A DNA stretch of 51,763 nucleotides from a virus: positions 1-51,763 of the IMG/VR virus record IMGVR_UViG_3300021182_000126; one strand, written 5' to 3'. Positions 1 through 51,763 of this stretch are shown here, in pieces; position 1 is the stretch's first letter; the number at the start of each line of letters is the position of its first letter. The notes under the pieces were generated by a model that ran no database searches, was not told the origin of the DNA, and saw only the letters and a program-made list of their open reading frames with translations. Position numbers and translations under genes: made by a program.

Positions 1-31
1 CACCAGGATCAACACCAATAAACACGCTCAT
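1..31 (-). CDS. ruvC: RuvC-like Holliday junction nuclease, N-terminal fragment (runs off left end)
   Basis: The minus strand starts with ATG at 31 and encodes MSVFIGVDPG before running off the window. The GVDPG segment is the classic first strand and first catalytic Asp of RuvC-type RNase H nucleases. The start overlaps the upstream stop by ATGA, so the gene is the last of the replication operon. The remainder of the same protein appears at the other end of the window (51301-51763), lacking the stretch between this motif and the second catalytic motif. The function known for the family is cleavage of four-way junctions and branched DNA before packaging. Identification is confident because the two halves complement each other. 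Confidence 0.8.
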   Translation of the reverse strand, partial: MSVFIGVDPG

Positions 32-255
32 GTCGCACCCGTTCCTTTCTTCGCTAGGTGTTTCCACATTCGCAACGCCTCGTTGACGATCGAAGCGGGG
101 AGGCGAGGGGCGTACTTGCGATTTGGATATACCGCTGCGCCGAAGGTTCTTGCCAAGGTTCCCTTTTCTTCTTCCTTGCTAAGCTCCTCCGCCGTCATGT
201 TCTCGATCCGTAGCCGCAGCTTTCCCCACTCGATTTCGCTTAATTCACCTTTCAT
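28..255 (-). CDS. Small hypothetical protein between dnaB and ruvC (75 aa)
   Basis: I do not recognise this protein. It is 75 residues, charged, with a helical Glu/Lys-rich N-terminal half (around the ENMTAEELSKEEEK segment) and a basic C-terminus. The open frame extends upstream to 366, but that part lies inside the end of dnaB. The ATG at 255 is preceded by a clear GAAAGGAAA ribosome binding site and sits 10 bases after the dnaB stop, so I chose it. Its stop overlaps the ruvC start (ATGA), so it is co-translated with both neighbours. A role in replication or recombination is only a guess from position. Confidence 0.75.
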   Translation of the reverse strand: MKGELSEIEWGKLRLRIENMTAEELSKEEEKGTLARTFGAAVYPNRKYAPRLPASIVNEALRMWKHLAKKGTGAT

Positions 256-265
256 GGTTTTCCTT

Positions 266-1615
266 TCAGCTAAACGCATCGAACGCCAACTCGCGCCCAC
301 AACTCGCTCCGCACGCGAAACGAGTCCGCGCACCATCCCACGCCAGATTAAAACGCGCCTGTTCACCCTGCCGATTCTTGGCTAGGATCATGACCGTCTC
401 AGCGGCCCGCTGTTGCCGATGCAGTAAGAGCACCATATCGGCGTCTTGCTCCACGTCGCCCGATTCCTTGAGATGGGATAGCCGCGGCTCGACAATCAGC
501 CCTGTTTTCTTATCGCGCTCTTCCGCCGCCCGGCTCAATTGACACAAGCAAATCACCGGGACTCGCAATTCCAGCGCCAACGCCTTCAAGTCCCACGTTA
601 TCTGCCCAATCTGTAAGTGACGATCGGCGCGCCGGTCGGACGGGGTTACTCGCTGCAAATAATCCACGATGATAACATCCAAACCGCCCTTAGCGGCGAG
701 CCGCCGGCATGCGCGCCGCACGTCCTGAACCGACAACCCGGCGCGATCGTGCAAAACAATGGGGAGTCCAAACAACTCGGCGCTTGCATGGCTCAAATCC
801 TCCGTGTCGGCCGGGCCAATCTCCGCCGCACGCACCCGCGCCATGGAAACACCAGAATGACCGCACAAAACCCGCAGCGCCAAATCGGTACTACGCATTT
901 CCAGCGAGGCAAAGTACACTCGCTTACCTTTGGACCCCACGTGCTGCGCAATCTGCAACCCCAACGCCGTCTTACCCACGCTAGGCCGAGCGGCTATTAT
1001 CACCAACTCGCCAGGGAAAAACCCACCGACGGCACAGTCAAAGCTTTCCAGGCCGATCATCATGCCGGCCGCTCGCTTTCTGCCGACAATTTCATCCACC
1101 GCATCGCATGCGGATATCAGGGCCTTACCAAACTCTACCGGCTCGCCCGCGTACTCCCCGGTGGAAATCTTCTGCAACTCGGCTTCGCACCGACCGACGA
1201 CCTCGTCGAGCGCCGTGCTTTCGTCATATCCAGCCCGCAACATTTCAGCCGCCGCGTGGATAACACGCCGGCGCCGTGATTGCTCCGCTACAATTCCGGC
1301 GTAGTACACCGCATTGGCGGCGTAGGGGACTGCGTGGACAATCTCGGCAAGGTACGAAGCCCCGCCGATCCGGTCAGCGTCGCCGGCCTTCGCTAGGCGC
1401 TCCAGCAGCGTTACGGCGTCTACACCGCAGCCAGCGTCACGCATCGCCACCAAATGGCGGTACAGCCTACCATTGGCGTCGGCATAGAAGTCGGACTCCG
1501 CTACGATCGCCGCGACTTCATCGAGCCGAGGCGGTTCCAGCAAGATTGATCCTAGCAAGCCTTTTTCGGCTCCAAGATTATGCGGTGGCAGGCGGTCAAG
1601 GATTTCAGATTTCAT
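266..1615 (-). CDS. dnaB: Replicative DNA helicase, DnaB family
   Basis: A 449-residue protein with the two-domain DnaB layout: an N-terminal all-helical domain opening with LPPHNLGAEKGLLGSIL, then a RecA-like motor. The Walker A motif ARPSVGKTALG lies near residue 215 and the Walker B VIIVDYLQ near 315, followed by the DnaB-type segment containing LSQLSRAAEERDKK. Such proteins form hexameric rings that unwind DNA 5' to 3' at phage replication forks. I chose ATG 1615 because it follows the upstream stop by two bases, whereas the longer frame to 1639 would overlap that gene. It belongs to the leftward early operon with a replication initiator 1.1 kb upstream, which is the likely loader or origin-recognition partner. 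Confidence 0.96.
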   Translation of the reverse strand: MKSEILDRLPPHNLGAEKGLLGSILLEPPRLDEVAAIVAESDFYADANGRLYRHLVAMRDAGCGVDAVTLLERLAKAGDADRIGGASYLAEIVHAVPYAANAVYYAGIVAEQSRRRRVIHAAAEMLRAGYDESTALDEVVGRCEAELQKISTGEYAGEPVEFGKALISACDAVDEIVGRKRAAGMMIGLESFDCAVGGFFPGELVIIAARPSVGKTALGLQIAQHVGSKGKRVYFASLEMRSTDLALRVLCGHSGVSMARVRAAEIGPADTEDLSHASAELFGLPIVLHDRAGLSVQDVRRACRRLAAKGGLDVIIVDYLQRVTPSDRRADRHLQIGQITWDLKALALELRVPVICLCQLSRAAEERDKKTGLIVEPRLSHLKESGDVEQDADMVLLLHRQQRAAETVMILAKNRQGEQARFNLAWDGARTRFACGASCGRELAFDAFS

Positions 1616-1617
1616 AT

Positions 1618-1875
1618 TCAGTTGACCCGCGTGTAGCAAAAGTGTGCGATGGGAACGAGCGTGTCAAACGGAACGCGATCCAACCGACGACTGGAACAGT
1701 TATGCGATTCGTCCCACACAAGATACTCAACGACAGCATCCCACTCAGACATCGCAACGACCGTAACGGTTGCCTTTACGTAGGTGCAGTAGCATTGCTT
1801 TCCTATCCGCAACTCAAACCGCTCCCGAACGATTCGATTGATCGTCACTTGGCGACGTGTCTTGATCTTGGCCAT
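1618..1875 (-). CDS. Hypothetical protein, 85 aa
   Basis: No family recognised. The protein starts with a basic patch (MAKIKTRRQVTINR) and continues as a probable beta-rich small domain containing CYCTYVKATVTVV and ending HFCYTRVN. The start is well supported: ATG 1875 overlaps the upstream TGA by one base (TGATG) and is preceded by an AAAGGAGGGAAA ribosome binding site. The longer frame reaching 2043 is overlap with the neighbour. It is translationally coupled in a chain of small genes between the replication initiator and dnaB. Confidence 0.75.
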   Translation of the reverse strand: MAKIKTRRQVTINRIVRERFELRIGKQCYCTYVKATVTVVAMSEWDAVVEYLVWDESHNCSSRRLDRVPFDTLVPIAHFCYTRVN

Positions 1876-2147
1876 CACTTTCCCTCCTTTAACTTCGAAA
1901 GGATTTCGTCGATGATGTGCCACCGCCCCATCGAATAGGCTGCGAGGCTGTCGTAGCACGTCCATAAGTGTGCCGCATAAGCTCGCCGGGTGCGAAACCA
2001 ATCGGCTTCCTCGGCGGGTATCTTTGCGCCGCATAGCACCCACACGGTGAGAGTACGCAATGCTCTTGCCGTATACAGCGGCTTCCAGCGCAGCCAGCGG
2101 TAGATGCGCACATGCCTCGGAGCAAACTGGTATCGTGTGTCTTTCAT
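1875..2147 (-). CDS. Hypothetical protein, 90 aa
   Basis: No family recognised. It is basic and aromatic-rich in the first half (RYQFAPRHVRIYRWLRWKPLY) with a predicted helical C-terminus ending DEILSKLKEGK. The start at ATG 2147 overlaps the preceding TGA in a TGATG junction and lies behind AGGAGGAAAAG; a GTG three bases earlier is possible but less likely. Tight coupling to both neighbours shows it is a genuine early-operon gene, but the sequence gives no direct hint of activity. Confidence 0.72.
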   Translation of the reverse strand: MKDTRYQFAPRHVRIYRWLRWKPLYTARALRTLTVWVLCGAKIPAEEADWFRTRRAYAAHLWTCYDSLAAYSMGRWHIIDEILSKLKEGK

Positions 2148-2446
2148 CACTTTTCCTCCTTTGCTTTTGCCGCTGCTAGGATCGCAAGGGCCGGGTCCAT
2201 GTTGGTGAAACGAATGAATTGTTTTCCTATCACGTAAAACAGCCCAGCCCGATTGACTATCTCGGTTACATCTTCTCTGCGTATTGCCTCCATCGCCTCG
2301 TGATCCTTAACGAGCGTGGCGAAGTCGGGATGGCGGTTACAGCACGCACCCCGAGGCATAGGCAAGTGCAAAATGTTGCAGTCAACGTGGTTAGGAAACT
2401 TCTCATACGAGGATTGAAACCTACACGTCTCACATGTGATCTTCAT
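2147..2446 (-). CDS. Cysteine-rich small protein, possible zinc-binding (99 aa)
   Basis: The N-terminus carries MKITCETCRFQSS, a CxxC pair, followed by further cysteines (DCNILH and ACCNRHPDF), a spacing that suggests a metal-binding knuckle; the C-terminal half is helical. I do not recognise the family. ATG 2446 overlaps the upstream stop in an ATGA junction and has an AAAGAGGGTGGAG site before it, so it is preferred over the frame extension to 2476. It could bind DNA or protein as an accessory of the replication operon. This is inferred from cysteine pattern and context only. Confidence 0.72.
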   Translation of the reverse strand: MKITCETCRFQSSYEKFPNHVDCNILHLPMPRGACCNRHPDFATLVKDHEAMEAIRREDVTEIVNRAGLFYVIGKQFIRFTNMDPALAILAAAKAKEEK

Positions 2447-2754
2447 TCTCCACCCTCTTTCAATGCCGCCCTGCACGCCGCTTCGAGCGCGGCTAGGGGC
2501 GTGGGGCCGTGACTAACCGTTGTTTCTGCTTCATCAGAGGGAACGACACTGGCCACATAATGACCGCTGAGACTGCTATAGCAAACGCCTATGTCGGCTA
2601 CATACCTAGAGCCCAACACCTTCGTCATCAACTCATCCAGCCCCTCGATCGCACGGAACAAACCATCGACGCCGATGCTTCCATCGTTTTCTGGATTTGG
2701 GACGGCGGCTACTATATCCATCCACATCCAAGGCCCCGGTGTATGCTCGCTCAT
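2443..2754 (-). CDS. Small phage protein with HTPGPW motif (103 aa)
   Basis: The protein begins MSEHTPGPWMWMD. The HTPGPW opening followed by a compact alpha/beta domain, here ending PLAALEAACRAAL, is a recurrent feature of small early phage proteins of unknown function. ATG 2754 follows an AAGGAG site, lies just past the stop of the replication initiator gene, and the stop overlaps the next start. Length and layout match the common family. No catalytic motif is visible, and the function is unknown even where the family is known. Confidence 0.82.
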   Translation of the reverse strand: MSEHTPGPWMWMDIVAAVPNPENDGSIGVDGLFRAIEGLDELMTKVLGSRYVADIGVCYSSLSGHYVASVVPSDEAETTVSHGPTPLAALEAACRAALKEGGE

Positions 2755-2755
2755 C

Positions 2756-3550
2756 TCAATACTCCTTGTAGGGTGCTTCTACGATCGCGTGTTGACCGTC
2801 GGCTCCGTCGCCGTCCCGATTCCATGCGGTTCTCGCATCATCCCACCGATCGCCATTGAGCCACGGCGCCGGGCCAGGGCAAAAACGCGACTTACCCCAG
2901 GGAGAAACGGCGAATTCCTTGACGGCCGCGAGGATAACCGCCGGCAACGCCCGCTTGATCGCCGCCTGCCACGCCTTCCAGGCCGAACGCTTGGAAGTCT
3001 TGCGAATGTCCGGGTAGTGCTTCCAAAACGTCAGAAATTGCTCTGAGTATTTCGGAACTTGGGGCGCAGTATCCCTGTCGGTTTCTGAAAGCACCCCACT
3101 ACCGGGGCATGGAGGCCCCAATTGTGTTTTCTCTTTTCTACTCTTCTCCTCTCTACTCGGTTCTGGGTGGGTTAGCCCAATTCCGAGTTGGGTTATCGGT
3201 GGGTTATCGGTGGGTTCAAAAACAACCCTCGGACGTCCCCCTAGTAACCCATTTTCCCAATTCGCCACCAGCTTGGCGTTAAGCTCCGCGAACCCGCGCA
3301 CGTGAACAGCTTCCCCTTGTAGCTCTATCCATCCGCATCGTTCGAGAGCAGAACGCAGCTTTGAAGCCTCGCCCTCGTAACGGCAGACCGCCTTTAGGCC
3401 ACTTAGTGCCATCCCGTGGAAGTCCACTGCCCTCCGCTGCTGACAGTGCGCCCATAGAGCGATCAAGTACAAGGGCGCTGCCTTGTCGTCGAGCTCGCTT
3501 ATGAGCATCTGGGTTTTCCAGTGAGTGAGAAAATCAGGATCAACAATCAC
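2756..3550 (-). CDS. Putative replication initiation (O/DnaD-like) protein
   Basis: A 264-residue protein with a likely winged-helix N-terminal part (MIVDPDFLTHWKTQMLI through the GWIEL segment), a polar linker around residues 110-160 rich in Pro, Glu and Lys, and a C-terminal helical domain. The C-terminus contains FLTFWKHYPDIRKTSKRSAWKAW and ends near APWLNGDRWDD, a pattern typical of phage replication organiser proteins. The known role of such proteins is origin binding and recruitment of the DnaB helicase, here encoded downstream in the same operon. Translation starts at GTG 3550, overlapping the upstream stop (GTGA). If an origin lies within this gene, as in lambda O, the polar linker region would be the place to look; I do not see clear iterons. 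Confidence 0.72.
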   Translation of the reverse strand: MIVDPDFLTHWKTQMLISELDDKAAPLYLIALWAHCQQRRAVDFHGMALSGLKAVCRYEGEASKLRSALERCGWIELQGEAVHVRGFAELNAKLVANWENGLLGGRPRVVFEPTDNPPITQLGIGLTHPEPSREEKSRKEKTQLGPPCPGSGVLSETDRDTAPQVPKYSEQFLTFWKHYPDIRKTSKRSAWKAWQAAIKRALPAVILAAVKEFAVSPWGKSRFCPGPAPWLNGDRWDDARTAWNRDGDGADGQHAIVEAPYKEY

Positions 3551-4818
3551 GCGGACGGTTCCCCGCTATCGGATGGCTTGTTGCTCCTAGAGCCACGCGA
3601 AGCGTGAACCCGTTCAATCTTGGCTTTGATCGCCGACGCAACCCGCTGCTTGGCTTCCTCGGGCCACACGGCGGGGATCGCCACGAGGGCGTCGTTCAGC
3701 CCCTTCAACGTGCCGACTGATTCCAAATCCGTCAGCCACGTAGAAACCTGCTCAGCAAAGGGCTCCGCGGGGCCCGTCGGCTCGTCATCGTCGCCGGGCT
3801 CACGCTCACGCGGAGCGGAAGTCGCAACCGACCCTGACCGCCTACCGTCAGCGTCCGAACCCTCGGCACGACCCGTCCTACGGGGTTCAAGGTTCGGATC
3901 GACTACATTTGTAGTAGTGGCCGGTTGCTTCTGCCTCCGCATCGCCTGCTTGGCCTTGTCCACGGCCGTCTGCTGCTTGCCTTCGCTCTCGGGCGCCGCC
4001 GAAGCGTCGAACCAGTCGCCCGGCTCGCTCATGCCGTCTGAGATGCTGCTGAATATCTTCCCAAGGTGCAAAATCTGGGCCGGCGTGACGGCGTCAATGT
4101 GGCGCTGAATCCGGCTTTCAATCTGTTCTTTGGATATCCCGATCGTCGCGAATCGCTCCAAAAGCTGGGAGATCGTCTTGGGGCCAATGTCAATGTGCGC
4201 CTTGAGCGTCCTGTCGCACTCCTCACACGCGGATTCGACAATGTCGCGTGGGATAATGTTTTCCAGGCAAGTCCGCACCCGCCGTTGGGCCTGATTCGCC
4301 AGATACTCGTAGATGTCGCGCGGATCGGTCAAAACCTTCGTCTTGTTGTGCGCCCGCATTGCGTGCTCGACGGTGAACACCACCTTCCGCCGGGTGTTGC
4401 TCTCCAAGTCCCAAGCGTACGCCTCGATAACCGACTCGCCCGGCTGGTTGCCTCGGCCCGGATACCTCGACAGTTCGCGGAATCCGAAGTCGATGTTGCC
4501 CCACCGCTGCGCAATCGCTTCCATCAAGACAATCGACGCCCCGGAAATCGCCGTACCGCCTCGGCTGTACTCGTATTGCGACTTCGCGGCCAGCCCAGGC
4601 CGTTGGCAGCTTATGATAATCGCGTCCATCGCTCGCTTTTCGTCACGAGGCATGTGGTTGGCGATCGTCAGCGCGGCTTCAATCTCGCTCTTGGCCCGCT
4701 GCTGTTCGGCCAGCATGGCGGGGGCCAATCCGCGATCGCGCGACTGCGTCAGGAACCCAGTAGTTTCCTGCCTTCCAGAAAGCTCTCCCCCAACATCGGT
4801 TTCATAATCTGTAGACAT
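3547..4818 (-). CDS. Putative single-strand annealing / recombination protein (423 aa)
   Basis: The first ~230 residues form a conserved phage domain with segments such as ANHMPRDEKRAMDAI, SGASIVLMEAIAQRWGNIDFG, AYAWDLESNTRRK and EYLANQAQRRVRTCLENIIP. I recall this domain in phage genomes next to exonucleases but know no settled name for it. The C-terminal half is low in order and rich in Asp, Glu, Pro and Arg, ending in a short helical stretch. It lies directly downstream of, and overlaps by about 70 bases, a YqaJ-type exonuclease. By analogy with RecE/RecT and Red pairs it is probably the annealing partner. ATG 4818 has AAAGGTGA six bases upstream; the TTG at 4824 is too close to that site. 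Confidence 0.65.
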   Translation of the reverse strand: MSTDYETDVGGELSGRQETTGFLTQSRDRGLAPAMLAEQQRAKSEIEAALTIANHMPRDEKRAMDAIIISCQRPGLAAKSQYEYSRGGTAISGASIVLMEAIAQRWGNIDFGFRELSRYPGRGNQPGESVIEAYAWDLESNTRRKVVFTVEHAMRAHNKTKVLTDPRDIYEYLANQAQRRVRTCLENIIPRDIVESACEECDRTLKAHIDIGPKTISQLLERFATIGISKEQIESRIQRHIDAVTPAQILHLGKIFSSISDGMSEPGDWFDASAAPESEGKQQTAVDKAKQAMRRQKQPATTTNVVDPNLEPRRTGRAEGSDADGRRSGSVATSAPREREPGDDDEPTGPAEPFAEQVSTWLTDLESVGTLKGLNDALVAIPAVWPEEAKQRVASAIKAKIERVHASRGSRSNKPSDSGEPSA

Positions 4819-5750
4819 TCGCAATCACCTTTCAATAGGAAACGACGGCTTGCCGCCGACTGGTATAGATACTTTTGGAAAAGCTCGGGATTCTCAGCCT
4901 GACACTTCTTCGCGTCGAATCGGCTGCCCGCCCTGGCAGTCTTCCACGTGCAAATAATTTCCTCCCCGCACGCCAGCGCCTCGACATCCTCCATCGAGCG
5001 CTTTAACTCCGCCTCCAAAGATTCTTTGTACGCCTCCAGCTTCTTGTAGTATTCCTTGATGGCCAATAGCTGGCCGGCAACCTCCAAGTCAACTTTCGTA
5101 GCCGGCCTGCTGATCGGCTTGCTGATCGGCCACCGCTTCGACACGTCGGCGGCGTTGATCGGGTCAGGCGGCGTACGGGCTTCGACCATTGCCCAAAACT
5201 CACGCTCCCGCTCAATCATTAACTGCTGAAACTCCACGTCGGCCGGAATCTCGTAGACAGCGAACTCAAAATCGCCAAACAGAACCGGGACGTCGCACAC
5301 GCCGAGTCCGCTCACCACCATGTTGTGCTGGCATTGGAACAGATACGCAAGCGGAATCTCCGCGCTCCACGGATCGCCCCAGCCGGCGCGATTTCGAGCA
5401 GTCTTCGCCTCGATGCACCTTCGGTTATCCAGTGTGATTCCATCCAAATTGGCTCGCATGAAGGGATATTCCTTGCTCACCATGGCGACGGCAGGCTTAG
5501 ACACAACCAACCCGGTTTCATCGGTGTACATCTGCAACACGACCGGCTCCAACAGGGTTCCGCGCCGCATGTCGGCCGTTTCTTCTTTCCCTGAACGTCC
5601 CATCGCGTCGAGATAGCCAACCTTCTCCATGTACACGTCTAGTGGCGTTTCCCAAGTCGACATGCCGCAGACGGCCGCGGCGTCGCTGCCACCAATCCCC
5701 GTACGGCGTTCAGCGAGCCAGTTTTCGCGGGCAGTTGGTTCCACGCTCAT
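4749..5750 (-). CDS. YqaJ-family (lambda-exonuclease-like) viral recombinase nuclease
   Basis: A 333-residue PD-(D/E)XK nuclease of the YqaJ type. Visible motifs in order: GIGGSDAAAVCG near residue 20, RRGTLLEPVVLQMY near 65 (catalytic Glu), MRANLDGI near 100 (catalytic Asp), CIEAKT near 113 (the E-x-K pair), and LFQCQHNMVVSG near 140. The C-terminal portion is a coiled-coil-like helix followed by the usual SRRFLLK ending plus an extra tail that overlaps the next gene. Family members degrade one strand of linear double-stranded DNA to give substrates for an annealing protein. The start overlaps the csrA stop (ATGA) behind a G-rich site. Confidence 0.92.
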   Translation of the reverse strand: MSVEPTARENWLAERRTGIGGSDAAAVCGMSTWETPLDVYMEKVGYLDAMGRSGKEETADMRRGTLLEPVVLQMYTDETGLVVSKPAVAMVSKEYPFMRANLDGITLDNRRCIEAKTARNRAGWGDPWSAEIPLAYLFQCQHNMVVSGLGVCDVPVLFGDFEFAVYEIPADVEFQQLMIEREREFWAMVEARTPPDPINAADVSKRWPISKPISRPATKVDLEVAGQLLAIKEYYKKLEAYKESLEAELKRSMEDVEALACGEEIICTWKTARAGSRFDAKKCQAENPELFQKYLYQSAASRRFLLKGDCECLQIMKPMLGESFLEGRKLLGS

Positions 5751-5932
5751 CTGCCGCCCCCTTTTCGTTGAATCGCCTGGAAAACCTCGTCGCGATGGAT
5801 GAACACGCTCTTCGGAGCCTCCACCCCGACACGCACGTTATCGCCGCGAATATCCACGATCGTGATGTGGATGTTCCCGTCGGGATGATCGATCGTGATG
5901 CTCTCGTTTTTGTGGCGCGATAGGACTAGCAT
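5747..5932 (-). CDS. csrA: Carbon storage regulator CsrA/RsmA
   Basis: A complete 61-residue CsrA. It starts MLVLSRHKNESITI, has the central IVDIRGDNVRVGVEAP strands and the RNA-binding IHRDEV segment, and ends in a short basic tail. CsrA dimers bind GGA motifs in mRNA leaders and alter translation and stability. This copy is the first gene of the recombination/replication block and overlaps the exonuclease start (ATGA). Its own ribosome binding site lies in a CATGGAGGTTT context, which itself looks like a CsrA target, so autoregulation is plausible. A phage-borne CsrA could tune host or phage messages. The identification is very strong; the target set is unknown. Confidence 0.97.
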   Translation of the reverse strand: MLVLSRHKNESITIDHPDGNIHITIVDIRGDNVRVGVEAPKSVFIHRDEVFQAIQRKGGGR

Positions 5933-5981
5933 AGTAAACCTCCATGCTTTGCGTTGGTACTCTTTGGGTCAGAGAGCCCCC

Positions 5982-5999
5982 GGCCGCATTGCAACGGCC
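5982..5999 (-). other. Short hairpin in the int-csrA intergenic leader
   Basis: GGCCG and CGGCC arms (5982-5986 and 5995-5999) flank an 8-base loop in the 112-bp gap between the integrase stop and csrA. It is not followed by a T run, so it is not an obvious terminator. It may be an mRNA leader element. Confidence 0.35.
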
Positions 6000-6044
6000 A
6001 CCCTTCGCTACAGCGAGCACATCGGGTACAGCTTGAGGGGCGAA

Positions 6045-6971
6045 TCAGCCGTAGACTTGAAATCTCGGCTTGTCGGAAGAATAGAGCAAAGGCGCCGGCA
6101 TGAACGGCTGGCACACGGCATTGACAATCCGCGGATCGAGATATTTCTCCGTAACGGCTCGATCGCTGTGGCCGAGCGCCTGAGTCGGGTTGCCTCCGAG
6201 CGCTTCGGTGTAACTCGCCTTGCTTCGCCGAATTCGGTGAAAACGCTGCCCGCATCCCTTCGGCGCATAGATGCCCGAGCGATTCAGAATCTGGCGAAAC
6301 CGCCGGCCGACGGTGTCGATCGTCACGGTGCGGGGAAATAGAAGCTCCCGCGACGGATCGTAAATGGACCGAACGGCCTCCAGAACATGCGGAGGCAACG
6401 GGCACCAGATGGCCTCTTTGTCCTTCTGGGTGTCGGCTTGGCAGTACAGACCGCCCGAGTCCCAAACCACGTCGACAGATCGTAGCGACAGCAGCGCCGT
6501 GTATCGCAGTCCCGTTTCCCAGCCCACCAACAGCAGCGCCGACCACCAAGCCGCGCCCGGATAGCCAGCAATCAATCCGGGCCACAGCCGAGCGGCTTCT
6601 AAGACTTTGGAAAACTCCTCTACAGTCAACGCTAACGGCGACCTCTTGGGCTCCCGCAACTTGTTCCACTTCGGCATGCGAAGCACCATCGCCAAGTCTT
6701 CGTCCATCGCTGAGCGTAGGATTACCAACAAGTGCGAACAGTACGTGTTGGCGGACGCCGGCCCCACGTCCTGCAAAAGATGCTGCTGAAATCCGGCCAG
6801 TAGCTTGGCGTCGATCCGGTCGATGGGCACTTGGCCCGCAAACAACCGCCATCGGTTTACTGCAGTCCGATAGGCCGAGATCGTCTTTCGACTGCTGCCG
6901 ATCAAATGGAGGGGAAGATAGTAATCCTCGAAGAGGGTTGGCAAAGTCGGGCACGAGGCAACGCGCAGCAT
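6045..6971 (-). CDS. int: Tyrosine recombinase / phage integrase
   Basis: The frame shows an N-terminal SAM-like core-binding domain (LFEDYYLP, then TISAYRTAVNRWRLF) and a C-terminal catalytic domain. All key residues are present, numbered from ATG 6971: Arg156 in TGLRYTALLSL, His245 and Arg248 in RFHRIRRSKAS, His268 in LGHSDRAV, and the nucleophile Tyr277 in TEKYLDP. The family catalyses site-specific integration and excision. The frame is open to ATG 7031, but ATG 6971 has an AAGGATAG site and the domain starts right after it. A repressor-controlled promoter lies upstream (7206-7234) and a tRNA-Pro half, the probable attP, lies about 1 kb away. Confidence 0.94.
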   Translation of the reverse strand: MLRVASCPTLPTLFEDYYLPLHLIGSSRKTISAYRTAVNRWRLFAGQVPIDRIDAKLLAGFQQHLLQDVGPASANTYCSHLLVILRSAMDEDLAMVLRMPKWNKLREPKRSPLALTVEEFSKVLEAARLWPGLIAGYPGAAWWSALLLVGWETGLRYTALLSLRSVDVVWDSGGLYCQADTQKDKEAIWCPLPPHVLEAVRSIYDPSRELLFPRTVTIDTVGRRFRQILNRSGIYAPKGCGQRFHRIRRSKASYTEALGGNPTQALGHSDRAVTEKYLDPRIVNAVCQPFMPAPLLYSSDKPRFQVYG

Positions 6972-7205
6972 GGTGTCTATCCTTGGTTGAGTGAGGCGGA
7001 CAAACGCCACAACCGTACGTTGCGGCTTCATCCATCACGCAATTCAAAGAGAGAGCTTCCATTCTTTGCGTCCTAGCCCGCGACCGATTCAACCGGCCGG
7101 AGTCCACTGAACAACCGTCAGGATGCACCAGCGGCCAAGGTCAGAAAGGGCAGAAGAAGCCCAAAATGAAGAAAGCCGCTACGACCACCATTGATCGTAT
7201 CGGCT

Positions 7206-7234
7206 AGTTAACCAAGTTTGGTTAAAGCTGTCAA
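7206..7234 (-). promoter_or_regulatory. Sigma70-type promoter for the integrase operon
   Basis: The minus strand reads TTGACA (7234-7229), a 17-base spacer and TTAACT (7211-7206). The -35 box overlaps the stop of the upstream repressor gene. A perfect palindrome overlaps the -10 box and most of the spacer, so the promoter should be repressible. It gives a leader of over 200 bases to the integrase start. Confidence 0.7.
7208..7225. promoter_or_regulatory. Operator O1, palindrome upstream of int
   Basis: TTAACCAAGTTTGGTTAA is an 18-base perfect palindrome around a 4-base centre. It shares the core CCAAGTWTGG with the palindrome in the promoter of the adjacent repressor gene (7497-7510), so the same protein probably binds both. 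Confidence 0.7.
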
Positions 7235-7479
7235 GAGGCGCTTCGCAGATTTTTTCCCGGCGGCGTTTCGAGCAGCTTGTCAACCGAAGTATCAAAGGCT
7301 TCGGCAAGACGGGAAACCACGCTTACAGCCGGGTCATTTTTCGCGTTAAGAACACGCGAAATCGTTACTTGAGGCACGCCGGAAATTGTAGCTAACCTCT
7401 GCTGGCTAAACCCGTTGCGTACCATCATCCGCCGCACGTTTGCCGCAAGGTTCGCAACACGATCTCTATCAGTTACCAT
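7231..7479 (-). CDS. XRE-family HTH repressor (82 aa)
   Basis: A Cro/CI-type helix-turn-helix protein. The HTH spans roughly residues 20-45, with NGFSQQRLATISGVPQVTISR as scanning and recognition helices and the usual conserved LNAKNDPAVSVVSRLAEAF helix after it. No oligomerisation or peptidase domain follows. It has its own promoter (7492-7520) whose spacer holds a palindrome matching the one in the int promoter, so it probably represses itself and the integrase/early operon. ATG 7479 has GAGGA seven bases upstream; ATG 7485 would sit right on that site. It is the best candidate for the lysogeny or excision-control repressor. Confidence 0.88.
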   Translation of the reverse strand: MVTDRDRVANLAANVRRMMVRNGFSQQRLATISGVPQVTISRVLNAKNDPAVSVVSRLAEAFDTSVDKLLETPPGKNLRSAS

Positions 7480-7491
7480 GCTCATGTCCTC

Positions 7492-7520
7492 ATTCTAGCC
7501 AAGTATGGCTTGACAGTCAA
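7492..7520 (-). promoter_or_regulatory. Sigma70-type promoter of the XRE repressor gene
   Basis: The minus strand reads TTGACT (7520-7515), a 17-base spacer and TAGAAT (7497-7492). The spacer holds the operator palindrome AGCCAAGTATGGCT. The arrangement mirrors the integrase promoter and indicates autoregulation. Confidence 0.72.
7497..7510. promoter_or_regulatory. Operator O2, palindrome in the repressor promoter
   Basis: AGCCA-AGTA-TGGCT is a perfect palindrome inside the spacer and abutting the -10 box of the repressor promoter. It shares the core CCAAGTWTGG with the int operator at 7208-7225. Confidence 0.68.
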
Positions 7521-7521
7521 C

Positions 7522-7740
7522 TCAGCTATCGCTAGCCTTGTGCCCCTCTTTGGAATCCCCTGGCCGACGCGGATCACGTTTGACAAAGAGCGAGATTCCA
7601 AACGTGACCAGCAAGACGGCGCCGAACACTAGGAGCGCCCAGGCAACATCGTGCATTGCGTAGTGCCCAAATTGCAGACTCGCCACGCAGACGAGCCACA
7701 CGCAAATGACCGCGTCGAGTCGAAAACTAGAACACTGCAT
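7522..7740 (-). CDS. Small two-helix membrane protein (72 aa)
   Basis: Two hydrophobic stretches are visible, residues ~9-25 (AVICVWLVCVASLQFG) and ~32-52 (VAWALLVFGAVLLVTFGISLF). A positively charged tail (VKRDPRRPGDSKEGHK) then predicts a cytoplasmic C-terminus. I recognise no family. It lies between the repressor and the probable attP, a position where temperate phages often carry lysogenic-conversion or superinfection-exclusion genes. That role is inference only. The start at ATG 7740 has GGGGAG upstream. Confidence 0.65.
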   Translation of the reverse strand: MQCSSFRLDAVICVWLVCVASLQFGHYAMHDVAWALLVFGAVLLVTFGISLFVKRDPRRPGDSKEGHKASDS

Positions 7741-7785
7741 AGTGGTTCAATCTCCCCGCGCAAGGCGTCGTACGTTGTTGTCATA

Positions 7786-7852
7786 GCCGTGGTGGAGTGG
7801 CCAGATTCCGAAGAATCCCAGGGCCTCGCGGCCGCCGGAACTCCACCACGGC
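7786..7852. repeat. 13-bp perfect inverted repeat enclosing a smaller hairpin
   Basis: Arms GCCGTGGTGGAGT (7786-7798) and ACTCCACCACGGC (7840-7852) are perfectly complementary. Inside them a GGCC pair (7799-7802 with 7830-7833) and a hairpin GATTC-CGAA-GAATC (7804-7817) are possible. On the plus strand the stem is followed by GGTTTTAG, a partial terminator signature. No gene is seen from 7741 to 8051, so this may be RNA structure, a terminator or a recombination site. Confidence 0.6.
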
Positions 7853-7861
7853 GGTTTTAGC

Positions 7862-7920
7862 GGGAGAGGTGCTGGTCTGCTCTCGCAGACTGCCCAAGGT
7901 CACCCACAGGGCCCTCTCCC
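7862..7920. ncRNA. Candidate structured RNA: three-way junction
   Basis: Three nested or adjacent stems fit one compact fold. P1 is GGGAGAGG with CCTCTCCC (7862-7869 / 7913-7920). P2 is GTCTGC-TCTC-GCAGAC (7875-7890). P3 is GCCC with GGGC (7892-7895 / 7909-7912). All pairs are Watson-Crick. The strand is undetermined because stems read on both. It matches no RNA family I know, and it sits 9 bases from the 13-bp inverted repeat, so the two may be parts of one RNA or leader. Confidence 0.4.
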
Positions 7921-7935
7921 AAGCTCCCAAAAGCC

Positions 7936-7958
7936 TTTCGTCACTTGTGGTTACGAAA
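7936..7958. repeat. 9-bp imperfect inverted repeat beside the att core
   Basis: TTTCGTCAC and GTTACGAAA (one mismatch) flank TTGTG. It lies 10 bases beyond the 3' end of the tRNA-Pro fragment and could be an integrase or excisionase binding site. Confidence 0.45.
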
Positions 7959-7968
7959 CGCTAATCAG

Positions 7969-8018
7969 TCGGGGCGACAAGATTCGAACTTGCGACCTTC
8001 TGAACCCCATTCAGAAGG
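7969..8018 (-). other. attP: Probable attP core: 3' half of a tRNA-Pro(GGG) gene
   Basis: The minus strand from 8018 to 7969 reads as the anticodon stem-loop (TCTGA-ATGGGGT-TCAGA, anticodon GGG), a 5-base variable loop, a T arm (GCAAG-TTCGAAT-CTTGT), the acceptor 3' strand CGCCCCG and discriminator A of tRNA-Pro. No CCA is encoded. The 5' half (acceptor 5' strand and D arm) is absent, so it cannot make a tRNA. Tyrosine integrases commonly use tRNA 3' ends, and the phage attP then carries a copy that restores the host gene. The integrase gene is about 1 kb away. The anticodon arm here extends to a 9-bp perfect stem. Confidence 0.78.
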
Positions 8019-8020
8019 GG

Positions 8021-8043
8021 ACCATACGTAAGAAGGGTATGGT
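8021..8043. repeat. 7-bp perfect inverted repeat adjoining attP
   Basis: ACCATAC (8021-8027) and GTATGGT (8037-8043) flank a 9-base loop between the att core and the stop of the second XRE gene. It could be a weak terminator for that gene or a binding site for the recombination proteins. Confidence 0.45.
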
Positions 8044-8051
8044 AGAGACGG

Positions 8052-8282
8052 CTACTTTCGACGTAGCGCGGTAGAGATGAGCATGGACGGATTTATTCCG
8101 AGTCCGTCGGCAATTATCGCCAAAGTGCTGAGATTCGGAGCACGGCGCCCACGTTCCATGTCGCAAACATAGCCGGGCGTCTTACCAATCCGCCGCGCCA
8201 ACTCCGACTGGGAAATGCCTAGCTCGATGCGCAAATGGCGCATGTTGTCGCGGAACAGCGACAGAAGTTGCTCCTCGGTCAT
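8052..8282 (-). CDS. Second XRE-family HTH regulator (76 aa)
   Basis: A short Cro/CI-like protein. The helix-turn-helix covers LGISQSELARRIGKTPGYVCDMERGRR around residues 20-47, followed by the conserved LSTLAIIADGLGINPSML helices. It differs from the first repressor in sequence and has a different operator type. The frame is open to ATG 8312, but the predicted transcription start falls at about 8312, so that start would be leaderless; I prefer ATG 8282 (MTEEQLLSLF). It probably controls itself and perhaps neighbouring transcription at attP. Which of the two regulators is the maintenance repressor cannot be told from sequence. Confidence 0.82.
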   Translation of the reverse strand: MTEEQLLSLFRDNMRHLRIELGISQSELARRIGKTPGYVCDMERGRRAPNLSTLAIIADGLGINPSMLISTALRRK

Positions 8283-8303
8283 GGCTAGGTCCAATGGGGC
8301 ATC

Positions 8304-8321
8304 TATACACATCTATGTATA
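8304..8321. promoter_or_regulatory. Operator-like inverted repeat at the second XRE gene
   Basis: TATACA (8304-8309) and TGTATA (8316-8321) flank 6 bases, covering the predicted transcription start and touching the -10 box of the XRE promoter. It is a likely autoregulatory operator and unrelated to the CCAAGTWTGG operators. Confidence 0.5.
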
Positions 8322-8347
8322 ATACCCGCAAAGGACAAGAAAAGCAA
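8319..8347 (-). promoter_or_regulatory. Promoter of the second XRE gene
   Basis: The minus strand reads TTGCTT (8347-8342), a 17-base spacer and TATTAT (8324-8319). It lies between the end of the enzyme cassette and the regulator gene, so the regulator can be expressed independently of late transcription. Confidence 0.65.
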
Positions 8348-8364
8348 CCGCTTTCCGGGCGATA

Positions 8365-9090
8365 TCAGTCCCCACGTCGTTCGATTGACACCAGGGCGTC
8401 CGTGCCTGCCTCGACATGATCGGTGACGTTACACAACGTCCGAAACTTGTAGCGAGGATCGAGTGGAAGGATCAGAGCCACCTGGCTGCCCCAGCGAACC
8501 ACGCTGAATCGCTCGGATTGGGCCAGCGGGGCGTGCTTGCGGTGATCAAACGGCATGATGGCCGACACGTCAGAATCGGCAAGTTGCACCATGTAGTACG
8601 TGTAACGCAGGTTTGTAGACCACACACGGTTGAGCATCCGGGCGTTGCTGGCCATGTACTTCATGTCGCCTTTTTGGATAACCCCCTTCTTTACTATTCC
8701 CTTCTCCACCCATAGCATGGGAAGGTTGCAGGTGCGGATCGGGCCGGTAGGCTCCCGAGTGAGAATCCCGCCAGTGGGCATCCGGTTGATATGCACGTCG
8801 TAGAACGTCATGAACACATTGATGACCAGACACGGTTGGTCGATTGTCCATGGGTGCAGCAGATCGGCCAGACTCACGTCCACGCCCTTCGCCTCCACCA
8901 CTTCGCACTCGGGGACCAAGCGGCTCTGCCCGATAATCACGCCGTCGGCCGGCGAAAAGAACCGGGTGGCGTCGATTCGCTGGGCGCGCGGCGGATCGCG
9001 GAAGAACTCGGCATGCGCCATGCGTTGTAGCGAGTAGCCCTTATACTTCTCCACGGCCGTGGCCCGCCACTCTTCCATTGAAATCGCCAT
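8365..9090 (-). CDS. Phosphatidylserine decarboxylase-like pyruvoyl enzyme
   Basis: A 241-residue protein with the family hallmarks. FFSPADGVI carries the conserved Asp49, FYDVHINRMPTGG carries His100 in the HxN-x-P motif, and VVRWGSQVAL carries the Gly201-Ser202 self-cleavage pair that becomes the pyruvoyl group. The part after Ser202 is the short alpha chain, with the usual hydrophobic LILPL strand and an EAGTDAL turn. Known enzymes decarboxylate phosphatidylserine to phosphatidylethanolamine, but paralogues act on free amino acids. No membrane anchor is evident, so the substrate is open. It is the last gene of the late operon, 4 bases after a pentein gene and with an AGAGGTGA site, next to a second pentein. 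A three-step pathway is inferred from that linkage. Confidence 0.85.
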   Translation of the reverse strand: MAISMEEWRATAVEKYKGYSLQRMAHAEFFRDPPRAQRIDATRFFSPADGVIIGQSRLVPECEVVEAKGVDVSLADLLHPWTIDQPCLVINVFMTFYDVHINRMPTGGILTREPTGPIRTCNLPMLWVEKGIVKKGVIQKGDMKYMASNARMLNRVWSTNLRYTYYMVQLADSDVSAIMPFDHRKHAPLAQSERFSVVRWGSQVALILPLDPRYKFRTLCNVTDHVEAGTDALVSIERRGD

Positions 9091-9094
9091 GCTG

Positions 9095-9958
9095 TCACCT
9101 CTGGTACTGGGCGGTTACGCAGCGAAGCAGGCCGCCTTCCATCGCCAAGTCGCGGCAGTCGATCCCCACACACGGGCAATCGCGGTACGTCTTCTCCAGG
9201 ATGTTTCGCACGGCGTTGTCGGCGTTGATGCCGAACGTCGGAAACAGCACCAAGCCGCGAACCTTGAGAAAATTGACGAAATACCCTACGGCGGGATTGA
9301 AGTCGTCGGCGTTGGGATACTTGCAGCGGAACTCGGCGTGGCTGCAAATATGCGACTGATAGGCGAAGGGAAACGGCTCAACCTCCAGGGCGTGCTTGTT
9401 GAGGGCCTTCCGAACCGCTTGGCCGTAGTCTTGCAATTCCGGCACGTGCGTCAACTGATAGTTGTTCACGAACACCGTGTTGGCGTCGATCCACGCCGCC
9501 ACGCCGTCGCTGTGGCCCAATGGATCGCCCGGCTCGACCGGCAGGAAGATAACCTGTGCCTCCAACAGAGATTCTAGCTTGTCGTGCAGGTCGTCTCGGC
9601 TATAGCCGGGGTTCTGTTCAAAAACAATATCGGTCATCAACACCTTGTCGTTGTGGCGGACGACGTTGCCGCCGTCCAACACAAGGTCCGAGTGTACGAT
9701 GGCGCCGACATGCCGCCAGGCCGACTCGTTCACGGCCAGTTGCGGCCACGCCGTTTCGTCGTGGACGTAGCGAAACTTGACGAAGTGATCGCCAACCTGG
9801 ACGGGGAAAAAATCCCGACACCAGATATTGCGGGTCTCGGTGACAATGTGAACGTCGCAGTCGACCGACTGGAGCTCCTCGACGATCGCGTTGAACACTT
9901 TGGGGTATCGGTCCAGGGACTGACACAGGTAAACGACATTGGTGTCGGCGTCGATCAT
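9095..9958 (-). CDS. Agmatine/peptidylarginine deiminase-like pentein enzyme
   Basis: A 287-residue protein of the agmatine deiminase / PAD_porph group. Visible signatures: NIWCRDFFPV (Arg48-Asp49), LVLDGGNVV (Asp95-Gly-Gly-Asn), PLGHSDG (His149 and Asp151), and the C-terminal EGGLLRCVTAQ with the probable nucleophile Cys280. Enzymes of this fold hydrolyse a guanidine group to a ureido group plus ammonia, for example agmatine to N-carbamoylputrescine, through a covalent thiouronium intermediate. It lacks a signal peptide and is a little shorter than agmatine deiminase (about 340 residues). The start ATG 9958 follows TAGGAGCC. Coupling to a decarboxylase-like and a second pentein gene suggests a shared metabolite. 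The true substrate is unknown. Confidence 0.87.
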   Translation of the reverse strand: MIDADTNVVYLCQSLDRYPKVFNAIVEELQSVDCDVHIVTETRNIWCRDFFPVQVGDHFVKFRYVHDETAWPQLAVNESAWRHVGAIVHSDLVLDGGNVVRHNDKVLMTDIVFEQNPGYSRDDLHDKLESLLEAQVIFLPVEPGDPLGHSDGVAAWIDANTVFVNNYQLTHVPELQDYGQAVRKALNKHALEVEPFPFAYQSHICSHAEFRCKYPNADDFNPAVGYFVNFLKVRGLVLFPTFGINADNAVRNILEKTYRDCPCVGIDCRDLAMEGGLLRCVTAQYQR

Positions 9959-9967
9959 GGACGGCTC

Positions 9968-10957
9968 CTAAATGAGAGGTGTGGAGTAGCTGGCCCGGTT
10001 CAGATGGCAGGCGCAGCAACTCACCGCAGCGCCGCTTTTCTCGAACTCCGACATATTCACCATGATCGGCTCCATGCCGTATTTCGGCAGCACTCGCTCC
10101 AGGAACGCCACCTTGGCGCACTCATCGTCCCAATCTTCGTGGCTGGGGGTCAGCCCGGATAGCGTCGAGCCGCAGATAACGAAGGCCCCCAGCCGAATGG
10201 AATTGGTGATCGCCGCGTGCGCCAGCTTCACGGACACCGGAATGATTTCGCAGACCTTTTCGATTGCCTTCTTTTCTTCCGGTTCCAGGAGCGCCGTGCA
10301 GGCCATGGCCGATTCGGCCGTCAGCGGGAAGAAGTTGCAATCGAAGTGGTAGAGCTTTTGGTCTGTCATCTTTACCCGAATGACCTTCATGTCGAACTCT
10401 TGCTCGAACCAGTCGTAGACCTTCGGGTCGGTTCGGATGCCGTAGCCTCCCACGTAGATATTGTCGCGCACGTGCTTGGTGTCCGCCTCGCCCTCCCACG
10501 TGATGTCCGCCGGCGGTCGCCGCACGTCATAGCCCATCATCTTGAACAGCTTTTCGCCGATCTTGTCTTCTCCCTTCCGCGGCGGACTCTTGAAGTTAGC
10601 CACCACGGCGACCGGCTTCGGCTTGTGACAAAGCACCATGCCGATATTGGCGACGTAGACGAGGTCTTGAAAATCGCGCTCGCTGGGCAGCACGTAGACC
10701 AGTGCCTCCCCGGCAATTTGCTGGTACAGGTCCATCCACTGCCGGTAGGCTAGTTGGTAGTCGACCTTCAATTCCTCGGGCGACATCCCGGTCATCCACA
10801 CGTTGTTGGGGCTGTCGGTATCAAGCGTGAAGGGGAAGTTCATCAAGAATGCCGGGATATCCAACTGGCTCGGATTGTCGAGTTGGACGTCGGGGTCCGG
10901 CTTTCGCGACGGCGTGGACGTTCCCTGCTTCGGTTTCACTAACGGTTTTCCGCTCAT
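9968..10957 (-). CDS. Amidinotransferase/dimethylarginine-dimethylaminohydrolase-like pentein
   Basis: A 329-residue member of the guanidine-modifying superfamily, distinct from its neighbour. After a ~30-residue polar Lys/Pro-rich N-terminus come FLMNFPF and NNVWMTGM, then DLVYVANIGM, WEGEAD (Glu155-Asp159), YGIRTDP, YHFDCNFFPL (His204-x-Asp206) and SGAAVSCCACHLNR with the candidate nucleophile Cys314. These match the Asp/Glu-His-Cys catalytic set of DDAH, arginine deiminase and glycine amidinotransferase. Hydrolase and transferase members cannot be separated by eye. The gene starts three bases after the stop of the giant virion protein gene, behind AGAGGAAG, so it is part of the late operon. 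Confidence 0.85.
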   Translation of the reverse strand: MSGKPLVKPKQGTSTPSRKPDPDVQLDNPSQLDIPAFLMNFPFTLDTDSPNNVWMTGMSPEELKVDYQLAYRQWMDLYQQIAGEALVYVLPSERDFQDLVYVANIGMVLCHKPKPVAVVANFKSPPRKGEDKIGEKLFKMMGYDVRRPPADITWEGEADTKHVRDNIYVGGYGIRTDPKVYDWFEQEFDMKVIRVKMTDQKLYHFDCNFFPLTAESAMACTALLEPEEKKAIEKVCEIIPVSVKLAHAAITNSIRLGAFVICGSTLSGLTPSHEDWDDECAKVAFLERVLPKYGMEPIMVNMSEFEKSGAAVSCCACHLNRASYSTPLI

Positions 10958-10959
10958 TG

Positions 10960-13900
10960 CTATCGCTTCCTCTTTATAAGCCTTTTTTCCGGCACGTTCT
11001 CGCGTAGAACGGGAATGCCGGTTTCCAGGTGTTGCCAGAACGTCTCGGGCTTGCGTTTGATCGTTTTGCCGGACTCATCCTCGTCGTCCATGTTGGCAAT
11101 CTGCTGCAACATGCCGGGCAGGACTCGCGACTTGGCCAACTCCGCCAAAAAGTCGTCGGGGTTTTGTTGTAGCTTGTTCAACTCGAACATTTCTCGCACA
11201 AACGGGACATCTTCGGTCAGGCCCAAAATTGCGGCAGTAATGCCCCGGCCGGTGCCTTTCTTCTCTGGATTCTTCTTGGATAATGCCGAGGTGGCCACCT
11301 GCCCGATGGTTGAAAAGAACTCGTAGACCTCCGTGGGGATCGTATGGGTTTTGTAGTGCGTTCCGCCAATGTCGACTTCGCCCGGCTGCAAATCTTCGTC
11401 CTTGTACTTCTTTCCGTGCTGGTAGAATGCGCCAATCCCAGCGCCGCCAGTAAGGACCGCCACGAGAGCGATCGCGCCGCCAATGTTGCCGTTCTTGAGT
11501 TTCCGCATAATCATATCGGCTTCGGCGGGCTCCAGATCAGCAATGCCGGCTCGAATCGCCCGCCGTGCTCGTACGTTCCCCTCAACCAACCCCGTGACGT
11601 GCTCGAAACATTCGGCCACGATATTGGTAGGTACTGTGACGATCGGAACGAGGGTATTGGCGATCAACTCAGCGAACTTTCCCAATAGGGTGGCGTGCCC
11701 AGTCTTTGGGTTGCGTCGGGCGGAAAAATACTCGCGAAATCGCTTGGCCGCCGCGTTGTCGTTCATGAAAATCTGTCGCTCGGCGTGCTGGTAGCACTCG
11801 CTGTCAATCTTCATCGTCACCATCGGATCGGTAATGTCGATGTTGTGCTCGGCCGCCCATCGCATGTACTTTGACTTGGCATAGTCGAAAGCCATCTGCT
11901 TGATCGGCTCCTTGAATGCGGCGTGAACCTTGCCGGGATAGTCCAGCCAAGACCTCGGCTCGACTCGCCCCTTGCCGACTCGCGTGGTAAGAGGACTCTC
12001 CTCACCCTTCAAGAGTTTGATCGAGCCCTTCAACCCCGTAACCAGTCCAATGTATCCATCAAGCACAGCCCGAAAATCCATTCCACCGTGGATCGGCGAC
12101 TTCTCCGCAATCTCGGGGTGGCGCCATGACGATAAACCACCCGACAACTCGCGCACAGGCAGTTCCAAAATGCGCGACGCCGCCATTGACGTAAGCTTTC
12201 CAAAGATGGACGGGTAGGACAAGACGTTGAATCGCACCACCTTGCCGGCAAGATCGGCTGCCTTCTCTACTCCGGTTCGGTTGGCGCTTCGCGCCGTAGC
12301 CTCCATGATCCGCAACTTGAGCTTCTGTTGCTCAATCTGATACTTCAAGCCGTCCTGTTCTTTCGTGAGGACTCGTTTCTTGATGGGCTTCTTGGCGTAG
12401 TTGCCACGGGCGACCCGACTCTTGTAATCGGCCAGCCGCGTTTCGAGCGAACGCTTGTAGGCAAGATTGCTCTTTTCCTCGGGCGAAAGTTTCGGGTTGG
12501 CGGCGTCGCGCAAAGCGTCCCGCTTCTCTCGCAACTTGGCCAGTTGTGCACGCTTGGCGTCCAGGGCCGGCGTGGAGATGGGTTTGTCTTTAGGTTTCGG
12601 CGCCACGTCGCCACTTTTCAGATCGGCCTCTAACTGGGCAATGGAGCGATCCAGAGCCTTGCCGGCAAGCTCGGCCTTTTTGGCGTCCGAGATCGGGGGT
12701 TTCGGGAAGGCGGCGTCGTGCTTTTCGGACAGGGCCGCGTCGGCTTCACGCAGAGCAAGTAGTTCGGCGTCCGGCTTCAACTCCGTCCGTTCCTTGATAA
12801 TCTTCTTGCCGGTGCGCAACTCCTCCGCCTTGTCGGCCATGCGATTACGCACCGCCCGTTTGGCAGAATCCAGGGCAGTCTTGAGTTGCTTCGCAGGATC
12901 GGTAACGCTGAACCCGCCCTTTTTCTTCGCTTCATTGACCAGCTTAATCAGGCGTCGCTCTTTCTTGCTTGGCTCGCGGCGCTCAATGCCCGTCTTCTTT
13001 GGAGCCGCGCCCTTTCGCATATCATCCAATTTAGCAAGCTGCTGTAACTCTCCTTTGATTACGCGGACTTTAATACTCGTCTCGTCCTTCGTGAGCTCCT
13101 TAAACTCACCATAGCCAGACATCGCATCCATTGTCTGCCGACGTGTGATTTCCGGCATGATCCACTTAAGTTCGGCGTGAACCGCGTCGACAACCTTCTT
13201 TCGATCCTCGATTCCAGACTCCACAGTCCATCGCGTGAGCTTCTTCGCCAGCCGCCCAATTTCCGACATATCCGTGGCGTCATGCACAGCCGGCGGCAGA
13301 GAACCCTCATCCCGCAGGGTATCCCATGCCGCCAAGAATGTTTCGCGGGCTTTCTCGGCCTTCTCGCCGAGGCGATCGCGCATCGTCGCCATGAATTCCG
13401 AGACGCGCATCGTCGCCATGAATTCCGAGAAATGCACGATCCCCAATTCCACGGCCGCCCTCGTTAGTTTCGTAGCCTCTACGATTAACTCGGGATCGAG
13501 GGGGTTGGCGTACAGCTTGCCGGCTGCCGCTTTCACAAAGCTGGCAAAGGCATCGTCAAAAGCTTTCCGCGCCGCGGCAACCCGAACCTTACGAGGCACC
13601 ACAGGCTTCCGCGAGGCTTTCTCTGTGGGCTTGCTCTCGGCAGGGGCCGTACTCGAAGGCTCAAATCCATCCGCCACTTCCCCCTCGCCTTCCCAAGGAA
13701 AATGAAAATCGTCGGGAAGCGGCTTTCCCTTCTCTGCTGCCAACCGCTGGGCAACTTCGTCGAGCTTATCGTACCATTCAGGAACCGCCCGCGGACCACG
13801 CTTAATTAGGTCCACGATGGCCGCTGCCATGTCCTTCGTTTCAATAACGCCCTCAGCGTCACTTTCCGGTTGAAGCCCCAGTTCAGGAAAGTCCCTTGCC

Positions 13901-16713
13901 AACTGTGCCGCTTTCCCGTCCAAGTGGTGATATTCCTCGATATCCACTATCTTCCCGTTTTTCCACAACCGGCCGTTTTCTATGTCGCGTATGACGGCCG
14001 GTGACAACCCAGTGGCCTTCACGACTTGGCGGTAGGCGCTGTTGTATTCTCGATTCAGTTCAGCCTCAACTTTGGCCCGTTCCTTCGCTTCGCTCTCCAG
14101 CGCGTCGGGATCAATCCCGTATTCATGGGCGGTCGCGAACTGCCGACGTATCCGCCCCTCGATCGTCTCGCGCCGCTTTGCCGCCACTTCTTGTTTTGCC
14201 AGTTCAATCTGGCGATCGAGCTCGTCTTGACGGGATTTCTCCTCATGTTTCGCATTCGCCTCTTGGGCGGCCTGTAATTCCGCAGTCAGGCGGGCAATCT
14301 CGGCCGTCGACTCTACGACGGTTGCATGCTCCTCGGGGGTAAGCGGTTCTCCGCCCTTGGCAATGCTCAATTCCGTCAGGCGTCGGCTGAGAGAATAGTC
14401 CCCAGACTTCTCATCTTGTTGCGAGACACCGGATTGGCCCCACAACTGCCCTTTGACGCGAGCTGCCTTGTCGGCTGCATGGACGTCATCCAGAGCGGCA
14501 TCGGCCTCCCTCTGGGCTTTCGCAATTGCCTTGTCATCGCCGCTCTTCGCGGCTTCCACCAGGGCGGCCGAAGTCTCGCTTAGCCGCGACTCCATTTGGG
14601 CGGCGTGCCTCTTGAGAATCTGAACCTCGACCTTGCTAATGTCGCGTGGAGTTTCGAGCAATTCCTTGACCAACCGCGGCCCCACGGTCGGGTCAGACTC
14701 CATTTTTCGCTTCGCCTCAGCGTGCCACTCTTCCACCGTCTCGGGCGACTTCGCGGCTACGGGCTCTTCGCCACGTTCCGCACGTCGAGCCGTAACGCCG
14801 GCTACCGTAGTACTGACCCTTCCGGCGTCTGCCGCAGGCGCCGCCGGAACCTCGGCCGGTGGTGGTGTAGGTGGTGGTGTAGTTTCGTCCGGTGCTACCC
14901 CGGCTGTCGGCGTGCGATCCTCTGGCTTGCCGACAACTGCTTCTTCTTCTGAACGGGCTTCGGTCGCTTGCCTTTGAGGATTCCCGTCCCCGCGTCCGCT
15001 TGGTTGAACTCCTTGGCTACCTTTTGGGGGATTCCCACCTTCTTGGCGAAGGATTGGTTGTGGGCCGCTGCCGCCATCGTTCGGGCTTGTTTTTTGGACT
15101 TGCTGGGCATTGGATTGCTCCTTGATCTTGGTTGGAATGTAACCGGCATCTTTGATAGCTTGTAACGCTTCTTCTTCGCTGTTCGCGGGTATCGTGTCCG
15201 CATATTCATTGCCCTGTTCGTCCATCGCCTCGAACTTAAAGGTTTTGGTTGGAGGGGAAGGAGGCTGACTGCCCGGCATCGGCGGGGGCTGACCGGGCGG
15301 AGATGACTGCTGAACCTTTCTTGCAGCCTCCACAAGGGCCTGCCGTTCACTGGCCGACGTGCCCTTCGCTCCGGTTGCCTTCTCGAATTGAAGACGCGAG
15401 GGCTTTGAAGGGAGGCCAGCAACGTCGCGCACGTGCCCGACGGAATGTAATAGCGCGGCCTGCATTACCGTGTCGGGAAGTTCAGCAACGGTTTCTCTCC
15501 ACAATTCGCCAGCCGACTTGCCCTTCTTCCCGCTGATCCGAACAGCACCTTCCTCGGCCAGTCGAGACTTGAGCCCTGACGCCGTAAGGATTCCACCTGT
15601 CTTGAGTATATCGAGAGCGTATCGCTGGGCCGATTCCCTAATCGTCTGGGAAACCACCGCCTCGCCGCCAAACTGTCCGATAATTTTGGCAGGTAACGCG
15701 GAGAAAAGCGCTGTCTCTAAAGCGCCAGCAGCCACGCCGGCGCCCATAGCTGCCACGCCGGTTGCGCCCCTCGCCTTTGCAGCTTGTTCCACGTTGACAG
15801 CCGCGGGAAGACCAAACATCGCCGCGACACCAGGAGTCCCGCCAGCCAATGCTGCGGCACCCATTTTTGGCAATGCCGCCAAGGCGGCTTGTGCGTTACG
15901 GCTAACAAAGCCCTGATCGGGATGCGTGAATCTAGCCGGATCGGTAGCAACGTCCAGAAGATGCTGCTCCCATTCCCAATCGTCCTTACTCTGAAATGGG
16001 TTAAGTCGTTTGATCGACTGACCGGCTTGAGCGAGCTGTCCGATCCCAGAGCCGACCGTTCGCATGGCCCAATTGTCGTCGTTTTTCTTGTCGCGTTCCT
16101 GATTCACATACTGGGAAGCTGCCAGAACGTCATTGCGAAGTTCCTTTGGAACAGCGGATGGGTCGGATAAGTCACTGTGAGCCAAGTCGAAGGCATCGAG
16201 AGTAGATTTGACGGCCTTAACAAACTCCGGGTTGCTCTCACCGCCCAGCCGCTTGGCGATGGCCTGCGCGAAAGCCTCATATTCCTCGGGCTTTCGCGTC
16301 CCGTACTTATGTGAGTAGACTTGATCCTTTTCCGGCGCTGCGAGTCGGTTTGCTTCTTCATTTGACGCCTTTATGAAATGTTCTTGCAAACCCTCGGGCG
16401 TCATGCTCATTCTCGCATGGACCGGCGGTAACGCGGCCATTTCCTCGTCGGTCATCGGGATTGATCGGTTGGGCGTGAAGCTTTCGCCCGCCGAGTGTTG
16501 CGTCGGTGCGGCCGGAACGTCAGGGATTGCCTGCGCCGCCGGCTCGGGGACCGCTAATGGTTTCGGCTGTTCAACCACCGCATCCGCGGGCGGGGGCGAG
16601 TGGTCTTGCGGCATCACGATCCCACTACCATCGGGCGGCGGTGGAATCGTGGCCTGCGGCATAACGATGCCAGAACCATCGGGCGGCGGTGGGATGGTCA
16701 TTGTGTCCGACAT
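10960..16713 (-). CDS. Giant polyvalent / internal virion (ejection) protein, 1917 aa
   Basis: The largest gene of the window. The N-terminus has two tandem copies of TIPPPPDGSGIVMPQ and a Pro/Ala-rich stretch. Residues ~270-350 are Ala/Gly-rich and hydrophobic (GAAALAGGTPGVAAMFG and similar), perhaps membrane-inserting. Around residue 490 lies a small domain beginning FKFEAMDEQGNEYADTI, then long low-complexity and coiled-coil Glu/Lys/Ala-rich segments to ~1450. A helical C-terminal region contains further Gly/Ala-rich hydrophobic runs (GGAIALVAVLTGGAGIGAFY) and ends in basic residues. This build resembles phage polyvalent proteins injected with DNA and T7 gp16-like ejection proteins. ATG 16713 overlaps the upstream stop (TAATG) and follows GGGAGGATC. 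No protease, transglycosylase or polymerase motif is obvious. Confidence 0.75.
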   Translation of the reverse strand: MSDTMTIPPPPDGSGIVMPQATIPPPPDGSGIVMPQDHSPPPADAVVEQPKPLAVPEPAAQAIPDVPAAPTQHSAGESFTPNRSIPMTDEEMAALPPVHARMSMTPEGLQEHFIKASNEEANRLAAPEKDQVYSHKYGTRKPEEYEAFAQAIAKRLGGESNPEFVKAVKSTLDAFDLAHSDLSDPSAVPKELRNDVLAASQYVNQERDKKNDDNWAMRTVGSGIGQLAQAGQSIKRLNPFQSKDDWEWEQHLLDVATDPARFTHPDQGFVSRNAQAALAALPKMGAAALAGGTPGVAAMFGLPAAVNVEQAAKARGATGVAAMGAGVAAGALETALFSALPAKIIGQFGGEAVVSQTIRESAQRYALDILKTGGILTASGLKSRLAEEGAVRISGKKGKSAGELWRETVAELPDTVMQAALLHSVGHVRDVAGLPSKPSRLQFEKATGAKGTSASERQALVEAARKVQQSSPPGQPPPMPGSQPPSPPTKTFKFEAMDEQGNEYADTIPANSEEEALQAIKDAGYIPTKIKEQSNAQQVQKTSPNDGGSGPQPILRQEGGNPPKGSQGVQPSGRGDGNPQRQATEARSEEEAVVGKPEDRTPTAGVAPDETTPPPTPPPAEVPAAPAADAGRVSTTVAGVTARRAERGEEPVAAKSPETVEEWHAEAKRKMESDPTVGPRLVKELLETPRDISKVEVQILKRHAAQMESRLSETSAALVEAAKSGDDKAIAKAQREADAALDDVHAADKAARVKGQLWGQSGVSQQDEKSGDYSLSRRLTELSIAKGGEPLTPEEHATVVESTAEIARLTAELQAAQEANAKHEEKSRQDELDRQIELAKQEVAAKRRETIEGRIRRQFATAHEYGIDPDALESEAKERAKVEAELNREYNSAYRQVVKATGLSPAVIRDIENGRLWKNGKIVDIEEYHHLDGKAAQLARDFPELGLQPESDAEGVIETKDMAAAIVDLIKRGPRAVPEWYDKLDEVAQRLAAEKGKPLPDDFHFPWEGEGEVADGFEPSSTAPAESKPTEKASRKPVVPRKVRVAAARKAFDDAFASFVKAAAGKLYANPLDPELIVEATKLTRAAVELGIVHFSEFMATMRVSEFMATMRDRLGEKAEKARETFLAAWDTLRDEGSLPPAVHDATDMSEIGRLAKKLTRWTVESGIEDRKKVVDAVHAELKWIMPEITRRQTMDAMSGYGEFKELTKDETSIKVRVIKGELQQLAKLDDMRKGAAPKKTGIERREPSKKERRLIKLVNEAKKKGGFSVTDPAKQLKTALDSAKRAVRNRMADKAEELRTGKKIIKERTELKPDAELLALREADAALSEKHDAAFPKPPISDAKKAELAGKALDRSIAQLEADLKSGDVAPKPKDKPISTPALDAKRAQLAKLREKRDALRDAANPKLSPEEKSNLAYKRSLETRLADYKSRVARGNYAKKPIKKRVLTKEQDGLKYQIEQQKLKLRIMEATARSANRTGVEKAADLAGKVVRFNVLSYPSIFGKLTSMAASRILELPVRELSGGLSSWRHPEIAEKSPIHGGMDFRAVLDGYIGLVTGLKGSIKLLKGEESPLTTRVGKGRVEPRSWLDYPGKVHAAFKEPIKQMAFDYAKSKYMRWAAEHNIDITDPMVTMKIDSECYQHAERQIFMNDNAAAKRFREYFSARRNPKTGHATLLGKFAELIANTLVPIVTVPTNIVAECFEHVTGLVEGNVRARRAIRAGIADLEPAEADMIMRKLKNGNIGGAIALVAVLTGGAGIGAFYQHGKKYKDEDLQPGEVDIGGTHYKTHTIPTEVYEFFSTIGQVATSALSKKNPEKKGTGRGITAAILGLTEDVPFVREMFELNKLQQNPDDFLAELAKSRVLPGMLQQIANMDDEDESGKTIKRKPETFWQHLETGIPVLRENVPEKRLIKRKR
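13377..13430. repeat. 27-bp perfect tandem duplication inside the giant virion gene
   Basis: Two exact 27-base copies (13377-13403 and 13404-13430) duplicate the nine-residue segment SEFMATMRV in frame within the giant protein. The perfect identity suggests a recent slippage or duplication event. Confidence 0.9.
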
Positions 16714-18122
16714 TACGATCCTCCCACGGGAACCCACTGCGCACCGTCCCACTCAAACTTTCCGCTTCCGCTGCGGGGCCGTTTCTGCGGGGGTCCCTGT
16801 GGCTGCGATTGGTCGGGGGCCTTTTCGGGCTTCCCCTGATCCTGTTCCTGCGGCGGCTTTCTCGGAACGTAGTCGGGATACATCTTTAGTGCCTTCTCCT
16901 CGGCCGCGGCGCGTTTCTTTTTCCACTCGTCGTGTGCGGGATTCGGATCGCCTCCCCCAAACCCAAGCGTGGATGACGTTTTCTCTGGCGGCTCCGCGTT
17001 GGTTTGTTCCTCTTCCCATTTAATCAAAAACTTTTGTCGGCTGTCGTTTTGCTTGCGGTTGTACTCGGTGCCTTTGTCGTGCTCACGCTCCTCGAACTGC
17101 CGCCTCTTTTCCTCTGCGGCCTGCTGGCGCTCCTCTGGCGATGTGCCGTTGGGATGCTCCTTTTTGTATTGCTCCGTGTAGTGCTCCTTCATCGCCTGGA
17201 GCGTCGGCCTGTCTATCTCGTAGTGTTTTTCTTTCCCGTTCCACCTTAACGCCGAGAGATAGCCGTTTTCTTTTGCCCACTCCCGCAACGAGGGCGAGAG
17301 GTACGACGGATTCTTTTGCAGGAACCGGTAAAACTCCTCGTCGGCCTTCTTCTGGCCATCCCCAGCCGGCGGTTGTTGCGGAACCGACGCCGAAGGTTGA
17401 GACGCCTGATCGGGCACCTTTTCCGGCGGCACATCGAACAGGGCGCTGTCTCCCATCTGATCGGGAAGCGAAGGATCGGGAAAGTCTTGTTCGCCGGAAT
17501 CAAGAACCCCGTTCGGCATTCCCCGCATAAATTGCAAATCGCCATCCTGTGTCGACGCAACAAACGGTCCCAGTCTTTCGCGCAGGTCGGGCGGCATTCT
17601 TGCCACCATTTTCTGAACCCTCGTCTCTGGCGATCGGGCAATCTCCTCGGGTGGCACAGGCATGGCGGCCCGGCGAATCTCCGCGTCGTTGGCAAAACTC
17701 TGGGCTTCCAAATCCTTCTTCTGCTCGTCGGTCAGGTACGGGCTGCTGCGCCACTTGGACCGCGCGTTGGCGTTATTGGCCAACCGCTGCTCATCTTCCG
17801 GGCTGGGGATCATTAGTTGGCCGGTTGCCAGACCCTGGTGGATGGCTTGGTCTTGCTCTTCTTGGGCCTGCTGCTGAATCAGTCCAGCCTGGTGAATGTG
17901 CTGCGGGTCGTTGAACTCGCCAGCCGAATGCCTCCGTAGGATTTCTCCCTGTGCCTGACGGCCCTGGTGGGCAATCTGGAGCAACGCGGCTTGGTGTTTC
18001 AGACCGTCTATGTCGTCAGGCTCGGGCGACGACAGAGCCGCCAGGTGTTGCTCGGCCTGACGACCGTAGGCGTGGTGGTCAAACAGCGCGGAGTTATCGA
18101 GGCCGGTGTAGGATTCATCCAT
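16713..18122 (-). CDS. Probable internal virion protein, Gln/Glu/Pro-rich (469 aa)
   Basis: The sequence is long, hydrophilic and rich in Gln, Glu, Lys and Pro, with extended helical segments (HQAALLQIAHQGRQAQGEILRR, the AEEKRRQFEEREHDKG stretch) and a disordered Pro-rich C-terminus ending FEWDGAQWVPVGGS. That ending is a small hydrophobic peptide often seen as a docking tail. No enzyme motif is visible. It sits between a 281-residue Gln-rich protein and the 1917-residue protein, like the T7 gp14-gp15-gp16 order, so an ejection-complex role is inferred. ATG 18122 overlaps the upstream stop by 8 bases; the frame extension to 18200 lies within the neighbour. Confidence 0.65.
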   Translation of the reverse strand: MDESYTGLDNSALFDHHAYGRQAEQHLAALSSPEPDDIDGLKHQAALLQIAHQGRQAQGEILRRHSAGEFNDPQHIHQAGLIQQQAQEEQDQAIHQGLATGQLMIPSPEDEQRLANNANARSKWRSSPYLTDEQKKDLEAQSFANDAEIRRAAMPVPPEEIARSPETRVQKMVARMPPDLRERLGPFVASTQDGDLQFMRGMPNGVLDSGEQDFPDPSLPDQMGDSALFDVPPEKVPDQASQPSASVPQQPPAGDGQKKADEEFYRFLQKNPSYLSPSLREWAKENGYLSALRWNGKEKHYEIDRPTLQAMKEHYTEQYKKEHPNGTSPEERQQAAEEKRRQFEEREHDKGTEYNRKQNDSRQKFLIKWEEEQTNAEPPEKTSSTLGFGGGDPNPAHDEWKKKRAAAEEKALKMYPDYVPRKPPQEQDQGKPEKAPDQSQPQGPPQKRPRSGSGKFEWDGAQWVPVGGS

Positions 18123-18960
18123 AATAGCCGCTCGCGTCGGTTTGCGATGGTTGCTTGAAGTAGGGGTTGTCCGAGGTTGCCGAAAGAGCCGAGGCAACAT
18201 CGCCTTGTTGCGGTTGCGGCTGGCCCAACTGCTGATTCAAGTTGGCCATAACAGCTTGGTATTGCCCCGCAAAATCCGGCGATGCCGGCGGGGCGGAGCC
18301 CACAAGTCCGGTAGCGGCCAGAGACTGGCTGCCGTATCCGCTCGAACTGGACGACGCCAAACTGCCAAAGTAACCCGAGGGATCGACTGTAGAAACGGGC
18401 TTTCCTTCGGGATCGTGGCCGGGTACGAATGGATCGGGCATTACCTCCTTGCCCTTGAGCGCGTCCGAGGCCCTCCTGTTTCGTCCAGCTTCGGCGTCTG
18501 CGGCCCGCTGGTTAGCGGCATCGATTCCAGCCTGATTTCTCTGGTTGATGGCATTCTGGCGGGCTTGCTCTTTCTTCTGGACTGCATCGTCGTGCTGTCG
18601 CTGCTGTACGATTCTCGCCGGGATCGGAGCACCCTGTTCGACGTCGGGAAACGGTATCGGCTTCCCCAGCCGCAGCGCCCGCGCGTTAGCTGCCTTCTGG
18701 GCGTTAAACCTCACGCGATCCTTGCCCATGAGGTTCTTTCCGTCTGGCGCTTCTGGCCAAACCATCTGCTGATTGATGGCCTGCTGCCGCTGCTGCCTGT
18801 CCAATCCGTGCTGGTATGCCTGCTGCCGCATGTACATTTGGTCGCGCACGATCGGCAGGTATTCCGCTTCCTGTCTGTTGCGGTTTTTGTTCTGGCCCGC
18901 CGCGTAGCCGGCCATCAGTACCGTGGCGGGGTTCGACCCGTACTTCAGTTCGATAGGCAT
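18115..18960 (-). CDS. Probable small internal virion protein, Gln-rich (281 aa)
   Basis: It starts MPIELKYGSNPATVLMAGYAAGQN with a short hydrophobic Ala/Gly patch (residues ~10-22), then becomes strongly helical and Gln/Arg/Ala-rich (residues ~25-165), and ends in a Ser/Gly/Gln-rich disordered tail. A hydrophobic N-terminal patch plus a long coiled coil is typical of podovirus internal core proteins. No family is assigned. It is coupled by overlap to the next gene and lies four bases after the stop of a zinc-binding protein gene. Function is inferred from composition and order only. Confidence 0.62.
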   Translation of the reverse strand: MPIELKYGSNPATVLMAGYAAGQNKNRNRQEAEYLPIVRDQMYMRQQAYQHGLDRQQRQQAINQQMVWPEAPDGKNLMGKDRVRFNAQKAANARALRLGKPIPFPDVEQGAPIPARIVQQRQHDDAVQKKEQARQNAINQRNQAGIDAANQRAADAEAGRNRRASDALKGKEVMPDPFVPGHDPEGKPVSTVDPSGYFGSLASSSSSGYGSQSLAATGLVGSAPPASPDFAGQYQAVMANLNQQLGQPQPQQGDVASALSATSDNPYFKQPSQTDASGYYG

Positions 18961-18964
18961 AATG

Positions 18965-19333
18965 TCACCACTTTCCTAATGGACAATTTTCGGTTGCCAT
19001 CTTGATCTTGTTTACCACCGCCGGCCCGGTGTTCACCCTACAGCCGCATTGCTTGCATCGTCCGTCCGCGTACTTATCGCACGCCTTGCAGATGGCTTCG
19101 ATCCGCTCTACCTCGGCCTGTTCGCGCGTTGGGAATCCGGCTTTCGTCCACTTGGCCAATGCTCCCGCGTAGTGGCGAACGTCGGAAAGCGAGACGCCAA
19201 GACGCTCGGCGGCAGGGGACAGGTCGGGCGAGTTCGGACAGTTGCGGTGGGGCCATCCTTGAATCCGCGGTGGTTTAACCCAACCACAGTTTCGACAACT
19301 CAACCCGTCGGCGTTTGGAATGCAGTTCATCAT
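18965..19333 (-). CDS. Zinc-binding phage protein with CPLGKW C-terminus (122 aa)
   Basis: The C-terminal half contains CKACDKYADGRCKQCGC and ends NCPLGKW, a cysteine pattern I recognise from small proteins in many tailed phages, probably a zinc-stabilised fold. The N-terminal half has MNCIPNADGLSCRNCGW. The chosen ATG 19333 overlaps the upstream stop (ATGA). The frame also reaches a TTG at 19393 near a GGAGGA sequence, and that longer form would add a CKHC pair completing a second four-cysteine site, so the start is uncertain. The function is unknown; it lies between virion genes. Confidence 0.72.
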   Translation of the reverse strand: MMNCIPNADGLSCRNCGWVKPPRIQGWPHRNCPNSPDLSPAAERLGVSLSDVRHYAGALAKWTKAGFPTREQAEVERIEAICKACDKYADGRCKQCGCRVNTGPAVVNKIKMATENCPLGKW

Positions 19334-19914
19334 AATGACGTTATTGTCGCGGTGACTGCAATGTTTGCACAAGAGTATGAACCATCCTCCCAAGCGGATG
19401 CCAAGTAGGGCAAAACTTCTCCATCAAACATCGAACAGTCCGGCTTTTCGTACACGGTCTTTTGGAAGCGATTTGTAAAACTGTCCCCAAAAATGTCTAT
19501 GAAATCCAATTCGCACAGAATCGTGTAGGAACTAAAATCAACGGCAGCCTCTATTGTTAATGTAATGCGATTTAGGCTTCTACATCCCGGTGCATCCGTC
19601 CCCCACAGCATCCACCCGCAGGTATACTCGCCAAGCGAAAGATTGGCGAGTATAATGTCACCATTCAAGGAATCGCAAAAGTCCCCGTATCCGCAACTAT
19701 CTGTCCCAGAATAGCCAGACAGGGTAAGTAGTATTTCGTTAGGTTGCGTTCCATCAACACAGCCACCACACGCCTCCTCGCCGCAGCAGCACCTTCTCCT
19801 ACTCATAAACCGCCGATTGTCCACGCGCCCGCGTTCGCGCGGTATCCACACGTCGGGCGAATGGACAATTAACCCGGAGTCTAGCCGGTCGTATTTGGGG
19901 TGGTGTTTGCTCAT
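19330..19914 (-). CDS. Cysteine-rich virion-region protein (194 aa)
   Basis: After a basic N-terminal 40 residues there is a dense cysteine cluster (RRRCCCGEEACGGCVDGTQP) followed by a beta-rich domain with alternating hydrophobic strands (NEILLTLSGYSG, GDIILANLSLGEY, RITLTIEAAVDF) and four or more further cysteines. The pattern suggests a disulphide- or metal-stabilised structural protein. I recall similar proteins in phage and planctomycete sequences but know no named family. Position among tail genes suggests a minor virion component. Confidence 0.65.
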   Translation of the reverse strand: MSKHHPKYDRLDSGLIVHSPDVWIPRERGRVDNRRFMSRRRCCCGEEACGGCVDGTQPNEILLTLSGYSGTDSCGYGDFCDSLNGDIILANLSLGEYTCGWMLWGTDAPGCRSLNRITLTIEAAVDFSSYTILCELDFIDIFGDSFTNRFQKTVYEKPDCSMFDGEVLPYLASAWEDGSYSCANIAVTATITSL

Positions 19915-19917
19915 GCG

Positions 19918-20820
19918 TCACGTCTTGCAGGGGAACTCTAGGGGTCGCCATACGTCTGCCGCTTCGTCCCACGTTGCCACGCCCCAGGCGCCGTTGTCCG
20001 TTTCCCATGTTCCGTCATACGTCATGGTGAGCGTGGCCGATGTGCTGTCGGCTACCGGATTCTGCCCGCCGTCCATCGGCGTGATGTGATCCACCGTCGC
20101 AAGCGTCTTTTCCGAGCCGCTCATCTTCGCCTGGCAGCGGATCATTTTCGCCTGCCCCAGACCGAAGGCGATATGCGGATTTCCGTCGGGCATGACCTCG
20201 GTGAACACGATAGCAACCGGCGAGGGAGTGAACTCAGAATGGTCAGCGCCTAAGCCTCGGTAAAGGCCGGGGAACTTGTTTTGGATCAATATCGTGTCGG
20301 AATCGGTGTCTGCCGTCAGATCATCTTTCACCGCGTAGGCTTCAATGTCCTCATCCCCCGGAGCAACATCATCGCTAGGAATGTAGGGAATAAGCGAATT
20401 GGAACTGCCGCCGCTAATATCAAGCCACGCAATGGGGTAGCCGTCGTCGTCGTCCGTTAAAATGACCACCTTCTCGTCCAGGTCCGCCGGCTGCCCCACG
20501 CTCGTCTCGGCCATCCCCGGCGTGTCGCCAAGAGCGGTCCTCGGCTTGGCGGCGGCAAACACCTGACCGACCACGTAGGGGTTTGTGCCGCGCAGCGAAT
20601 AGGGCTTGGCCACATTCACGCTTTTGAGCAGCTTGCCGAACTCGGGATCGAACAGGCGGCAGACAACGTAATTATCGTGCGAGTCGGACTCGGTCACCTG
20701 CGCCATGGCAATGCGGGTCAGACTAGCGGTATCGCCCAGGGGTGCTCGCTCGCCCGTAACCGGATTGTAGACCGGTGGCGTCTTGAAATAGGGCGCGGCG
20801 GCTCGTTTTTTCTTCCACAT
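19918..20820 (-). CDS. Virion-region hypothetical protein (300 aa)
   Basis: The protein starts MWKKKRAAAPYFKTPPVYNP. The body is acidic and beta-rich, with GYPIAWLDISGG and TLTMTYDGTWETDNGAWGVATWD near the end, and a terminal EFPCKT. No recognised family; length and composition fit a tail or fibre-associated component. ATG 20820 lies one base after the upstream stop (TAGCATG) behind GGGAACG. The frame extension to 20928 is within the neighbouring gene. It may join the adjacent coiled-coil protein to the tail. Confidence 0.62.
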   Translation of the reverse strand: MWKKKRAAAPYFKTPPVYNPVTGERAPLGDTASLTRIAMAQVTESDSHDNYVVCRLFDPEFGKLLKSVNVAKPYSLRGTNPYVVGQVFAAAKPRTALGDTPGMAETSVGQPADLDEKVVILTDDDDGYPIAWLDISGGSSNSLIPYIPSDDVAPGDEDIEAYAVKDDLTADTDSDTILIQNKFPGLYRGLGADHSEFTPSPVAIVFTEVMPDGNPHIAFGLGQAKMIRCQAKMSGSEKTLATVDHITPMDGGQNPVADSTSATLTMTYDGTWETDNGAWGVATWDEAADVWRPLEFPCKT

Positions 20821-20821
20821 G

Positions 20822-22381
20822 CTACGTTCCCAACACGCTGGTACTGCCGGAATCGCCGAGCCCCACCGCCAATTGACTAATAGCCTCCAACGACGGGTAG
20901 GAGTCCGTTCTGCGCTCCATGAAGGCAAACAGATCGGTGATGAGCTTGTTCCGCGACTCCAACTGACTGCCCATCAAGCCCAACTCGCTCACGTGCGTTT
21001 GAGTCATCCCCTTGAGGCGTTCGGCGTCGGCCGCCATTTGCTGCATCCCCAACTTGTAGCGGGAATCCACCTGATACTCGCCGTTCTGCAACGTCATGGC
21101 CACGTACCGCTGCTGGCCGTCGAGAACTTCGGCGACGGCGTGCTGCAACTCTCCCAGCAATTGATGGCGCTGCCCCGCCTCGTTTCGCTCCACGTCCTGC
21201 TGCATCGCGTGCCGCCGGTCGATGCCCTCGGCCACCCTCAATCGCACCGTTATCAGGTCGGCTTCGAGCTTCTGATTGTTGGCGTCCTTCCACTGCTGCA
21301 GCGCGTCTCGAATCTGATAAATGCGGTCGAGCCCGGCAAGCGTTCTGTCGTGCAGGCCGACCTTTTGCTCGTAAAGCCGGTGTTCGTTTTCCAGCTTCTC
21401 CCGATTTAACCGGTCGTTCAGGGCGGAGATGGCTTCGTTTCGCTCCCGTTCGATCCGGGCGTTGGTCTGCGCGATTAAAGCCGATGAGTAGAACCCGCGA
21501 TTCACCAAATCCTGCCGCGACTTCGCCAGCAGGTTGTTGAATTGCTCGTTGATGCGGGATAGCTCCGTTGCGCCAAGATCGACCAGATAGGCCGACGCGG
21601 CCGTGTAGTGCGTGGCATAGTCGGTCGCGAGATTGCCCAGTTCCGTGCTGTACGCGGCGATATGGCTGGTCATGTTGGCCAGCGACGTGCTCTCGATCGC
21701 GCGAATGCTGGCCAAGAACTCGGCGTAGTCGCTCTCTAACGTGGCCAATTCGGTTTGGTACGCCGATAGATATGCCGCCAGGTCCGTTTGCTCGGCCGCG
21801 ATGATCGTCTCTATTTTTGCTAGGTGGGCGGTGTAATTCGCCTCCAGGTCGTTCAGCTTGGCGAGGAACGTGGCCAATTGTCCAGACACCGTTGCGGCGT
21901 CCGTAACCACGGTTCCGAGCGAAGTGGCAATTAAGGCGTCAATTACGTCCATCAAGCCCGACAGCGAGGACAAATACGAACCGACGTAGGCGTTGCTGTT
22001 GGTGGTCATCACGTCGAAGAAGTCTTCCGTCTTCGAGAGCAGCGTGGACCACGCCGAAACGATATCGTCGTACCGCAGAGCGTTTTTCTGCCGGCCCTCG
22101 TTGTAGGCGTTTGTGAAGTCGTTGACCAACTGCTGCAAGATGACCCAATTGTTCATCTGCTGCCGGGCCATGCTGTAGTAGATCGTCGGCGGCGACGTGG
22201 AACTGTCGGGAGACGTGCCGGTAATCTGCCATCCCTGCGCCAGCATCCACGCCAGCCCCGATTCGGGCACGCCGTCGACCCAATTCTGCGCCCACCAGGC
22301 CGAAGTCCACGGCGTGGACTTATAGTCCGGGTCCAGGTTGTGCAGCGGGAAGACCACACGGGTCAGGTCGGATGCAGCCAC
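20822..22381 (-). CDS. Coiled-coil virion protein, possible tail/needle component (519 aa)
   Basis: The N-terminal ~80 residues are Trp-rich (STPWTSAWWAQNWVDG), then residues ~95-470 are nearly continuous amphipathic helix, with repeated units such as ATFLAKLNDLEANYTAHLAKIE and LAAYLSAYQTELATLESDYAEFL and a charged RIERERNEAISALNDRLNRE stretch. This predicts a long trimeric or dimeric coiled coil. No enzyme motif is seen. Translation starts at GTG 22381 with AGGAG eight bases upstream. Position between a fibre-like repeat protein and the internal virion genes suggests a tail shaft or needle, which is inference. Confidence 0.68.
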   Translation of the reverse strand: MAASDLTRVVFPLHNLDPDYKSTPWTSAWWAQNWVDGVPESGLAWMLAQGWQITGTSPDSSTSPPTIYYSMARQQMNNWVILQQLVNDFTNAYNEGRQKNALRYDDIVSAWSTLLSKTEDFFDVMTTNSNAYVGSYLSSLSGLMDVIDALIATSLGTVVTDAATVSGQLATFLAKLNDLEANYTAHLAKIETIIAAEQTDLAAYLSAYQTELATLESDYAEFLASIRAIESTSLANMTSHIAAYSTELGNLATDYATHYTAASAYLVDLGATELSRINEQFNNLLAKSRQDLVNRGFYSSALIAQTNARIERERNEAISALNDRLNREKLENEHRLYEQKVGLHDRTLAGLDRIYQIRDALQQWKDANNQKLEADLITVRLRVAEGIDRRHAMQQDVERNEAGQRHQLLGELQHAVAEVLDGQQRYVAMTLQNGEYQVDSRYKLGMQQMAADAERLKGMTQTHVSELGLMGSQLESRNKLITDLFAFMERRTDSYPSLEAISQLAVGLGDSGSTSVLGT

Positions 22382-22391
22382 GATTCAACTC

Positions 22392-24284
22392 CTATTCGTA
22401 AACGAACACGCACGAGACGGTGAGGTCCGCCGCGTTGCCGTTGGTGCCCACAACAGTACAGCGAACCTCCACGGCGTTGCCGCGATTCACAACGTAGTAA
22501 GTCGACGCGACGGCGACGGCTGGGTTGTCGGCCCACGTGCCGGGCGTTGCCGACGCCTGAACCCCGTGGTTCGACGAGTTGGTAGAGACGAGGTTGCCGT
22601 TGACCTTCACGTTCACGTACGGCTGCGCGGCCCCGGTGTCCGCCGTGCCATGCGTGGCCGAAAATGAAACCAAGAACGCCTTGGCCTTCTGCCACTTGCA
22701 ATACTGTTTCGCGACGGCGGCCAGCAGGTCTTGCGTCGATCCGCCGTAGGCCCCCGCGATATGGAAGTCCACCTGTTCGACTTGTTGCGGAATGCCGACG
22801 CTCAAAGACGCGAGATCGTGGCCGGTGTCCAGCGGCGCGCCGGCAATCGTGATGCTGGCATTGGTGGAGATTGCCGTGACGATCCCGTAGTACGTGGTGC
22901 TCAGGTAAATGTACCTGACCGGCGAACCCACCTTGAAGTCGCTGGTGTCCGACATGGTGAGCGTTGACGCGCCGGCCGGCGTGGCGGTGTACTTCGATCC
23001 GGCAACCGTCGTCCAAGGCAACGTCATGGCGTTGGTTAGAACGTGGTTGCTTAGCGTGCCAATGTCGAGCTTCTTGGGAGCGCCGCCCTGAATGCAATAG
23101 AGGGTGTCGGCGTCGGCCAATGAGGTTATGGGATTCAGCGCCGCCGTATATGCGGTAAAGGCATCGCACACGTACGCCGTCAAGGCGCTGACGGTCGCCT
23201 GCCGACCCGTGGTGGTCTGGCAGAAAAGCATAAGGTCCGAGCCGCCAATAGTGGCCGAGTCCAGGCCAGAGAGATTCAGCACAGCCGCATGGGCGCTGTT
23301 GTTGATGTAGGTCGCCAGGTCGTCGATGCTTCCTTGCTTCGTTACGCCGGAACGATTCAGCAACAACAGGTCGCCGGTGGCCCAGGGCGAAACCGTCGGT
23401 GCTGCGAGGATCGTGCTGGTGACATAGGCGGCAATCTCCGTCGCCGTGGCGTACTTCGGCGAGCCGGATTGCAGGCAGTAGAACTTATTGGCGTCGGCCA
23501 CGGTCGCCGCATCGGGAAGGCCGGCCGCGTAAGCGGCGAAGTCGGCGTACACCTTGGTTTCGAGGGCAGACAAGGCCAACTTGAGCGACACGCCCGACTG
23601 ATTCACCAAAAAAGTATCGGTCGCGCCCAGTGTGGCGGCAGAGAGACCGGAAATATCAAGGATGCTCGTCTTCTTGTCGGCGACGAACTGTGCTTCAAGA
23701 TTGGCGAGCGTAACCTGTTTGGACGCAGCCGACCGACCGACAAGGACCGTATCGGTGGAAAGCAGGGTTGTCACGGCATCGGAGGACCACGCCGTGGCCA
23801 CCACGTACGAAGCGATGTAGGCGACGTCGACCAGTTTCCGCGATCCGCCGCGATAGATGAAGAAGTCGTCGCCTGCCACGACGGAGGTAACGGGCGTGTT
23901 CGCGGCCCCGCTGTCCAGGGCGAAGGCCGCCAGGGTGTCGACGTCCATTTCGTGGATCGTGCCCGCGCGATTGGCCAGGATCATGTCGCCCGACACGGCC
24001 GGATCGGCTTCGCTGGCCACTGACCATCCTGTGGAGAGAATGTACGCCGACAACACGTCGATGTCCGCCTTCTTCGCCACACCGCCGCGATACAGTGCAA
24101 ACGCATCGCCGGCGACGACCGGATTCACGGCGGAAGCTGCGGCCAGCACGGTTGCGGTATAGGCCGCCACGTCGGAAATCGCCACCTTCTTGGTGACGGC
24201 GGACTGGACAACCAGAAGCGTTTCCGTACCGGCGATGGTAGCCGTATTCAGAGACGCAACCCAAGCATTGTAATCGACGCTCAT
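22392..24284 (-). CDS. Tail fibre-like protein built of ~45-residue repeats (630 aa)
   Basis: From residue ~10 to ~420 the sequence repeats a degenerate unit of about 45 residues, recognisable as D-x-FL-xx-RSGV-x-KK-x-xI-xxL-xxY (for example GDAFALYRGGVAKKADIDVLSAYI, GDLLLLNRSGVTKQGSIDDL, ADTLYCIQGGAPKKLDIGTL), about nine copies. The remaining ~200 residues form a different beta-rich C-terminal domain with TATPAGASTLTMSD and DLTVSCVFVYE. Repeats of this sort are typical of elongated phage fibres; the C-terminal part may bind receptor. ATG 24284 overlaps the upstream stop (TAATG) behind GGAAGGTGG. Confidence 0.75.
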   Translation of the reverse strand: MSVDYNAWVASLNTATIAGTETLLVVQSAVTKKVAISDVAAYTATVLAAASAVNPVVAGDAFALYRGGVAKKADIDVLSAYILSTGWSVASEADPAVSGDMILANRAGTIHEMDVDTLAAFALDSGAANTPVTSVVAGDDFFIYRGGSRKLVDVAYIASYVVATAWSSDAVTTLLSTDTVLVGRSAASKQVTLANLEAQFVADKKTSILDISGLSAATLGATDTFLVNQSGVSLKLALSALETKVYADFAAYAAGLPDAATVADANKFYCLQSGSPKYATATEIAAYVTSTILAAPTVSPWATGDLLLLNRSGVTKQGSIDDLATYINNSAHAAVLNLSGLDSATIGGSDLMLFCQTTTGRQATVSALTAYVCDAFTAYTAALNPITSLADADTLYCIQGGAPKKLDIGTLSNHVLTNAMTLPWTTVAGSKYTATPAGASTLTMSDTSDFKVGSPVRYIYLSTTYYGIVTAISTNASITIAGAPLDTGHDLASLSVGIPQQVEQVDFHIAGAYGGSTQDLLAAVAKQYCKWQKAKAFLVSFSATHGTADTGAAQPYVNVKVNGNLVSTNSSNHGVQASATPGTWADNPAVAVASTYYVVNRGNAVEVRCTVVGTNGNAADLTVSCVFVYE

Positions 24285-25897
24285 TATCGCCACCTTCCGC
24301 TTTGCGCGGTTTCAATTGTGATTCCCTCGTAGGCCCACTGTGCGGAGGATCGCAGCCAAATAGCCATCCACACCGCCCGAATCTTGGGATAAACCAAATG
24401 GCTCCTGCCGGCCGAGAGCCTGCCGCTGTCCTTGACGTAGACCGCAGCACCCGCTGAGTTTCCGGCCTGATAGCGAGCTATCGCCTTCTTGGCGTTCTCT
24501 ACGGCGTCTTCTGCCGTGTCGCCCGTGACGATCGACCACACGGCATCGCCGCTCCCGTTGCCCAGGCAGCCGTGGAAGTTCACCAGCCGCCCAAAGCTGG
24601 CCGGCGACGCCATCGGAAGAGGGCCAATGACCAAGTGGCTTTCGATGCCAACCCCGTCATCTGTCGAACCCTGAAACGACCGCAAGTATCCATCCGCCGA
24701 GGCGATTACCATACTGTTGTCGACCTCGAGCGCAGCCAGCGGATCGTGATCGCTTTGCAGGTCTATCGGCCAGAATCCGCCTTGACGAAGATCAAAGTAC
24801 CAATGGTGCCCGGCGTCGGGCACGGGGGACAGAAAGACGTAGACGCCCGCTTCGTCTTGGTTCCAGCCGAGCGTGATGGCGCAATCCGCTTGATCGAGCC
24901 CGCGCAACTCGTCGGGGATTTTGTTTTTTGACAGGTTTTCCAGCCCACTACCATCATAATGCACCTTCCAAATGTCATTGCGACCAAGGAAGATAATGCC
25001 AATCGCTGTTTTCACCCATGCCTTACTGCCGACCATCCCAACATCCCTGGTGACGTTCCTGAGCGATCCTGACGCCGCCGGGTCGCCCTGGATAATCCAC
25101 AGGCCGTTAGACGTTGCTGCCATCAAGAAGGCGTCCTGGTGCGGCACCAGCGCCGTGACGGCAAAACCAATCTCCCCCGCCTCGGACAACTGGAATACGA
25201 GCGCACGGCCGGAGTCTTCCACGTCGGCCCCATAGTCCCAGTCTGTGAAATCGCCCTGCCTTGACATATAGACCAAATTGTCCGCTCCACTCAACACGAG
25301 GCGATCGCGGTACACGGCACCGAAGATGCAACCCGTGGGAACCGATCCAACGGAAGCCACCAGATCGCTCACGACGCCCGTTACGGCGTCCATGACAATT
25401 ACGCCTCCCGCGTCGACGGCGTACACGGCGCCCTCTCTGGCCACCAGGAAGCCGCTTGCCGGCGCCGAGTTACTGCCGACGACAATCTGGATGCCCGCAT
25501 CGGTGCAAAGCAGCACGCCGGAGTCTGTGGCCAAAGAACCCTCGGGAGAGACAATATCGCCATCACGGACCAGTTTCAACGTGGAGTCGACCAACACGGC
25601 AATGACCGTACCGACGCCGGATGAAGAAGCCGTGGGCACCGTAACCATGTTGGCGATCGATGTACCCAGCGGATCGGCGACAAACTTCGTCAAGCCCGGT
25701 CGAGAGCCGCCGCGGAGTCGATTGGCGATGGCATCCTCGGGTCGACAATTGACGGCCCACGGCGTCGAATGGTCGCTTTTGACCCCGCTGGCATCGCGCA
25801 CGGTTTGTACGTCCGCCGAATCACGAAAGCCCACCCGGCGGAAAACTCCGCCGGATGGGAATCTAAGCTCTCGAATCTTCGTCGATTCAGTCGGCAC
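24284..25897 (-). CDS. Beta-propeller-like tail/stabilisation protein (537 aa)
   Basis: A beta-rich protein with repeating blade-like strands (GTVIAVLVDSTLKLVRDGD, GFLVAREGAVYAVDAGG, FLMAATSNGLWIIQGD, GIIFLGRNDIWKVHYDG) and the phrase DRLVLSGADNLVYMSRQGDFTDWDYG. That phrase is very characteristic of podovirus tail or head-completion proteins of the T7 gp12 / P22 gp10 kind. Family members cap or extend the connector and contact fibres. It starts at GTG 25897 with GGAAGG upstream. About 2 kb upstream is a tail-tube-A-like gene (27190-28020), matching the order of T7 11 and 12. Confidence 0.75.
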   Translation of the reverse strand: MPTESTKIRELRFPSGGVFRRVGFRDSADVQTVRDASGVKSDHSTPWAVNCRPEDAIANRLRGGSRPGLTKFVADPLGTSIANMVTVPTASSSGVGTVIAVLVDSTLKLVRDGDIVSPEGSLATDSGVLLCTDAGIQIVVGSNSAPASGFLVAREGAVYAVDAGGVIVMDAVTGVVSDLVASVGSVPTGCIFGAVYRDRLVLSGADNLVYMSRQGDFTDWDYGADVEDSGRALVFQLSEAGEIGFAVTALVPHQDAFLMAATSNGLWIIQGDPAASGSLRNVTRDVGMVGSKAWVKTAIGIIFLGRNDIWKVHYDGSGLENLSKNKIPDELRGLDQADCAITLGWNQDEAGVYVFLSPVPDAGHHWYFDLRQGGFWPIDLQSDHDPLAALEVDNSMVIASADGYLRSFQGSTDDGVGIESHLVIGPLPMASPASFGRLVNFHGCLGNGSGDAVWSIVTGDTAEDAVENAKKAIARYQAGNSAGAAVYVKDSGRLSAGRSHLVYPKIRAVWMAIWLRSSAQWAYEGITIETAQSGRWR

Positions 25898-25913
25898 GTG
25901 TAAACCTTCCTAC

Positions 25914-26768
25914 TTAGGCGGCGGTTGCCTTGGCCGCTTCCATCACGTGCCACGTGTCCGCCGCGCTACACACGGCGATGTAACACTTGCTGGCCGCGAT
26001 GACGACGCCAGCATTGGGGGAGAGGCCGTTGATCGTCCCGCCGGAGGCCGGAATCAACGTGTTGGCATAGGCGGCCGTGTTGACCAACGTCAACACCATG
26101 CCCGCCACGCCCGTCGGCAGCGTCCACCCATAGGTGGTGGCTGTGGTGACCGACAACAACAGGATGATGTCCTTGTCGGCGGTCAAAGCCGCGGCAGCAG
26201 ACGCCGTCCCCGTCACAGCGGCCAAGCACGGTCGCAAAACACTCTTGCTGAACGTGGTTCGTCCGCCGATTGTCGTGGCACCCGTGCTGGTTTTGAACGT
26301 GCCGGTCGACCCCGAAAAGTCGTTGGAGGTCGACCCGGAGGCCAACAGACCATCCGCGATGGTCGGCAAGGTCAAGGTCGGGCCACTGAGCGAGGCCGAA
26401 GAAGCATTGTAGCCGGCCACGTTCGTTCCCTGCCCGGCGAGGATTCGCCACCGGAAGGTTCCCACGGCAGTCTGGATCGAATAGAGCGCGACCCAATCCC
26501 CGGCGTCGCCGAAGGTGATCGTGCTGTTGCTGCCGTCAAAGGTGCTGGTGACGGTCAGGGTGATGTCGCCGCCATCCGTGACCATGTTCAGGAATACGAC
26601 AATACCGTCCTTGGTGGGGACTGCCAAAGTCCGCGTCTCGGCCGCCGCGGAAACCAACGGCACAATGGTCAACTGGCGACCGACGTTGATGGTGCCCGCG
26701 TTGCCCGGATCGGGATTCTGATAGTTGGGGGCCTTGAACAACTGGTACAAAGCATTCATCGGAGTCAT
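25914..26768 (-). CDS. Probable fibre/decoration protein (284 aa)
   Basis: Low-charge, Thr/Ser/Gly/Ala-rich beta-structure protein. The first 120 residues contain LAVPTKDGIVVFLNMVTDGGDITLTVT; the second part has GGRTTFSKSVLRPCLAAVTG and ends WHVMEAAKATAA. Such composition with short repeated strands is typical of phage fibres or capsid decoration proteins. The start ATG 26768 has AAAGGAAG seven bases upstream. No family is assigned. A hairpin lies in the 80-base gap before it. Confidence 0.65.
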   Translation of the reverse strand: MTPMNALYQLFKAPNYQNPDPGNAGTINVGRQLTIVPLVSAAAETRTLAVPTKDGIVVFLNMVTDGGDITLTVTSTFDGSNSTITFGDAGDWVALYSIQTAVGTFRWRILAGQGTNVAGYNASSASLSGPTLTLPTIADGLLASGSTSNDFSGSTGTFKTSTGATTIGGRTTFSKSVLRPCLAAVTGTASAAAALTADKDIILLLSVTTATTYGWTLPTGVAGMVLTLVNTAAYANTLIPASGGTINGLSPNAGVVIAASKCYIAVCSAADTWHVMEAAKATAA

Positions 26769-26824
26769 GGAAACTTCCTTTCACGTCGCACACTGATTGA
26801 AGGGGGTTCAGTGTCGGCACCCCG

Positions 26825-26844
26825 CCGGGGGAAAAACGCCCCGG
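26825..26844. other. Intergenic hairpin between two virion genes
   Basis: CCGGGG (26825-26830) and CCCCGG (26839-26844) flank an A-rich loop on the plus strand. No T run follows on the minus strand, so it is more likely an mRNA-stability or attenuation element than a full terminator. Confidence 0.4.
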
Positions 26845-26849
26845 TTACG

Positions 26850-27176
26850 CTACTGAGTTTTGGTAACGACGGTTGCCGTAACGGCTCCCACATTGGCCAC
26901 CATTTTGATGAATCGCGATCCGATCAACACGCTCGGAATCGCGATGGACTGCGGATCGCTCGCGGCCGTCGGTACGGTCAGAACGCCCGAAGTTCCCACG
27001 TCGCTGCATAGCGAGTAGGTTCCAGCCTCGGAATCGCACTCGTAAAACGTCAGGGACGTGTTCGCCACCGAAGGCAAGAGGATGCGCCCCCACTGGCGAT
27101 CCGTATAGCGAACGGCGCCAGTCGTAGCCAGCGACGTTGTAACAGCGACTGTTTGAGCAAACGATTTGGTTGTCAT
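26850..27176 (-). CDS. Small virion protein, Ig/jelly-roll-like (108 aa)
   Basis: A Thr/Val/Ser-rich 108-residue protein starting MTTKSFAQTVAVTT, with LTFYECDSEAGTYSLCSD in the middle and strands IAIPSVLIGSRFIKMVANVG toward the end. The layout resembles small beta-sandwich decoration or tail-associated proteins of phages. The chosen ATG 27176 follows CGGAG by eight bases and comes 13 bases after the upstream stop; the open frame up to 27410 lies inside the neighbour. No family is assigned. Confidence 0.68.
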   Translation of the reverse strand: MTTKSFAQTVAVTTSLATTGAVRYTDRQWGRILLPSVANTSLTFYECDSEAGTYSLCSDVGTSGVLTVPTAASDPQSIAIPSVLIGSRFIKMVANVGAVTATVVTKTQ

Positions 27177-27189
27177 GGAAAAACTCCGG

Positions 27190-28020
27190 TTAGATGAATC
27201 CTGTAAAGCCACCGCCGGCATCCCAGTGGATCGTGCCGGTACGTCGATGCTGACAATGTTCTGCGCCGTCGTCGCCGCCGTGATCGACGCCCAGTGTGTC
27301 GGGCGAGGAGTGCTCCTTGTCGCGTTGAATCGCCATGGCCAGCAGAGGCGCGAGCGACTGGGCGTGTACGCCAGACGGGTTCTGATCGAAGTCCCGCTCA
27401 GCCGCCGCAAGGCAAGACTCCGTAAGACATGGAGCCAAAACCTCGATTCCCACCGGGTACTGATTCAACGGGTCGATCATTTGCGGGCGTAGGGTTCCAA
27501 TTGCCGTAAGAACATAGACGCCATCCGGTGTGGGGTAGAGCGCGACGAACCGCGACGATCCGTCCCGCGGATCAAACGTACTCGTAGTTTCCGCATACAG
27601 ACGGGGTCGACCGGGCATATTGTTGCGGGCCAACATGCGGCGAATCTCGACCTCCGCGACTTTGTCCAACTCCTCTGGCGGTCGGTCGGACCCTTTGGGA
27701 TACGTTAATTGCCCTTCCAGTCCATCCACACCGTCGGGTAAGGCGTAGTTGTCGACGCCGACGGCGGTGGTGATAGGAACCAGTGGCCGCAGAAACGACC
27801 AGCGATGGGCGGAGTAGACAAACTGTAATCCTTTGGCGATGCAACGGAGAATGTCGGAGGCCTGCGACGCGCTGGCAACCGCATCGGCAATCACATCGCT
27901 GGACGTGGGGCGCAGACCATACAGGTGAAACCCAACGTCGTTGACCAAGCTGACATAGTTGCACACCAGCGTAGCCGGCGCGTCGGGCGTCAGCGAGCCT
28001 TGATTGACGATGATGGTCAT
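27190..28020 (-). CDS. Putative tail tubular protein A / head-tail adaptor (276 aa)
   Basis: It contains LGLRPTSSDVIADAVASASQ-like opening text, AHRWSFLRPLVPITTAVGVDNYALPDGVDG in the centre (the pattern whereby a helical region leads to a W-x-F-x-x-P strand) and a C-terminal helix with ESCLAAAERDFDQNPSGVHAQSLAPLLAMAIQRDK. This combination resembles the gatekeeper or tail-tube A proteins that dock under the portal in podoviruses. The start ATG 28020 lies one base from the upstream stop (TAGCATG). It precedes decoration-type genes and a T7 gp12-like protein. Identification is from pattern memory, so moderate. Confidence 0.62.
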   Translation of the reverse strand: MTIIVNQGSLTPDAPATLVCNYVSLVNDVGFHLYGLRPTSSDVIADAVASASQASDILRCIAKGLQFVYSAHRWSFLRPLVPITTAVGVDNYALPDGVDGLEGQLTYPKGSDRPPEELDKVAEVEIRRMLARNNMPGRPRLYAETTSTFDPRDGSSRFVALYPTPDGVYVLTAIGTLRPQMIDPLNQYPVGIEVLAPCLTESCLAAAERDFDQNPSGVHAQSLAPLLAMAIQRDKEHSSPDTLGVDHGGDDGAEHCQHRRTGTIHWDAGGGFTGFI

Positions 28021-28021
28021 G

Positions 28022-29632
28022 CTAGGCGTCCAATTCGTACTGGTTGGTTACCGCGTTCCACACGAGCGTTTGCGGATTAGCGAAGGTGGCTCCGCTTTTT
28101 TGTCGCCAGAGACACCACGGGCCGGAGTTGAGTTCGAGCATGAACTTCACCTTGCCCAGGGCGTTGCTTACGAGCGGGCCCGCAACGACGTTAGTTCCGT
28201 CGCTAGCACCCGAAATCCAACACTCCACACCCTGTACGGGCGTTCCCCCGGCTTCACAAATAATCTCCGTCTCGACACCGCCCGGACCAACGGGCGACCC
28301 TCCCGCGTTGCTCGACTCAACCAGCCCGTTGGTCAGCTTGATCTGCCCGGCTCCCGTTCCTACGGTTGGCACGCCGGCCAGATGGCCCGTGTGATCGCCT
28401 TTGCCTTCGTCGAGAACTTTACCGGCGATATCGGTTGCCGCGTCGTCAATCGGCAGGGCGTCGAGAGGTGCAACCACGTAGCCGCAAATCTTGTTGACGT
28501 TCTCAACAGTCTGCCCTGCGGCCAGCGTCATAGGCGTATCGACCATCGCCAGCTTGTCGCTGCCTTCGATTGCCGTGAGAACGTCTTCTGCGCTCGCTCC
28601 ACCGCCGGTGGCGTTGTCGAGCAGCCATTTACCGATGCTTCCTGCCGCAGATAGAGCACTTGTGGCCTTCGCCCAAATCGCAGTCGCCGTTGCGGCCAGT
28701 GCCGTGTTGTTTGGCGCGTCGATGAGGTCCATTTTGTCGCCGGGGGCCGCCGCTGTCTTCGCGGCGTCGTAGGCGCTGGTCAATGCAACGGGGGATGTCA
28801 CGCTAGCCACCGCACCGCCTGCGAACGTGCTGGTGCCGATGGTCGCGTCTGTCGTCCACGTTGGACTTTGTACGTTGAACAGTTTCTTAAACGCGGCTGC
28901 GATATAGCCACTCGTTTCGGTAAGCACCGTGCCAAGTATTTCCCACAGCCCAGCCTTGACGTAAGCAGTCGATCCCGTGCCGGTAAAATTGATGGGCTGC
29001 GTTGTGCCAATGTTCGGATTGACCGTCACGCCTGCGCTACAACCGACGGTTTGCGTCTTGACTGTATTCACGTCCACTTTTTGCGTGTCGGGCACGGCTA
29101 CCTTGTTGGCCGAGTCAACCGACAAAGTGTTGCCCGGCGTCGTAGACCGAACAAGTTGCGCTAATCCGTAGGTGCCGTCGGTAATCTTCGCATAGCTGTC
29201 GCCGCTCTGCGCCGTGCTGGCCGAGGCGGTTCCTACATTAGCGGCGACCGTCACACCTGCGCCGCACGTGATAGCTTGGGTTTTGATCGTTTGTAGATCG
29301 CTTGCGTTCGGCTGTAACGTCGTACCGTCCCAATAGCCGTAGTAAGTTGCAACCAGCGTGTCGCTGATAGCGGCCGTGCCGCCGATCCGTTCGTAAATGT
29401 CGATCCAATACCAGCCGACCGTCGTCAGACCTGCCGGCCACGTGCCCACGTAGAAATAGCTGGCCGATGGCGTCTCTGTTAGCGCAACGGCGTAGTTGGC
29501 CCAATTGGCGACCGTGAGCGTTTCCAGTGCCGGCGTTCCCGACGTATTCCAGTAGGTTCGGGCTACGCTGCGGATCGTGGCGTAGAGCGTGCGGCCAGTA
29601 AGGCTGTAGCGATGAGCAAGTTCGTTGGCCAT
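28022..29632 (-). CDS. Modular tail fibre protein with Ig-like C-terminus (536 aa)
   Basis: Residues ~1-115 form a domain (SLTGRTLYATIRS, ETLTVANWANYAVALTE, FYVGTWPAGLTTVGWYWIDIYERIGG) shared with the 194-residue protein two genes upstream. Residues ~115-420 are Thr/Ala/Gly-rich beta repeats with the recurring TIKTQ / VKTQTVGCSAGVTV motif. The last ~85 residues resemble a carboxypeptidase-regulatory-like beta sandwich (ETEIICEAGGTPVQGVECWISG). It is probably a fibre or tail-spike adaptor. ATG 29632 directly follows the upstream stop behind GGAGGCAG. Confidence 0.7.
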   Translation of the reverse strand: MANELAHRYSLTGRTLYATIRSVARTYWNTSGTPALETLTVANWANYAVALTETPSASYFYVGTWPAGLTTVGWYWIDIYERIGGTAAISDTLVATYYGYWDGTTLQPNASDLQTIKTQAITCGAGVTVAANVGTASASTAQSGDSYAKITDGTYGLAQLVRSTTPGNTLSVDSANKVAVPDTQKVDVNTVKTQTVGCSAGVTVNPNIGTTQPINFTGTGSTAYVKAGLWEILGTVLTETSGYIAAAFKKLFNVQSPTWTTDATIGTSTFAGGAVASVTSPVALTSAYDAAKTAAAPGDKMDLIDAPNNTALAATATAIWAKATSALSAAGSIGKWLLDNATGGGASAEDVLTAIEGSDKLAMVDTPMTLAAGQTVENVNKICGYVVAPLDALPIDDAATDIAGKVLDEGKGDHTGHLAGVPTVGTGAGQIKLTNGLVESSNAGGSPVGPGGVETEIICEAGGTPVQGVECWISGASDGTNVVAGPLVSNALGKVKFMLELNSGPWCLWRQKSGATFANPQTLVWNAVTNQYELDA

Positions 29633-30382
29633 TTATCTGCCTCCAGCGCAGGGATAGGCGAAATATGTAGCGGCGGTTTTCAGGTAACGCGCGAAACTTG
29701 GAAAGTTCACGCCCGTGGTCAACGCATAGGCGTAGGTCGTTAAGCCGGTGTAGGTGCTGCTCAGCCAATAGCCATACGAGGCGTCGTAGCGCATATTCGT
29801 CAGTGCGCAATCGGGCGGGGCGTCGGTCGATTCAAAATTGATGATGCTGAGTATTTCCAGATAGGTCGGCAGCCGCCAATCGGATCGACCGGCATAAGTG
29901 AGGCCGACACAGGCATCAATTGCCGCCGCCCAGGTCATACCTGCCGCAGTGGTTAGATTCGCCGCCGATCCAGTCCAGATTGTCTGCCGCCAGTAGGTCG
30001 GATGGGCCGCAAAATCTACGCCGAACGTGCCAGAACTTGCAGACGTGTGTGCCACGCAACAGACCCAGTACAGACCGCCTGACGGATCGTGTACTAGATC
30101 GGCGAGGGCGTATGCGGTGCTGTTGGCCCAGTCGCTCCGTGCCGTTTGCACTTGATTCGCAGCCTGAACCCCGGTTGCGCCGGGGATAATCTTGATCGGG
30201 TCCGCCGGCCAGTACAAACCCGTTGCACGGTCGTAGATCGTTCCGTCGCCAAGTGCAACGTACTCAGACGCACGGGTGGCGCACACCTTGGCACCGGCCG
30301 CGCGATCCGCGTCGTCGCCCGTCCGATAGGAGGTGACTTGCCCGGTGCGCGGCAATCGGTTCTGTTGGTAACGGGTGAACAT
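29633..30382 (-). CDS. DUF1566/Lcl C-terminal-type adhesin or fibre tip (249 aa)
   Basis: A C-type-lectin-like layout of the DUF1566 family: IYDRATGLYWPAD near residue 50, then TWAAAIDACVGLTYAGRSDWRLPTYLEILSI at ~150-180, YWLSSTYTGLTTYAYALTTG at ~208, and a final YPCAGGR. The WRLPT and YWSS-type segments are diagnostic. Members occur as surface-binding domains of phage fibres and bacterial collagen-like proteins. Placed between fibre modules, it is a good candidate for a receptor-binding tip. Ribosome binding is weak (GAGA), so translation may rely on coupling to upstream genes. Confidence 0.85.
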   Translation of the reverse strand: MFTRYQQNRLPRTGQVTSYRTGDDADRAAGAKVCATRASEYVALGDGTIYDRATGLYWPADPIKIIPGATGVQAANQVQTARSDWANSTAYALADLVHDPSGGLYWVCCVAHTSASSGTFGVDFAAHPTYWRQTIWTGSAANLTTAAGMTWAAAIDACVGLTYAGRSDWRLPTYLEILSIINFESTDAPPDCALTNMRYDASYGYWLSSTYTGLTTYAYALTTGVNFPSFARYLKTAATYFAYPCAGGR

Positions 30383-30391
30383 GGTTGTTCT

Positions 30392-30976
30392 CTACGAAGT
30401 TTGCTGCGTGAAAAGACCCAGCACTTGTACGGGTGCGGTGCCAATCGGTGCCGTATCGTGCAGCCCTGCAAGCGATGCGGCCGCCGGGTCGAAACTGCCC
30501 GCAATTACGTCATCGTGGGCCGCGTTGATTTCGGACAACGCCGCGGAGTTCGGCGCATCCTTGCGAATCATCGCCCGCAGCCAATCGCGTAAATACGTGA
30601 TCCCGGTGAGTTTGGCGGCAAGGGCAATCAGCGTGCCTTGGCTCGCAGTATCGACTTCCGCCGTCCCGTCCCAACTGACTGCGCCCTGCCCTTCGTAGGT
30701 GTCGGTGTAGCTTTCCATGCCAGAGCCGCCGACGCGCAGGTAGCAATCCACCGAATAGTTGTTGCGTGGCAGCCCGGCGGGGATCGTGGCCGTGTAAATG
30801 CCGGTCGAGCCAATCTCGACGGCAGGAATCGCGTAGGTCGGCCAGTGTGCGGCGTTGAAAGTCTCAACGGCGCTGCCGTCGGCCAGGGCAAACTGGCGGT
30901 CCACGCCCATGACGAAATAGAGCGTCGTCAGGCCCGAGGTTGAGGCGTTCAGGTTGATGCGTAGCGAACTCGACAT
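30392..30976 (-). CDS. Fibre-associated protein sharing a domain with the 536-aa fibre (194 aa)
   Basis: Residues ~10-110 repeat the pattern of the 536-residue fibre: G-x-TTLYFVMG, VETFNAAHWPTYAIPAVE, GIYTATIPAGLPRNNYSVDCYLRVGG and VSWDGT. The remaining C-terminal ~85 residues differ, with a helical TLIALAAKLTGITYLRDWLRAMIRKDAP segment, perhaps a chaperone or anchoring helix. The shared domain probably mediates trimerisation or attachment to a common tail site. ATG 30976 follows GAGGATAAACC. Confidence 0.68.
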   Translation of the reverse strand: MSSSLRINLNASTSGLTTLYFVMGVDRQFALADGSAVETFNAAHWPTYAIPAVEIGSTGIYTATIPAGLPRNNYSVDCYLRVGGSGMESYTDTYEGQGAVSWDGTAEVDTASQGTLIALAAKLTGITYLRDWLRAMIRKDAPNSAALSEINAAHDDVIAGSFDPAAASLAGLHDTAPIGTAPVQVLGLFTQQTS

Positions 30977-30985
30977 GGTTTATCC

Positions 30986-33610
30986 TCAACTCGAACAGAA
31001 GGTGCGGACGAAATCGCGGTAGGCCACGTCGGCAATCTGCAAGTAACCGGTGCCCGCCGGATGCACGGTGTTGGTGCCGTGCTTCTCGGTGACGGTGCTG
31101 TTGCGGGTGTTTACGTAAGCATCCGTTTCCTGCGCGTTGTACTCGGCGTCGAACTGGCAAGAGAGGTTCAGGAACTTCACAAAGGTGCTGTAGGAGTCGG
31201 CGTTGGCGGCGACCCCCGTCTTTGCGAGCGCTTGGTAGGCCAGATTCAGGCCGTTGACGCTGCGGAGCATCCTGTACCAGTTGGCGCGTGTAGCCGCGCC
31301 CGTCGAACCGCCGTTGGCCCCGCTTAGATCATTCCAGCCGTGCATCGACGGTATTTGCACGCCGAACAATCGCACCTGCGCCGCGGGCCAGTCGGCATGG
31401 AGTTGATTGATGAACGTCGTCGCCATCCCGACCGCGACGGTATGGTCCGAGGCGTTGGCATGGTCGGGGTTCTTAACGCTGTCTTCGTTCCAGCCCAGCA
31501 GAACGTAGACGATGTCGGGAGTGACCCCGCTAAAATAGCCCGTGGAAAACGCGGAGAACGATAGCGCGTTATGGGTGCTGTCCCAGAACGGCGTCCAGGG
31601 CGTTGAGGCAATGGCCGTGTAGTTGATGGTCGAGTGGCCGCTTCGCGTGAGGCTGGCCGGCGCTGCCGGCATGGCGGAAGAATGGCCATCGGGGATGAAC
31701 TTCAGAACGTCGCCGTTGATGCGCGTGAGCTTCCAGTTGTTGGAGGCAGAATCCACATAGTCGGTCCACAGATCGGCCGAAGTTTTTCCGTGACCGGCTG
31801 CCGTGACGTTGTACGCAAACGATATCCCCTGGTTCAGGTAGTCTTCCCACCTCGCTCCGCCGGTGCCCATATAGTATTGCTGGGGGCTGTTGTACGCCGG
31901 CATGAGCTTGTCGCCCTGCATCGCAATCTTCGTGCCGTACCCCAGCCCTGCCGGCGTGCCTCCGCTCTGGGAGAGCCGTCGATACATTTCCGTGGCCCAC
32001 TCGCCGCCCTCGGTGAGCGAATCGCCCACGCACAGCACATTCTTTGCCGTCGCCGGCGCGCCGGTGGGGTTCACCACCTTGACGCTGACGGAGGCCGTTT
32101 GCAGCACCGACCCGTTGATGTCGAGGACGTTGACCGCCAGCGTGTGGTTGCCCGCGGCCGTGGGCGTCGTTTCGTAGAAGCGCGGGAAGCTGTTGCCGAA
32201 GTCGCAGAGCAATTCGTGGGGCGTGCCGTACACGTCCCACGTTTCGATCAGGCCGCGCTTGAACAGTTGCAGCGTGTCGCCCACCACCGCGACAAACTCA
32301 TCCGGCAGAACGATCCGGGGCAGAATGCCGCTGGCCGAGCGATTGTAGGCTTCCTTGATGGCCGCGTTCACGTCGGTCGATGCCATGCCGGTCAGGCCCG
32401 CGTCGAACTTCACCGCGTCGGAGGGGAAGTTGTTGACGATGGTCGCCAAGTCCACCGGGATGGGGATCGTGTCCAAAAGCTGGAACGACGTGCTGTAATA
32501 GCTCCCCGTGACAACCACGGTCTGGGAAGTCATCGCGGTGAAGATGATGTAGCCGGATCGCGTCGGACTGGAACCGGCCGCGTCGAACACGTTGAACTCC
32601 ATCAACGTTATGCCGGATTCGGCATTGGGCGAGAAAAACACGATCCACACCCACTGGCCGGCCAGGGCGCTGACGGTCTCGGGCAGCACGAACGTGTGGA
32701 TGCCCGCGTCGGCCGGAAACTCGCCCTTAGCGTAATGGACGTGGGCGGCGGCCGTGACGTTGTTCGGAATAAAATTGCTCGAATCGTTCCGCACGTAAAC
32801 GTACATATCCACCGCTTGGGCGACCGTCTGGCTGGCATACGCGAAATACGTGGCGATGCGCACCCGGTCGAAGTGCGTGACGCCGGTCATCTGCTCCCGA
32901 AACGCCACGCCCGGGGCGCTCGAATTGACGGCCCACGCCACGTCGCCCAGTAGTTCCGCGTCTCCCCGCGGATGCGTCCAGGCCGAAGCGATGTTGTGGG
33001 TCAGGTTGACGCTGGCGCTCAGTTTGAACGTGGTGGCGGCATAGCCCGCCCCGACCGACGTCTCCGACATCGCATGGCCATCGCTCGACGATTTCATCCC
33101 GTGCCGCAGGGGCGCTGCCGAAGCGTCGCCAGTCCACATGGGAAAGCCCAGTTCGCCGGCCACGGTGGTGGTCAGCAGCACGAACAGATACTTCCCCGCC
33201 GGGCAAACGAGTTGCTGGTAGGCGCTTGTCGCAATGTCCTTGAGCGAAATATTGACTGCGGCTTGTGTGCCGGTCGGAAACGTGCCCGCCGGAAGGGTGC
33301 CCACGAAGTCGGGCGTGGTCGCGCCGAAATCGAATCCGTAATAGGTGTCCCTGAAATAGACGCGCAAGGCCAATTGCCGAGCGGCGTTGGTGCATCGGGC
33401 GTTGAGGCGTATCGTGTCGATCAGCGTCTCGGAGGCCATCAGTTCGTACAGGCCGAGCGTCGTTAGATTCGTACCGATGCCATAAGAGGCGTTGCCGTCC
33501 ATTTCGGCGTCGGCGTCCAGGTCGCGCGGATGCTCCCAGGTGACTTTCTCCTGGTAGATATCCGCGTCCACCAGAACCGACTGCCGCTGTGCAAGAGGGA
33601 CTACGAGCAT
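30986..33610 (-). CDS. Tail spike/fibre with C-terminal SGNH (GDSL-type) esterase
   Basis: An 874-residue protein. The N-terminal ~500 residues are beta-rich virion-type sequence. The C-terminal ~350 residues form an SGNH hydrolase: KNVLCVGDSLTEGG with the nucleophile Ser near residue 530, VLLGWNED near 706 (block III G-x-N), and TNTVHPAGTGYLQIAD near 848 with the catalytic His. The usual Asp three residues before His is replaced here by a different residue (NTVH), as in some divergent members. Tail-borne SGNH enzymes deacetylate host surface polysaccharides, opening the way for adsorption. ATG 33610 follows AAGGAAAG. It is the best candidate for the host-surface enzyme of this phage. Confidence 0.85.
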   Translation of the reverse strand: MLVVPLAQRQSVLVDADIYQEKVTWEHPRDLDADAEMDGNASYGIGTNLTTLGLYELMASETLIDTIRLNARCTNAARQLALRVYFRDTYYGFDFGATTPDFVGTLPAGTFPTGTQAAVNISLKDIATSAYQQLVCPAGKYLFVLLTTTVAGELGFPMWTGDASAAPLRHGMKSSSDGHAMSETSVGAGYAATTFKLSASVNLTHNIASAWTHPRGDAELLGDVAWAVNSSAPGVAFREQMTGVTHFDRVRIATYFAYASQTVAQAVDMYVYVRNDSSNFIPNNVTAAAHVHYAKGEFPADAGIHTFVLPETVSALAGQWVWIVFFSPNAESGITLMEFNVFDAAGSSPTRSGYIIFTAMTSQTVVVTGSYYSTSFQLLDTIPIPVDLATIVNNFPSDAVKFDAGLTGMASTDVNAAIKEAYNRSASGILPRIVLPDEFVAVVGDTLQLFKRGLIETWDVYGTPHELLCDFGNSFPRFYETTPTAAGNHTLAVNVLDINGSVLQTASVSVKVVNPTGAPATAKNVLCVGDSLTEGGEWATEMYRRLSQSGGTPAGLGYGTKIAMQGDKLMPAYNSPQQYYMGTGGARWEDYLNQGISFAYNVTAAGHGKTSADLWTDYVDSASNNWKLTRINGDVLKFIPDGHSSAMPAAPASLTRSGHSTINYTAIASTPWTPFWDSTHNALSFSAFSTGYFSGVTPDIVYVLLGWNEDSVKNPDHANASDHTVAVGMATTFINQLHADWPAAQVRLFGVQIPSMHGWNDLSGANGGSTGAATRANWYRMLRSVNGLNLAYQALAKTGVAANADSYSTFVKFLNLSCQFDAEYNAQETDAYVNTRNSTVTEKHGTNTVHPAGTGYLQIADVAYRDFVRTFCSS

Positions 33611-33614
33611 GGGT

Positions 33615-33920
33615 TTACTTTCCTTGTCCTTTTCCTATCGCCGCACAGTTCTCGCGCAACCGGGCCAGCGTCTCATTTGTCGCCCGACTGTCCGCGTGAC
33701 GCAGCGCCTCCCAGCCATCCTGCCGATCCGACATTTCCTTGTAGCCACCAATCAGGCGAAGAATCACGTAGAACAGTCCAACAGTTGTCCCGCCGAGTAT
33801 TCCCAGCGCACCGTATTGCAGCCAACCGGAAAACACCGAGGCGTCGGGCACCTGCGCCAGAAGCGCCATCGCGCCAGCGCTGCCGTAACCCACCGTGATG
33901 GCCGCAAGTTTTGGGATCAT
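33615..33920 (-). CDS. Small membrane protein, possible holin (101 aa)
   Basis: It has an N-terminal weakly hydrophobic segment (residues ~3-22, KLAAITVGYGSAGAMALLAQ) and a clear transmembrane helix at ~36-58 (YGALGILGGTTVGLFYVILRLIGG), followed by a charged, helical C-terminus (KEMSDRQDGWEALRH). Two hydrophobic segments and a charged tail are common in phage holins. It lies in a cluster of small membrane or secreted genes between the esterase spike and a peptidase-like gene. Function is inferred only. ATG 33920 follows GAGGCG. Confidence 0.62.
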   Translation of the reverse strand: MIPKLAAITVGYGSAGAMALLAQVPDASVFSGWLQYGALGILGGTTVGLFYVILRLIGGYKEMSDRQDGWEALRHADSRATNETLARLRENCAAIGKGQGK

Positions 33921-33961
33921 AATCGCCTCGGTTTACAACTGTTCGCGTTTTGTCAAATTGC

Positions 33962-33997
33962 AAAATCTGCCGCCGGCCCTGTGCGGAGAACCGGCAG
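33962..33997 (-). terminator. Terminator-like hairpin upstream of the putative holin
   Basis: On the minus strand CTGCCG and CGGCAG arms (33997-33992 and 33972-33967) are followed by ATTTT. The inner loop can also pair (CCGG/CCGG). The rest of the 103-base gap holds no gene that I can see. Confidence 0.4.
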
Positions 33998-34023
33998 CAG
34001 CCCAGGGGCACAACAGGAACCTT

Positions 34024-34248
34024 CTACCGGCGACTGTGGCAGACCGAACCCACCGCCCTCACCAACGGCCTACGACTCATAAATTGCGGCTCGTCTTTCG
34101 GAAGGTGAACGGGTTGGAGGATCAAGTTGCCTGTGTGGGTCTGGTAGAGCGTGTAAGTGCCTTGGCACACGCAAGCCTGCGCGCTGGCCATCGAAACCGC
34201 CAGGAACAGAACGAGAAAACACATCAGGAAAATAGCAAAGCCTTTCAT
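34024..34248 (-). CDS. Small exported protein with signal peptide (74 aa)
   Basis: A textbook signal peptide opens the protein: MKGFAIFLMCFLVLFLAVSMASA followed by QACVCQG, with cleavage likely after ASA near residue 23. The mature part is ~50 residues, basic toward the end, with two or three cysteines. No lipobox is clear. It sits in the small-protein cluster of the lysis region. It could be a spanin-like or envelope protein, but no family is recognised. ATG 34248 follows AAGGGAG. Confidence 0.65.
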   Translation of the reverse strand: MKGFAIFLMCFLVLFLAVSMASAQACVCQGTYTLYQTHTGNLILQPVHLPKDEPQFMSRRPLVRAVGSVCHSRR

Positions 34249-34270
34249 CGCAAACTCCCTTCGTTAGAGG

Positions 34271-34366
34271 TTACTTCTCGTCAGGGTCGGGACCGTAAAT
34301 CGCCCGCACCAAAACACAAAGCATCAAGCCAGATACTGCAACCGCACACGCCAATATCGTGCCCAT
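34271..34366 (-). CDS. 31-residue single-span membrane peptide
   Basis: A very short gene. It encodes a 31-residue peptide starting MGTILACAVAVSG, almost wholly hydrophobic through LMLCVLVRAIYG and ending PDPDEK. The ATG at 34366 lies one base after the stop of the upstream gene and has GGGAG six bases before it, and the TAA at 34271 is followed at once by the ribosome binding site of the next gene. Spacing and composition support a real gene. Tiny membrane peptides in lysis clusters can be holins, antiholins or toxins. Confidence 0.6.
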   Translation of the reverse strand: MGTILACAVAVSGLMLCVLVRAIYGPDPDEK

Positions 34367-34367
34367 T

Positions 34368-34700
34368 TCAGACTCCCGCGACAGCCATCACAGTCTTCCA
34401 CCATCGGCTCGATTCAATCTCGACCAGCATCTTCGTCGTCTGGTCGCAGAGCGCCTTGAACGACAACGCAGCCTCTCCGACCGCCTGTTCCATCGCAGTC
34501 AACTCGGTTATCGGGCCCTGCGGCGTTTCCGGTTCGCTCATCGCCTCACACAACCTCGTGGCCAGAATCCTCGACAATTCCTCATTCTCGTTGTCCACGA
34601 TGATCCCGCACCGCATCGCCAAGTTGCCACCCTTGAGCCAGAAGATTGTATGTTCGGACTCGTCCGAGGTTACTTCGTCGATGGTCATGCGGGCATTCAT
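34368..34700 (-). CDS. Hypothetical protein, 110 aa
   Basis: Soluble, acidic, mostly helical protein starting MNARMTIDEVTSDESEHTIFWLKGG, with a short beta stretch and then helices (ENEELSRILATRLCEAM, ELTAMEQAVGEAALSFKALCD). The frame continues up to 34865 but that part overlaps the neighbour. ATG 34700 forms a TGATG junction with the upstream stop; a second ATG at 34688 is possible. No clear ribosome binding site is present, so coupling is likely. No family is recognised. Confidence 0.6.
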   Translation of the reverse strand: MNARMTIDEVTSDESEHTIFWLKGGNLAMRCGIIVDNENEELSRILATRLCEAMSEPETPQGPITELTAMEQAVGEAALSFKALCDQTTKMLVEIESSRWWKTVMAVAGV

Positions 34701-34987
34701 CAAAATGCGAGAAAGAGCATGATGATGGAAATGAGCATGGACACAATCTGCGGCCAATGATCGATCAGCCATTGCTTGATGCCCTCCCAGTCGATCGCGG
34801 CGGGCAGCTTCTCGCCCGTCGCTCGTTCGTAACGATGCGCAACGTGGTTCTCCAGCGCCGCCCACAATCGCGGATGATCGTTCTCAGTCGTGGCGCAGGC
34901 CGTGTCGAGCGAGCAACGCTCAATCTGCCCTTCCGAGGTCGCCATGATCCGGTGAACCTGACAGAACACGTCTCGAAAATTGGACAT
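34700..34987 (-). CDS. Membrane-tail-anchored hypothetical protein (95 aa)
   Basis: A soluble N-terminal ~70 residues with ENHVAHRYERATGEKLP, followed by a single C-terminal hydrophobic helix (WPQIVSMLISIIMLFLAF) that ends at the stop. This tail-anchor layout would hold the N-terminal part at the membrane. It is in the small-protein cluster with other membrane proteins. ATG 34987 follows AAGGGGA. No family is recognised; a lysis-control role is a guess. Confidence 0.65.
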   Translation of the reverse strand: MSNFRDVFCQVHRIMATSEGQIERCSLDTACATTENDHPRLWAALENHVAHRYERATGEKLPAAIDWEGIKQWLIDHWPQIVSMLISIIMLFLAF

Positions 34988-34999
34988 GGGAAAATCCCC

Positions 35000-35347
35000 T
35001 TATGGTTTGGTTTTGACTTGCAGCGTAATAACGGCGTCGGCTTTCGGAGGATCGCTGCATTCCTTCCAATGGCGAAGGATCGCCTTAATCTGCGGTAGAC
35101 CGATGTAGGTGTAGCGGGTCGCGCCAGCGTATACGTCCAGGCAGGGAATCGGCCGACTATCGGGCAAAGATTCCTGAACTTCGTACCCCGCCTCGGCAAA
35201 GCACTTGTGCGCAGCGCGACACGGCACGCACCACGGGGCCGTGTGCAAGACGGCAATGGTGGTTTCGTAGGGCGGCCCTGGTTCCGGCTCCGCTCCGTAG
35301 AGGCTGGAAACCAGAATCGCAATGAGCACAATACGAAGGACGTTCAC
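35000..35347 (-). CDS. Exported thioredoxin-like protein (115 aa)
   Basis: The N-terminus MNVLRIVLIAILVSSLYG looks like a signal peptide. The mature part contains LHTAPWCVPCRAAHKCF, the thioredoxin active-site pattern W-C-x-P-C, after the first strand. The body is shorter than classic thioredoxin (~90 residues after cleavage) and RPIPCLDVY may correspond to the region of the cis-proline. Predicted role: disulphide exchange in the envelope or periplasm. GTG 35347 overlaps the upstream stop (GTGA) behind AAGGAGGG. It is coupled to the peptidase-like gene, so it may help fold a cysteine-rich secreted or virion protein. Confidence 0.8.
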   Translation of the reverse strand: MNVLRIVLIAILVSSLYGAEPEPGPPYETTIAVLHTAPWCVPCRAAHKCFAEAGYEVQESLPDSRPIPCLDVYAGATRYTYIGLPQIKAILRHWKECSDPPKADAVITLQVKTKP

Positions 35348-36192
35348 GCTCGAATGCCCTCCTTGATTCCGCGTGCGACGGCTCGCACGACCGTGGTAAC
35401 GTAGTGGTCCACGTCCTCACGCGACCAGGGACACGGCGATGGGATCGGGGCGGGTGCGGGGGTTGGCGCAGGGGTCGGGGCGGGCCCAATCCCAGCGGTC
35501 TGCGGAATCCGAACCCATGCTTCGCTGTTGCCGTAGGTCGGCGTGCTGTCCATGACAGCCAGCAAGGCGTCAAACGACACGACGCCGTAGGTGCCCCAGG
35601 TGAAGAGAATCACGCTGGGCGTATTGGGATCGTGATTCGTAGAAACCGCCACGCCAAGCTGCTGGCAGCAGAAAGCGTGCGTGCCGTAGCCCACCAGCCC
35701 GACACAGTGGTCGATGCCGCTGTCCCGATCCGCTTTCAGGAGCATCCAGCCGTCGCTGTTGCCGCCTCCAGCGTCTTCAAGCTGCTGCGCCGCAACGGCG
35801 ATTTTCACCTGACCCTGATAGATGCCAGAGCACAAAGTCGTCCAATCGGTGTAACCGACCGATTGTTTGCCGCCATCCTTGTAGGCCGTGCCGTCCGGCG
35901 CCACGCAGCCGTGCGCGGCCCATTGGTCGAGCACCGTGGCTAAGTCCGCGCCGTCGAGATTTCCGTATTTGCGGGCGTTCGCCACAATTTCGGCGTCGGT
36001 GTAGACAATGCCGTCTTGCGACTTGGCCGCAGCTTCCTCGGCGGTTACGCAATCGCCGTATTGGTCGTTGCCCCACAATTGCAGCGTTTTGGCCAACCGA
36101 GCGAAGTTTGGCGGCACGACCACCGCAACGTGAGGATGGGCGGCAGCTAGTTTCTGCCGCGACGAGAGTCTTGCACCACGAAGAAAAGGCAT
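35344..36192 (-). CDS. Cysteine-peptidase-like protein, candidate lysin (282 aa)
   Basis: A papain-like pattern is visible: WGNDQYGDCVTAEEAAAKS with a probable nucleophile Cys near residue 48 at the start of a helix, DHCVGLVGYG with His near 160, and STNHDPNT near 185 as the likely third residue. After it comes a Pro/Ala-rich linker (PAPTPAPTPAPAPIP) and a charged C-terminal helix. I know similar proteins only as hypothetical. The family of the fold (CHAP/C39/papain) is not certain. Its location in a small membrane-protein cluster makes it the best lysin candidate here. ATG 36192 follows AAGGAACC. Confidence 0.6.
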   Translation of the reverse strand: MPFLRGARLSSRQKLAAAHPHVAVVVPPNFARLAKTLQLWGNDQYGDCVTAEEAAAKSQDGIVYTDAEIVANARKYGNLDGADLATVLDQWAAHGCVAPDGTAYKDGGKQSVGYTDWTTLCSGIYQGQVKIAVAAQQLEDAGGGNSDGWMLLKADRDSGIDHCVGLVGYGTHAFCCQQLGVAVSTNHDPNTPSVILFTWGTYGVVSFDALLAVMDSTPTYGNSEAWVRIPQTAGIGPAPTPAPTPAPAPIPSPCPWSREDVDHYVTTVVRAVARGIKEGIRA

Positions 36193-36237
36193 GGTTCAGG
36201 TTCCTTGGTTCGAGTTGGAGGCCAATTCCCGCGCTCT

Positions 36238-36301
36238 GACGCCGCAAGCCGGGTGCCCTGATCCTGCCAGGGACACCCGGCCAATTCGGCTACGCGAAAA
36301 C
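36238..36301. repeat. 64-bp hairpin repeat, copy 1
   Basis: One of two direct copies (other at 36589-36652), 61 of 64 bases identical. The core folds as CCGGGTGCCCTG paired with CAGGGACACCCGG (one bulge) around a short loop, and the end toward the upstream gene carries GTTTTCGCGTAGCC on the minus strand. It starts about 8 bases after the stop of the 77-residue gene. It looks like a mobile or REP-type intergenic hairpin, or a paired attenuator. Confidence 0.85.
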
Positions 36302-36309
36302 ACAGCCCG

Positions 36310-36543
36310 TCACTCCGCCGGGGTGGGCGGAGCGGGCGGCGGGGTAATCCACGCCTCGATGTAGGCGATGATCCATTGGACCGCGGCTTCCGCCTCCGCG
36401 GGCCCCAATTTCTCAACGATCGGCCCGATGATCGACCACGCCATGGCTACCAGGGCTTTCCAGTCGTACCCCAAGAGTGACAACTTCTCCGCGAAGGTGA
36501 GATGATTCTTCTCGATCGCCTCAATCACTTGATTTTCGGTCAT
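36310..36543 (-). CDS. Small helical hypothetical protein (77 aa)
   Basis: Starts MTENQVIEAIEKNHLTFAEKLSLLG. A moderately hydrophobic helix (ALVAMAWSIIGPIVEKLG) and an amphipathic helix (EAAVQWIIAYIEAWI) follow, then a Pro-rich tail. The hydrophobic content could allow membrane association. It is exactly bracketed by the two 64-bp hairpin repeats, which is unusual. ATG 36543 follows AAGGAGAG. No family is recognised. Confidence 0.68.
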   Translation of the reverse strand: MTENQVIEAIEKNHLTFAEKLSLLGYDWKALVAMAWSIIGPIVEKLGPAEAEAAVQWIIAYIEAWITPPPAPPTPAE

Positions 36544-36588
36544 GGGAAACTCTCCTTACCGTGATAACTGGTGAATAACGACCTCGTC

Positions 36589-36652
36589 GACGCCGCAAGC
36601 CGGGTGCCCTGATCCTGTCAGGGACGCCCGGCTAATTCGGCTACGCGAAAAC
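36589..36652. repeat. 64-bp hairpin repeat, copy 2
   Basis: Second copy of the repeat, differing from copy 1 at three positions, two of them in the stem. The minus strand begins this copy only two bases after the stop of the 291-residue virion gene. Paired bases are largely kept, one change giving a G-U pair. Confidence 0.85.
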
Positions 36653-36654
36653 GC

Positions 36655-37530
36655 CTATGCGGCAACCTGCGCCACCGCCCACCAGTCCAGCGTCAACTGA
36701 ACGGCCGTCGTGGTGTAGTTGCGCAGACCGGCGCAAAGGGTCATGTAATCGTTCGGCCAGGGCGTTGCCGCCGTGGTCGCCGACGTGATGACCTTGTTGT
36801 TGCCGGTCACGCCATCCAGGGCCAAACCGTTGATGTACGGAATGACCATGTTGCCCTTGCGCTGCCACTTGAAGCCGGCCTTGACGTAGGTATCGGCCAC
36901 CAACGTAGCCACTCCCGTCATCGCGCCCGGCGTGCCGCTGGCCCGGTTGTACGCCAAGCTCAACGAGGAAGTCCCCGCCTGCAACTTGGAGAAACCGATG
37001 GCCGACATCGAGCCGATGACATCGGCAGCGGAGATCGGCATGTTGGTCACGGCGCCTCCGGTTCCCGCCAACCCCACGAACATGCTGTAGATGGCCGTGG
37101 TGATGGAACTGACCTTGAACGAACACTCAAAATAGAGGTCGTTGTGGGTGTCGGGAACCATCGCAAAGGGAACGATGCTTCCCGTGGCCGAGATTGACCC
37201 GGCCTGCAACGAACATTCGTCGTTGTCGCTGGTGCTGGTGCCCAGCACGATGCCGCCAGGTCGGGCAGCCGCGGGCGTCTTGGCCGAAATGCCAGCCGCC
37301 GACGTGCCGCCAAACAGTTCGTAACTCCGGTAAGCGATTCCGTTGCTGACGTAGCGCCCGAGGCTGCTACTCAGCGCGGCCGCCTGACCGAGAGACACGA
37401 AGTTGTCAATCAGCCCCAGGCCGTAGCTACGGTCCTTGAAGCCGAAAATGTACTCCAGGGGCACATTGGACCAGAGGGCATTGCTCAGCCCATAGGTTTC
37501 AAACGTGCCGCCAAGTTGAGGTCGCAACAT
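36655..37530 (-). CDS. Probable capsid-associated virion protein (291 aa)
   Basis: The gene immediately downstream of the major capsid gene, with strong AAAGGAAA ribosome binding. The sequence is beta-rich and Gly/Ser/Thr-rich with few charges (MLRPQLGGTFETYGL, YVSNGIAYRSYELFGG, YFECSFKVSSITTAIYSMFVGLAG), like decoration or head-fibre proteins. A weak terminator precedes it, so expression may be set apart from the capsid. No family is recognised. Confidence 0.68.
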   Translation of the reverse strand: MLRPQLGGTFETYGLSNALWSNVPLEYIFGFKDRSYGLGLIDNFVSLGQAAALSSSLGRYVSNGIAYRSYELFGGTSAAGISAKTPAAARPGGIVLGTSTSDNDECSLQAGSISATGSIVPFAMVPDTHNDLYFECSFKVSSITTAIYSMFVGLAGTGGAVTNMPISAADVIGSMSAIGFSKLQAGTSSLSLAYNRASGTPGAMTGVATLVADTYVKAGFKWQRKGNMVIPYINGLALDGVTGNNKVITSATTAATPWPNDYMTLCAGLRNYTTTAVQLTLDWWAVAQVAA

Positions 37531-37565
37531 GAGTTGATTTCCTTTCGGAAAGTGAGTGGTGTTTG

Positions 37566-37589
37566 AAAAACGCCGCGCCCAAAAGCGCG
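37566..37589 (-). terminator. Intrinsic terminator-like hairpin after the major capsid gene
   Basis: The minus strand has CGCGC-TTTTGG-GCGCG (37589-37574) followed by GCG and five T residues (37570-37566), just after the capsid stop at 37595. It would allow high capsid expression with partial read-through to virion genes. Confidence 0.6.
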
Positions 37590-37594
37590 AAGAG

Positions 37595-38737
37595 TTAGTC
37601 TTGCTCCGTCACGGTGCTCGTGCAGTTGACGGCGAAATTGCGGCGGCAGTCGAGGCAATACAATTGCCCCGAGTCGTCCATTTCTCGCCAACGGACGTTG
37701 GGCTTGACGGCGTCGGCGCGCGGAGGACGCTTTTCCATCCGCAGACCGGCGGCATGGGCGTACTTGAACGAACTCCAATCCACGCCCAAGAACAAGCCAT
37801 CCGTGCGAGCCAAGCCGAACTCTTGGTTCGACCAGGCGGGCACCCAGTGCATCGGAACGCCGCGTACCATCGGCACGTCGACCTTCCACATGGCAACATC
37901 GCCCTTGATGTTGTCGTTGCCGGATTGCAAAATGCTTCGCACCGCCTTCACCCGACTGTACGTGGTGAGGATTTCCCAGCGGGGCCGTTGCCCCGGCGAG
38001 AGCTCCGCGTACTGGTGCGCCGGCTTGAAGTGGCACTTGTCCAGGCACTCAATCAGGGTGTCGACAAGATCGTCCTCGGACGGCACGGTATAGGTGCCGA
38101 CGCGGTTTCGCCACATCTTGTACGTCTTGCGGTCGATGAGTCCGGTTCCGACCGAATCGAATCCCACCGGATTCATGCCCAGGAAGTCGTTGGTCTGACC
38201 TGCTGCCAACTGGTAGGAAGCGGAATTGTTGGGCTTTCCGCTAGCCGTGTTGTACGGCTGAATCCACCACGTCAACGAACACGGCGGCGGCTCGGTCTGT
38301 GTGGGCGAAGTCGGGCCATCGCCCATCATCGCCAACTCCATGCCGCCGAAGTAGTCGTTGTGCAGCGAGTGCTCCAGCATGTCCAGGTACTCGATAATCT
38401 TGACCGGGGCCGTGCGGAACACCTTCTCCAAAATGTCGTAGGTGTAATTGGTGGTGTTGAGGCTCCACCCGATACGCCCGTGGGTGATCAAGCTCTGCCG
38501 ACTGGTCATCGCGTCAGCGTACAAGCCGGTGAACTTGAAGTTCTTGTTGTTGGCGATTTGGAGTTTCCACTCCAACTGGTCGCCCTCTTCGTCGGCAGGC
38601 CCTGCTTTGTCAAAAAGCCGGCTGGCGAAGTAGTATTCTTGCAGGTTCATGGAGATGTCCTGCCAGCGCGTTTTCTCGTACTTGTGCAGCACGCTCTCCA
38701 CGAAATCGTCGATTTGGTTTAAGCCAAGGTATGGCAT
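37595..38737 (-). CDS. Major capsid protein
   Basis: A 380-residue protein directly downstream of the scaffold gene. It begins MPYLGLNQIDDFVESVLHKYEKTRWQDISMNLQEYYF, and further text such as EYLDMLEHSLHNDYFGGMELAMMGD and VDVPMVRGVPMHWVPAWSN fits the podovirus-type HK97-fold capsid families with a helical start and an A-domain near the end. The C-terminus carries cysteines (LYCLDCRRNF). It has an AGGAG ribosome binding site and a terminator right after it. Position between scaffold and virion proteins makes the assignment strong even though I cannot name the exact family. Confidence 0.85.
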   Translation of the reverse strand: MPYLGLNQIDDFVESVLHKYEKTRWQDISMNLQEYYFASRLFDKAGPADEEGDQLEWKLQIANNKNFKFTGLYADAMTSRQSLITHGRIGWSLNTTNYTYDILEKVFRTAPVKIIEYLDMLEHSLHNDYFGGMELAMMGDGPTSPTQTEPPPCSLTWWIQPYNTASGKPNNSASYQLAAGQTNDFLGMNPVGFDSVGTGLIDRKTYKMWRNRVGTYTVPSEDDLVDTLIECLDKCHFKPAHQYAELSPGQRPRWEILTTYSRVKAVRSILQSGNDNIKGDVAMWKVDVPMVRGVPMHWVPAWSNQEFGLARTDGLFLGVDWSSFKYAHAAGLRMEKRPPRADAVKPNVRWREMDDSGQLYCLDCRRNFAVNCTSTVTEQD

Positions 38738-38768
38738 GAAATGAAACTCCTATCTGTGGGCAACATGC

Positions 38769-39848
38769 CTATTTTTCCGCGAGCTCGTCGTAGCGGGCTT
38801 GCAGACCGTCGGCCAAAAGCCGTTCGGCGCGCTCCCGCGAATTCTCACCCGGCTTGGGCGGCCTCGGAAGTGGCTTTCCAGCCCCTCCACCACCTGTCTT
38901 GCGGGCTGCTTGCTTGCGGAGCTTGTCGGTAAGCTGCCGTTCTTTGATCTTGAAAAGTTGGTCGCCGAACGCCAAGTTGACGGCGGCCCTCAAAAACTCG
39001 GGTTTCGGTTCGGCCTGTCGCCCGATAGCGAACAATCCCCTTGCATGTGTGAAGTGCGCGTCGATAGCCTTCTCGATATTGGCCACCTGTTCCTTCGTCG
39101 CCTTCTCGCCCGGCTTTCCGAACAGTTCGGTGATGCCGAGAGAGTGCAGAGACTCAAGAGCTTGTCGCCGAATGTTGGCGGCGGCATCCTGCTGACCCTG
39201 CCGCTCGAAGTGAGCAACGCGGTTCTGCAAGTCTTTGATGGTGGCGACCGCCGCTTCCACGAAGCGGTTGATCGGCTTGGCGGCTTCCTCGTCAAACTCC
39301 TCTCCCAGCATGAACTGAGAAAGGTCGGCCAGGGGGTCGCCCGACACTTGGGTTTGTTCGCCCGGCTTGGGCTTCTCCGACTGCTGGACCACGGGATTCT
39401 CAGGTTGCGAATCGACCTTCCCGGCTTCAAAAGCCTTCCGGTCGATGATCCGCAAGGCGCGGTCCAACTCTTCGCGCGAACCAAACTCGGCGAGCTCTTC
39501 GTCGGTCAGGCCCATCGCGGTAGCGAAGTCGCGGACGTCTTGGTTGAGCCAAGATTCTCCGTCATCCTCGCCTTCGCCCCCGACGACCGTTTCCGGCGCA
39601 GGTACAGGGGCGGAATCGTCGGCGGCGGGAGTCTCATCGCCGTCGATGGGTGTTTTGGTTACGTCGGCGTCGGCGTCGGCAGTTTCCGTGTTCAACGGGT
39701 TCGGTTCGCGGCGGTTGGCGACGTCAGCCACCAGCTTGTCGACGTCGGCGGTCTGTTCGTCAGGGGTCATCTTCCCCCAATCGGTGCCGGCATGCGGATC
39801 GCCGCCAATGTTCATATCAACGTGTTCTACTGTTGCGCTATCAGCCAT
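38769..39848 (-). CDS. Scaffolding protein
   Basis: A 359-residue acidic, helical protein immediately upstream of the capsid gene. The first ~130 residues are disordered and Asp/Glu/Thr/Pro-rich (TADADADVTKTPIDGDE), the middle contains AAVATIKDLQNRVAHFERQGQ, a coiled coil, and the C-terminus is Lys/Arg-rich and Pro-rich (PLPRPPKPGENSRERAERL), fitting a capsid-binding basic tail. Scaffolds direct procapsid assembly and then leave. ATG 39848 has GGAGG eight bases upstream and overlaps the previous stop by 8; the frame to 39902 is neighbour overlap. Confidence 0.8.
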   Translation of the reverse strand: MADSATVEHVDMNIGGDPHAGTDWGKMTPDEQTADVDKLVADVANRREPNPLNTETADADADVTKTPIDGDETPAADDSAPVPAPETVVGGEGEDDGESWLNQDVRDFATAMGLTDEELAEFGSREELDRALRIIDRKAFEAGKVDSQPENPVVQQSEKPKPGEQTQVSGDPLADLSQFMLGEEFDEEAAKPINRFVEAAVATIKDLQNRVAHFERQGQQDAAANIRRQALESLHSLGITELFGKPGEKATKEQVANIEKAIDAHFTHARGLFAIGRQAEPKPEFLRAAVNLAFGDQLFKIKERQLTDKLRKQAARKTGGGGAGKPLPRPPKPGENSRERAERLLADGLQARYDELAEK

Positions 39849-40182
39849 CGCCGTAACCTCCGTCGTCGTCGTGTACATTGGCCATTCCCACCAGCGAACC
39901 AAAAGCCTTCATCAACTCGCGGCGACCCGCCCTCGATTCGATGACGCAGTTATCCCGCTTGGTGGGATCGTAATGAACGCCTTGAATGCCTCTTTTTCGT
40001 AGCTCCTCATTCATCCGGGCGCAGTCGTCGGGATGAACGGACATCGCGATTGACTTACCGGGTTTCGACTGGCCGTAGGCCGAGCCAACCATCGGGCCGC
40101 GGTCGACAACAGGCGACGTATCGCGCTCGGTCACTTCGCGGACCTCACCGTCGATGACGCGAAATCGTCTGGTTACGCTCAT
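39841..40182 (-). CDS. Small structural-region hypothetical protein (113 aa)
   Basis: A 113-residue protein starting MSVTRRFRVIDGEVREVTE. It contains AMSVHPDDCARMNEELRKRGIQGVHYDPTKRDNCVIESRAGRR, a pattern I have seen in phage genes between portal and scaffold. It ends in an Asp/Gly-rich tail. It may help portal or scaffold assembly. ATG 40182 overlaps the portal stop (ATGA). Function unknown. Confidence 0.72.
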   Translation of the reverse strand: MSVTRRFRVIDGEVREVTERDTSPVVDRGPMVGSAYGQSKPGKSIAMSVHPDDCARMNEELRKRGIQGVHYDPTKRDNCVIESRAGRRELMKAFGSLVGMANVHDDDGGYGDG

Positions 40183-41954
40183 CGTCCCGCCCCCGCGGTT
40201 GCGCCGCTCGATTGCCCGCGGCCCTGCATCATTTGACTCATCACGGCCGCCATACCGCTGGAACTAGGCCCCGAAGATCGACTGCTGCGAACGACCTCGC
40301 GACTGGTGACCGGCGCCTTGGTCGCTTCGTGGGGGTCGCCACCGCCGCTATCGCCGCCGCCAGAGGCCTGCTGCGTCACGAACTTGAAGATGCGTTGGAG
40401 TTCCGGTACGTTCTGGTACTCGGATACGAGCTTGGTCAACTCCTGCAAGTCCAAGAGGCCCGCTTGCACCAGCGGGAACACAGTCCCAACCGACTGCAAG
40501 TAACCCATGACCTTTTGCAGCTTAGCCTCCGGCGGCTGCCATCCCATGCTGTTGGGCTCGACGGCAAAGTTGTAATGGTCCTTGATGCCCTGCCGCTCGC
40601 CCGGCCGCCACGAACTGTCGACGTAGTAGCCCGTGTTCTCGGCTTCCATCGTCGAGTCGACCACAAGCGCCTCGTCGTCCCACATTAAGGCGCCGATTTT
40701 CCGGCACAGTCGACTGGCGCAATCGTTGACCGCGCCCTTCATCAATCCCATCATGCCGGCGGCGTGTTCCTCGACGATCTTCTCCTGACCCAGCGTGTCC
40801 GCTTCTCGCCCCAAACCGCCGATTGCCCGCTCGTTGCCAGCCTCGACGTTGTAGATTTCCTGGAGGGCGAGGAAGAACGCATGGGTGTTGCCATCGACGC
40901 CGGGCGTTGAAAACTCCGCAACCGCCTTCGGGTCGCGCATTTGGATGTACGAGCCATCGACGGCGTCTTTCCGCCGGTTGGCGTCGTCTTCGCTTCCAGG
41001 CGCGTAGCCGGTCACATTTTTTTGTCGCCTTGCCTGCGCCGCCAGTTTTCGGTACAGGACATTGGTCAGGTCGTGCAGCGGCTTGAGCCCTTGGGCCGGG
41101 CTGCTGGGGATGATGTTGTCGGGAACCAGGCCCAAGCCAAGATGCTCGTACGGACCCATTGGACCGGCATCGTCATCTACGACTTTCAGTGGCGCCATGC
41201 TGTCGTCGTCCGCCGACATCGTGGCCAATTGCCGCGTTTCCGGCAGGTACACGTCCTGTAGCCAGACCATCGGCTCCAGTTCGTCGTCGTCCACGGCATA
41301 CCCGGCGGCAATCTGCGAGGCGTAGTTGCTGCCCGAGTCGTAGGTAAACTTCGATGTGGCGGTTATTTGTCGAACCACGCTCTTGTCGAAGTCTTCACGC
41401 GCCTGTACCCCGCGAAGCGAAACGCGGTACTTGTCGCCGCAGAACCGCATCGCGCGGATGTCCTTGGCCGAGAGGTCGAGAATTGCATCGTCGAAGGAAA
41501 CGCGATCGACCCACGGCTTGCCCGGATCGACCCATACGTTTGGCTCCGTCTCGATGAAGCCGGCGTCGGCCATGCGAACCTTGAAAATCCCCATCAAGAA
41601 GAAGGCGTCAAGCACGCCAGCCTGCAAGGTAGTCTTTAGGTCGATGTTCGCAACGACCTTGTTGATGTTGACTTCGTACTTGCGGCAGAAAGGCCAGAAT
41701 TGTGGGTCGAAGGAAGTAACCTTGACCTGAGGATTGTTGTAGGCGAGCCATCCAGAGAGGATTCGCGCCGAGCGGTTGAGCTTGTTGACGTAGGTGTAGC
41801 GGCGTGCGCCAGTGGGAGAGTACCAACTGCCGGTGAAATCGCGGATCATTTCCGTCCGAGCGGCGCGGAAATTAGTGTCCATGACGTCGCGAGACGTTTT
41901 GATGGCCTTATTCAGGCGATCTCGATCGGTCTTGTTTCCCAGATCGAACGGCAT
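40179..41954 (-). CDS. Portal protein
   Basis: A 591-residue portal just downstream of the terminase and tRNA, with typical portal text: KTSRDVMDTNFRAARTEMIRDF, YNNPQVKVTSFDPQFW, PYEHLGLGLVPDNIIPSSP, LHDLTNVLYRKLAAQARRQK (the stem helix), and a long ETLGQEK-type region (GREADTLGQEKIVEEHAAGMM). A Gly/Ser-rich C-terminus follows. The portal ring is the packaging motor docking site and head-tail joint. ATG 41954 follows TGGAG eight bases away; the longer frame runs through the terminator and is rejected. Confidence 0.88.
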   Translation of the reverse strand: MPFDLGNKTDRDRLNKAIKTSRDVMDTNFRAARTEMIRDFTGSWYSPTGARRYTYVNKLNRSARILSGWLAYNNPQVKVTSFDPQFWPFCRKYEVNINKVVANIDLKTTLQAGVLDAFFLMGIFKVRMADAGFIETEPNVWVDPGKPWVDRVSFDDAILDLSAKDIRAMRFCGDKYRVSLRGVQAREDFDKSVVRQITATSKFTYDSGSNYASQIAAGYAVDDDELEPMVWLQDVYLPETRQLATMSADDDSMAPLKVVDDDAGPMGPYEHLGLGLVPDNIIPSSPAQGLKPLHDLTNVLYRKLAAQARRQKNVTGYAPGSEDDANRRKDAVDGSYIQMRDPKAVAEFSTPGVDGNTHAFFLALQEIYNVEAGNERAIGGLGREADTLGQEKIVEEHAAGMMGLMKGAVNDCASRLCRKIGALMWDDEALVVDSTMEAENTGYYVDSSWRPGERQGIKDHYNFAVEPNSMGWQPPEAKLQKVMGYLQSVGTVFPLVQAGLLDLQELTKLVSEYQNVPELQRIFKFVTQQASGGGDSGGGDPHEATKAPVTSREVVRSSRSSGPSSSGMAAVMSQMMQGRGQSSGATAGAGR

Positions 41955-41984
41955 AGAAAAACTCCACCGGCAGAACCAAGAAAC

Positions 41985-42021
41985 GAAAAAACCCAAGCAC
42001 GTAAGCACCCGTGCTTGGGTT
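41985..42021 (-). terminator. Strong intrinsic terminator between terminase/tRNA and portal
   Basis: On the minus strand a perfect 12-bp stem (AACCCAAGCACG / CGTGCTTGGGTT, 42021-42010 and 42001-41990) with an 8-base loop is followed by T residues (41990-41985). It lies only ~30 bases before the portal start, so it must be bypassed or regulated. Confidence 0.85.
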
Positions 42022-42103
42022 CTCGTAAACTTGGTCACTTCACGTCAGGCCGGCCGGCCCAGCGTGAAGGTTGCCGGTTTAGATTTAGAAAGAACAAAAC
42101 AAG

Positions 42104-42175
42104 TGGTGGCCGCAGGAATCGGACCTGCCTTTTCTTGGTTGTAAGCCAAGCGAGACGCCTTGCCTCCCGGCCACA
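42104..42175 (-). tRNA. trnV: Phage tRNA-Val(TAC)
   Basis: On the minus strand the sequence folds as a 72-base cloverleaf. The acceptor arm is TGTGGCC / GGCCACC (outermost pair mismatched). The D arm has a short GAG/CTC stem. The anticodon stem CTTGG/CCAAG holds loop CTTACAA, giving anticodon UAC. A 5-base variable loop, T arm GCAGG-TCCGATT-CCTGC and discriminator A follow. CCA is not encoded. It is a degenerate but plausible tRNA reading GUA. It lies between the terminase and portal genes and just upstream of a strong terminator. The anticodon should be confirmed with a tRNA finder. Confidence 0.82.
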
Positions 42176-42181
42176 TCATTA

Positions 42182-44119
42182 TCATTCCCGATCGTTGCTC
42201 CCCATCCCCAGAAGCTCTCTGATTCCGCCTTCCAATCCGTCGTCGTCGCCCTTCGGCTCGCGTGCTTTCGCCTGTTGAATCCTCCAACCGAGCGATCCGT
42301 AGGGGTAATCGTGCGCCGTCTCGTTATTTTTGTCAAGCCATAACACCTGCCGCTCGACGCGCAAAAGGTTGGCTATGCCCGCGGCAACGCATCGATCGCC
42401 GTGGGAGAACTCGGACATTCCGCTGTCCGAGGACGGACGATGCACGATTTTCCCATCGACCACTTCGTACTCCGCGCACTCGATAAGCAATTCCGTTGAG
42501 TGTGGGATGAACTCGTCATCCGCCATCGCCAAACAAAGGTTGTCGAACAGCGTCGCCTTATCCCTGTCTTTGTAATTACCCCATCCCGCCTTCCGTGTCT
42601 TCGCACCCGAGCCAATCACTTCCGCGTCACGGAAGTAAATGTTCCAGTAATTGCGATCCACGACGCCGTCTTCAAAGAGCGAACCCGCCGGCCCAGTAGA
42701 TTCCCACCCCAAATAGGCGTTTTTTAGCCATTTTGCCAAAGCAACGGCGACGTCCGCAAACTTTGAAGCGTGCATTGTCTTCGTGGCGTATTCGAGCACC
42801 TGTTGCCCGCTCTCGATATTGATGCCACAGACGGTAGAGTTGCTTGCCTTGTCGCCGGATGTCCCAAACGCTATATCGCAGCCCATGGCGTACCGGCCGC
42901 GAGGCACCGCATTGTCCAATCCCGGCGTGAACCACAGCTTCAACGGCCCATTCTCTTGCCGAACAAGCCCCGTCAATTCCAGCGTCTCTCCGTCGAAGAC
43001 TGGCTTTCCCTGCCAGACCGGCGCCCGGCAATGAGACTCCTTCATTCGATCGAGCACATCCAGGTCAAACACCTTCCCGACGGCGCCACGCGAATCCATA
43101 TCCAGTTCGCGGGCAACGAATCGCGGCGTAGCGCCAGGAAGCAGGCAATAAGCGTCGTACCACGGCGACCGGAACTTCCCCTCCATCGTGTGGCCACGAC
43201 GTTCGAGCTTCTTGAGTTGCGCCACGTGCGTTCTCGCGTACTCCGCAACGCCCGCCGCATCTTCCGCCTTCACTGCCACTGGCACGCCGTCACGCATGAC
43301 GTAGGCGTTCTTTGTCTGGCTGGGGTTGTCCTTCCAGTCGAGAGTTTCCAGCCGCGGATTATCCGGGTCGGTCGCCGCCTCGTAGAATACCCCATTCTCC
43401 CCGCCAAACGTAGACACCAAGAACGTGCAGTTGCTCACCGAAGACACCGACGACATGACTTTGTAGTCTTTGCCGCCCGAGATAAACTCCTCGGAACCCG
43501 GTTCGTCAAAGTCAAACTTCGTCTTTCTGCCACCGCGGGCCACGTCCCCCGTAGCAGCGTACCCCGTAAACAACGATCCATTTGGCAATGCAATCGTGTG
43601 ATCCGTCAGACTACGCTCATACCCGCTGGGAAGCATCCAAAACGGAAGCCGATCGAGCATCCACGCCACTTTGTACATGATCGTGTCGGCGTCCTTTGCC
43701 GAATCGATCAACTTTTCGTTTCGCGTCACCAGTCCCACAGAAAACCCGCCGTCGCGTATAGCCCTACGAATGTCGACACCCAAGTAAGCGTACGTTCCGC
43801 CCTGAGCACGGCTTTTCTTAATGGTCAACGCCAACGGTTCTTCCGTCTCTTGGGCGTCGATAATGGCTTGATCCATCGCCAAAATCACTGGGTCTTGGTG
43901 CGGCCACGTCACAAACGGCAGCGTCTTGATTCGACCGCGTGGCTCTTGCAGCCACAGAAACGCATTGAAGAAAAACAACACGTCGTCCATCGCCGCATCG
44001 AACAGAGCCCGCTGCACGTAGACGTCGCGAAGCGCCGCTTCACGCATCCACATCCGCCACGCAAGATTATCCTCCACGGACTTCGGCACATGCTCGATAA
44101 AGGGCGTGACGTCAATCAT
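42182..44119 (-). CDS. terL: Terminase large subunit
   Basis: A 645-residue protein with an ATPase and a nuclease domain. The ATPase has KKSRAQGGTYAYLG near residue 100 in place of Walker A, and KFDFDEPGSEE near 203 as Walker B with the catalytic Glu. The nuclease, of the RNase H-like kind, starts MGCDIAFGTSGDKAS near 416, then has GWESTGPAG near 466 and HGDRCVAAGIANLL toward the end. These translocate and cut DNA at the portal. The start ATG 44119 overlaps the upstream stop (ATGA). The gene ends 7 bases from a tRNA-Val gene. Confidence 0.93.
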   Translation of the reverse strand: MIDVTPFIEHVPKSVEDNLAWRMWMREAALRDVYVQRALFDAAMDDVLFFFNAFLWLQEPRGRIKTLPFVTWPHQDPVILAMDQAIIDAQETEEPLALTIKKSRAQGGTYAYLGVDIRRAIRDGGFSVGLVTRNEKLIDSAKDADTIMYKVAWMLDRLPFWMLPSGYERSLTDHTIALPNGSLFTGYAATGDVARGGRKTKFDFDEPGSEEFISGGKDYKVMSSVSSVSNCTFLVSTFGGENGVFYEAATDPDNPRLETLDWKDNPSQTKNAYVMRDGVPVAVKAEDAAGVAEYARTHVAQLKKLERRGHTMEGKFRSPWYDAYCLLPGATPRFVARELDMDSRGAVGKVFDLDVLDRMKESHCRAPVWQGKPVFDGETLELTGLVRQENGPLKLWFTPGLDNAVPRGRYAMGCDIAFGTSGDKASNSTVCGINIESGQQVLEYATKTMHASKFADVAVALAKWLKNAYLGWESTGPAGSLFEDGVVDRNYWNIYFRDAEVIGSGAKTRKAGWGNYKDRDKATLFDNLCLAMADDEFIPHSTELLIECAEYEVVDGKIVHRPSSDSGMSEFSHGDRCVAAGIANLLRVERQVLWLDKNNETAHDYPYGSLGWRIQQAKAREPKGDDDGLEGGIRELLGMGSNDRE

Positions 44120-44694
44120 CTAACGGCGCCCCGCAAGTCGGCGAGTATCTTCCTGATCTCCTCAATCGACGTCTTCTCGCGACGTATGCTCTCTTCTTCG
44201 CCGCCGTCCCCAGGCTTCACCCGCTGCAAAATATCCACGAAACCCTTGCGATTCGTTGCCGCAAACTCCATCAAGTTGACTGCCCCGTAGCTAGGCGCCG
44301 CCTTCCTCGCCCGTTCCCAATGAAGCAACGACTTGCCGCCCGGTCGATCTTCCACCACCAGAACGCGGTTTTGATGCACCCATTCAACCTCAACATCCAG
44401 AGGAGCCGCCTCGGGAAGATCGCCCCACGACTCGGGCAGCGGCGACATGCTCCCCATAGATTCAGACTCGGCCGATGCCTCGGATTCTTCCAGGGGAGCA
44501 GGATTGGGCTCCAGTACGGCCGGCAACGGCGGAAACTCCAACTCCATCAATCGCCACGCCTCTGCCCCAGCGTCGCCACGCTTCATCCCACCCGCCCGAA
44601 GCTCCCGCAGCTTGTCGTCCTTCCACTTCGAGGCGACCGGCCATCGACCTTCGCGACGCAGGCGGTGGGTAAGATCGATCTTGCTTTCAACCAT
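44116..44694 (-). CDS. Possible terminase small subunit or packaging accessory (192 aa)
   Basis: Directly upstream of, and overlapping, the large terminase gene. The N-terminal region SKIDLTHRLRREGRWPVASKWKDDKLRELRAGG is a basic helical segment. A Pro/Glu/Ser-rich linker follows and then a C-terminal helical domain (LMEFAATNRKGFVDILQRVK, EEIRKILADLRG). I do not see a canonical small-terminase HTH. Position suggests DNA recognition for packaging. ATG 44694 follows GGAGGGGG; the frame to 44727 overlaps the neighbour. Confidence 0.6.
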   Translation of the reverse strand: MVESKIDLTHRLRREGRWPVASKWKDDKLRELRAGGMKRGDAGAEAWRLMELEFPPLPAVLEPNPAPLEESEASAESESMGSMSPLPESWGDLPEAAPLDVEVEWVHQNRVLVVEDRPGGKSLLHWERARKAAPSYGAVNLMEFAATNRKGFVDILQRVKPGDGGEEESIRREKTSIEEIRKILADLRGAVR

Positions 44695-44711
44695 CCCGAC
44701 CCCCTCCACCG

Positions 44712-44957
44712 CTAAATGTTCGTGCAATCCTCGATCGTCCGCACGGGACTATCCTCCGCCAAGTTCCGCAACGCCTCTCGCACTACACGCACCGCATACG
44801 GGCCCAGACCCTTCGTCGAACGCAACTCATCGTCAGAGAATGCCAGAAGATCGTCCAGCCACACAAGCCCTAAATGGTTCTCCAGAGCATTGATAATCCG
44901 AATCGGAAGCCCGTAAATCTCCAGGTCCGCTATCGTCGCTCGGTCTTCCGTTCCCAT
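44712..44957 (-). CDS. RNA polymerase alpha C-terminal-domain-like protein (81 aa)
   Basis: The 81-residue sequence closely follows the helix order of the alpha subunit C-terminal domain. IADLEIYGLPIRIINALEN aligns with the first helices (…ELGLSVRSYNCLKRA…), then LVWLDDLLAFSDDELRSTKGLGPYAVRVVREALRNL contains the helix-hairpin-helix with G-L-G-P at the turn. Such domains bind UP-element DNA and activators. A free-standing copy has no N-terminal dimerisation part, so it may compete for host promoters or link polymerase to a phage site. It is the first gene after the late promoter. Alternatively it is a generic HhH DNA-binding protein. Confidence 0.72.
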   Translation of the reverse strand: MGTEDRATIADLEIYGLPIRIINALENHLGLVWLDDLLAFSDDELRSTKGLGPYAVRVVREALRNLAEDSPVRTIEDCTNI

Positions 44958-44965
44958 GCCCTACG

Positions 44966-44994
44966 ACAATACCCGATTTGCCGATAGATTGCAA
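44966..44994 (-). promoter_or_regulatory. Promoter for the late leftward operon
   Basis: The minus strand reads TTGCAA (44994-44989), a 17-base spacer and TATTGT (44971-44966), with the alpha-CTD-like gene starting 9 bases after the -10 box, so its mRNA would have a very short leader. It is the best promoter upstream of the packaging and structural block. Confidence 0.6.
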
Positions 44995-45785
44995 TATTAT
45001 TTCGAGCAGGTAAAAAACTCGACCAGATTCGACAAAACCGGCCAACACCAACACCCAGGAACCAAAACAGCCCAGCTTAACACCCAAAATGGTATGCAGT
45101 AGGAGGGGAGTAGATCGTGATGCGTTCGCCGCTGGGAGCCGGGGGGGTCGGTTCATTTCCCGGCGACGAGGGGGGCCCCGCCGACCATTCACGCTGTTTT
45201 CCGCGTGTTTCCCGCTGTTCTGGTGTGGTTGTGACCGTGTCACACGCTGCCAGATCGAGCAGCGCAGCAGCCTTCGCGCGTGTGCGCCGACACAGCAGCA
45301 GCACCAGGACAGCAGCCCCAGCCGATCGAGCCTACACTCTACCCTCTTCTCTTCTCTCGGACTGGCTCTTATCTCTCGACTGGCTTGGCCACGCCGTTGA
45401 CCTTGTCCGGCTTTCCATGATAGCGCCGGCTTGCACGAGATCGAAACGAGGTGAACGCGCATAGAATGGCCAGATGACCAGATTAGGCCTTTGATCGTCG
45501 CGGTGAGCCGCCTACAGCCGACCCTGCTGGACGCTGTAGACCTATGTGGCCGTTGTCACTGGATTACACGGCTTTGGGCTCGCGTGGCTGGTGCCGGCCT
45601 CTGATAGGCGTGCTGCCACGCTTGCGACGTCCGACAGCTTACAGCGGGTTTCCAGAAATGACAAGACGAGCACCGACCAGGAAAACGGCGTGTTGCCCTG
45701 TGTTGCACCGCGTTCTTGCCCCGGATTCTAGCTTTGACGTTTCCCCCACCTTTGCGGATATTTTGCCAAATCTTAACTCAATAGC
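44995..45785. other. Non-coding divergent control region (about 790 bp)
   Basis: Late leftward and rightward operons diverge from here. No convincing gene is visible; open frames are short, lack a good start or are low-complexity. A 115-residue frame at 45117-45464 on the plus strand does have GGAGGGGAG upstream, but its composition is not protein-like. The last ~60 bases are AT-richer, ending TTTTGCCAAATCTTAACTC just before the rightward promoter. Candidates include an origin or regulatory sites. I see no clear iterons. Confidence 0.45.
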
Positions 45786-45814
45786 TTGACCATAACTGAC
45801 GATACCGCTATGAT
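45786..45814 (+). promoter_or_regulatory. Strong sigma70 promoter for the rightward module
   Basis: TTGACC (45786-45791), a 17-base spacer and TATGAT (45809-45814) make a near-consensus promoter. It lies about 67 bases before the start of the first rightward gene and within a frame extension of that gene, which supports the downstream start. Confidence 0.78.
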
Positions 45815-45881
45815 GGGTACTGACACGGCCAACACGTGCTTGGCCGACGGGAAATCCTACTTGCTAGAAAGGGATGAAACG

Positions 45882-46862
45882 ATGAACGCGACAGCCAAAA
45901 CGATCGGGATTGACGAGGGAACAAGCTTGCTTGGCGAGATTGTGACTTGGGACATGGACTCTATGGAAGTCCCCTACGCCACCGTTATCTGGGCCCTGGA
46001 GGCGGCCGCCCTGCCGACTGCCGACGCCGCAGAACTGAGGGCGCAGACCGCCTTTAGCCGCGCCGTTAAGGAGCTGCGAGAGGGCCGCACCATTGACCGC
46101 GTGGCACGCGACAAGAACACCGGAGTTATCACATTCCAATTCACCCGCAAGCACCCGGACGAAGCAGAATTGCAGATTGACTTTGCCTATGAAGCGCTTT
46201 GCCACCTGGACACGGAATACGGCACGATTACTTGTGAAGACTCGCCGACGATCGAGGCGCACGCCCGCGAGATGTTCAAGCACGCCATGGCACACCGCAA
46301 CACTTCCGACGTAACGCGACTTGTCCAAAAGATGTTCCAGACCCACGCCGACCTCTACGCGATCAACCCGAAAAAAGGGGTCGCGTATTTTGTGCCCCAA
46401 GCACATGCCGACTTCTCGGCCAAGGTAGAAGAATTCCTATCAGCCCTCGGCGGCCGCCTCTTCCGCTTCCCCGTGCCAAAGGGCACAGCCGAGGGCGATC
46501 GAGCCGTTAGGGCATCGGTCGAAGACGGCCTACACGCGATCGCGGCCGAACTCGAAGACGCTGTCAACTCGTGGAACGAGAAGACGCGGGAAACGACCTT
46601 CGAGAAGGCTATCACACGCTGGCAGCAGATCAAGCACAAGGCTGAGGCATATGGTGAATACCTCGGCGACCGACAAGCCACGCTGTTGTCCTACCTGGAC
46701 GACCAGAAGCGCCGGCTTGCTGCCAGGGTAGCCGAATTGTCGACCGCCAAAGACCTGAAAGCACACGGAGACGCACCCGAACAGCGCACCATGTTCCCGG
46801 GCGCGACTTCGCCCATTGATGTCTTCGACTTCGACAAGCAGCCCGAGCTTGCGACAGCTTGA
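45882..46862 (+). CDS. First gene of AAA+/VWA module, DUF6744-like (326 aa)
   Basis: The 326-residue protein opens MNATAKTIGIDEGTSLLGEIVTWDMDS and contains AFSRAVKELREGRTIDRVARD, then NPKKGVAYFVPQAHADFSAKVEEFL and a C-terminal helical bundle (KAITRWQQIKHKAEAYGEYLG, DDQKRRLAARVAELSTA). I recall this layout as the phage family DUF6744, often found next to AAA+ and VWA genes; it is not an enzyme I can name. The N-terminal domain may be a substrate-binding fold. ATG 45882 has AAAGGGATG before it; the frame extends to 45786 only through the promoter. It heads an operon and may present targets to the AAA+ ATPase. Confidence 0.68.
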   Translation: MNATAKTIGIDEGTSLLGEIVTWDMDSMEVPYATVIWALEAAALPTADAAELRAQTAFSRAVKELREGRTIDRVARDKNTGVITFQFTRKHPDEAELQIDFAYEALCHLDTEYGTITCEDSPTIEAHAREMFKHAMAHRNTSDVTRLVQKMFQTHADLYAINPKKGVAYFVPQAHADFSAKVEEFLSALGGRLFRFPVPKGTAEGDRAVRASVEDGLHAIAAELEDAVNSWNEKTRETTFEKAITRWQQIKHKAEAYGEYLGDRQATLLSYLDDQKRRLAARVAELSTAKDLKAHGDAPEQRTMFPGATSPIDVFDFDKQPELATA

Positions 46863-46868
46863 ACCTGA

Positions 46869-46889
46869 GGGGCTGGAGCACCCAGCCCC
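46869..46889 (+). other. RNA hairpin between the DUF6744-like and AAA+ genes
   Basis: GGGGCTGG and CCAGCCCC (46869-46876 / 46882-46889) form a perfect 8-bp stem with a 5-base loop just after the stop codon. No T run follows, so it may protect or process the message in the 100-base gap. Confidence 0.55.
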
Positions 46890-46964
46890 GATGGCCCACG
46901 CTGTTGAACGTGGCCCGCGCCGGCCGGTTGCCGGTTGTGCCGACTTTCTGGAAGGGAATAAACC

Positions 46965-48068
46965 ATGCACGAGATTCGAGAACACTTTGCCGCCATGCGG
47001 CGCGACCTCTGCGCCGCCCTGATCGAACGAGACGAAGAAATCGACCTTTGCCTTACTGCCCTGATTGCCCAGGAGCACGTATTGCTAGTGGGCCCGCCGG
47101 GCACGGCCAAGAGCATGTTATCGGACGCCCTTGTCCGATGGCTGGACGGTTCACGCTTTCAAATCCTGCTGACCAAATTCACGACGCCCGAGGAAGTATT
47201 CGGGCCAATCAGCTTGGCCGGCCTGAAAACCGACCATTACCGCCGGATTACCGCCGGCAAGCTTCCCACCGCCGATATCGCCTTTGTCGACGAGATTTTT
47301 AAGGCTAGCAGCGCCATCCTTAACACAATGCTGACTGTGTTAAATGAACGCCACTACGACAACGACGGCGAGCGCGTGGCCTGCCCGCTCCAGCTTTGCG
47401 TAGCAGCATCGAACGAATGGCCAGGGGGCAACGGCGACGGGAAAGAGCTTGGGGCCTTGTTCGATCGATTCGCACTCCGCAAGCATGTTCGGCCGATCGC
47501 AACCGAGCGCGGCCTAAACCGCCTGTTGTGGGATGATATCCACGTTGACCTATCGGGCACGATTACGCCCGACGACATCGAAGAGGCACACCAGGAAGCC
47601 TATGAAACAGGCTGGACCGACAGCGCCCGCGCCGCTTTCCTCGAAATCCTGAAAGAGGCAAAATCGGAAGGGATTATTCCCGGCGATCGACGCGCCCGGA
47701 AGGCTGTTGCCATTGCCCAGGCATACGCTTGGCTGAACGGCCACAACGAAGTACAAACCGACGACCTGGAGATTCTTGCCCACGTGCTTTGGGATGACCC
47801 CGCCGAGCAGCCGGGAAAACTGGCCAAGATCGTCGGCAAGATCGCCAACCCCGAGGGCATGAAGATCAACAGCTTGTTGATGGAGGCGGAGCAGATTATC
47901 AGCGGCACGCAACTAAAAGACCTATCAGCCACCGCCACCGCCTGCAAGAAGCTTGGCGAGGTTCACGCCCAACTTAAAACCATGCCGGGCACGAAGGCTA
48001 GCATGGCGGCCGAGCACGTGGCGGCCGAAGTCAAGAGGATTCGCCTTGCTACTGTGGAGGCGCTTTGA
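46965..48068 (+). CDS. MoxR/RavA-like AAA+ ATPase
   Basis: A 367-residue AAA+ protein. Walker A GPPGTAKS lies at about residues 43-50, Walker B IAFVDEIFKAS near 105, sensor-1 AASNEWPGG near 147 and the arginine-finger region DRFALRK near 168. After the core comes a helical lid with RRARKAVAIAQAYAWLNG and a coiled-coil C-terminal extension rich in Ala/Glu/Lys. MoxR proteins form hexamers and work with VWA partners as chaperones or as metal-insertion motors (RavA-ViaA, NorQ-NorD, CobS-CobT). The VWA partner is two genes on. ATG 46965 has GGAAGGGAA upstream. The stop overlaps a small gene behind GGAGG. Confidence 0.92.
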   Translation: MHEIREHFAAMRRDLCAALIERDEEIDLCLTALIAQEHVLLVGPPGTAKSMLSDALVRWLDGSRFQILLTKFTTPEEVFGPISLAGLKTDHYRRITAGKLPTADIAFVDEIFKASSAILNTMLTVLNERHYDNDGERVACPLQLCVAASNEWPGGNGDGKELGALFDRFALRKHVRPIATERGLNRLLWDDIHVDLSGTITPDDIEEAHQEAYETGWTDSARAAFLEILKEAKSEGIIPGDRRARKAVAIAQAYAWLNGHNEVQTDDLEILAHVLWDDPAEQPGKLAKIVGKIANPEGMKINSLLMEAEQIISGTQLKDLSATATACKKLGEVHAQLKTMPGTKASMAAEHVAAEVKRIRLATVEAL

Positions 48069-48070
48069 CT

Positions 48071-48265
48071 ATGAAAACCTACAGCAGCTTATCCCAGTGT
48101 ATCGCAAATCTGTTGTCCGGAGAAACGCCCGGCATTCGCGTAACATCGATTCCACCGGAGGAGATAGAGGCAGCGGTGGAATTGATTCGGGACGGCGACG
48201 CCGTGCTACTACTCACCGACCAAGGGCTACGGCTTGCCGCAAAACCACTATCGGAGGTTAACTAA
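48071..48265 (+). CDS. Small protein between the AAA+ and VWA genes (64 aa)
   Basis: The protein starts MKTYSSLSQCIANLLSGET and continues PGIRVTSIPPEEIEAAVELIRDGDAVLLLTDQGLRLAAK, a compact alpha/beta domain. The ATG at 48071 follows GGAGG and the upstream stop by two bases; the TTG at 48065 is rejected. It is sandwiched in an AAA+/VWA operon, so it may be an adaptor. No family is recognised. Confidence 0.65.
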   Translation: MKTYSSLSQCIANLLSGETPGIRVTSIPPEEIEAAVELIRDGDAVLLLTDQGLRLAAKPLSEVN

Positions 48266-48267
48266 CC

Positions 48268-49707
48268 ATGACCGCAAAAGACCTACTTGCAGCCCTGGAG
48301 CTTGCTCCAGACAATCTGGGACCGGTCGACCTCGGCGACGACCACGCCCAGACAGCGGCGCCGCTTGGACCGCCACCCAGCCCAACAGCGCTTGTTCTGG
48401 ACGCCTGGAGCATAAGACGCGGGGCCGAGAGTCTCAAAGGCGACGTACTGGGGCCGATCCTCACCGGACACGACCAGGAGACGGCCGAGCTTATGGCCGC
48501 CGATTGTCTGGCTGCCGCCTTTGAACCTACGCCGCAGCTTGCGGAGAACTGCGCCGACGAGACGCGGGGCCGATTCTTCCGCCAACTCATGGAAACGGAA
48601 GAATACCAAGCTTTACACGCAGAGACGCGGCTTGACCCACTGGCCAGTGAACTGGCGGCCGGACACTTCGCCCAGGGTTATCTGGCACTTGCCGAGCAGA
48701 CGCCGCCAGAGACACCGCCCGACGCCCCGGGCGCAACGCCCAAGAGTCCCCAGGAGAAAGAACGCGACGAAATGCGGCGCGATATGGCAGCCCTCGGAGC
48801 AGCCGCCAAGGCGCTAGACTCGGCAACGAAAGACGTTGACGACCTACGCGACGCCCAGCGCACGCTAGGGGGCGAAGGTAGCGACGGCGCTAGCCGCTTG
48901 CCAGCGGCCGAGCTTAAGGCGCGCTTTGATCGGATCAAGCACAGCCGCCAACTCCGCCGCATTATGGAGCTTGCGGGGCGTTACCGGCGACTTGCACAGG
49001 CAAAGCAGCGCCAGAAGACGCGGCACGGCCAAGACGACGTTGTAGGCGTGGAGCTGGGGGCCGACCTCGGCCGGCTATGCCCGAGCGAACTGGCCGCGCT
49101 TTGTGATGACGACCTAGAGGCAGACGCCCTGCGGCGCTACCTCGAACGCGGATTGATGCAGCGCGACTATCGCGGCATAGAACCGAAGGGCAGGGGGCCA
49201 ATTGTCGTTGTGGTCGATGAATCGGGCAGCATGAGCGGCGAGCCGATCGCTATGGCAAAAGCCTTTGCGCTATCTATGGCTTGGGTTGCACGCCATCAAA
49301 ATCGGTGGATATGCCTTGTTGGCTTCTCCGGTTGCTGCCCCGTAAATGTTCTGGCCATGCCGCCGGGTCGATGGGATCAAGTAGCTATGATCGACTGGCT
49401 GGAGCACTTCTATTCGGGCGGATCGGACCGAGACGTCCCATTGATCGAACTGCCCGAGGCATGGCCGGCGCTTGGCTGTCCCAAGGGCGATACGGACATT
49501 ATCCAGATCACCGACGCTTGTTGCAATGTCTCCGCCTCACTGGCCCGACGTTTCAACGACTGGAAGACAGCCACGCAAGCAAAATACTACTCAATTGTTC
49601 TGGGGTGGAACGATGCCGGCGACCTGCGCCAGGTTTCCGATCAATCCTGGTGTTTGCGTGATCTATCCATCGAAAACGAAGCAATTCAAGAACTGTTGGC
49701 GATATAG
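48268..49707 (+). CDS. VWA-domain protein, partner of the MoxR ATPase (479 aa)
   Basis: The N-terminal ~300 residues are helical and charged (an Ala/Glu/Asp-rich region with EKERDEMRRDMAALGAAAKALDSATKDVDDLRDAQR as a coiled coil). The C-terminal ~165 residues are a von Willebrand A domain: VVVVDESGSMSGEP with the metal site D-x-S-x-S near residue 315, then a Gly/Ser turn YSGGSDRDVP and IIQITDA supplying the last ligand. The build is that of ViaA/CobT-type partners. It starts at ATG 48268 two bases after the upstream stop with GGAGGTT further upstream. The pair probably assembles or remodels a target. Confidence 0.9.
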   Translation: MTAKDLLAALELAPDNLGPVDLGDDHAQTAAPLGPPPSPTALVLDAWSIRRGAESLKGDVLGPILTGHDQETAELMAADCLAAAFEPTPQLAENCADETRGRFFRQLMETEEYQALHAETRLDPLASELAAGHFAQGYLALAEQTPPETPPDAPGATPKSPQEKERDEMRRDMAALGAAAKALDSATKDVDDLRDAQRTLGGEGSDGASRLPAAELKARFDRIKHSRQLRRIMELAGRYRRLAQAKQRQKTRHGQDDVVGVELGADLGRLCPSELAALCDDDLEADALRRYLERGLMQRDYRGIEPKGRGPIVVVVDESGSMSGEPIAMAKAFALSMAWVARHQNRWICLVGFSGCCPVNVLAMPPGRWDQVAMIDWLEHFYSGGSDRDVPLIELPEAWPALGCPKGDTDIIQITDACCNVSASLARRFNDWKTATQAKYYSIVLGWNDAGDLRQVSDQSWCLRDLSIENEAIQELLAI

Positions 49708-49718
49708 GAGAAAACACG

Positions 49719-49919
49719 ATGAGCTTTACAGTATTTACCCGTACGTGGTGGACTCGCGACCCGGCGCTACCCGCCGGCCGTATATGCAGACCGGGCCGAA
49801 AATACACGCTTGCGGATCGCGTCGCAACCGAGGCAGAAGCGCTGGAAATCTGCCGGCGATACAACGACTCGCACGACCCAGGACCATTGAGCCGGCGCGC
49901 CGAATACGACGAGAACTAG
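49719..49919 (+). CDS. Small protein of a widespread phage/plasmid family (66 aa)
   Basis: A 66-residue protein starting MSFTVFTRTWWTRDPALPAG and containing ATEAEALEICRRYNDSH and a PGPLSRRAEYDEN end. I recognise this pattern (TWW opening, ICxxYN, SRxAE ending) from small proteins encoded by many mobile elements, function unknown. ATG 49719 follows TAGGAGAAAA. It is co-transcribed with the AAA+/VWA genes. Confidence 0.75.
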   Translation: MSFTVFTRTWWTRDPALPAGRICRPGRKYTLADRVATEAEALEICRRYNDSHDPGPLSRRAEYDEN

Positions 49920-49961
49920 AGGGACTTTCCAGACGGCCGCGCCTGCCGGTCGATACGTTTA

Positions 49962-49991
49962 CCCCGCCGCAGGTCAAAGGGCGGGGGTTTA
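49962..49991 (+). terminator. Intrinsic terminator-like hairpin after the 66-aa gene
   Basis: CCCCGCC (49962-49968) pairs with GGCGGGG (49980-49986), followed by GTTTATT. It probably causes partial termination within the rightward module. Confidence 0.5.
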
Positions 49992-50005
49992 TTCACGGGA
50001 ACACC

Positions 50006-50554
50006 ATGCGCCAGCAAATTATCTCAGACGTAGAACGCCACCTTTGCGCACTGGGCGAGCTTGCCCCCATCCTCGGCAGCGCCGGCTTGTGCCTGTACAT
50101 TGCACACGTTGCCGCCCTCACACTGTACAAGCACGGGCTGCGCCCCGTAATTCAAGCGGGCTCGCTGCAATGGCCGCGAATGAGGAGAGACGAAGACGAT
50201 GGGCGCTGCAACACGCACTTTGCCTATATGTGGGAGCCAGGATCGCCGCAAAGCATTGCATCTTGGGCATCGGGTAATCTGCCGGAAATGCACGTATGGA
50301 TCGGGCTTACAGCACCGCAAACGCTTATTGACTTCTCGACGCGCCACTTGAAAGACGTAGCAGCAGCCGAGGGCATGACGTGGACAGCGCCAGAACCGCC
50401 GCGCTATGTCTGGACCGCGCCAGATGACCTGCCGGACTGGGTTGCCTACCACCCGAACCGGGACGCGACCATTCTTGCGGCCGGCATCCTTTGGAAATTG
50501 TTCCAGCCGCCTTACCTCAAAAATACCGCAATCGGAAAGAGTAGCGCCAAGTGA
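50006..50554 (+). CDS. Hypothetical protein, 182 aa
   Basis: Starts MRQQIISDVERHLCALGELAPILG. The rest is a mixed alpha/beta domain with FAYMWEPGS, MHVWIGL and a probable Trp/Pro-rich C-terminal section (PPRYVWTAPDDLPDWVAY). I do not recognise it. ATG 50006 follows GGGA; upstream frame belongs to other genes. It overlaps the next GTG start (GTGA). It may be part of the AAA+/VWA module, but no motif shows that. Confidence 0.62.
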   Translation: MRQQIISDVERHLCALGELAPILGSAGLCLYIAHVAALTLYKHGLRPVIQAGSLQWPRMRRDEDDGRCNTHFAYMWEPGSPQSIASWASGNLPEMHVWIGLTAPQTLIDFSTRHLKDVAAAEGMTWTAPEPPRYVWTAPDDLPDWVAYHPNRDATILAAGILWKLFQPPYLKNTAIGKSSAK

Positions 50555-50588
50555 CGGAAAGCAAAACGCCGAGTGACGGAAAGCAAAA
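50551..50588. repeat. 16-bp direct repeat at the start of the zinc-ribbon gene
   Basis: gtgacggaaagcaaaa occurs at 50551-50566 and again at 50573-50588, a 22-base period, and both copies contain a GTG. It is not a multiple of three, so the copies are in different frames. Confidence 0.85.
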
Positions 50589-50757
50589 ACAAACAGCCGA
50601 TCAGCGGCGAGCGAAGGAACCACCGCCAGCGCCCGACGATCCGCGCTATAGACGAACGTGCGGCCGGTGCGGAGATGTTCGCAATTGGACCGTGTGTTTT
50701 TGCGCACGGTGCGGAAGTCCCGAGTTTGAATTACCACAAGGAAAGGAAATATTATGA
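50551..50757 (+). CDS. Zinc-ribbon small protein (68 aa)
   Basis: A hydrophilic Lys/Pro-rich N-terminus is followed by CGRCGDVRNWTVCFCARCG, two CxxC pairs about 13 residues apart that form a likely zinc ribbon. The N-terminus is encoded in a tandem direct repeat (gtgacggaaagcaaaa twice), so a start at the second copy in another frame would give a different protein. GTG 50551 overlaps the upstream stop. It could be a nucleic-acid or protein adaptor. Confidence 0.7.
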   Translation: MTESKTPSDGKQKQTADQRRAKEPPPAPDDPRYRRTCGRCGDVRNWTVCFCARCGSPEFELPQGKEIL

Positions 50758-51452
50758 GAGCAATTCTCTACGCCAGATTCTCACCGCGCCCCAACGCCGC
50801 AGAATGTGAATCATGCGAATCACAACTGAACGACCTACGCGCCTACTGTACCCGGCTAGGCTGGGAGATCGCGGGCGAATACCAGGATAAAGCCTTGTCG
50901 GGAGGCAACGACTGGCAAGATCGTCCGGGCATGTTCGATGCAGCCCAGGCATGTAAACGCGGCAATGTCTTCGTGGTCCTCGCTTTCGATCGATTATTTC
51001 GCGACACGGAAAAGGCGCTCGTCTTCAAGTCGCTTCTCGAAGCCAAGGGCGTTACGATCCGATCCATCACGGAAGAAGTGGCTTGTGACGGGTCGCCGAT
51101 CGCCAACATGGTGCGAACCATTTTCCTTGCAGTTGCCGAGTACCAGCGAGAAATGATTCGGGCACGCACACGCGCCAAGATGCTGGAACACCAGCGCAAC
51201 GGCCGGCGGATGTCGCTGCGTACACCCTACGGCACAATGAATGACCCATGCGACCCCAAGCGGCTTGTTCCGTGCCGAGAAGAACAAGCCGCCATCGTCG
51301 TTATATGCGACCTGCAATCGCGAGGGCTTGGCCTGCGTGAGATAGCTCGCAAACTTGAGGAACTGCGGATTCCTCGGCGGGGAAAAGAGAAGTGGACCCA
51401 CGGGCTAGTGCGGTCGATACTGACGCGGTTGAGTCGCGACACGGCGGCATAA
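50754..51452 (+). CDS. Serine recombinase (resolvase/invertase family)
   Basis: A 232-residue protein with a resolvase catalytic domain: ILYARFSPRP with Ser10 as probable nucleophile, VFVVLAFDRLFRDTEKAL near residue 75 (D-R-L-x-R), and LAVAEYQREMIRARTRAKM near 125. The C-terminal part (TPYGTMNDP, EEQAAIVVICDLQSRGLGLREIARKLEELRIPRRGKEKW) resembles the winged DNA-binding piece of larger serine recombinases, without the zinc-ribbon and coiled coil. Known members invert or resolve DNA. The genome already has a tyrosine integrase, so this one may act in dimer resolution or inversion of a segment. ATG 50754 follows AAGGAAAGG and overlaps the upstream stop (ATGA). The final 150 bases overlap ruvC on the other strand. 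Confidence 0.88.
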   Translation: MRAILYARFSPRPNAAECESCESQLNDLRAYCTRLGWEIAGEYQDKALSGGNDWQDRPGMFDAAQACKRGNVFVVLAFDRLFRDTEKALVFKSLLEAKGVTIRSITEEVACDGSPIANMVRTIFLAVAEYQREMIRARTRAKMLEHQRNGRRMSLRTPYGTMNDPCDPKRLVPCREEQAAIVVICDLQSRGLGLREIARKLEELRIPRRGKEKWTHGLVRSILTRLSRDTAA

Positions 51453-51763
51453 TCGCCGGTGGCGTGGAAACCACCAGGGAAACCGAGCGGCAGTATTCCG
51501 CCAACAAAAGCGCGTCGGCGGTTGCGTGAGTGATCTTCTCGCGTGGAAATAGCTGCTGCGCCCGCGCTTTTGAAACGTTCTTGTCGCCCTTCGTAAGACA
51601 CTTCATCCTCATCTGCCACCCACGGGGAGTTACCTCGGAAAACCGTATGCCAGACGCAATGAGACAACCGCGCAAAAATCCATAGCTCTGCCCAAACTTA
51701 AACGAGGATGACACGCCCTGTTTGGGCATCGAATGTACCTGCTCGATTACCGCGACGGCACCA
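51301..51763 (-). CDS. ruvC: RuvC-like nuclease, C-terminal part (runs off right end)
   Basis: The frame enters from the right end with AVAVIEQVHSMPKQGVSSSF (the second catalytic Glu in a family-typical context) and continues KFGQSYGFLRG, EVTPRGWQMRM, DKNVSKARAQQLFP and THATADALLLAEY, the last with the final acidic and His residues. It matches phage RuvC endonucleases and complements the start at 1-31. After LLLAEYCR the frame runs on for ~60 residues of low-quality text that overlap the serine recombinase gene antisense, so the true end may be earlier or a frameshift may exist. Family members resolve four-way junctions. Confidence 0.85.
   Translation of the reverse strand, partial: GAVAVIEQVHSMPKQGVSSSFKFGQSYGFLRGCLIASGIRFSEVTPRGWQMRMKCLTKGDKNVSKARAQQLFPREKITHATADALLLAEYCRSVSLVVSTPPAIMPPCRDSTASVSTALARGSTSLFPAEESAVPQVCELSHAGQALAIAGRI

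Follow-up and report, generated by a model that had tools for sequence, protein, structure and literature searches.

The DNA analysed here (from here: the window) is the complete stretch of 51,763 nt held as IMGVR_UViG_3300021182_000126:1-51763, an IMG/VR virus record. Three closely packed open reading frames, read from the window sequence and named P0003, P0002 and P0001 in their order on the minus strand, coincide exactly with the three-gene enzyme cassette that an initial annotation had proposed at positions 8365-10957. With relatives of P0001 and P0003 known from over 100 further phages, these reading frames are far beyond chance. The features of the locus and its surroundings are as follows:

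6045-7031: tyrosine integrase, identified by Pfam search
8339-8356, minus strand: weak terminator-like stem-loop just 3′ of P0001; such sites occur at chance number
8365-9090, minus strand: P0001, 241 aa
9095-9958, minus strand: P0002, 287 aa
9968-10957, minus strand: P0003, 329 aa
10960-16752, minus strand: 1930-aa gene read in the same direction as the cassette and lying 2 nt upstream of it
40179-42038, minus strand (cassette strand), upstream: weak match to an SU10-like portal
42182-44119, minus strand (cassette strand), upstream: match to the large terminase TerL

From the 1930-aa gene onward the gaps measure 2, 9 and 4 nt, each ATG of the cassette is preceded by a purine-rich sequence resembling a ribosome binding site, and a promoter-like site is absent between the 1930-aa gene and the cassette. 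Pfam and PHROG searches assigned the 1930-aa gene to no family; it is presumed to be a late or virion gene. The cassette trails late genes on the same strand, and its earlier placement at the end of a late operon, behind virion genes, fits the TerL and the weak portal matches. The proposed position next to attP found no confirmation: the tyrosine integrase is present, but no att core was identified, and a simple search of positions 5701-8400 returned zero tRNA T-arm motifs.

P0003 had been described as a DDAH/amidinotransferase-like enzyme. It is indeed a pentein, with a weak match to Pfam PF19420 (DDAH_eukar, 28 bits, cut-off 23), but its closest relatives by both sequence and structure are ArgZ and AgrE. 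As a single sequence, P0003 found AgrE/ArgZ (6lrf/6jv0) as its best PDB sequence matches at 1e-18, with DDAH at 0.5; a 21-sequence profile yielded 2e-25 for AgrE/ArgZ and 3e-4 for DDAH. An AlphaFold2 model (pLDDT 90.9) superimposed on product-bound ArgZ 6jv0 with a Z of 36.3 and 1.8 Å over 266 residues, while DDAH and AstB each reached 28.1, agmatine deiminases about 21 and amidinotransferases, which have the same superfold, 23-25, the latter about 11 Z below ArgZ. ArgZ is the nearest structural neighbour of the model in the pentein superfamily. DDAH or amidinotransferase as the best label was dropped on this comparison, their Z values being far under that of ArgZ.

The AgrE residues N22, N71, R90, E118, R139, H168 and D170 align with N52, N104, R127, E155, R175, H204 and D206 of P0003, respectively, and C264 of ArgZ aligns with C314. 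In a set of 36 homologues from phages and bacteria, four of these positions never vary (R127, E155, H204 and D206), and the other four, N52, N104, R175 and C314, are conserved to at least 90%. Asn71, located in the guanidine pocket, is reported in the work on ArgZ to be the determinant. R127 and R175 align with DDAH arginines that bind the α-carboxylate of the substrate; with this pair conserved, the substrate is expected to be a free α-amino acid, namely arginine. In NCBIfam, P0003 scored 93.8 bits with the arginine dihydrolase model NF052232, far below its equivalog cut-off of 450, and 94.6, 37.7 and 21.8 bits with DDAH models, all far below equivalog cut-offs of 300-450, so that Mtb-type dimethylargininase (94.6) and arginine dihydrolase (93.8) tie. 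Since the NF052232 cut-off was missed, we name P0003 ArgZ-like and do not assign it to that family. Its predicted identity as an ArgZ/AgrE-type arginine dihydrolase is well supported by sequence, predicted structure and active-site residues, and we infer that it would remove both guanidino nitrogens of arginine, yielding ornithine, CO2 and two NH3. P0003 may nevertheless have a DDAH-like or an amidino-transfer activity.

P0001 had been likened to phosphatidylserine decarboxylase (PSD) with a Gly-Ser pair, Asp49 and His100. Its only Pfam match is PF02666 (PS_Dcarbxylase, 65 bits, cut-off 22), it carries Asp49, His100 and Gly201-Ser202, and these residues do not vary among 25 homologues from phages and bacteria. 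The AdoMet_dc domain PF02675 of SpeD-type enzymes was absent from P0001 in the Pfam search. All 10 matching NCBIfam models of phosphatidylserine/archaetidylserine decarboxylases scored 30-58 bits, with cut-offs of 183-377. For the predicted model (pLDDT 82.7), VIA-align gave a Z of 10.3 with E. coli PSD, 8.9 with PsiD and 8.0 with the arginine decarboxylase of Aspergillus oryzae; the unrelated EIIA-Glc barrel reached 11.7, above PSD, and the fold match alone is therefore indecisive for P0001. Foldseek returned nothing under an E of 0.001 for this model. P0001 is predicted to be soluble: a search for membrane segments found none (highest 19-residue hydropathy 1.0), though the protein may carry an amphipathic anchor.

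P0002, the middle gene, matched Pfam PF04371 (PAD_porph) with 87.1 bits (cut-off 25), in agreement with its earlier description as an agmatine/peptidylarginine-deiminase-like enzyme. Its PDB matches are the agmatine deiminases 2ewo and 2jer and the P. gingivalis homologue 1zbr, and the residues W46, R48-D49, D95-G-G-N98, H149, D151 and C280 are conserved. Two NCBIfam agmatine deiminase models scored 44 and 35 bits, below their cut-offs of 483 and 382. Agmatine would be its most likely substrate. Profile searches sustained the PSD-like assignment of P0001 and the PAD_porph assignment of P0002, sequence and structure comparison moved P0003 from DDAH/amidinotransferase to ArgZ, and the catalytic residues of the cassette, initially called intact, are present.

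The initial annotation knew of no phage system with this trio. The same three genes recur together on two additional phage contigs. L008 keeps the gene order of the window (66/56/66% identity); in L167 the PAD gene comes last, after the dihydrolase and then the PSD-like gene (51/49/42% identity). A homologue of the 1930-aa gene occupies the equivalent position in L167 (33% over 1455 aa), and L008 shows weak similarity to it. The terminases of the window, L008 and L167 are 45-64% similar, which places the three in one broad phage lineage, with a trio that is stable but bound to this lineage. As a pair, the dihydrolase and PSD-like genes are frequent among phages and occur here and there in bacteria, so that the question originally raised, whether the genes would fail to co-occur elsewhere, was answered in favour of the finding.

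A scan of IMG/VR with a dihydrolase profile yielded 48 loci, six of them on contigs that end too early to be assessed. A P0001-like gene starts at most 60 nt away in 36 of the 42 assessable loci; the other six are Fletcherviruses, in which both genes are present but apart. In an independent IMG/VR scan with a PSD-like profile, for which the best 80 of 195 relatives were examined, the dihydrolase gene lies immediately upstream in 77 loci and the PAD gene lies between the two in one. Two contigs start too late, and the dihydrolase gene hence adjoins the PSD-like gene in 78 of 78 assessable loci among these best 80 of 195. Over both scans, at least 100 of 117 distinct contigs among the matches listed, nearly all of those open to assessment, have the pair within 60 nt, usually 2 nt. 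Pairwise protein distances of the two families correlated with r = 0.94 for 96 phages among the matches listed (a value reached by 0 of 2000 permutations) and with r = 0.58 for 12 bacteria (reached by 1 of 2000). The dihydrolase and PSD-like genes are a conserved, co-inherited pair. They also stand side by side in the isolated Bacteroides phages DAC16, DAC19, DAC20, DAC22, DAC23 and SJC03. Existing annotation names the members of the pair as unrelated enzymes, 'phosphatidylserine decarboxylase' and 'amidinotransferase'.

A bacterial search with the dihydrolase profile gave 29 loci, one of which was a phage-like contig; the remaining 28 were counted. The PSD-like gene adjoins the dihydrolase gene in 16 of these 28 (actinobacteria, acidobacteria and others). 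At its place, a PLP Orn/DAP/Arg decarboxylase (130-141 bits) is found in the cyanobacterial loci L060, L061, L064 and L067. An OKR_DC_1 Orn/Lys/Arg decarboxylase lies by the dihydrolase in Spirulina (L076, 262 bits) and a SpeD-like gene 3.5 kb from it in Mesorhizobium (L080, 45 bits), while at 6 of the 28 loci the dihydrolase has no decarboxylase neighbour. Among phages, contigs L009 and L010 carry a SpeD-like gene that overlaps the start of the dihydrolase gene (PF02675, 67 bits in L009). The presence of four unrelated decarboxylase families beside one dihydrolase argues that P0001 acts on the product of the latter, ornithine, and is our strongest argument. From the gene pairing and the exchange with other decarboxylase families, P0001 most likely decarboxylates ornithine to putrescine, although the substrate could be arginine instead. 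We know of no case of ornithine decarboxylation by the PSD-fold family. In six bacterial genomes, the sole copies matching the P0001-family profile (seven in total) were those adjoining a dihydrolase gene, and a phylum-wide survey in the group of locus L062 found the family in 2 of 396 genomes. The bacterial form of P0001 is thus rare and scattered.

These data bear on the role in lipid or envelope change that had been considered at first, in which P0001 would decarboxylate phosphatidylserine and alter the host membrane, with the two penteins acting separately on arginine or proteins. Membership in PF02666 and the intact Gly-Ser site are compatible with it, as is the annotation of the Campylobacter phage PSD-like protein as phosphatidylserine decarboxylase. 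Against it stand NCBIfam scores far under the PSD cut-offs, the lack of a hydrophobic segment, the strict pairing with a gene for an arginine enzyme and the replacement by soluble decarboxylases of the Orn/Arg type. We consider this reading highly improbable, and phosphatidylserine chemistry was set aside as the main role of P0001 on the scores, the missing membrane segment and the coupling.

A different order of reactions would assign a substrate to all three enzymes: P0001 would convert arginine to agmatine, P0002 agmatine to N-carbamoylputrescine, and P0003 would then free putrescine by attacking the ureido or guanidino end. Such a linear route draws on the affiliation of P0002 with the agmatine deiminase family and on the PSD-fold enzyme of Aspergillus, an arginine decarboxylase according to its PDB title. 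In the cyanobacterial loci L060, L061 and L064, moreover, PAD homologues lie near the dihydrolase and the PLP decarboxylase, and a nitrilase (PF00795, N-carbamoylputrescine amidohydrolase) is absent from the window and from five related phage records. However, P0003 keeps the DDAH-type arginine pair for an α-carboxylate, which is unexpected for agmatine or N-carbamoylputrescine, and most phages carry the pair without P0002, making this route unlikely. A distant PAD homologue is encoded elsewhere in the genome of Bacteroides phage DAC19; the 'phage' record MT836602, which also contains a P0002 homologue, was judged by eye to be a Bacteroidetes mobile element and not a phage.

MATE or ABC exporters often stand beside the bacterial versions of the pair, which suggests that its product can be exported there. 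This observation would suit a specialised-metabolite cassette whose product is not putrescine but another amine or a guanidino compound, exported in bacteria and used by phages in signalling, host manipulation or DNA modification. Some of the hosts are natural-product producers (Streptoalloteichus, L083 and L084), and an early annotation likened the Campylobacter phage PSD-like protein to AF210249, the bleomycin cluster. Yet none of the phage loci read has a ligase, transferase or DNA-modification gene alongside the pair, and the only substrates common to the four exchangeable decarboxylase families are of the Orn/Lys/Arg/AdoMet type; we therefore regard such a cassette as quite improbable. 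A connection with the modified guanines found in Campylobacter Fletchervirus DNA was considered and rejected, with no DNA-modification gene linked to the pair in the window and in the T4-like loci read.

The genomic placement of the pair in phages points to a time of action. In T4-like phages, where capsid, head protease and PhoH were identified, the pair directly follows the major capsid gene in 73 of 74 assessable contigs and precedes phoH in 90 of 90, both among the matches listed. Polyamines neutralise part of the DNA charge in packaged phage genomes. The position of the pair suggests a late polyamine supply, perhaps for DNA packaging; release of nitrogen and relief from host polyamine limits are possible alternative roles.

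We propose that the cassette probably encodes an arginine-to-putrescine pathway of the phage, expressed late, with P0003 and P0001 as its core and P0002 as an auxiliary enzyme. Polyamine production, one of several roles listed at first, is accordingly the one favoured by the pairing and the decarboxylase replacement. Ornithine formed by P0003 would be decarboxylated to putrescine by P0001 after self-cleavage at Gly201-Ser202, which is expected to generate the pyruvoyl cofactor. P0002 is left over in this two-step scheme. Tentatively, by conversion of agmatine to N-carbamoylputrescine, it may feed or side-branch the polyamine pool, although the search for a nitrilase that would process N-carbamoylputrescine further came up empty in the window and the five related records. 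Reading of the genes late, behind the virion genes, would make putrescine present at packaging as a possible counter-ion of the DNA. A wider view, that this is an unrecognised, widespread putrescine pathway residing in the cluster of head genes in many large tailed phages and, in the present lineage of temperate appearance, in the late operon, with a PSD fold recruited as ornithine decarboxylase and counter-ions made at packaging, is put forward tentatively, as a possibility that we hold to be somewhat less than even.

If the pathway operates as proposed, a two-gene polyamine route seems to have been overlooked because its parts bear the names 'phosphatidylserine decarboxylase' and 'amidinotransferase'. 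It would add to several known phage polyamine pathways one whose genes adjoin the capsid gene in dozens of phages from the environment. It would also give the PSD fold a new activity and a scattering of bacteria the complete path from arginine to putrescine. Control by a phage over the polyamine content of its own virions becomes testable, since cultured Campylobacter Fletcherviruses and Bacteroides DAC-group phages carry both genes.

Several known systems resemble parts of the cassette. P0003 shares with cyanobacterial ArgZ/AgrE of the ornithine-ammonia cycle (6jv0, 6jv1, 6lrf) the fold, the equivalents of Asn22, Asn71, Glu118, His168 and Cys264 and the predicted conversion of arginine to ornithine. 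It differs in being a stand-alone protein of 329 aa without the C-terminal ornithine cyclodeaminase half, with about 25% identity, in its coupling to a decarboxylase rather than a cyclodeaminase, and in scoring under the NCBIfam equivalog cut-off. Like P0001, PsiD, which acts on tryptophan, and the Aspergillus oryzae arginine decarboxylase (PDB 8zia, 9jf5) have a PSD-type pyruvoyl fold, in their case acting on a free amino acid; unlike P0001, they are fungal and larger, with a Z of only 8-9, and the P0001 family profile gave no sequence match to either. P0002 belongs to PF04371 as do the agmatine deiminases AguA/AIH (PDB matches 2ewo and 2jer), but its N-terminus is shorter and its scores lie hundreds of bits under the NCBIfam cut-offs.

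Phage-encoded polyamine pathways have been described (Li et al. 2023, PMC9992855), and phage homologues of SpeD have measured ODC or ADC activity (PMC10407285). The cassette resembles these systems in encoding phage enzymes for putrescine or polyamine formation, including a self-cleaving pyruvoyl decarboxylase, here with predicted activity. In contrast to the SpeD-derived ODC and ADC enzymes, P0001 belongs to PF02666 and not to PF02675, and its ornithine would be made within the cassette by the dihydrolase. The terms phosphatidylserine and dihydrolase are absent from the texts of PMC9992855 and PMC10407285, and an ocean survey treats viral psd solely as lipid metabolism (PMC11360552). Searches of the open literature, with subscription journals largely outside their scope, came upon no account of the pair as a pathway. 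Phage polyamine pathways are thus already known, but the proposed route by a dihydrolase and a PSD-fold decarboxylase appears to be new.

Two phage contigs that encode an arginine dihydrolase carry a gene resembling SpeD (AdoMetDC) at a position overlapping the start of the dihydrolase gene, and a PSD-like gene was found near the dihydrolase in neither of them:
L009, 5540-5989, SpeD/AdoMetDC-like gene
L010, 2931-3380, SpeD/AdoMetDC-like gene

In several of the bacterial loci retrieved by the dihydrolase profile search, the dihydrolase-decarboxylase genes are adjoined by exporters, of the MATE type in L068, L071 and L067 and of the ABC type in L064, L065 and L086. The recurrence of these exporters hints that the product of the gene pair can be exported.

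Further genes were recognized in the window, the small CsrA-like protein by eye:
5747-5932, minus strand, small CsrA-like protein
6045-7031, minus strand, tyrosine integrase
42103-42175, minus strand, tRNA-Val (tac), flanked by the terminase and portal-like genes
45786-48068, plus strand, DUF6744 gene, then MoxR-type AAA ATPase
50754-51452, plus strand, serine-recombinase/invertase-type gene (PHROG 95/125)

The serine-recombinase/invertase-type gene and the tyrosine integrase lie at opposite ends, and the CsrA-like gene adjoins a YqaJ recombinase gene. The DUF6744 and ATPase genes are divergent from the late genes; the ATPase is of the MoxR-vWA-beta-propeller kind.

In L008, another phage with all three cassette homologues, the terminase large subunit match (G403:C1:22440-25961) falls into three pieces within one open frame of 1210 aa. 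Because the match is broken within a single frame, the sequence suggests two in-frame, intein-like insertions in this gene.

The PAD domain also occurs, fused within a 514-aa protein, in MT836602.1 (L006). This record is labelled 'Bacteriophage sp.' in the database; inspected by eye, it contains a reverse transcriptase and conjugation-like genes and reads as a Bacteroidetes mobile element.

Follow-up and report, generated by a model that had tools for sequence, protein, structure and literature searches.

A DUF6744 gene is linked to a RavA-like MoxR ATPase and a ViaA-like VWA gene in diverse viruses

Results

Gene content of the locus

The window, i.e. the whole stretch of 51,763 nucleotides that was analysed, comes from a virus (phage) record. 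Positions 45882-49707 encode on the plus strand a trio: a DUF6744 protein, a MoxR ATPase resembling RavA and a VWA protein resembling ViaA. The following features were assigned:

45786..45814, plus strand: sigma-70-like promoter match, TTGACC-17 nt-TATGAT, 10/12 positions, 5' of the DUF6744 gene; weak evidence
45882..46862, plus strand: DUF6744 protein, 326 aa (PF20529); proposed third subunit
46965..48068, plus strand: MoxR AAA+ ATPase, 367 aa (PF20030); RavA-like AAA core without the C-terminal length of RavA
48071..48265, plus strand: 64-aa ORF, spacer between the MoxR and VWA genes; non-conserved, without family
48268..49707, plus strand: VWA protein, 479 aa, ViaA-like (NF008230, phrog_24053); metal site intact
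49719..49919, plus strand: 66-aa ORF; non-conserved, without family in Pfam, PHROGs and NCBIfam
50006..50554, plus strand: 182-aa ORF without family; single tblastn match, in record L032
50551..50757, plus strand: 68-aa zinc-ribbon-like ORF (Cys spacing); non-conserved
50754..51452, plus strand: serine recombinase, 232 aa (PF00239, 100.3 bits); final gene of the plus-strand set

An earlier, sequence-only reading had ended this set at 50757, but the co-directional serine recombinase extends it beyond that point. Compared with the relative L002, dN of the trio genes is 0.22-0.30 and dS, which is near saturation, about 1.7-1.8; the low dN against this dS therefore indicates that these genes are under selection, which for DUF6744 is purifying.

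The small proteins had been regarded as partners within the operon. This view did not hold, since the 64-aa and 66-aa ORFs, like the 68-aa ORF, have no tblastn match among the loci fetched. No Pfam or NCBIfam family exceeds the threshold for the 64-aa ORF, and PHROGs matches it at E 0.1 only. The 182-aa ORF, which the sequence-only reading had passed over and for which Pfam, PHROGs and NCBIfam returned no family, has its relative in L032 (35% over 116 aa), and the serine recombinase has one in L002 only (45.6%; both tblastn, loci fetched). In L002 merely 2 bases lie between the MoxR and VWA genes. The Cys spacing of the proposed zinc ribbon is real, but its best Pfam match (HypA, 16.1 bits) stays under the cut-off of 28.9 and it is not conserved in the loci. 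On this reading, the small ORFs are local additions, as is the zinc ribbon. The strong promoter attributed to the operon turned out to be an ordinary consensus match: a scan found 5 sites versus 2.4 (sd 1.7) expected in shuffles, the one listed above being the best.

The MoxR and VWA proteins

Among Pfam models, bpMoxR (PF20030) is closest to the window MoxR, with 177.7 bits against a gathering cut-off of 27; AAA_5 reaches 85.6 bits. The best relatives of solved structure are those of RavA (E 1.2e-43, residues 2-279). Its AAA+ core is of the RavA type and the motor residues are intact, as had been proposed: Walker A, Walker B (D109, E110), N150, R168 and R242 are conserved in 25 aligned rows. 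The protein is not RavA proper, as it scores 179.6 bits with the RavA equivalog model NF010054, below the curated cut-off of 681.

The window VWA protein matches phrog_24053 with 101.8 bits. The ViaA equivalog NF008230 covers residues 248-462 only and scores 59.4 bits against a cut-off of 500, so that ViaA proper was rejected as well; PF13519 (17.3 bits) is below its cut-off. The DxSxS residues D317/S319/S321 and D416 are nearly invariant in 26 aligned rows, which agrees with the earlier description of the metal site as intact. Membership in CobS/CobT or CoxD/CoxE systems was rejected, because CobT_C (12.7 bits, cut-off 21) and VWA_CoxE (10.4 bits, cut-off 26.4) both remain below cut-off in the window protein; VWA_CoxE does match some of its relatives. 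Among the 26 VWA proteins scanned we found neither a fused effector domain nor a metallopeptidase fusion, and no VMAP, iSTAND, FtsH or beta-propeller domain.

The DUF6744 protein

The first gene had been called DUF6744-like, and PF20529 confirms this with 31.1 bits (gathering cut-off 27); the close relative in L002 reaches only 26.0 bits. The AF2 model has a mean pLDDT of 83.6, with 90.4 for the N-terminal 201 aa, and consists of an alpha/beta N-terminal part and long C-terminal helices. For the N-terminal 201 residues, the best Foldseek E against solved folds is 0.055 and the best VIA Z is 6.0 (rmsd 2.8, 80 aligned). When the full model was compared with solved structures nothing stood out, the list being dominated by its own long helices, and the sequence profile search gave mostly helical matches. 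Our view that the helices and hairpin of the N-terminal part are winged-helix-like found no support in the fold and profile searches. No solved fold was matched with confidence, and an adaptor role of DUF6744 is thus one that we infer.

Searches of cultured phages by tblastn gave no match with the window DUF6744 and only chance-level matches with that of L007, while the protein of the Moorella phage recovered nothing but its own phage. By fold search, the haloarchaeal virus HVTV-1 also carries DUF6744, with about 15 kb between this gene and its AAA and VWA genes. In Planctomycetota, distant DUF6744 relatives adjoin a classical AAA ATPase, and ThiF- and JAB-type genes lie beside two of them. 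On this evidence, DUF6744 resembles a portable partner of AAA+ proteins. The family is unmentioned in the literature searched.

Linkage of the three genes

Linkage was determined in 27 records selected through MoxR alone. Of these, 24 contain VWA. DUF6744 was recognised by PF20529 in 18 (14 over cut-off), and our own profile adds L014, L017 and L025, giving 21/27. All 21 are among the 24 records with VWA, and none of the three without VWA has DUF6744. The three MoxR-VWA records that lack it are L006, L018 and L024; in L006, Aphanizomenon phage CL131, an LPD29 protein occupies its place. The gap between DUF6744 and MoxR has a median of 407 bp and is at most 3 kb in 16/18 cases (combined p 9e-19 for this proximity, assuming independent records). 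Gene order varies, the genes usually being adjacent, and each of the 17 DUF6744 genes that were placed in loci lies on the strand of MoxR. Over 28 sources, the only strongly recurrent families are MoxR (23), VWA (21) and DUF6744 (18), followed by a family found 6 times. Median MoxR identity across records is 31%. Pairwise distances within the trio correlate (Mantel r 0.76-0.86, with 0/5000 permutations as high), and r is 0.51-0.70 with L002, L007, L008 and L009 excluded. Correlated distances of the trio can also arise from shared phage ancestry.

A search started from DUF6744 recovered L031 and the Planctomycetota records L050 and L051, which hold all three genes. A MoxR search of a phage collection yielded 27 records, ten of which were opened (H1, H2, H3, H7, H10-H13, H16, H25). 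In six of the collection records opened, the fetched stretch has no DUF6744, and in the tree four of these six fall together with a RavA-type contig labelled E. coli. The sequence-only reading had named a lack of conserved linkage as its possible refutation; we find linkage to be strong, for MoxR, VWA and DUF6744 only. Hence, these data support that the MoxR-VWA pair and DUF6744 are a linked module, and the linkage of DUF6744 to this pair is what is new here.

Discussion

We show here that a DUF6744 gene accompanies MoxR and VWA genes in viruses. That the trio is kept close in very different viruses points to a dedicated three-part machine for protein remodelling, and we consider it probable that the three proteins act as one, driven by ATP. 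The basis of this reading is conserved physical linkage, correlated divergence and intact catalytic residues. MoxR would form the hexameric motor. By analogy with other MoxR-VWA pairs, the VWA protein may dock on MoxR and capture a ligand via its metal site, while recognition or sensing of the target would fall to DUF6744 as a dedicated third subunit. DUF6744 is probably such an adaptor or sensor; that it is itself the client of the machine is rather unlikely. The machine may remodel a DNA-metabolism complex of the phage or the host, and not the virion, ahead of replication or in its course, a proposal to which we give somewhat less than an even chance.

The neighbouring genes bear on this question. 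Among the families listed (25 of 80 Pfam, 25 of 153 PHROGs; 132/180 neighbour ORFs), the named ones belong mostly to DNA metabolism, such as helicase, primase, resolvase, glycosylase and ligase, and an early function is compatible with them. Of the alternatives chaperone or metal insertion raised by the sequence-only reading, chaperoning or remodelling is favoured by the RavA and ViaA matches. Metal insertion is disfavoured by the CobT_C score and by the neighbours, as no metal-cofactor enzyme occurs among the 25 of 80 Pfam families listed. The trio could also serve counter-defence or host takeover, taking apart a defence or polymerase complex of the host at an early stage of infection. Genes for DNA modification and methylases (Mom, N6_N4_Mtase) are among its neighbours in some records, and in L003 an S-adenosylmethionine lyase, a type of anti-restriction gene, sits between DUF6744 and VWA. 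However, such neighbours do not recur, with 1 or 2 members each, and a PADLOC scan gave no match of note, which leaves us doubtful of this explanation.

A little less likely still is that the trio is a virion-assembly chaperone, which would mature tail or head proteins or put them together. Such a role has been proposed for group 2.2 jumbo phages (PMC7824862), and the archaeal virus ATV provides a precedent: p892 binds to p618, whose ATPase it stimulates, and a chaperone role in extracellular tail development was assigned from protein interactions (PMC4124505). The statement that phage MoxR genes lack a proven role thus needs a qualifier. ATV and SMV1 are likewise viruses that encode MoxR and VWA, by adjacent genes in the case of SMV1, but their MoxR is distant (27-32% over part), and the SMV1 stretch examined contains no DUF6744. 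The window trio abuts divergent terminase and portal-position genes, as does the trio, or the part visible on the contig, in L002, L030 and L037. These genes lie, however, on the opposite strand, no head or tail family is among the neighbour families listed, and the metallopeptidase fusion is absent from the VWA proteins scanned. An early, DNA-related machine is more likely than one for virion assembly.

Three-part systems built on MoxR and vWA have been described before. In the ternary systems of Kaur et al. (2020; PMC7159879, section 7), MoxR and vWA are joined by a distinct third component, which that section gives as VMAP, iSTAND, FtsH or a beta-propeller on the vWA protein, with an effector fused to the vWA in VMAP systems. 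The window set shares the core pair and has its best Pfam match in bpMoxR, the MoxR model of these systems. It differs in that DUF6744 replaces the third component, in a VWA without fused effector and in the occurrence of the sets mostly in phages; membership in the four systems of that section was therefore rejected. The same three-component logic could mean that the trio is a phage-borne conflict or superinfection-exclusion system, like those of multicellular bacteria. We regard this as improbable: no beta-propeller, VMAP or STAND partner or effector domain was found with the VWA proteins scanned, and a set that is conserved in very diverse phages does not resemble an effector system, which changes fast. 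Also related are phage MoxR proteins with a linked second subunit, orf66/orf63 of Bacillus phage 0305phi8-36 (PMC2147016) and gp147/gp146 of CL131, the latter differing by its LPD29 protein.

The window proteins match the models of E. coli RavA and ViaA, their best named ones. Differences are the length of MoxR (367 versus 498 aa in RavA) and the linked third gene. That phages merely captured a host RavA-ViaA pair without phage-specific role, with DUF6744 as a chance neighbour, is very improbable, because linkage persists at the low MoxR identity given above and RavA-type rows form a separate clade (support 100/100) without DUF6744.

A wider and speculative reading, which we hold to be unlikely as a whole, would make DUF6744 a portable AAA+ partner that viruses pair with a RavA-type MoxR-VWA motor, a general remodeller of replication or recombination complexes, while planctomycete elements would team a relative of it with genes for ubiquitin-like conjugation and for a classical AAA ATPase. 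Cellular RavA-ViaA would then be a branch, without the third subunit, of a larger and mostly viral three-part family. MoxR-VWA pairs are widespread. As a third gene that accompanies the pair across very divergent phages, DUF6744 offers a bait for the target of a viral MoxR machine, and a family absent from the literature searched gains a candidate function class.

Conservation and linkage of the gene set

DUF6744, MoxR and VWA lie in a plus-strand gene set at the right end of the window, and almost all remaining likely genes occupy the minus strand. The set reads as follows.

45882-46862 (+): DUF6744, first of the set
46965-48068 (+): MoxR, second, after DUF6744
Between MoxR and VWA (+): 64-aa ORF
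48268-49707 (+): VWA, after the 64-aa ORF
Downstream of VWA (+): 66-aa ORF, then 182-aa ORF
End of the set (+): zinc-ribbon-like ORF, then serine recombinase

Comparison of the window with its relative L002 indicates purifying selection on the three large genes, DUF6744, MoxR and VWA (dN 0.22-0.30, with dS near saturation). The ATPase residues are kept across 25 aligned MoxR rows and the metal-site residues of VWA across 26; these correspond to the Walker, sensor and MIDAS residues. The L002 relative of the serine recombinase (L002:14093-14911, +) contains a four-cysteine insert; in the window, a separate zinc-ribbon ORF overlaps the start of the recombinase.

We show here that the three genes travel together in a diverse set of records. 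Among the matches listed, 27 records were recruited with MoxR alone, from a single-protein search (3 viral contigs), a six-row alignment (at least 22) and tblastn (two cultured phages, H1 and H2, out of 27 matches). In this listed set a VWA relative is present in 24 of 27 records and PF20529, the DUF6744 family, in 18 of 27 (14 above the cut-off), compared with 0 of 14 control genomes. Our own DUF6744 profile, built from 17 of the 18 proteins found by PF20529, brings in three more, L014 and L017 with strong matches and L025 with a weaker one, so that by both profiles DUF6744 accompanies 21 of the 24 listed records with VWA and none of the three without; three records, L006, L018 and L024, have VWA but lack DUF6744. 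A median of 407 bp separates DUF6744 from MoxR, and 16 of 18 gaps are no longer than 3 kb (placement test, p 9e-19, assuming independent records), and pairwise MoxR identity among the records has a median of 31% and a maximum of 74%. DUF6744 may stand upstream of MoxR, between MoxR and VWA, or downstream of VWA, with its strand that of MoxR in 17 of 17 placed genes. Clustering of predicted neighbours from 28 sources recovered MoxR in 23, VWA in 21 and DUF6744 in 18, with the next family at 6. Searches that started from DUF6744 found the full trio in the viral contig L031 and in two Planctomycetota loci, L050 and L051; DUF6744 matches occur in 9 of 392 Planctomycetota genomes (5 above the cut-off). 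Family distances are correlated across 18 loci, with Mantel r 0.76-0.86, and across the 14 that remain when L002, L007, L008 and L009 are omitted, with r 0.51-0.70 and 0 of 5000 permutations as high, a correlation that can also be explained by shared phage descent.

DUF6744 was not found in the fetched stretches of six further phage-collection records, L057-L062, five of which are unverified faecal contigs of 4-10 kb. A 40-row MoxR tree places L058-L061 with an E. coli-labelled RavA-type contig (support 100/100), and they appear to be bacterial. On this tree the DUF6744 label requires 6 changes, whereas shuffled labels average 11.7 and none of 500 shuffles reaches so low a number. Because of these records and label changes, the linkage is a habit across a clade, with losses, and not universal. 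In the haloarchaeal virus HVTV-1, DUF6744 lies apart from the AAA_5 and VWA genes. Two pairs without DUF6744 have other companions: a reverse-transcriptase-like gene (by eye) directly follows the pair in L018 (10957-11859, +), PF00078 matching 2 of 132 scanned neighbour ORFs, and in cyanophage CL131 an LPD29 protein (L006:758-1600, +; 78.4 bits) precedes MoxR in place of DUF6744.

The record and its likely host

The window, a virus record of 51,763 bases, contains phage genes: a DnaB helicase and a RecE-like exonuclease, both high-scoring, a weak large terminase match, and a tyrosine-type integrase besides the serine recombinase. No terminal repeat was found in the record, which is probably circularly permuted, because the order recombinase to DnaB across its joined ends is uninterrupted in L002. 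The DnaB relative there (L002:14955-17522, -; 855 aa) has a long insert, intein-like by eye. A 13-kb Planctomycetaceae MAG contig, L037, encodes DUF6744 and MoxR with 70% and 81% identity to the window together with relatives of its terminase and portal-position genes, which suggests a planctomycete host, subject to the usual doubt about binning. The window further carries the following genes.

5747-5932 (-): CsrA, phage-encoded (PF02599, 76.9 bits)
9095-9958 (-): Porphyromonas-type peptidyl-arginine deiminase family protein, phage-borne (PF04371, 87.1 bits)
42103-42175 (-): Val tRNA gene, between terminase and the next gene
44712-44957 (-): 81-aa protein like the C-terminal domain of RNA polymerase alpha (PF03118, 23.5 bits, under the cut-off of 23.8); L030 shows a similar ORF

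Functional context

Known MoxR-VWA pairs are described as chaperone and co-chaperone (PMC7159879; PMC7911831), a role in tail development is attributed to the archaeal virus pair ATV p618/p892 (PMC4124505), and an assembly role is proposed for a jumbo phage pair with a metallopeptidase fusion (PMC7824862). The closest class is that of the MoxR-vWA ternary systems, with which the trio shares its logic, but it is without their third components or effectors. The searched literature contains no mention of 'DUF6744', and its available portions on MoxR in phages describe pairs and not the trio; since most subscription journals lay outside the search, this silence is not proof of novelty.

We surveyed 132 of 180 neighbouring ORFs with Pfam and PHROGs. 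The named families, among those listed, belong mostly to DNA metabolism (DnaB 3, Toprim 3, UDG 2, RecU 2, further ligase, RecT, YqaJ and Mom), and no head or tail family occurs in the 25 of 80 Pfam families or the 25 of 153 PHROGs listed. In CL131 a polymerase III beta subunit gene adjoins the MoxR-VWA pair. Because of these neighbours, the evidence leans towards, but does not establish, an early, DNA-related target of the trio; on its other side, the window trio borders packaging genes on the opposite strand. The phage zinc-finger domain PF24623 occurs in 1 of 26 VWA proteins, which from its cysteines we read as that of L009. In L003 an S-adenosylmethionine lyase family gene (11978-12550, +; PF23780, 37.1 bits) lies between DUF6744 and VWA.

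DUF6744 and its distant relatives

The predicted model of the window DUF6744 is good (pLDDT 83.6 overall, 90.4 for the N-terminal 201 residues). No match stands out among solved structures; viral predicted structures gave four at E <=0.001, all uncharacterised or unnamed. One of these, L7TK87 of HVTV-1, is taken from its length of 383 aa to be gene 25 of that virus, which is DUF6744 by sequence (own profile 3.2e-23; PF20529 69.5 bits). In L020 the C-terminal tail of a YqaJ-like exonuclease (13282-14529, +) is similar to the helical terminus of DUF6744 (E 7e-5 among 4006 ORFs), which may be a chance helical match.

A Planctomycetota DUF6744-like protein adjoins a classical AAA ATPase in four loci, L043 and L052 being two contigs from one genome.

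L054:7662-14135 (-)
L053:7489-14606 (-)
L052:754-3794 (+)
L043

This protein scores 24-26 bits with PF20529, below the cut-off (two scanned), and 114-121 bits with our own profile over the four loci; its identity to the L051 DUF6744 is 23.5% (E 4e-20). Both L053 and L054 encode a ThiF relative, a JAB-like gene, which in L054 scores slightly below its cut-off, and a small gene, without Pfam match, that we take to be ubiquitin-like. Mainly because the same family adjoins two unlike AAA+ machines, we call DUF6744 a putative AAA+ partner.
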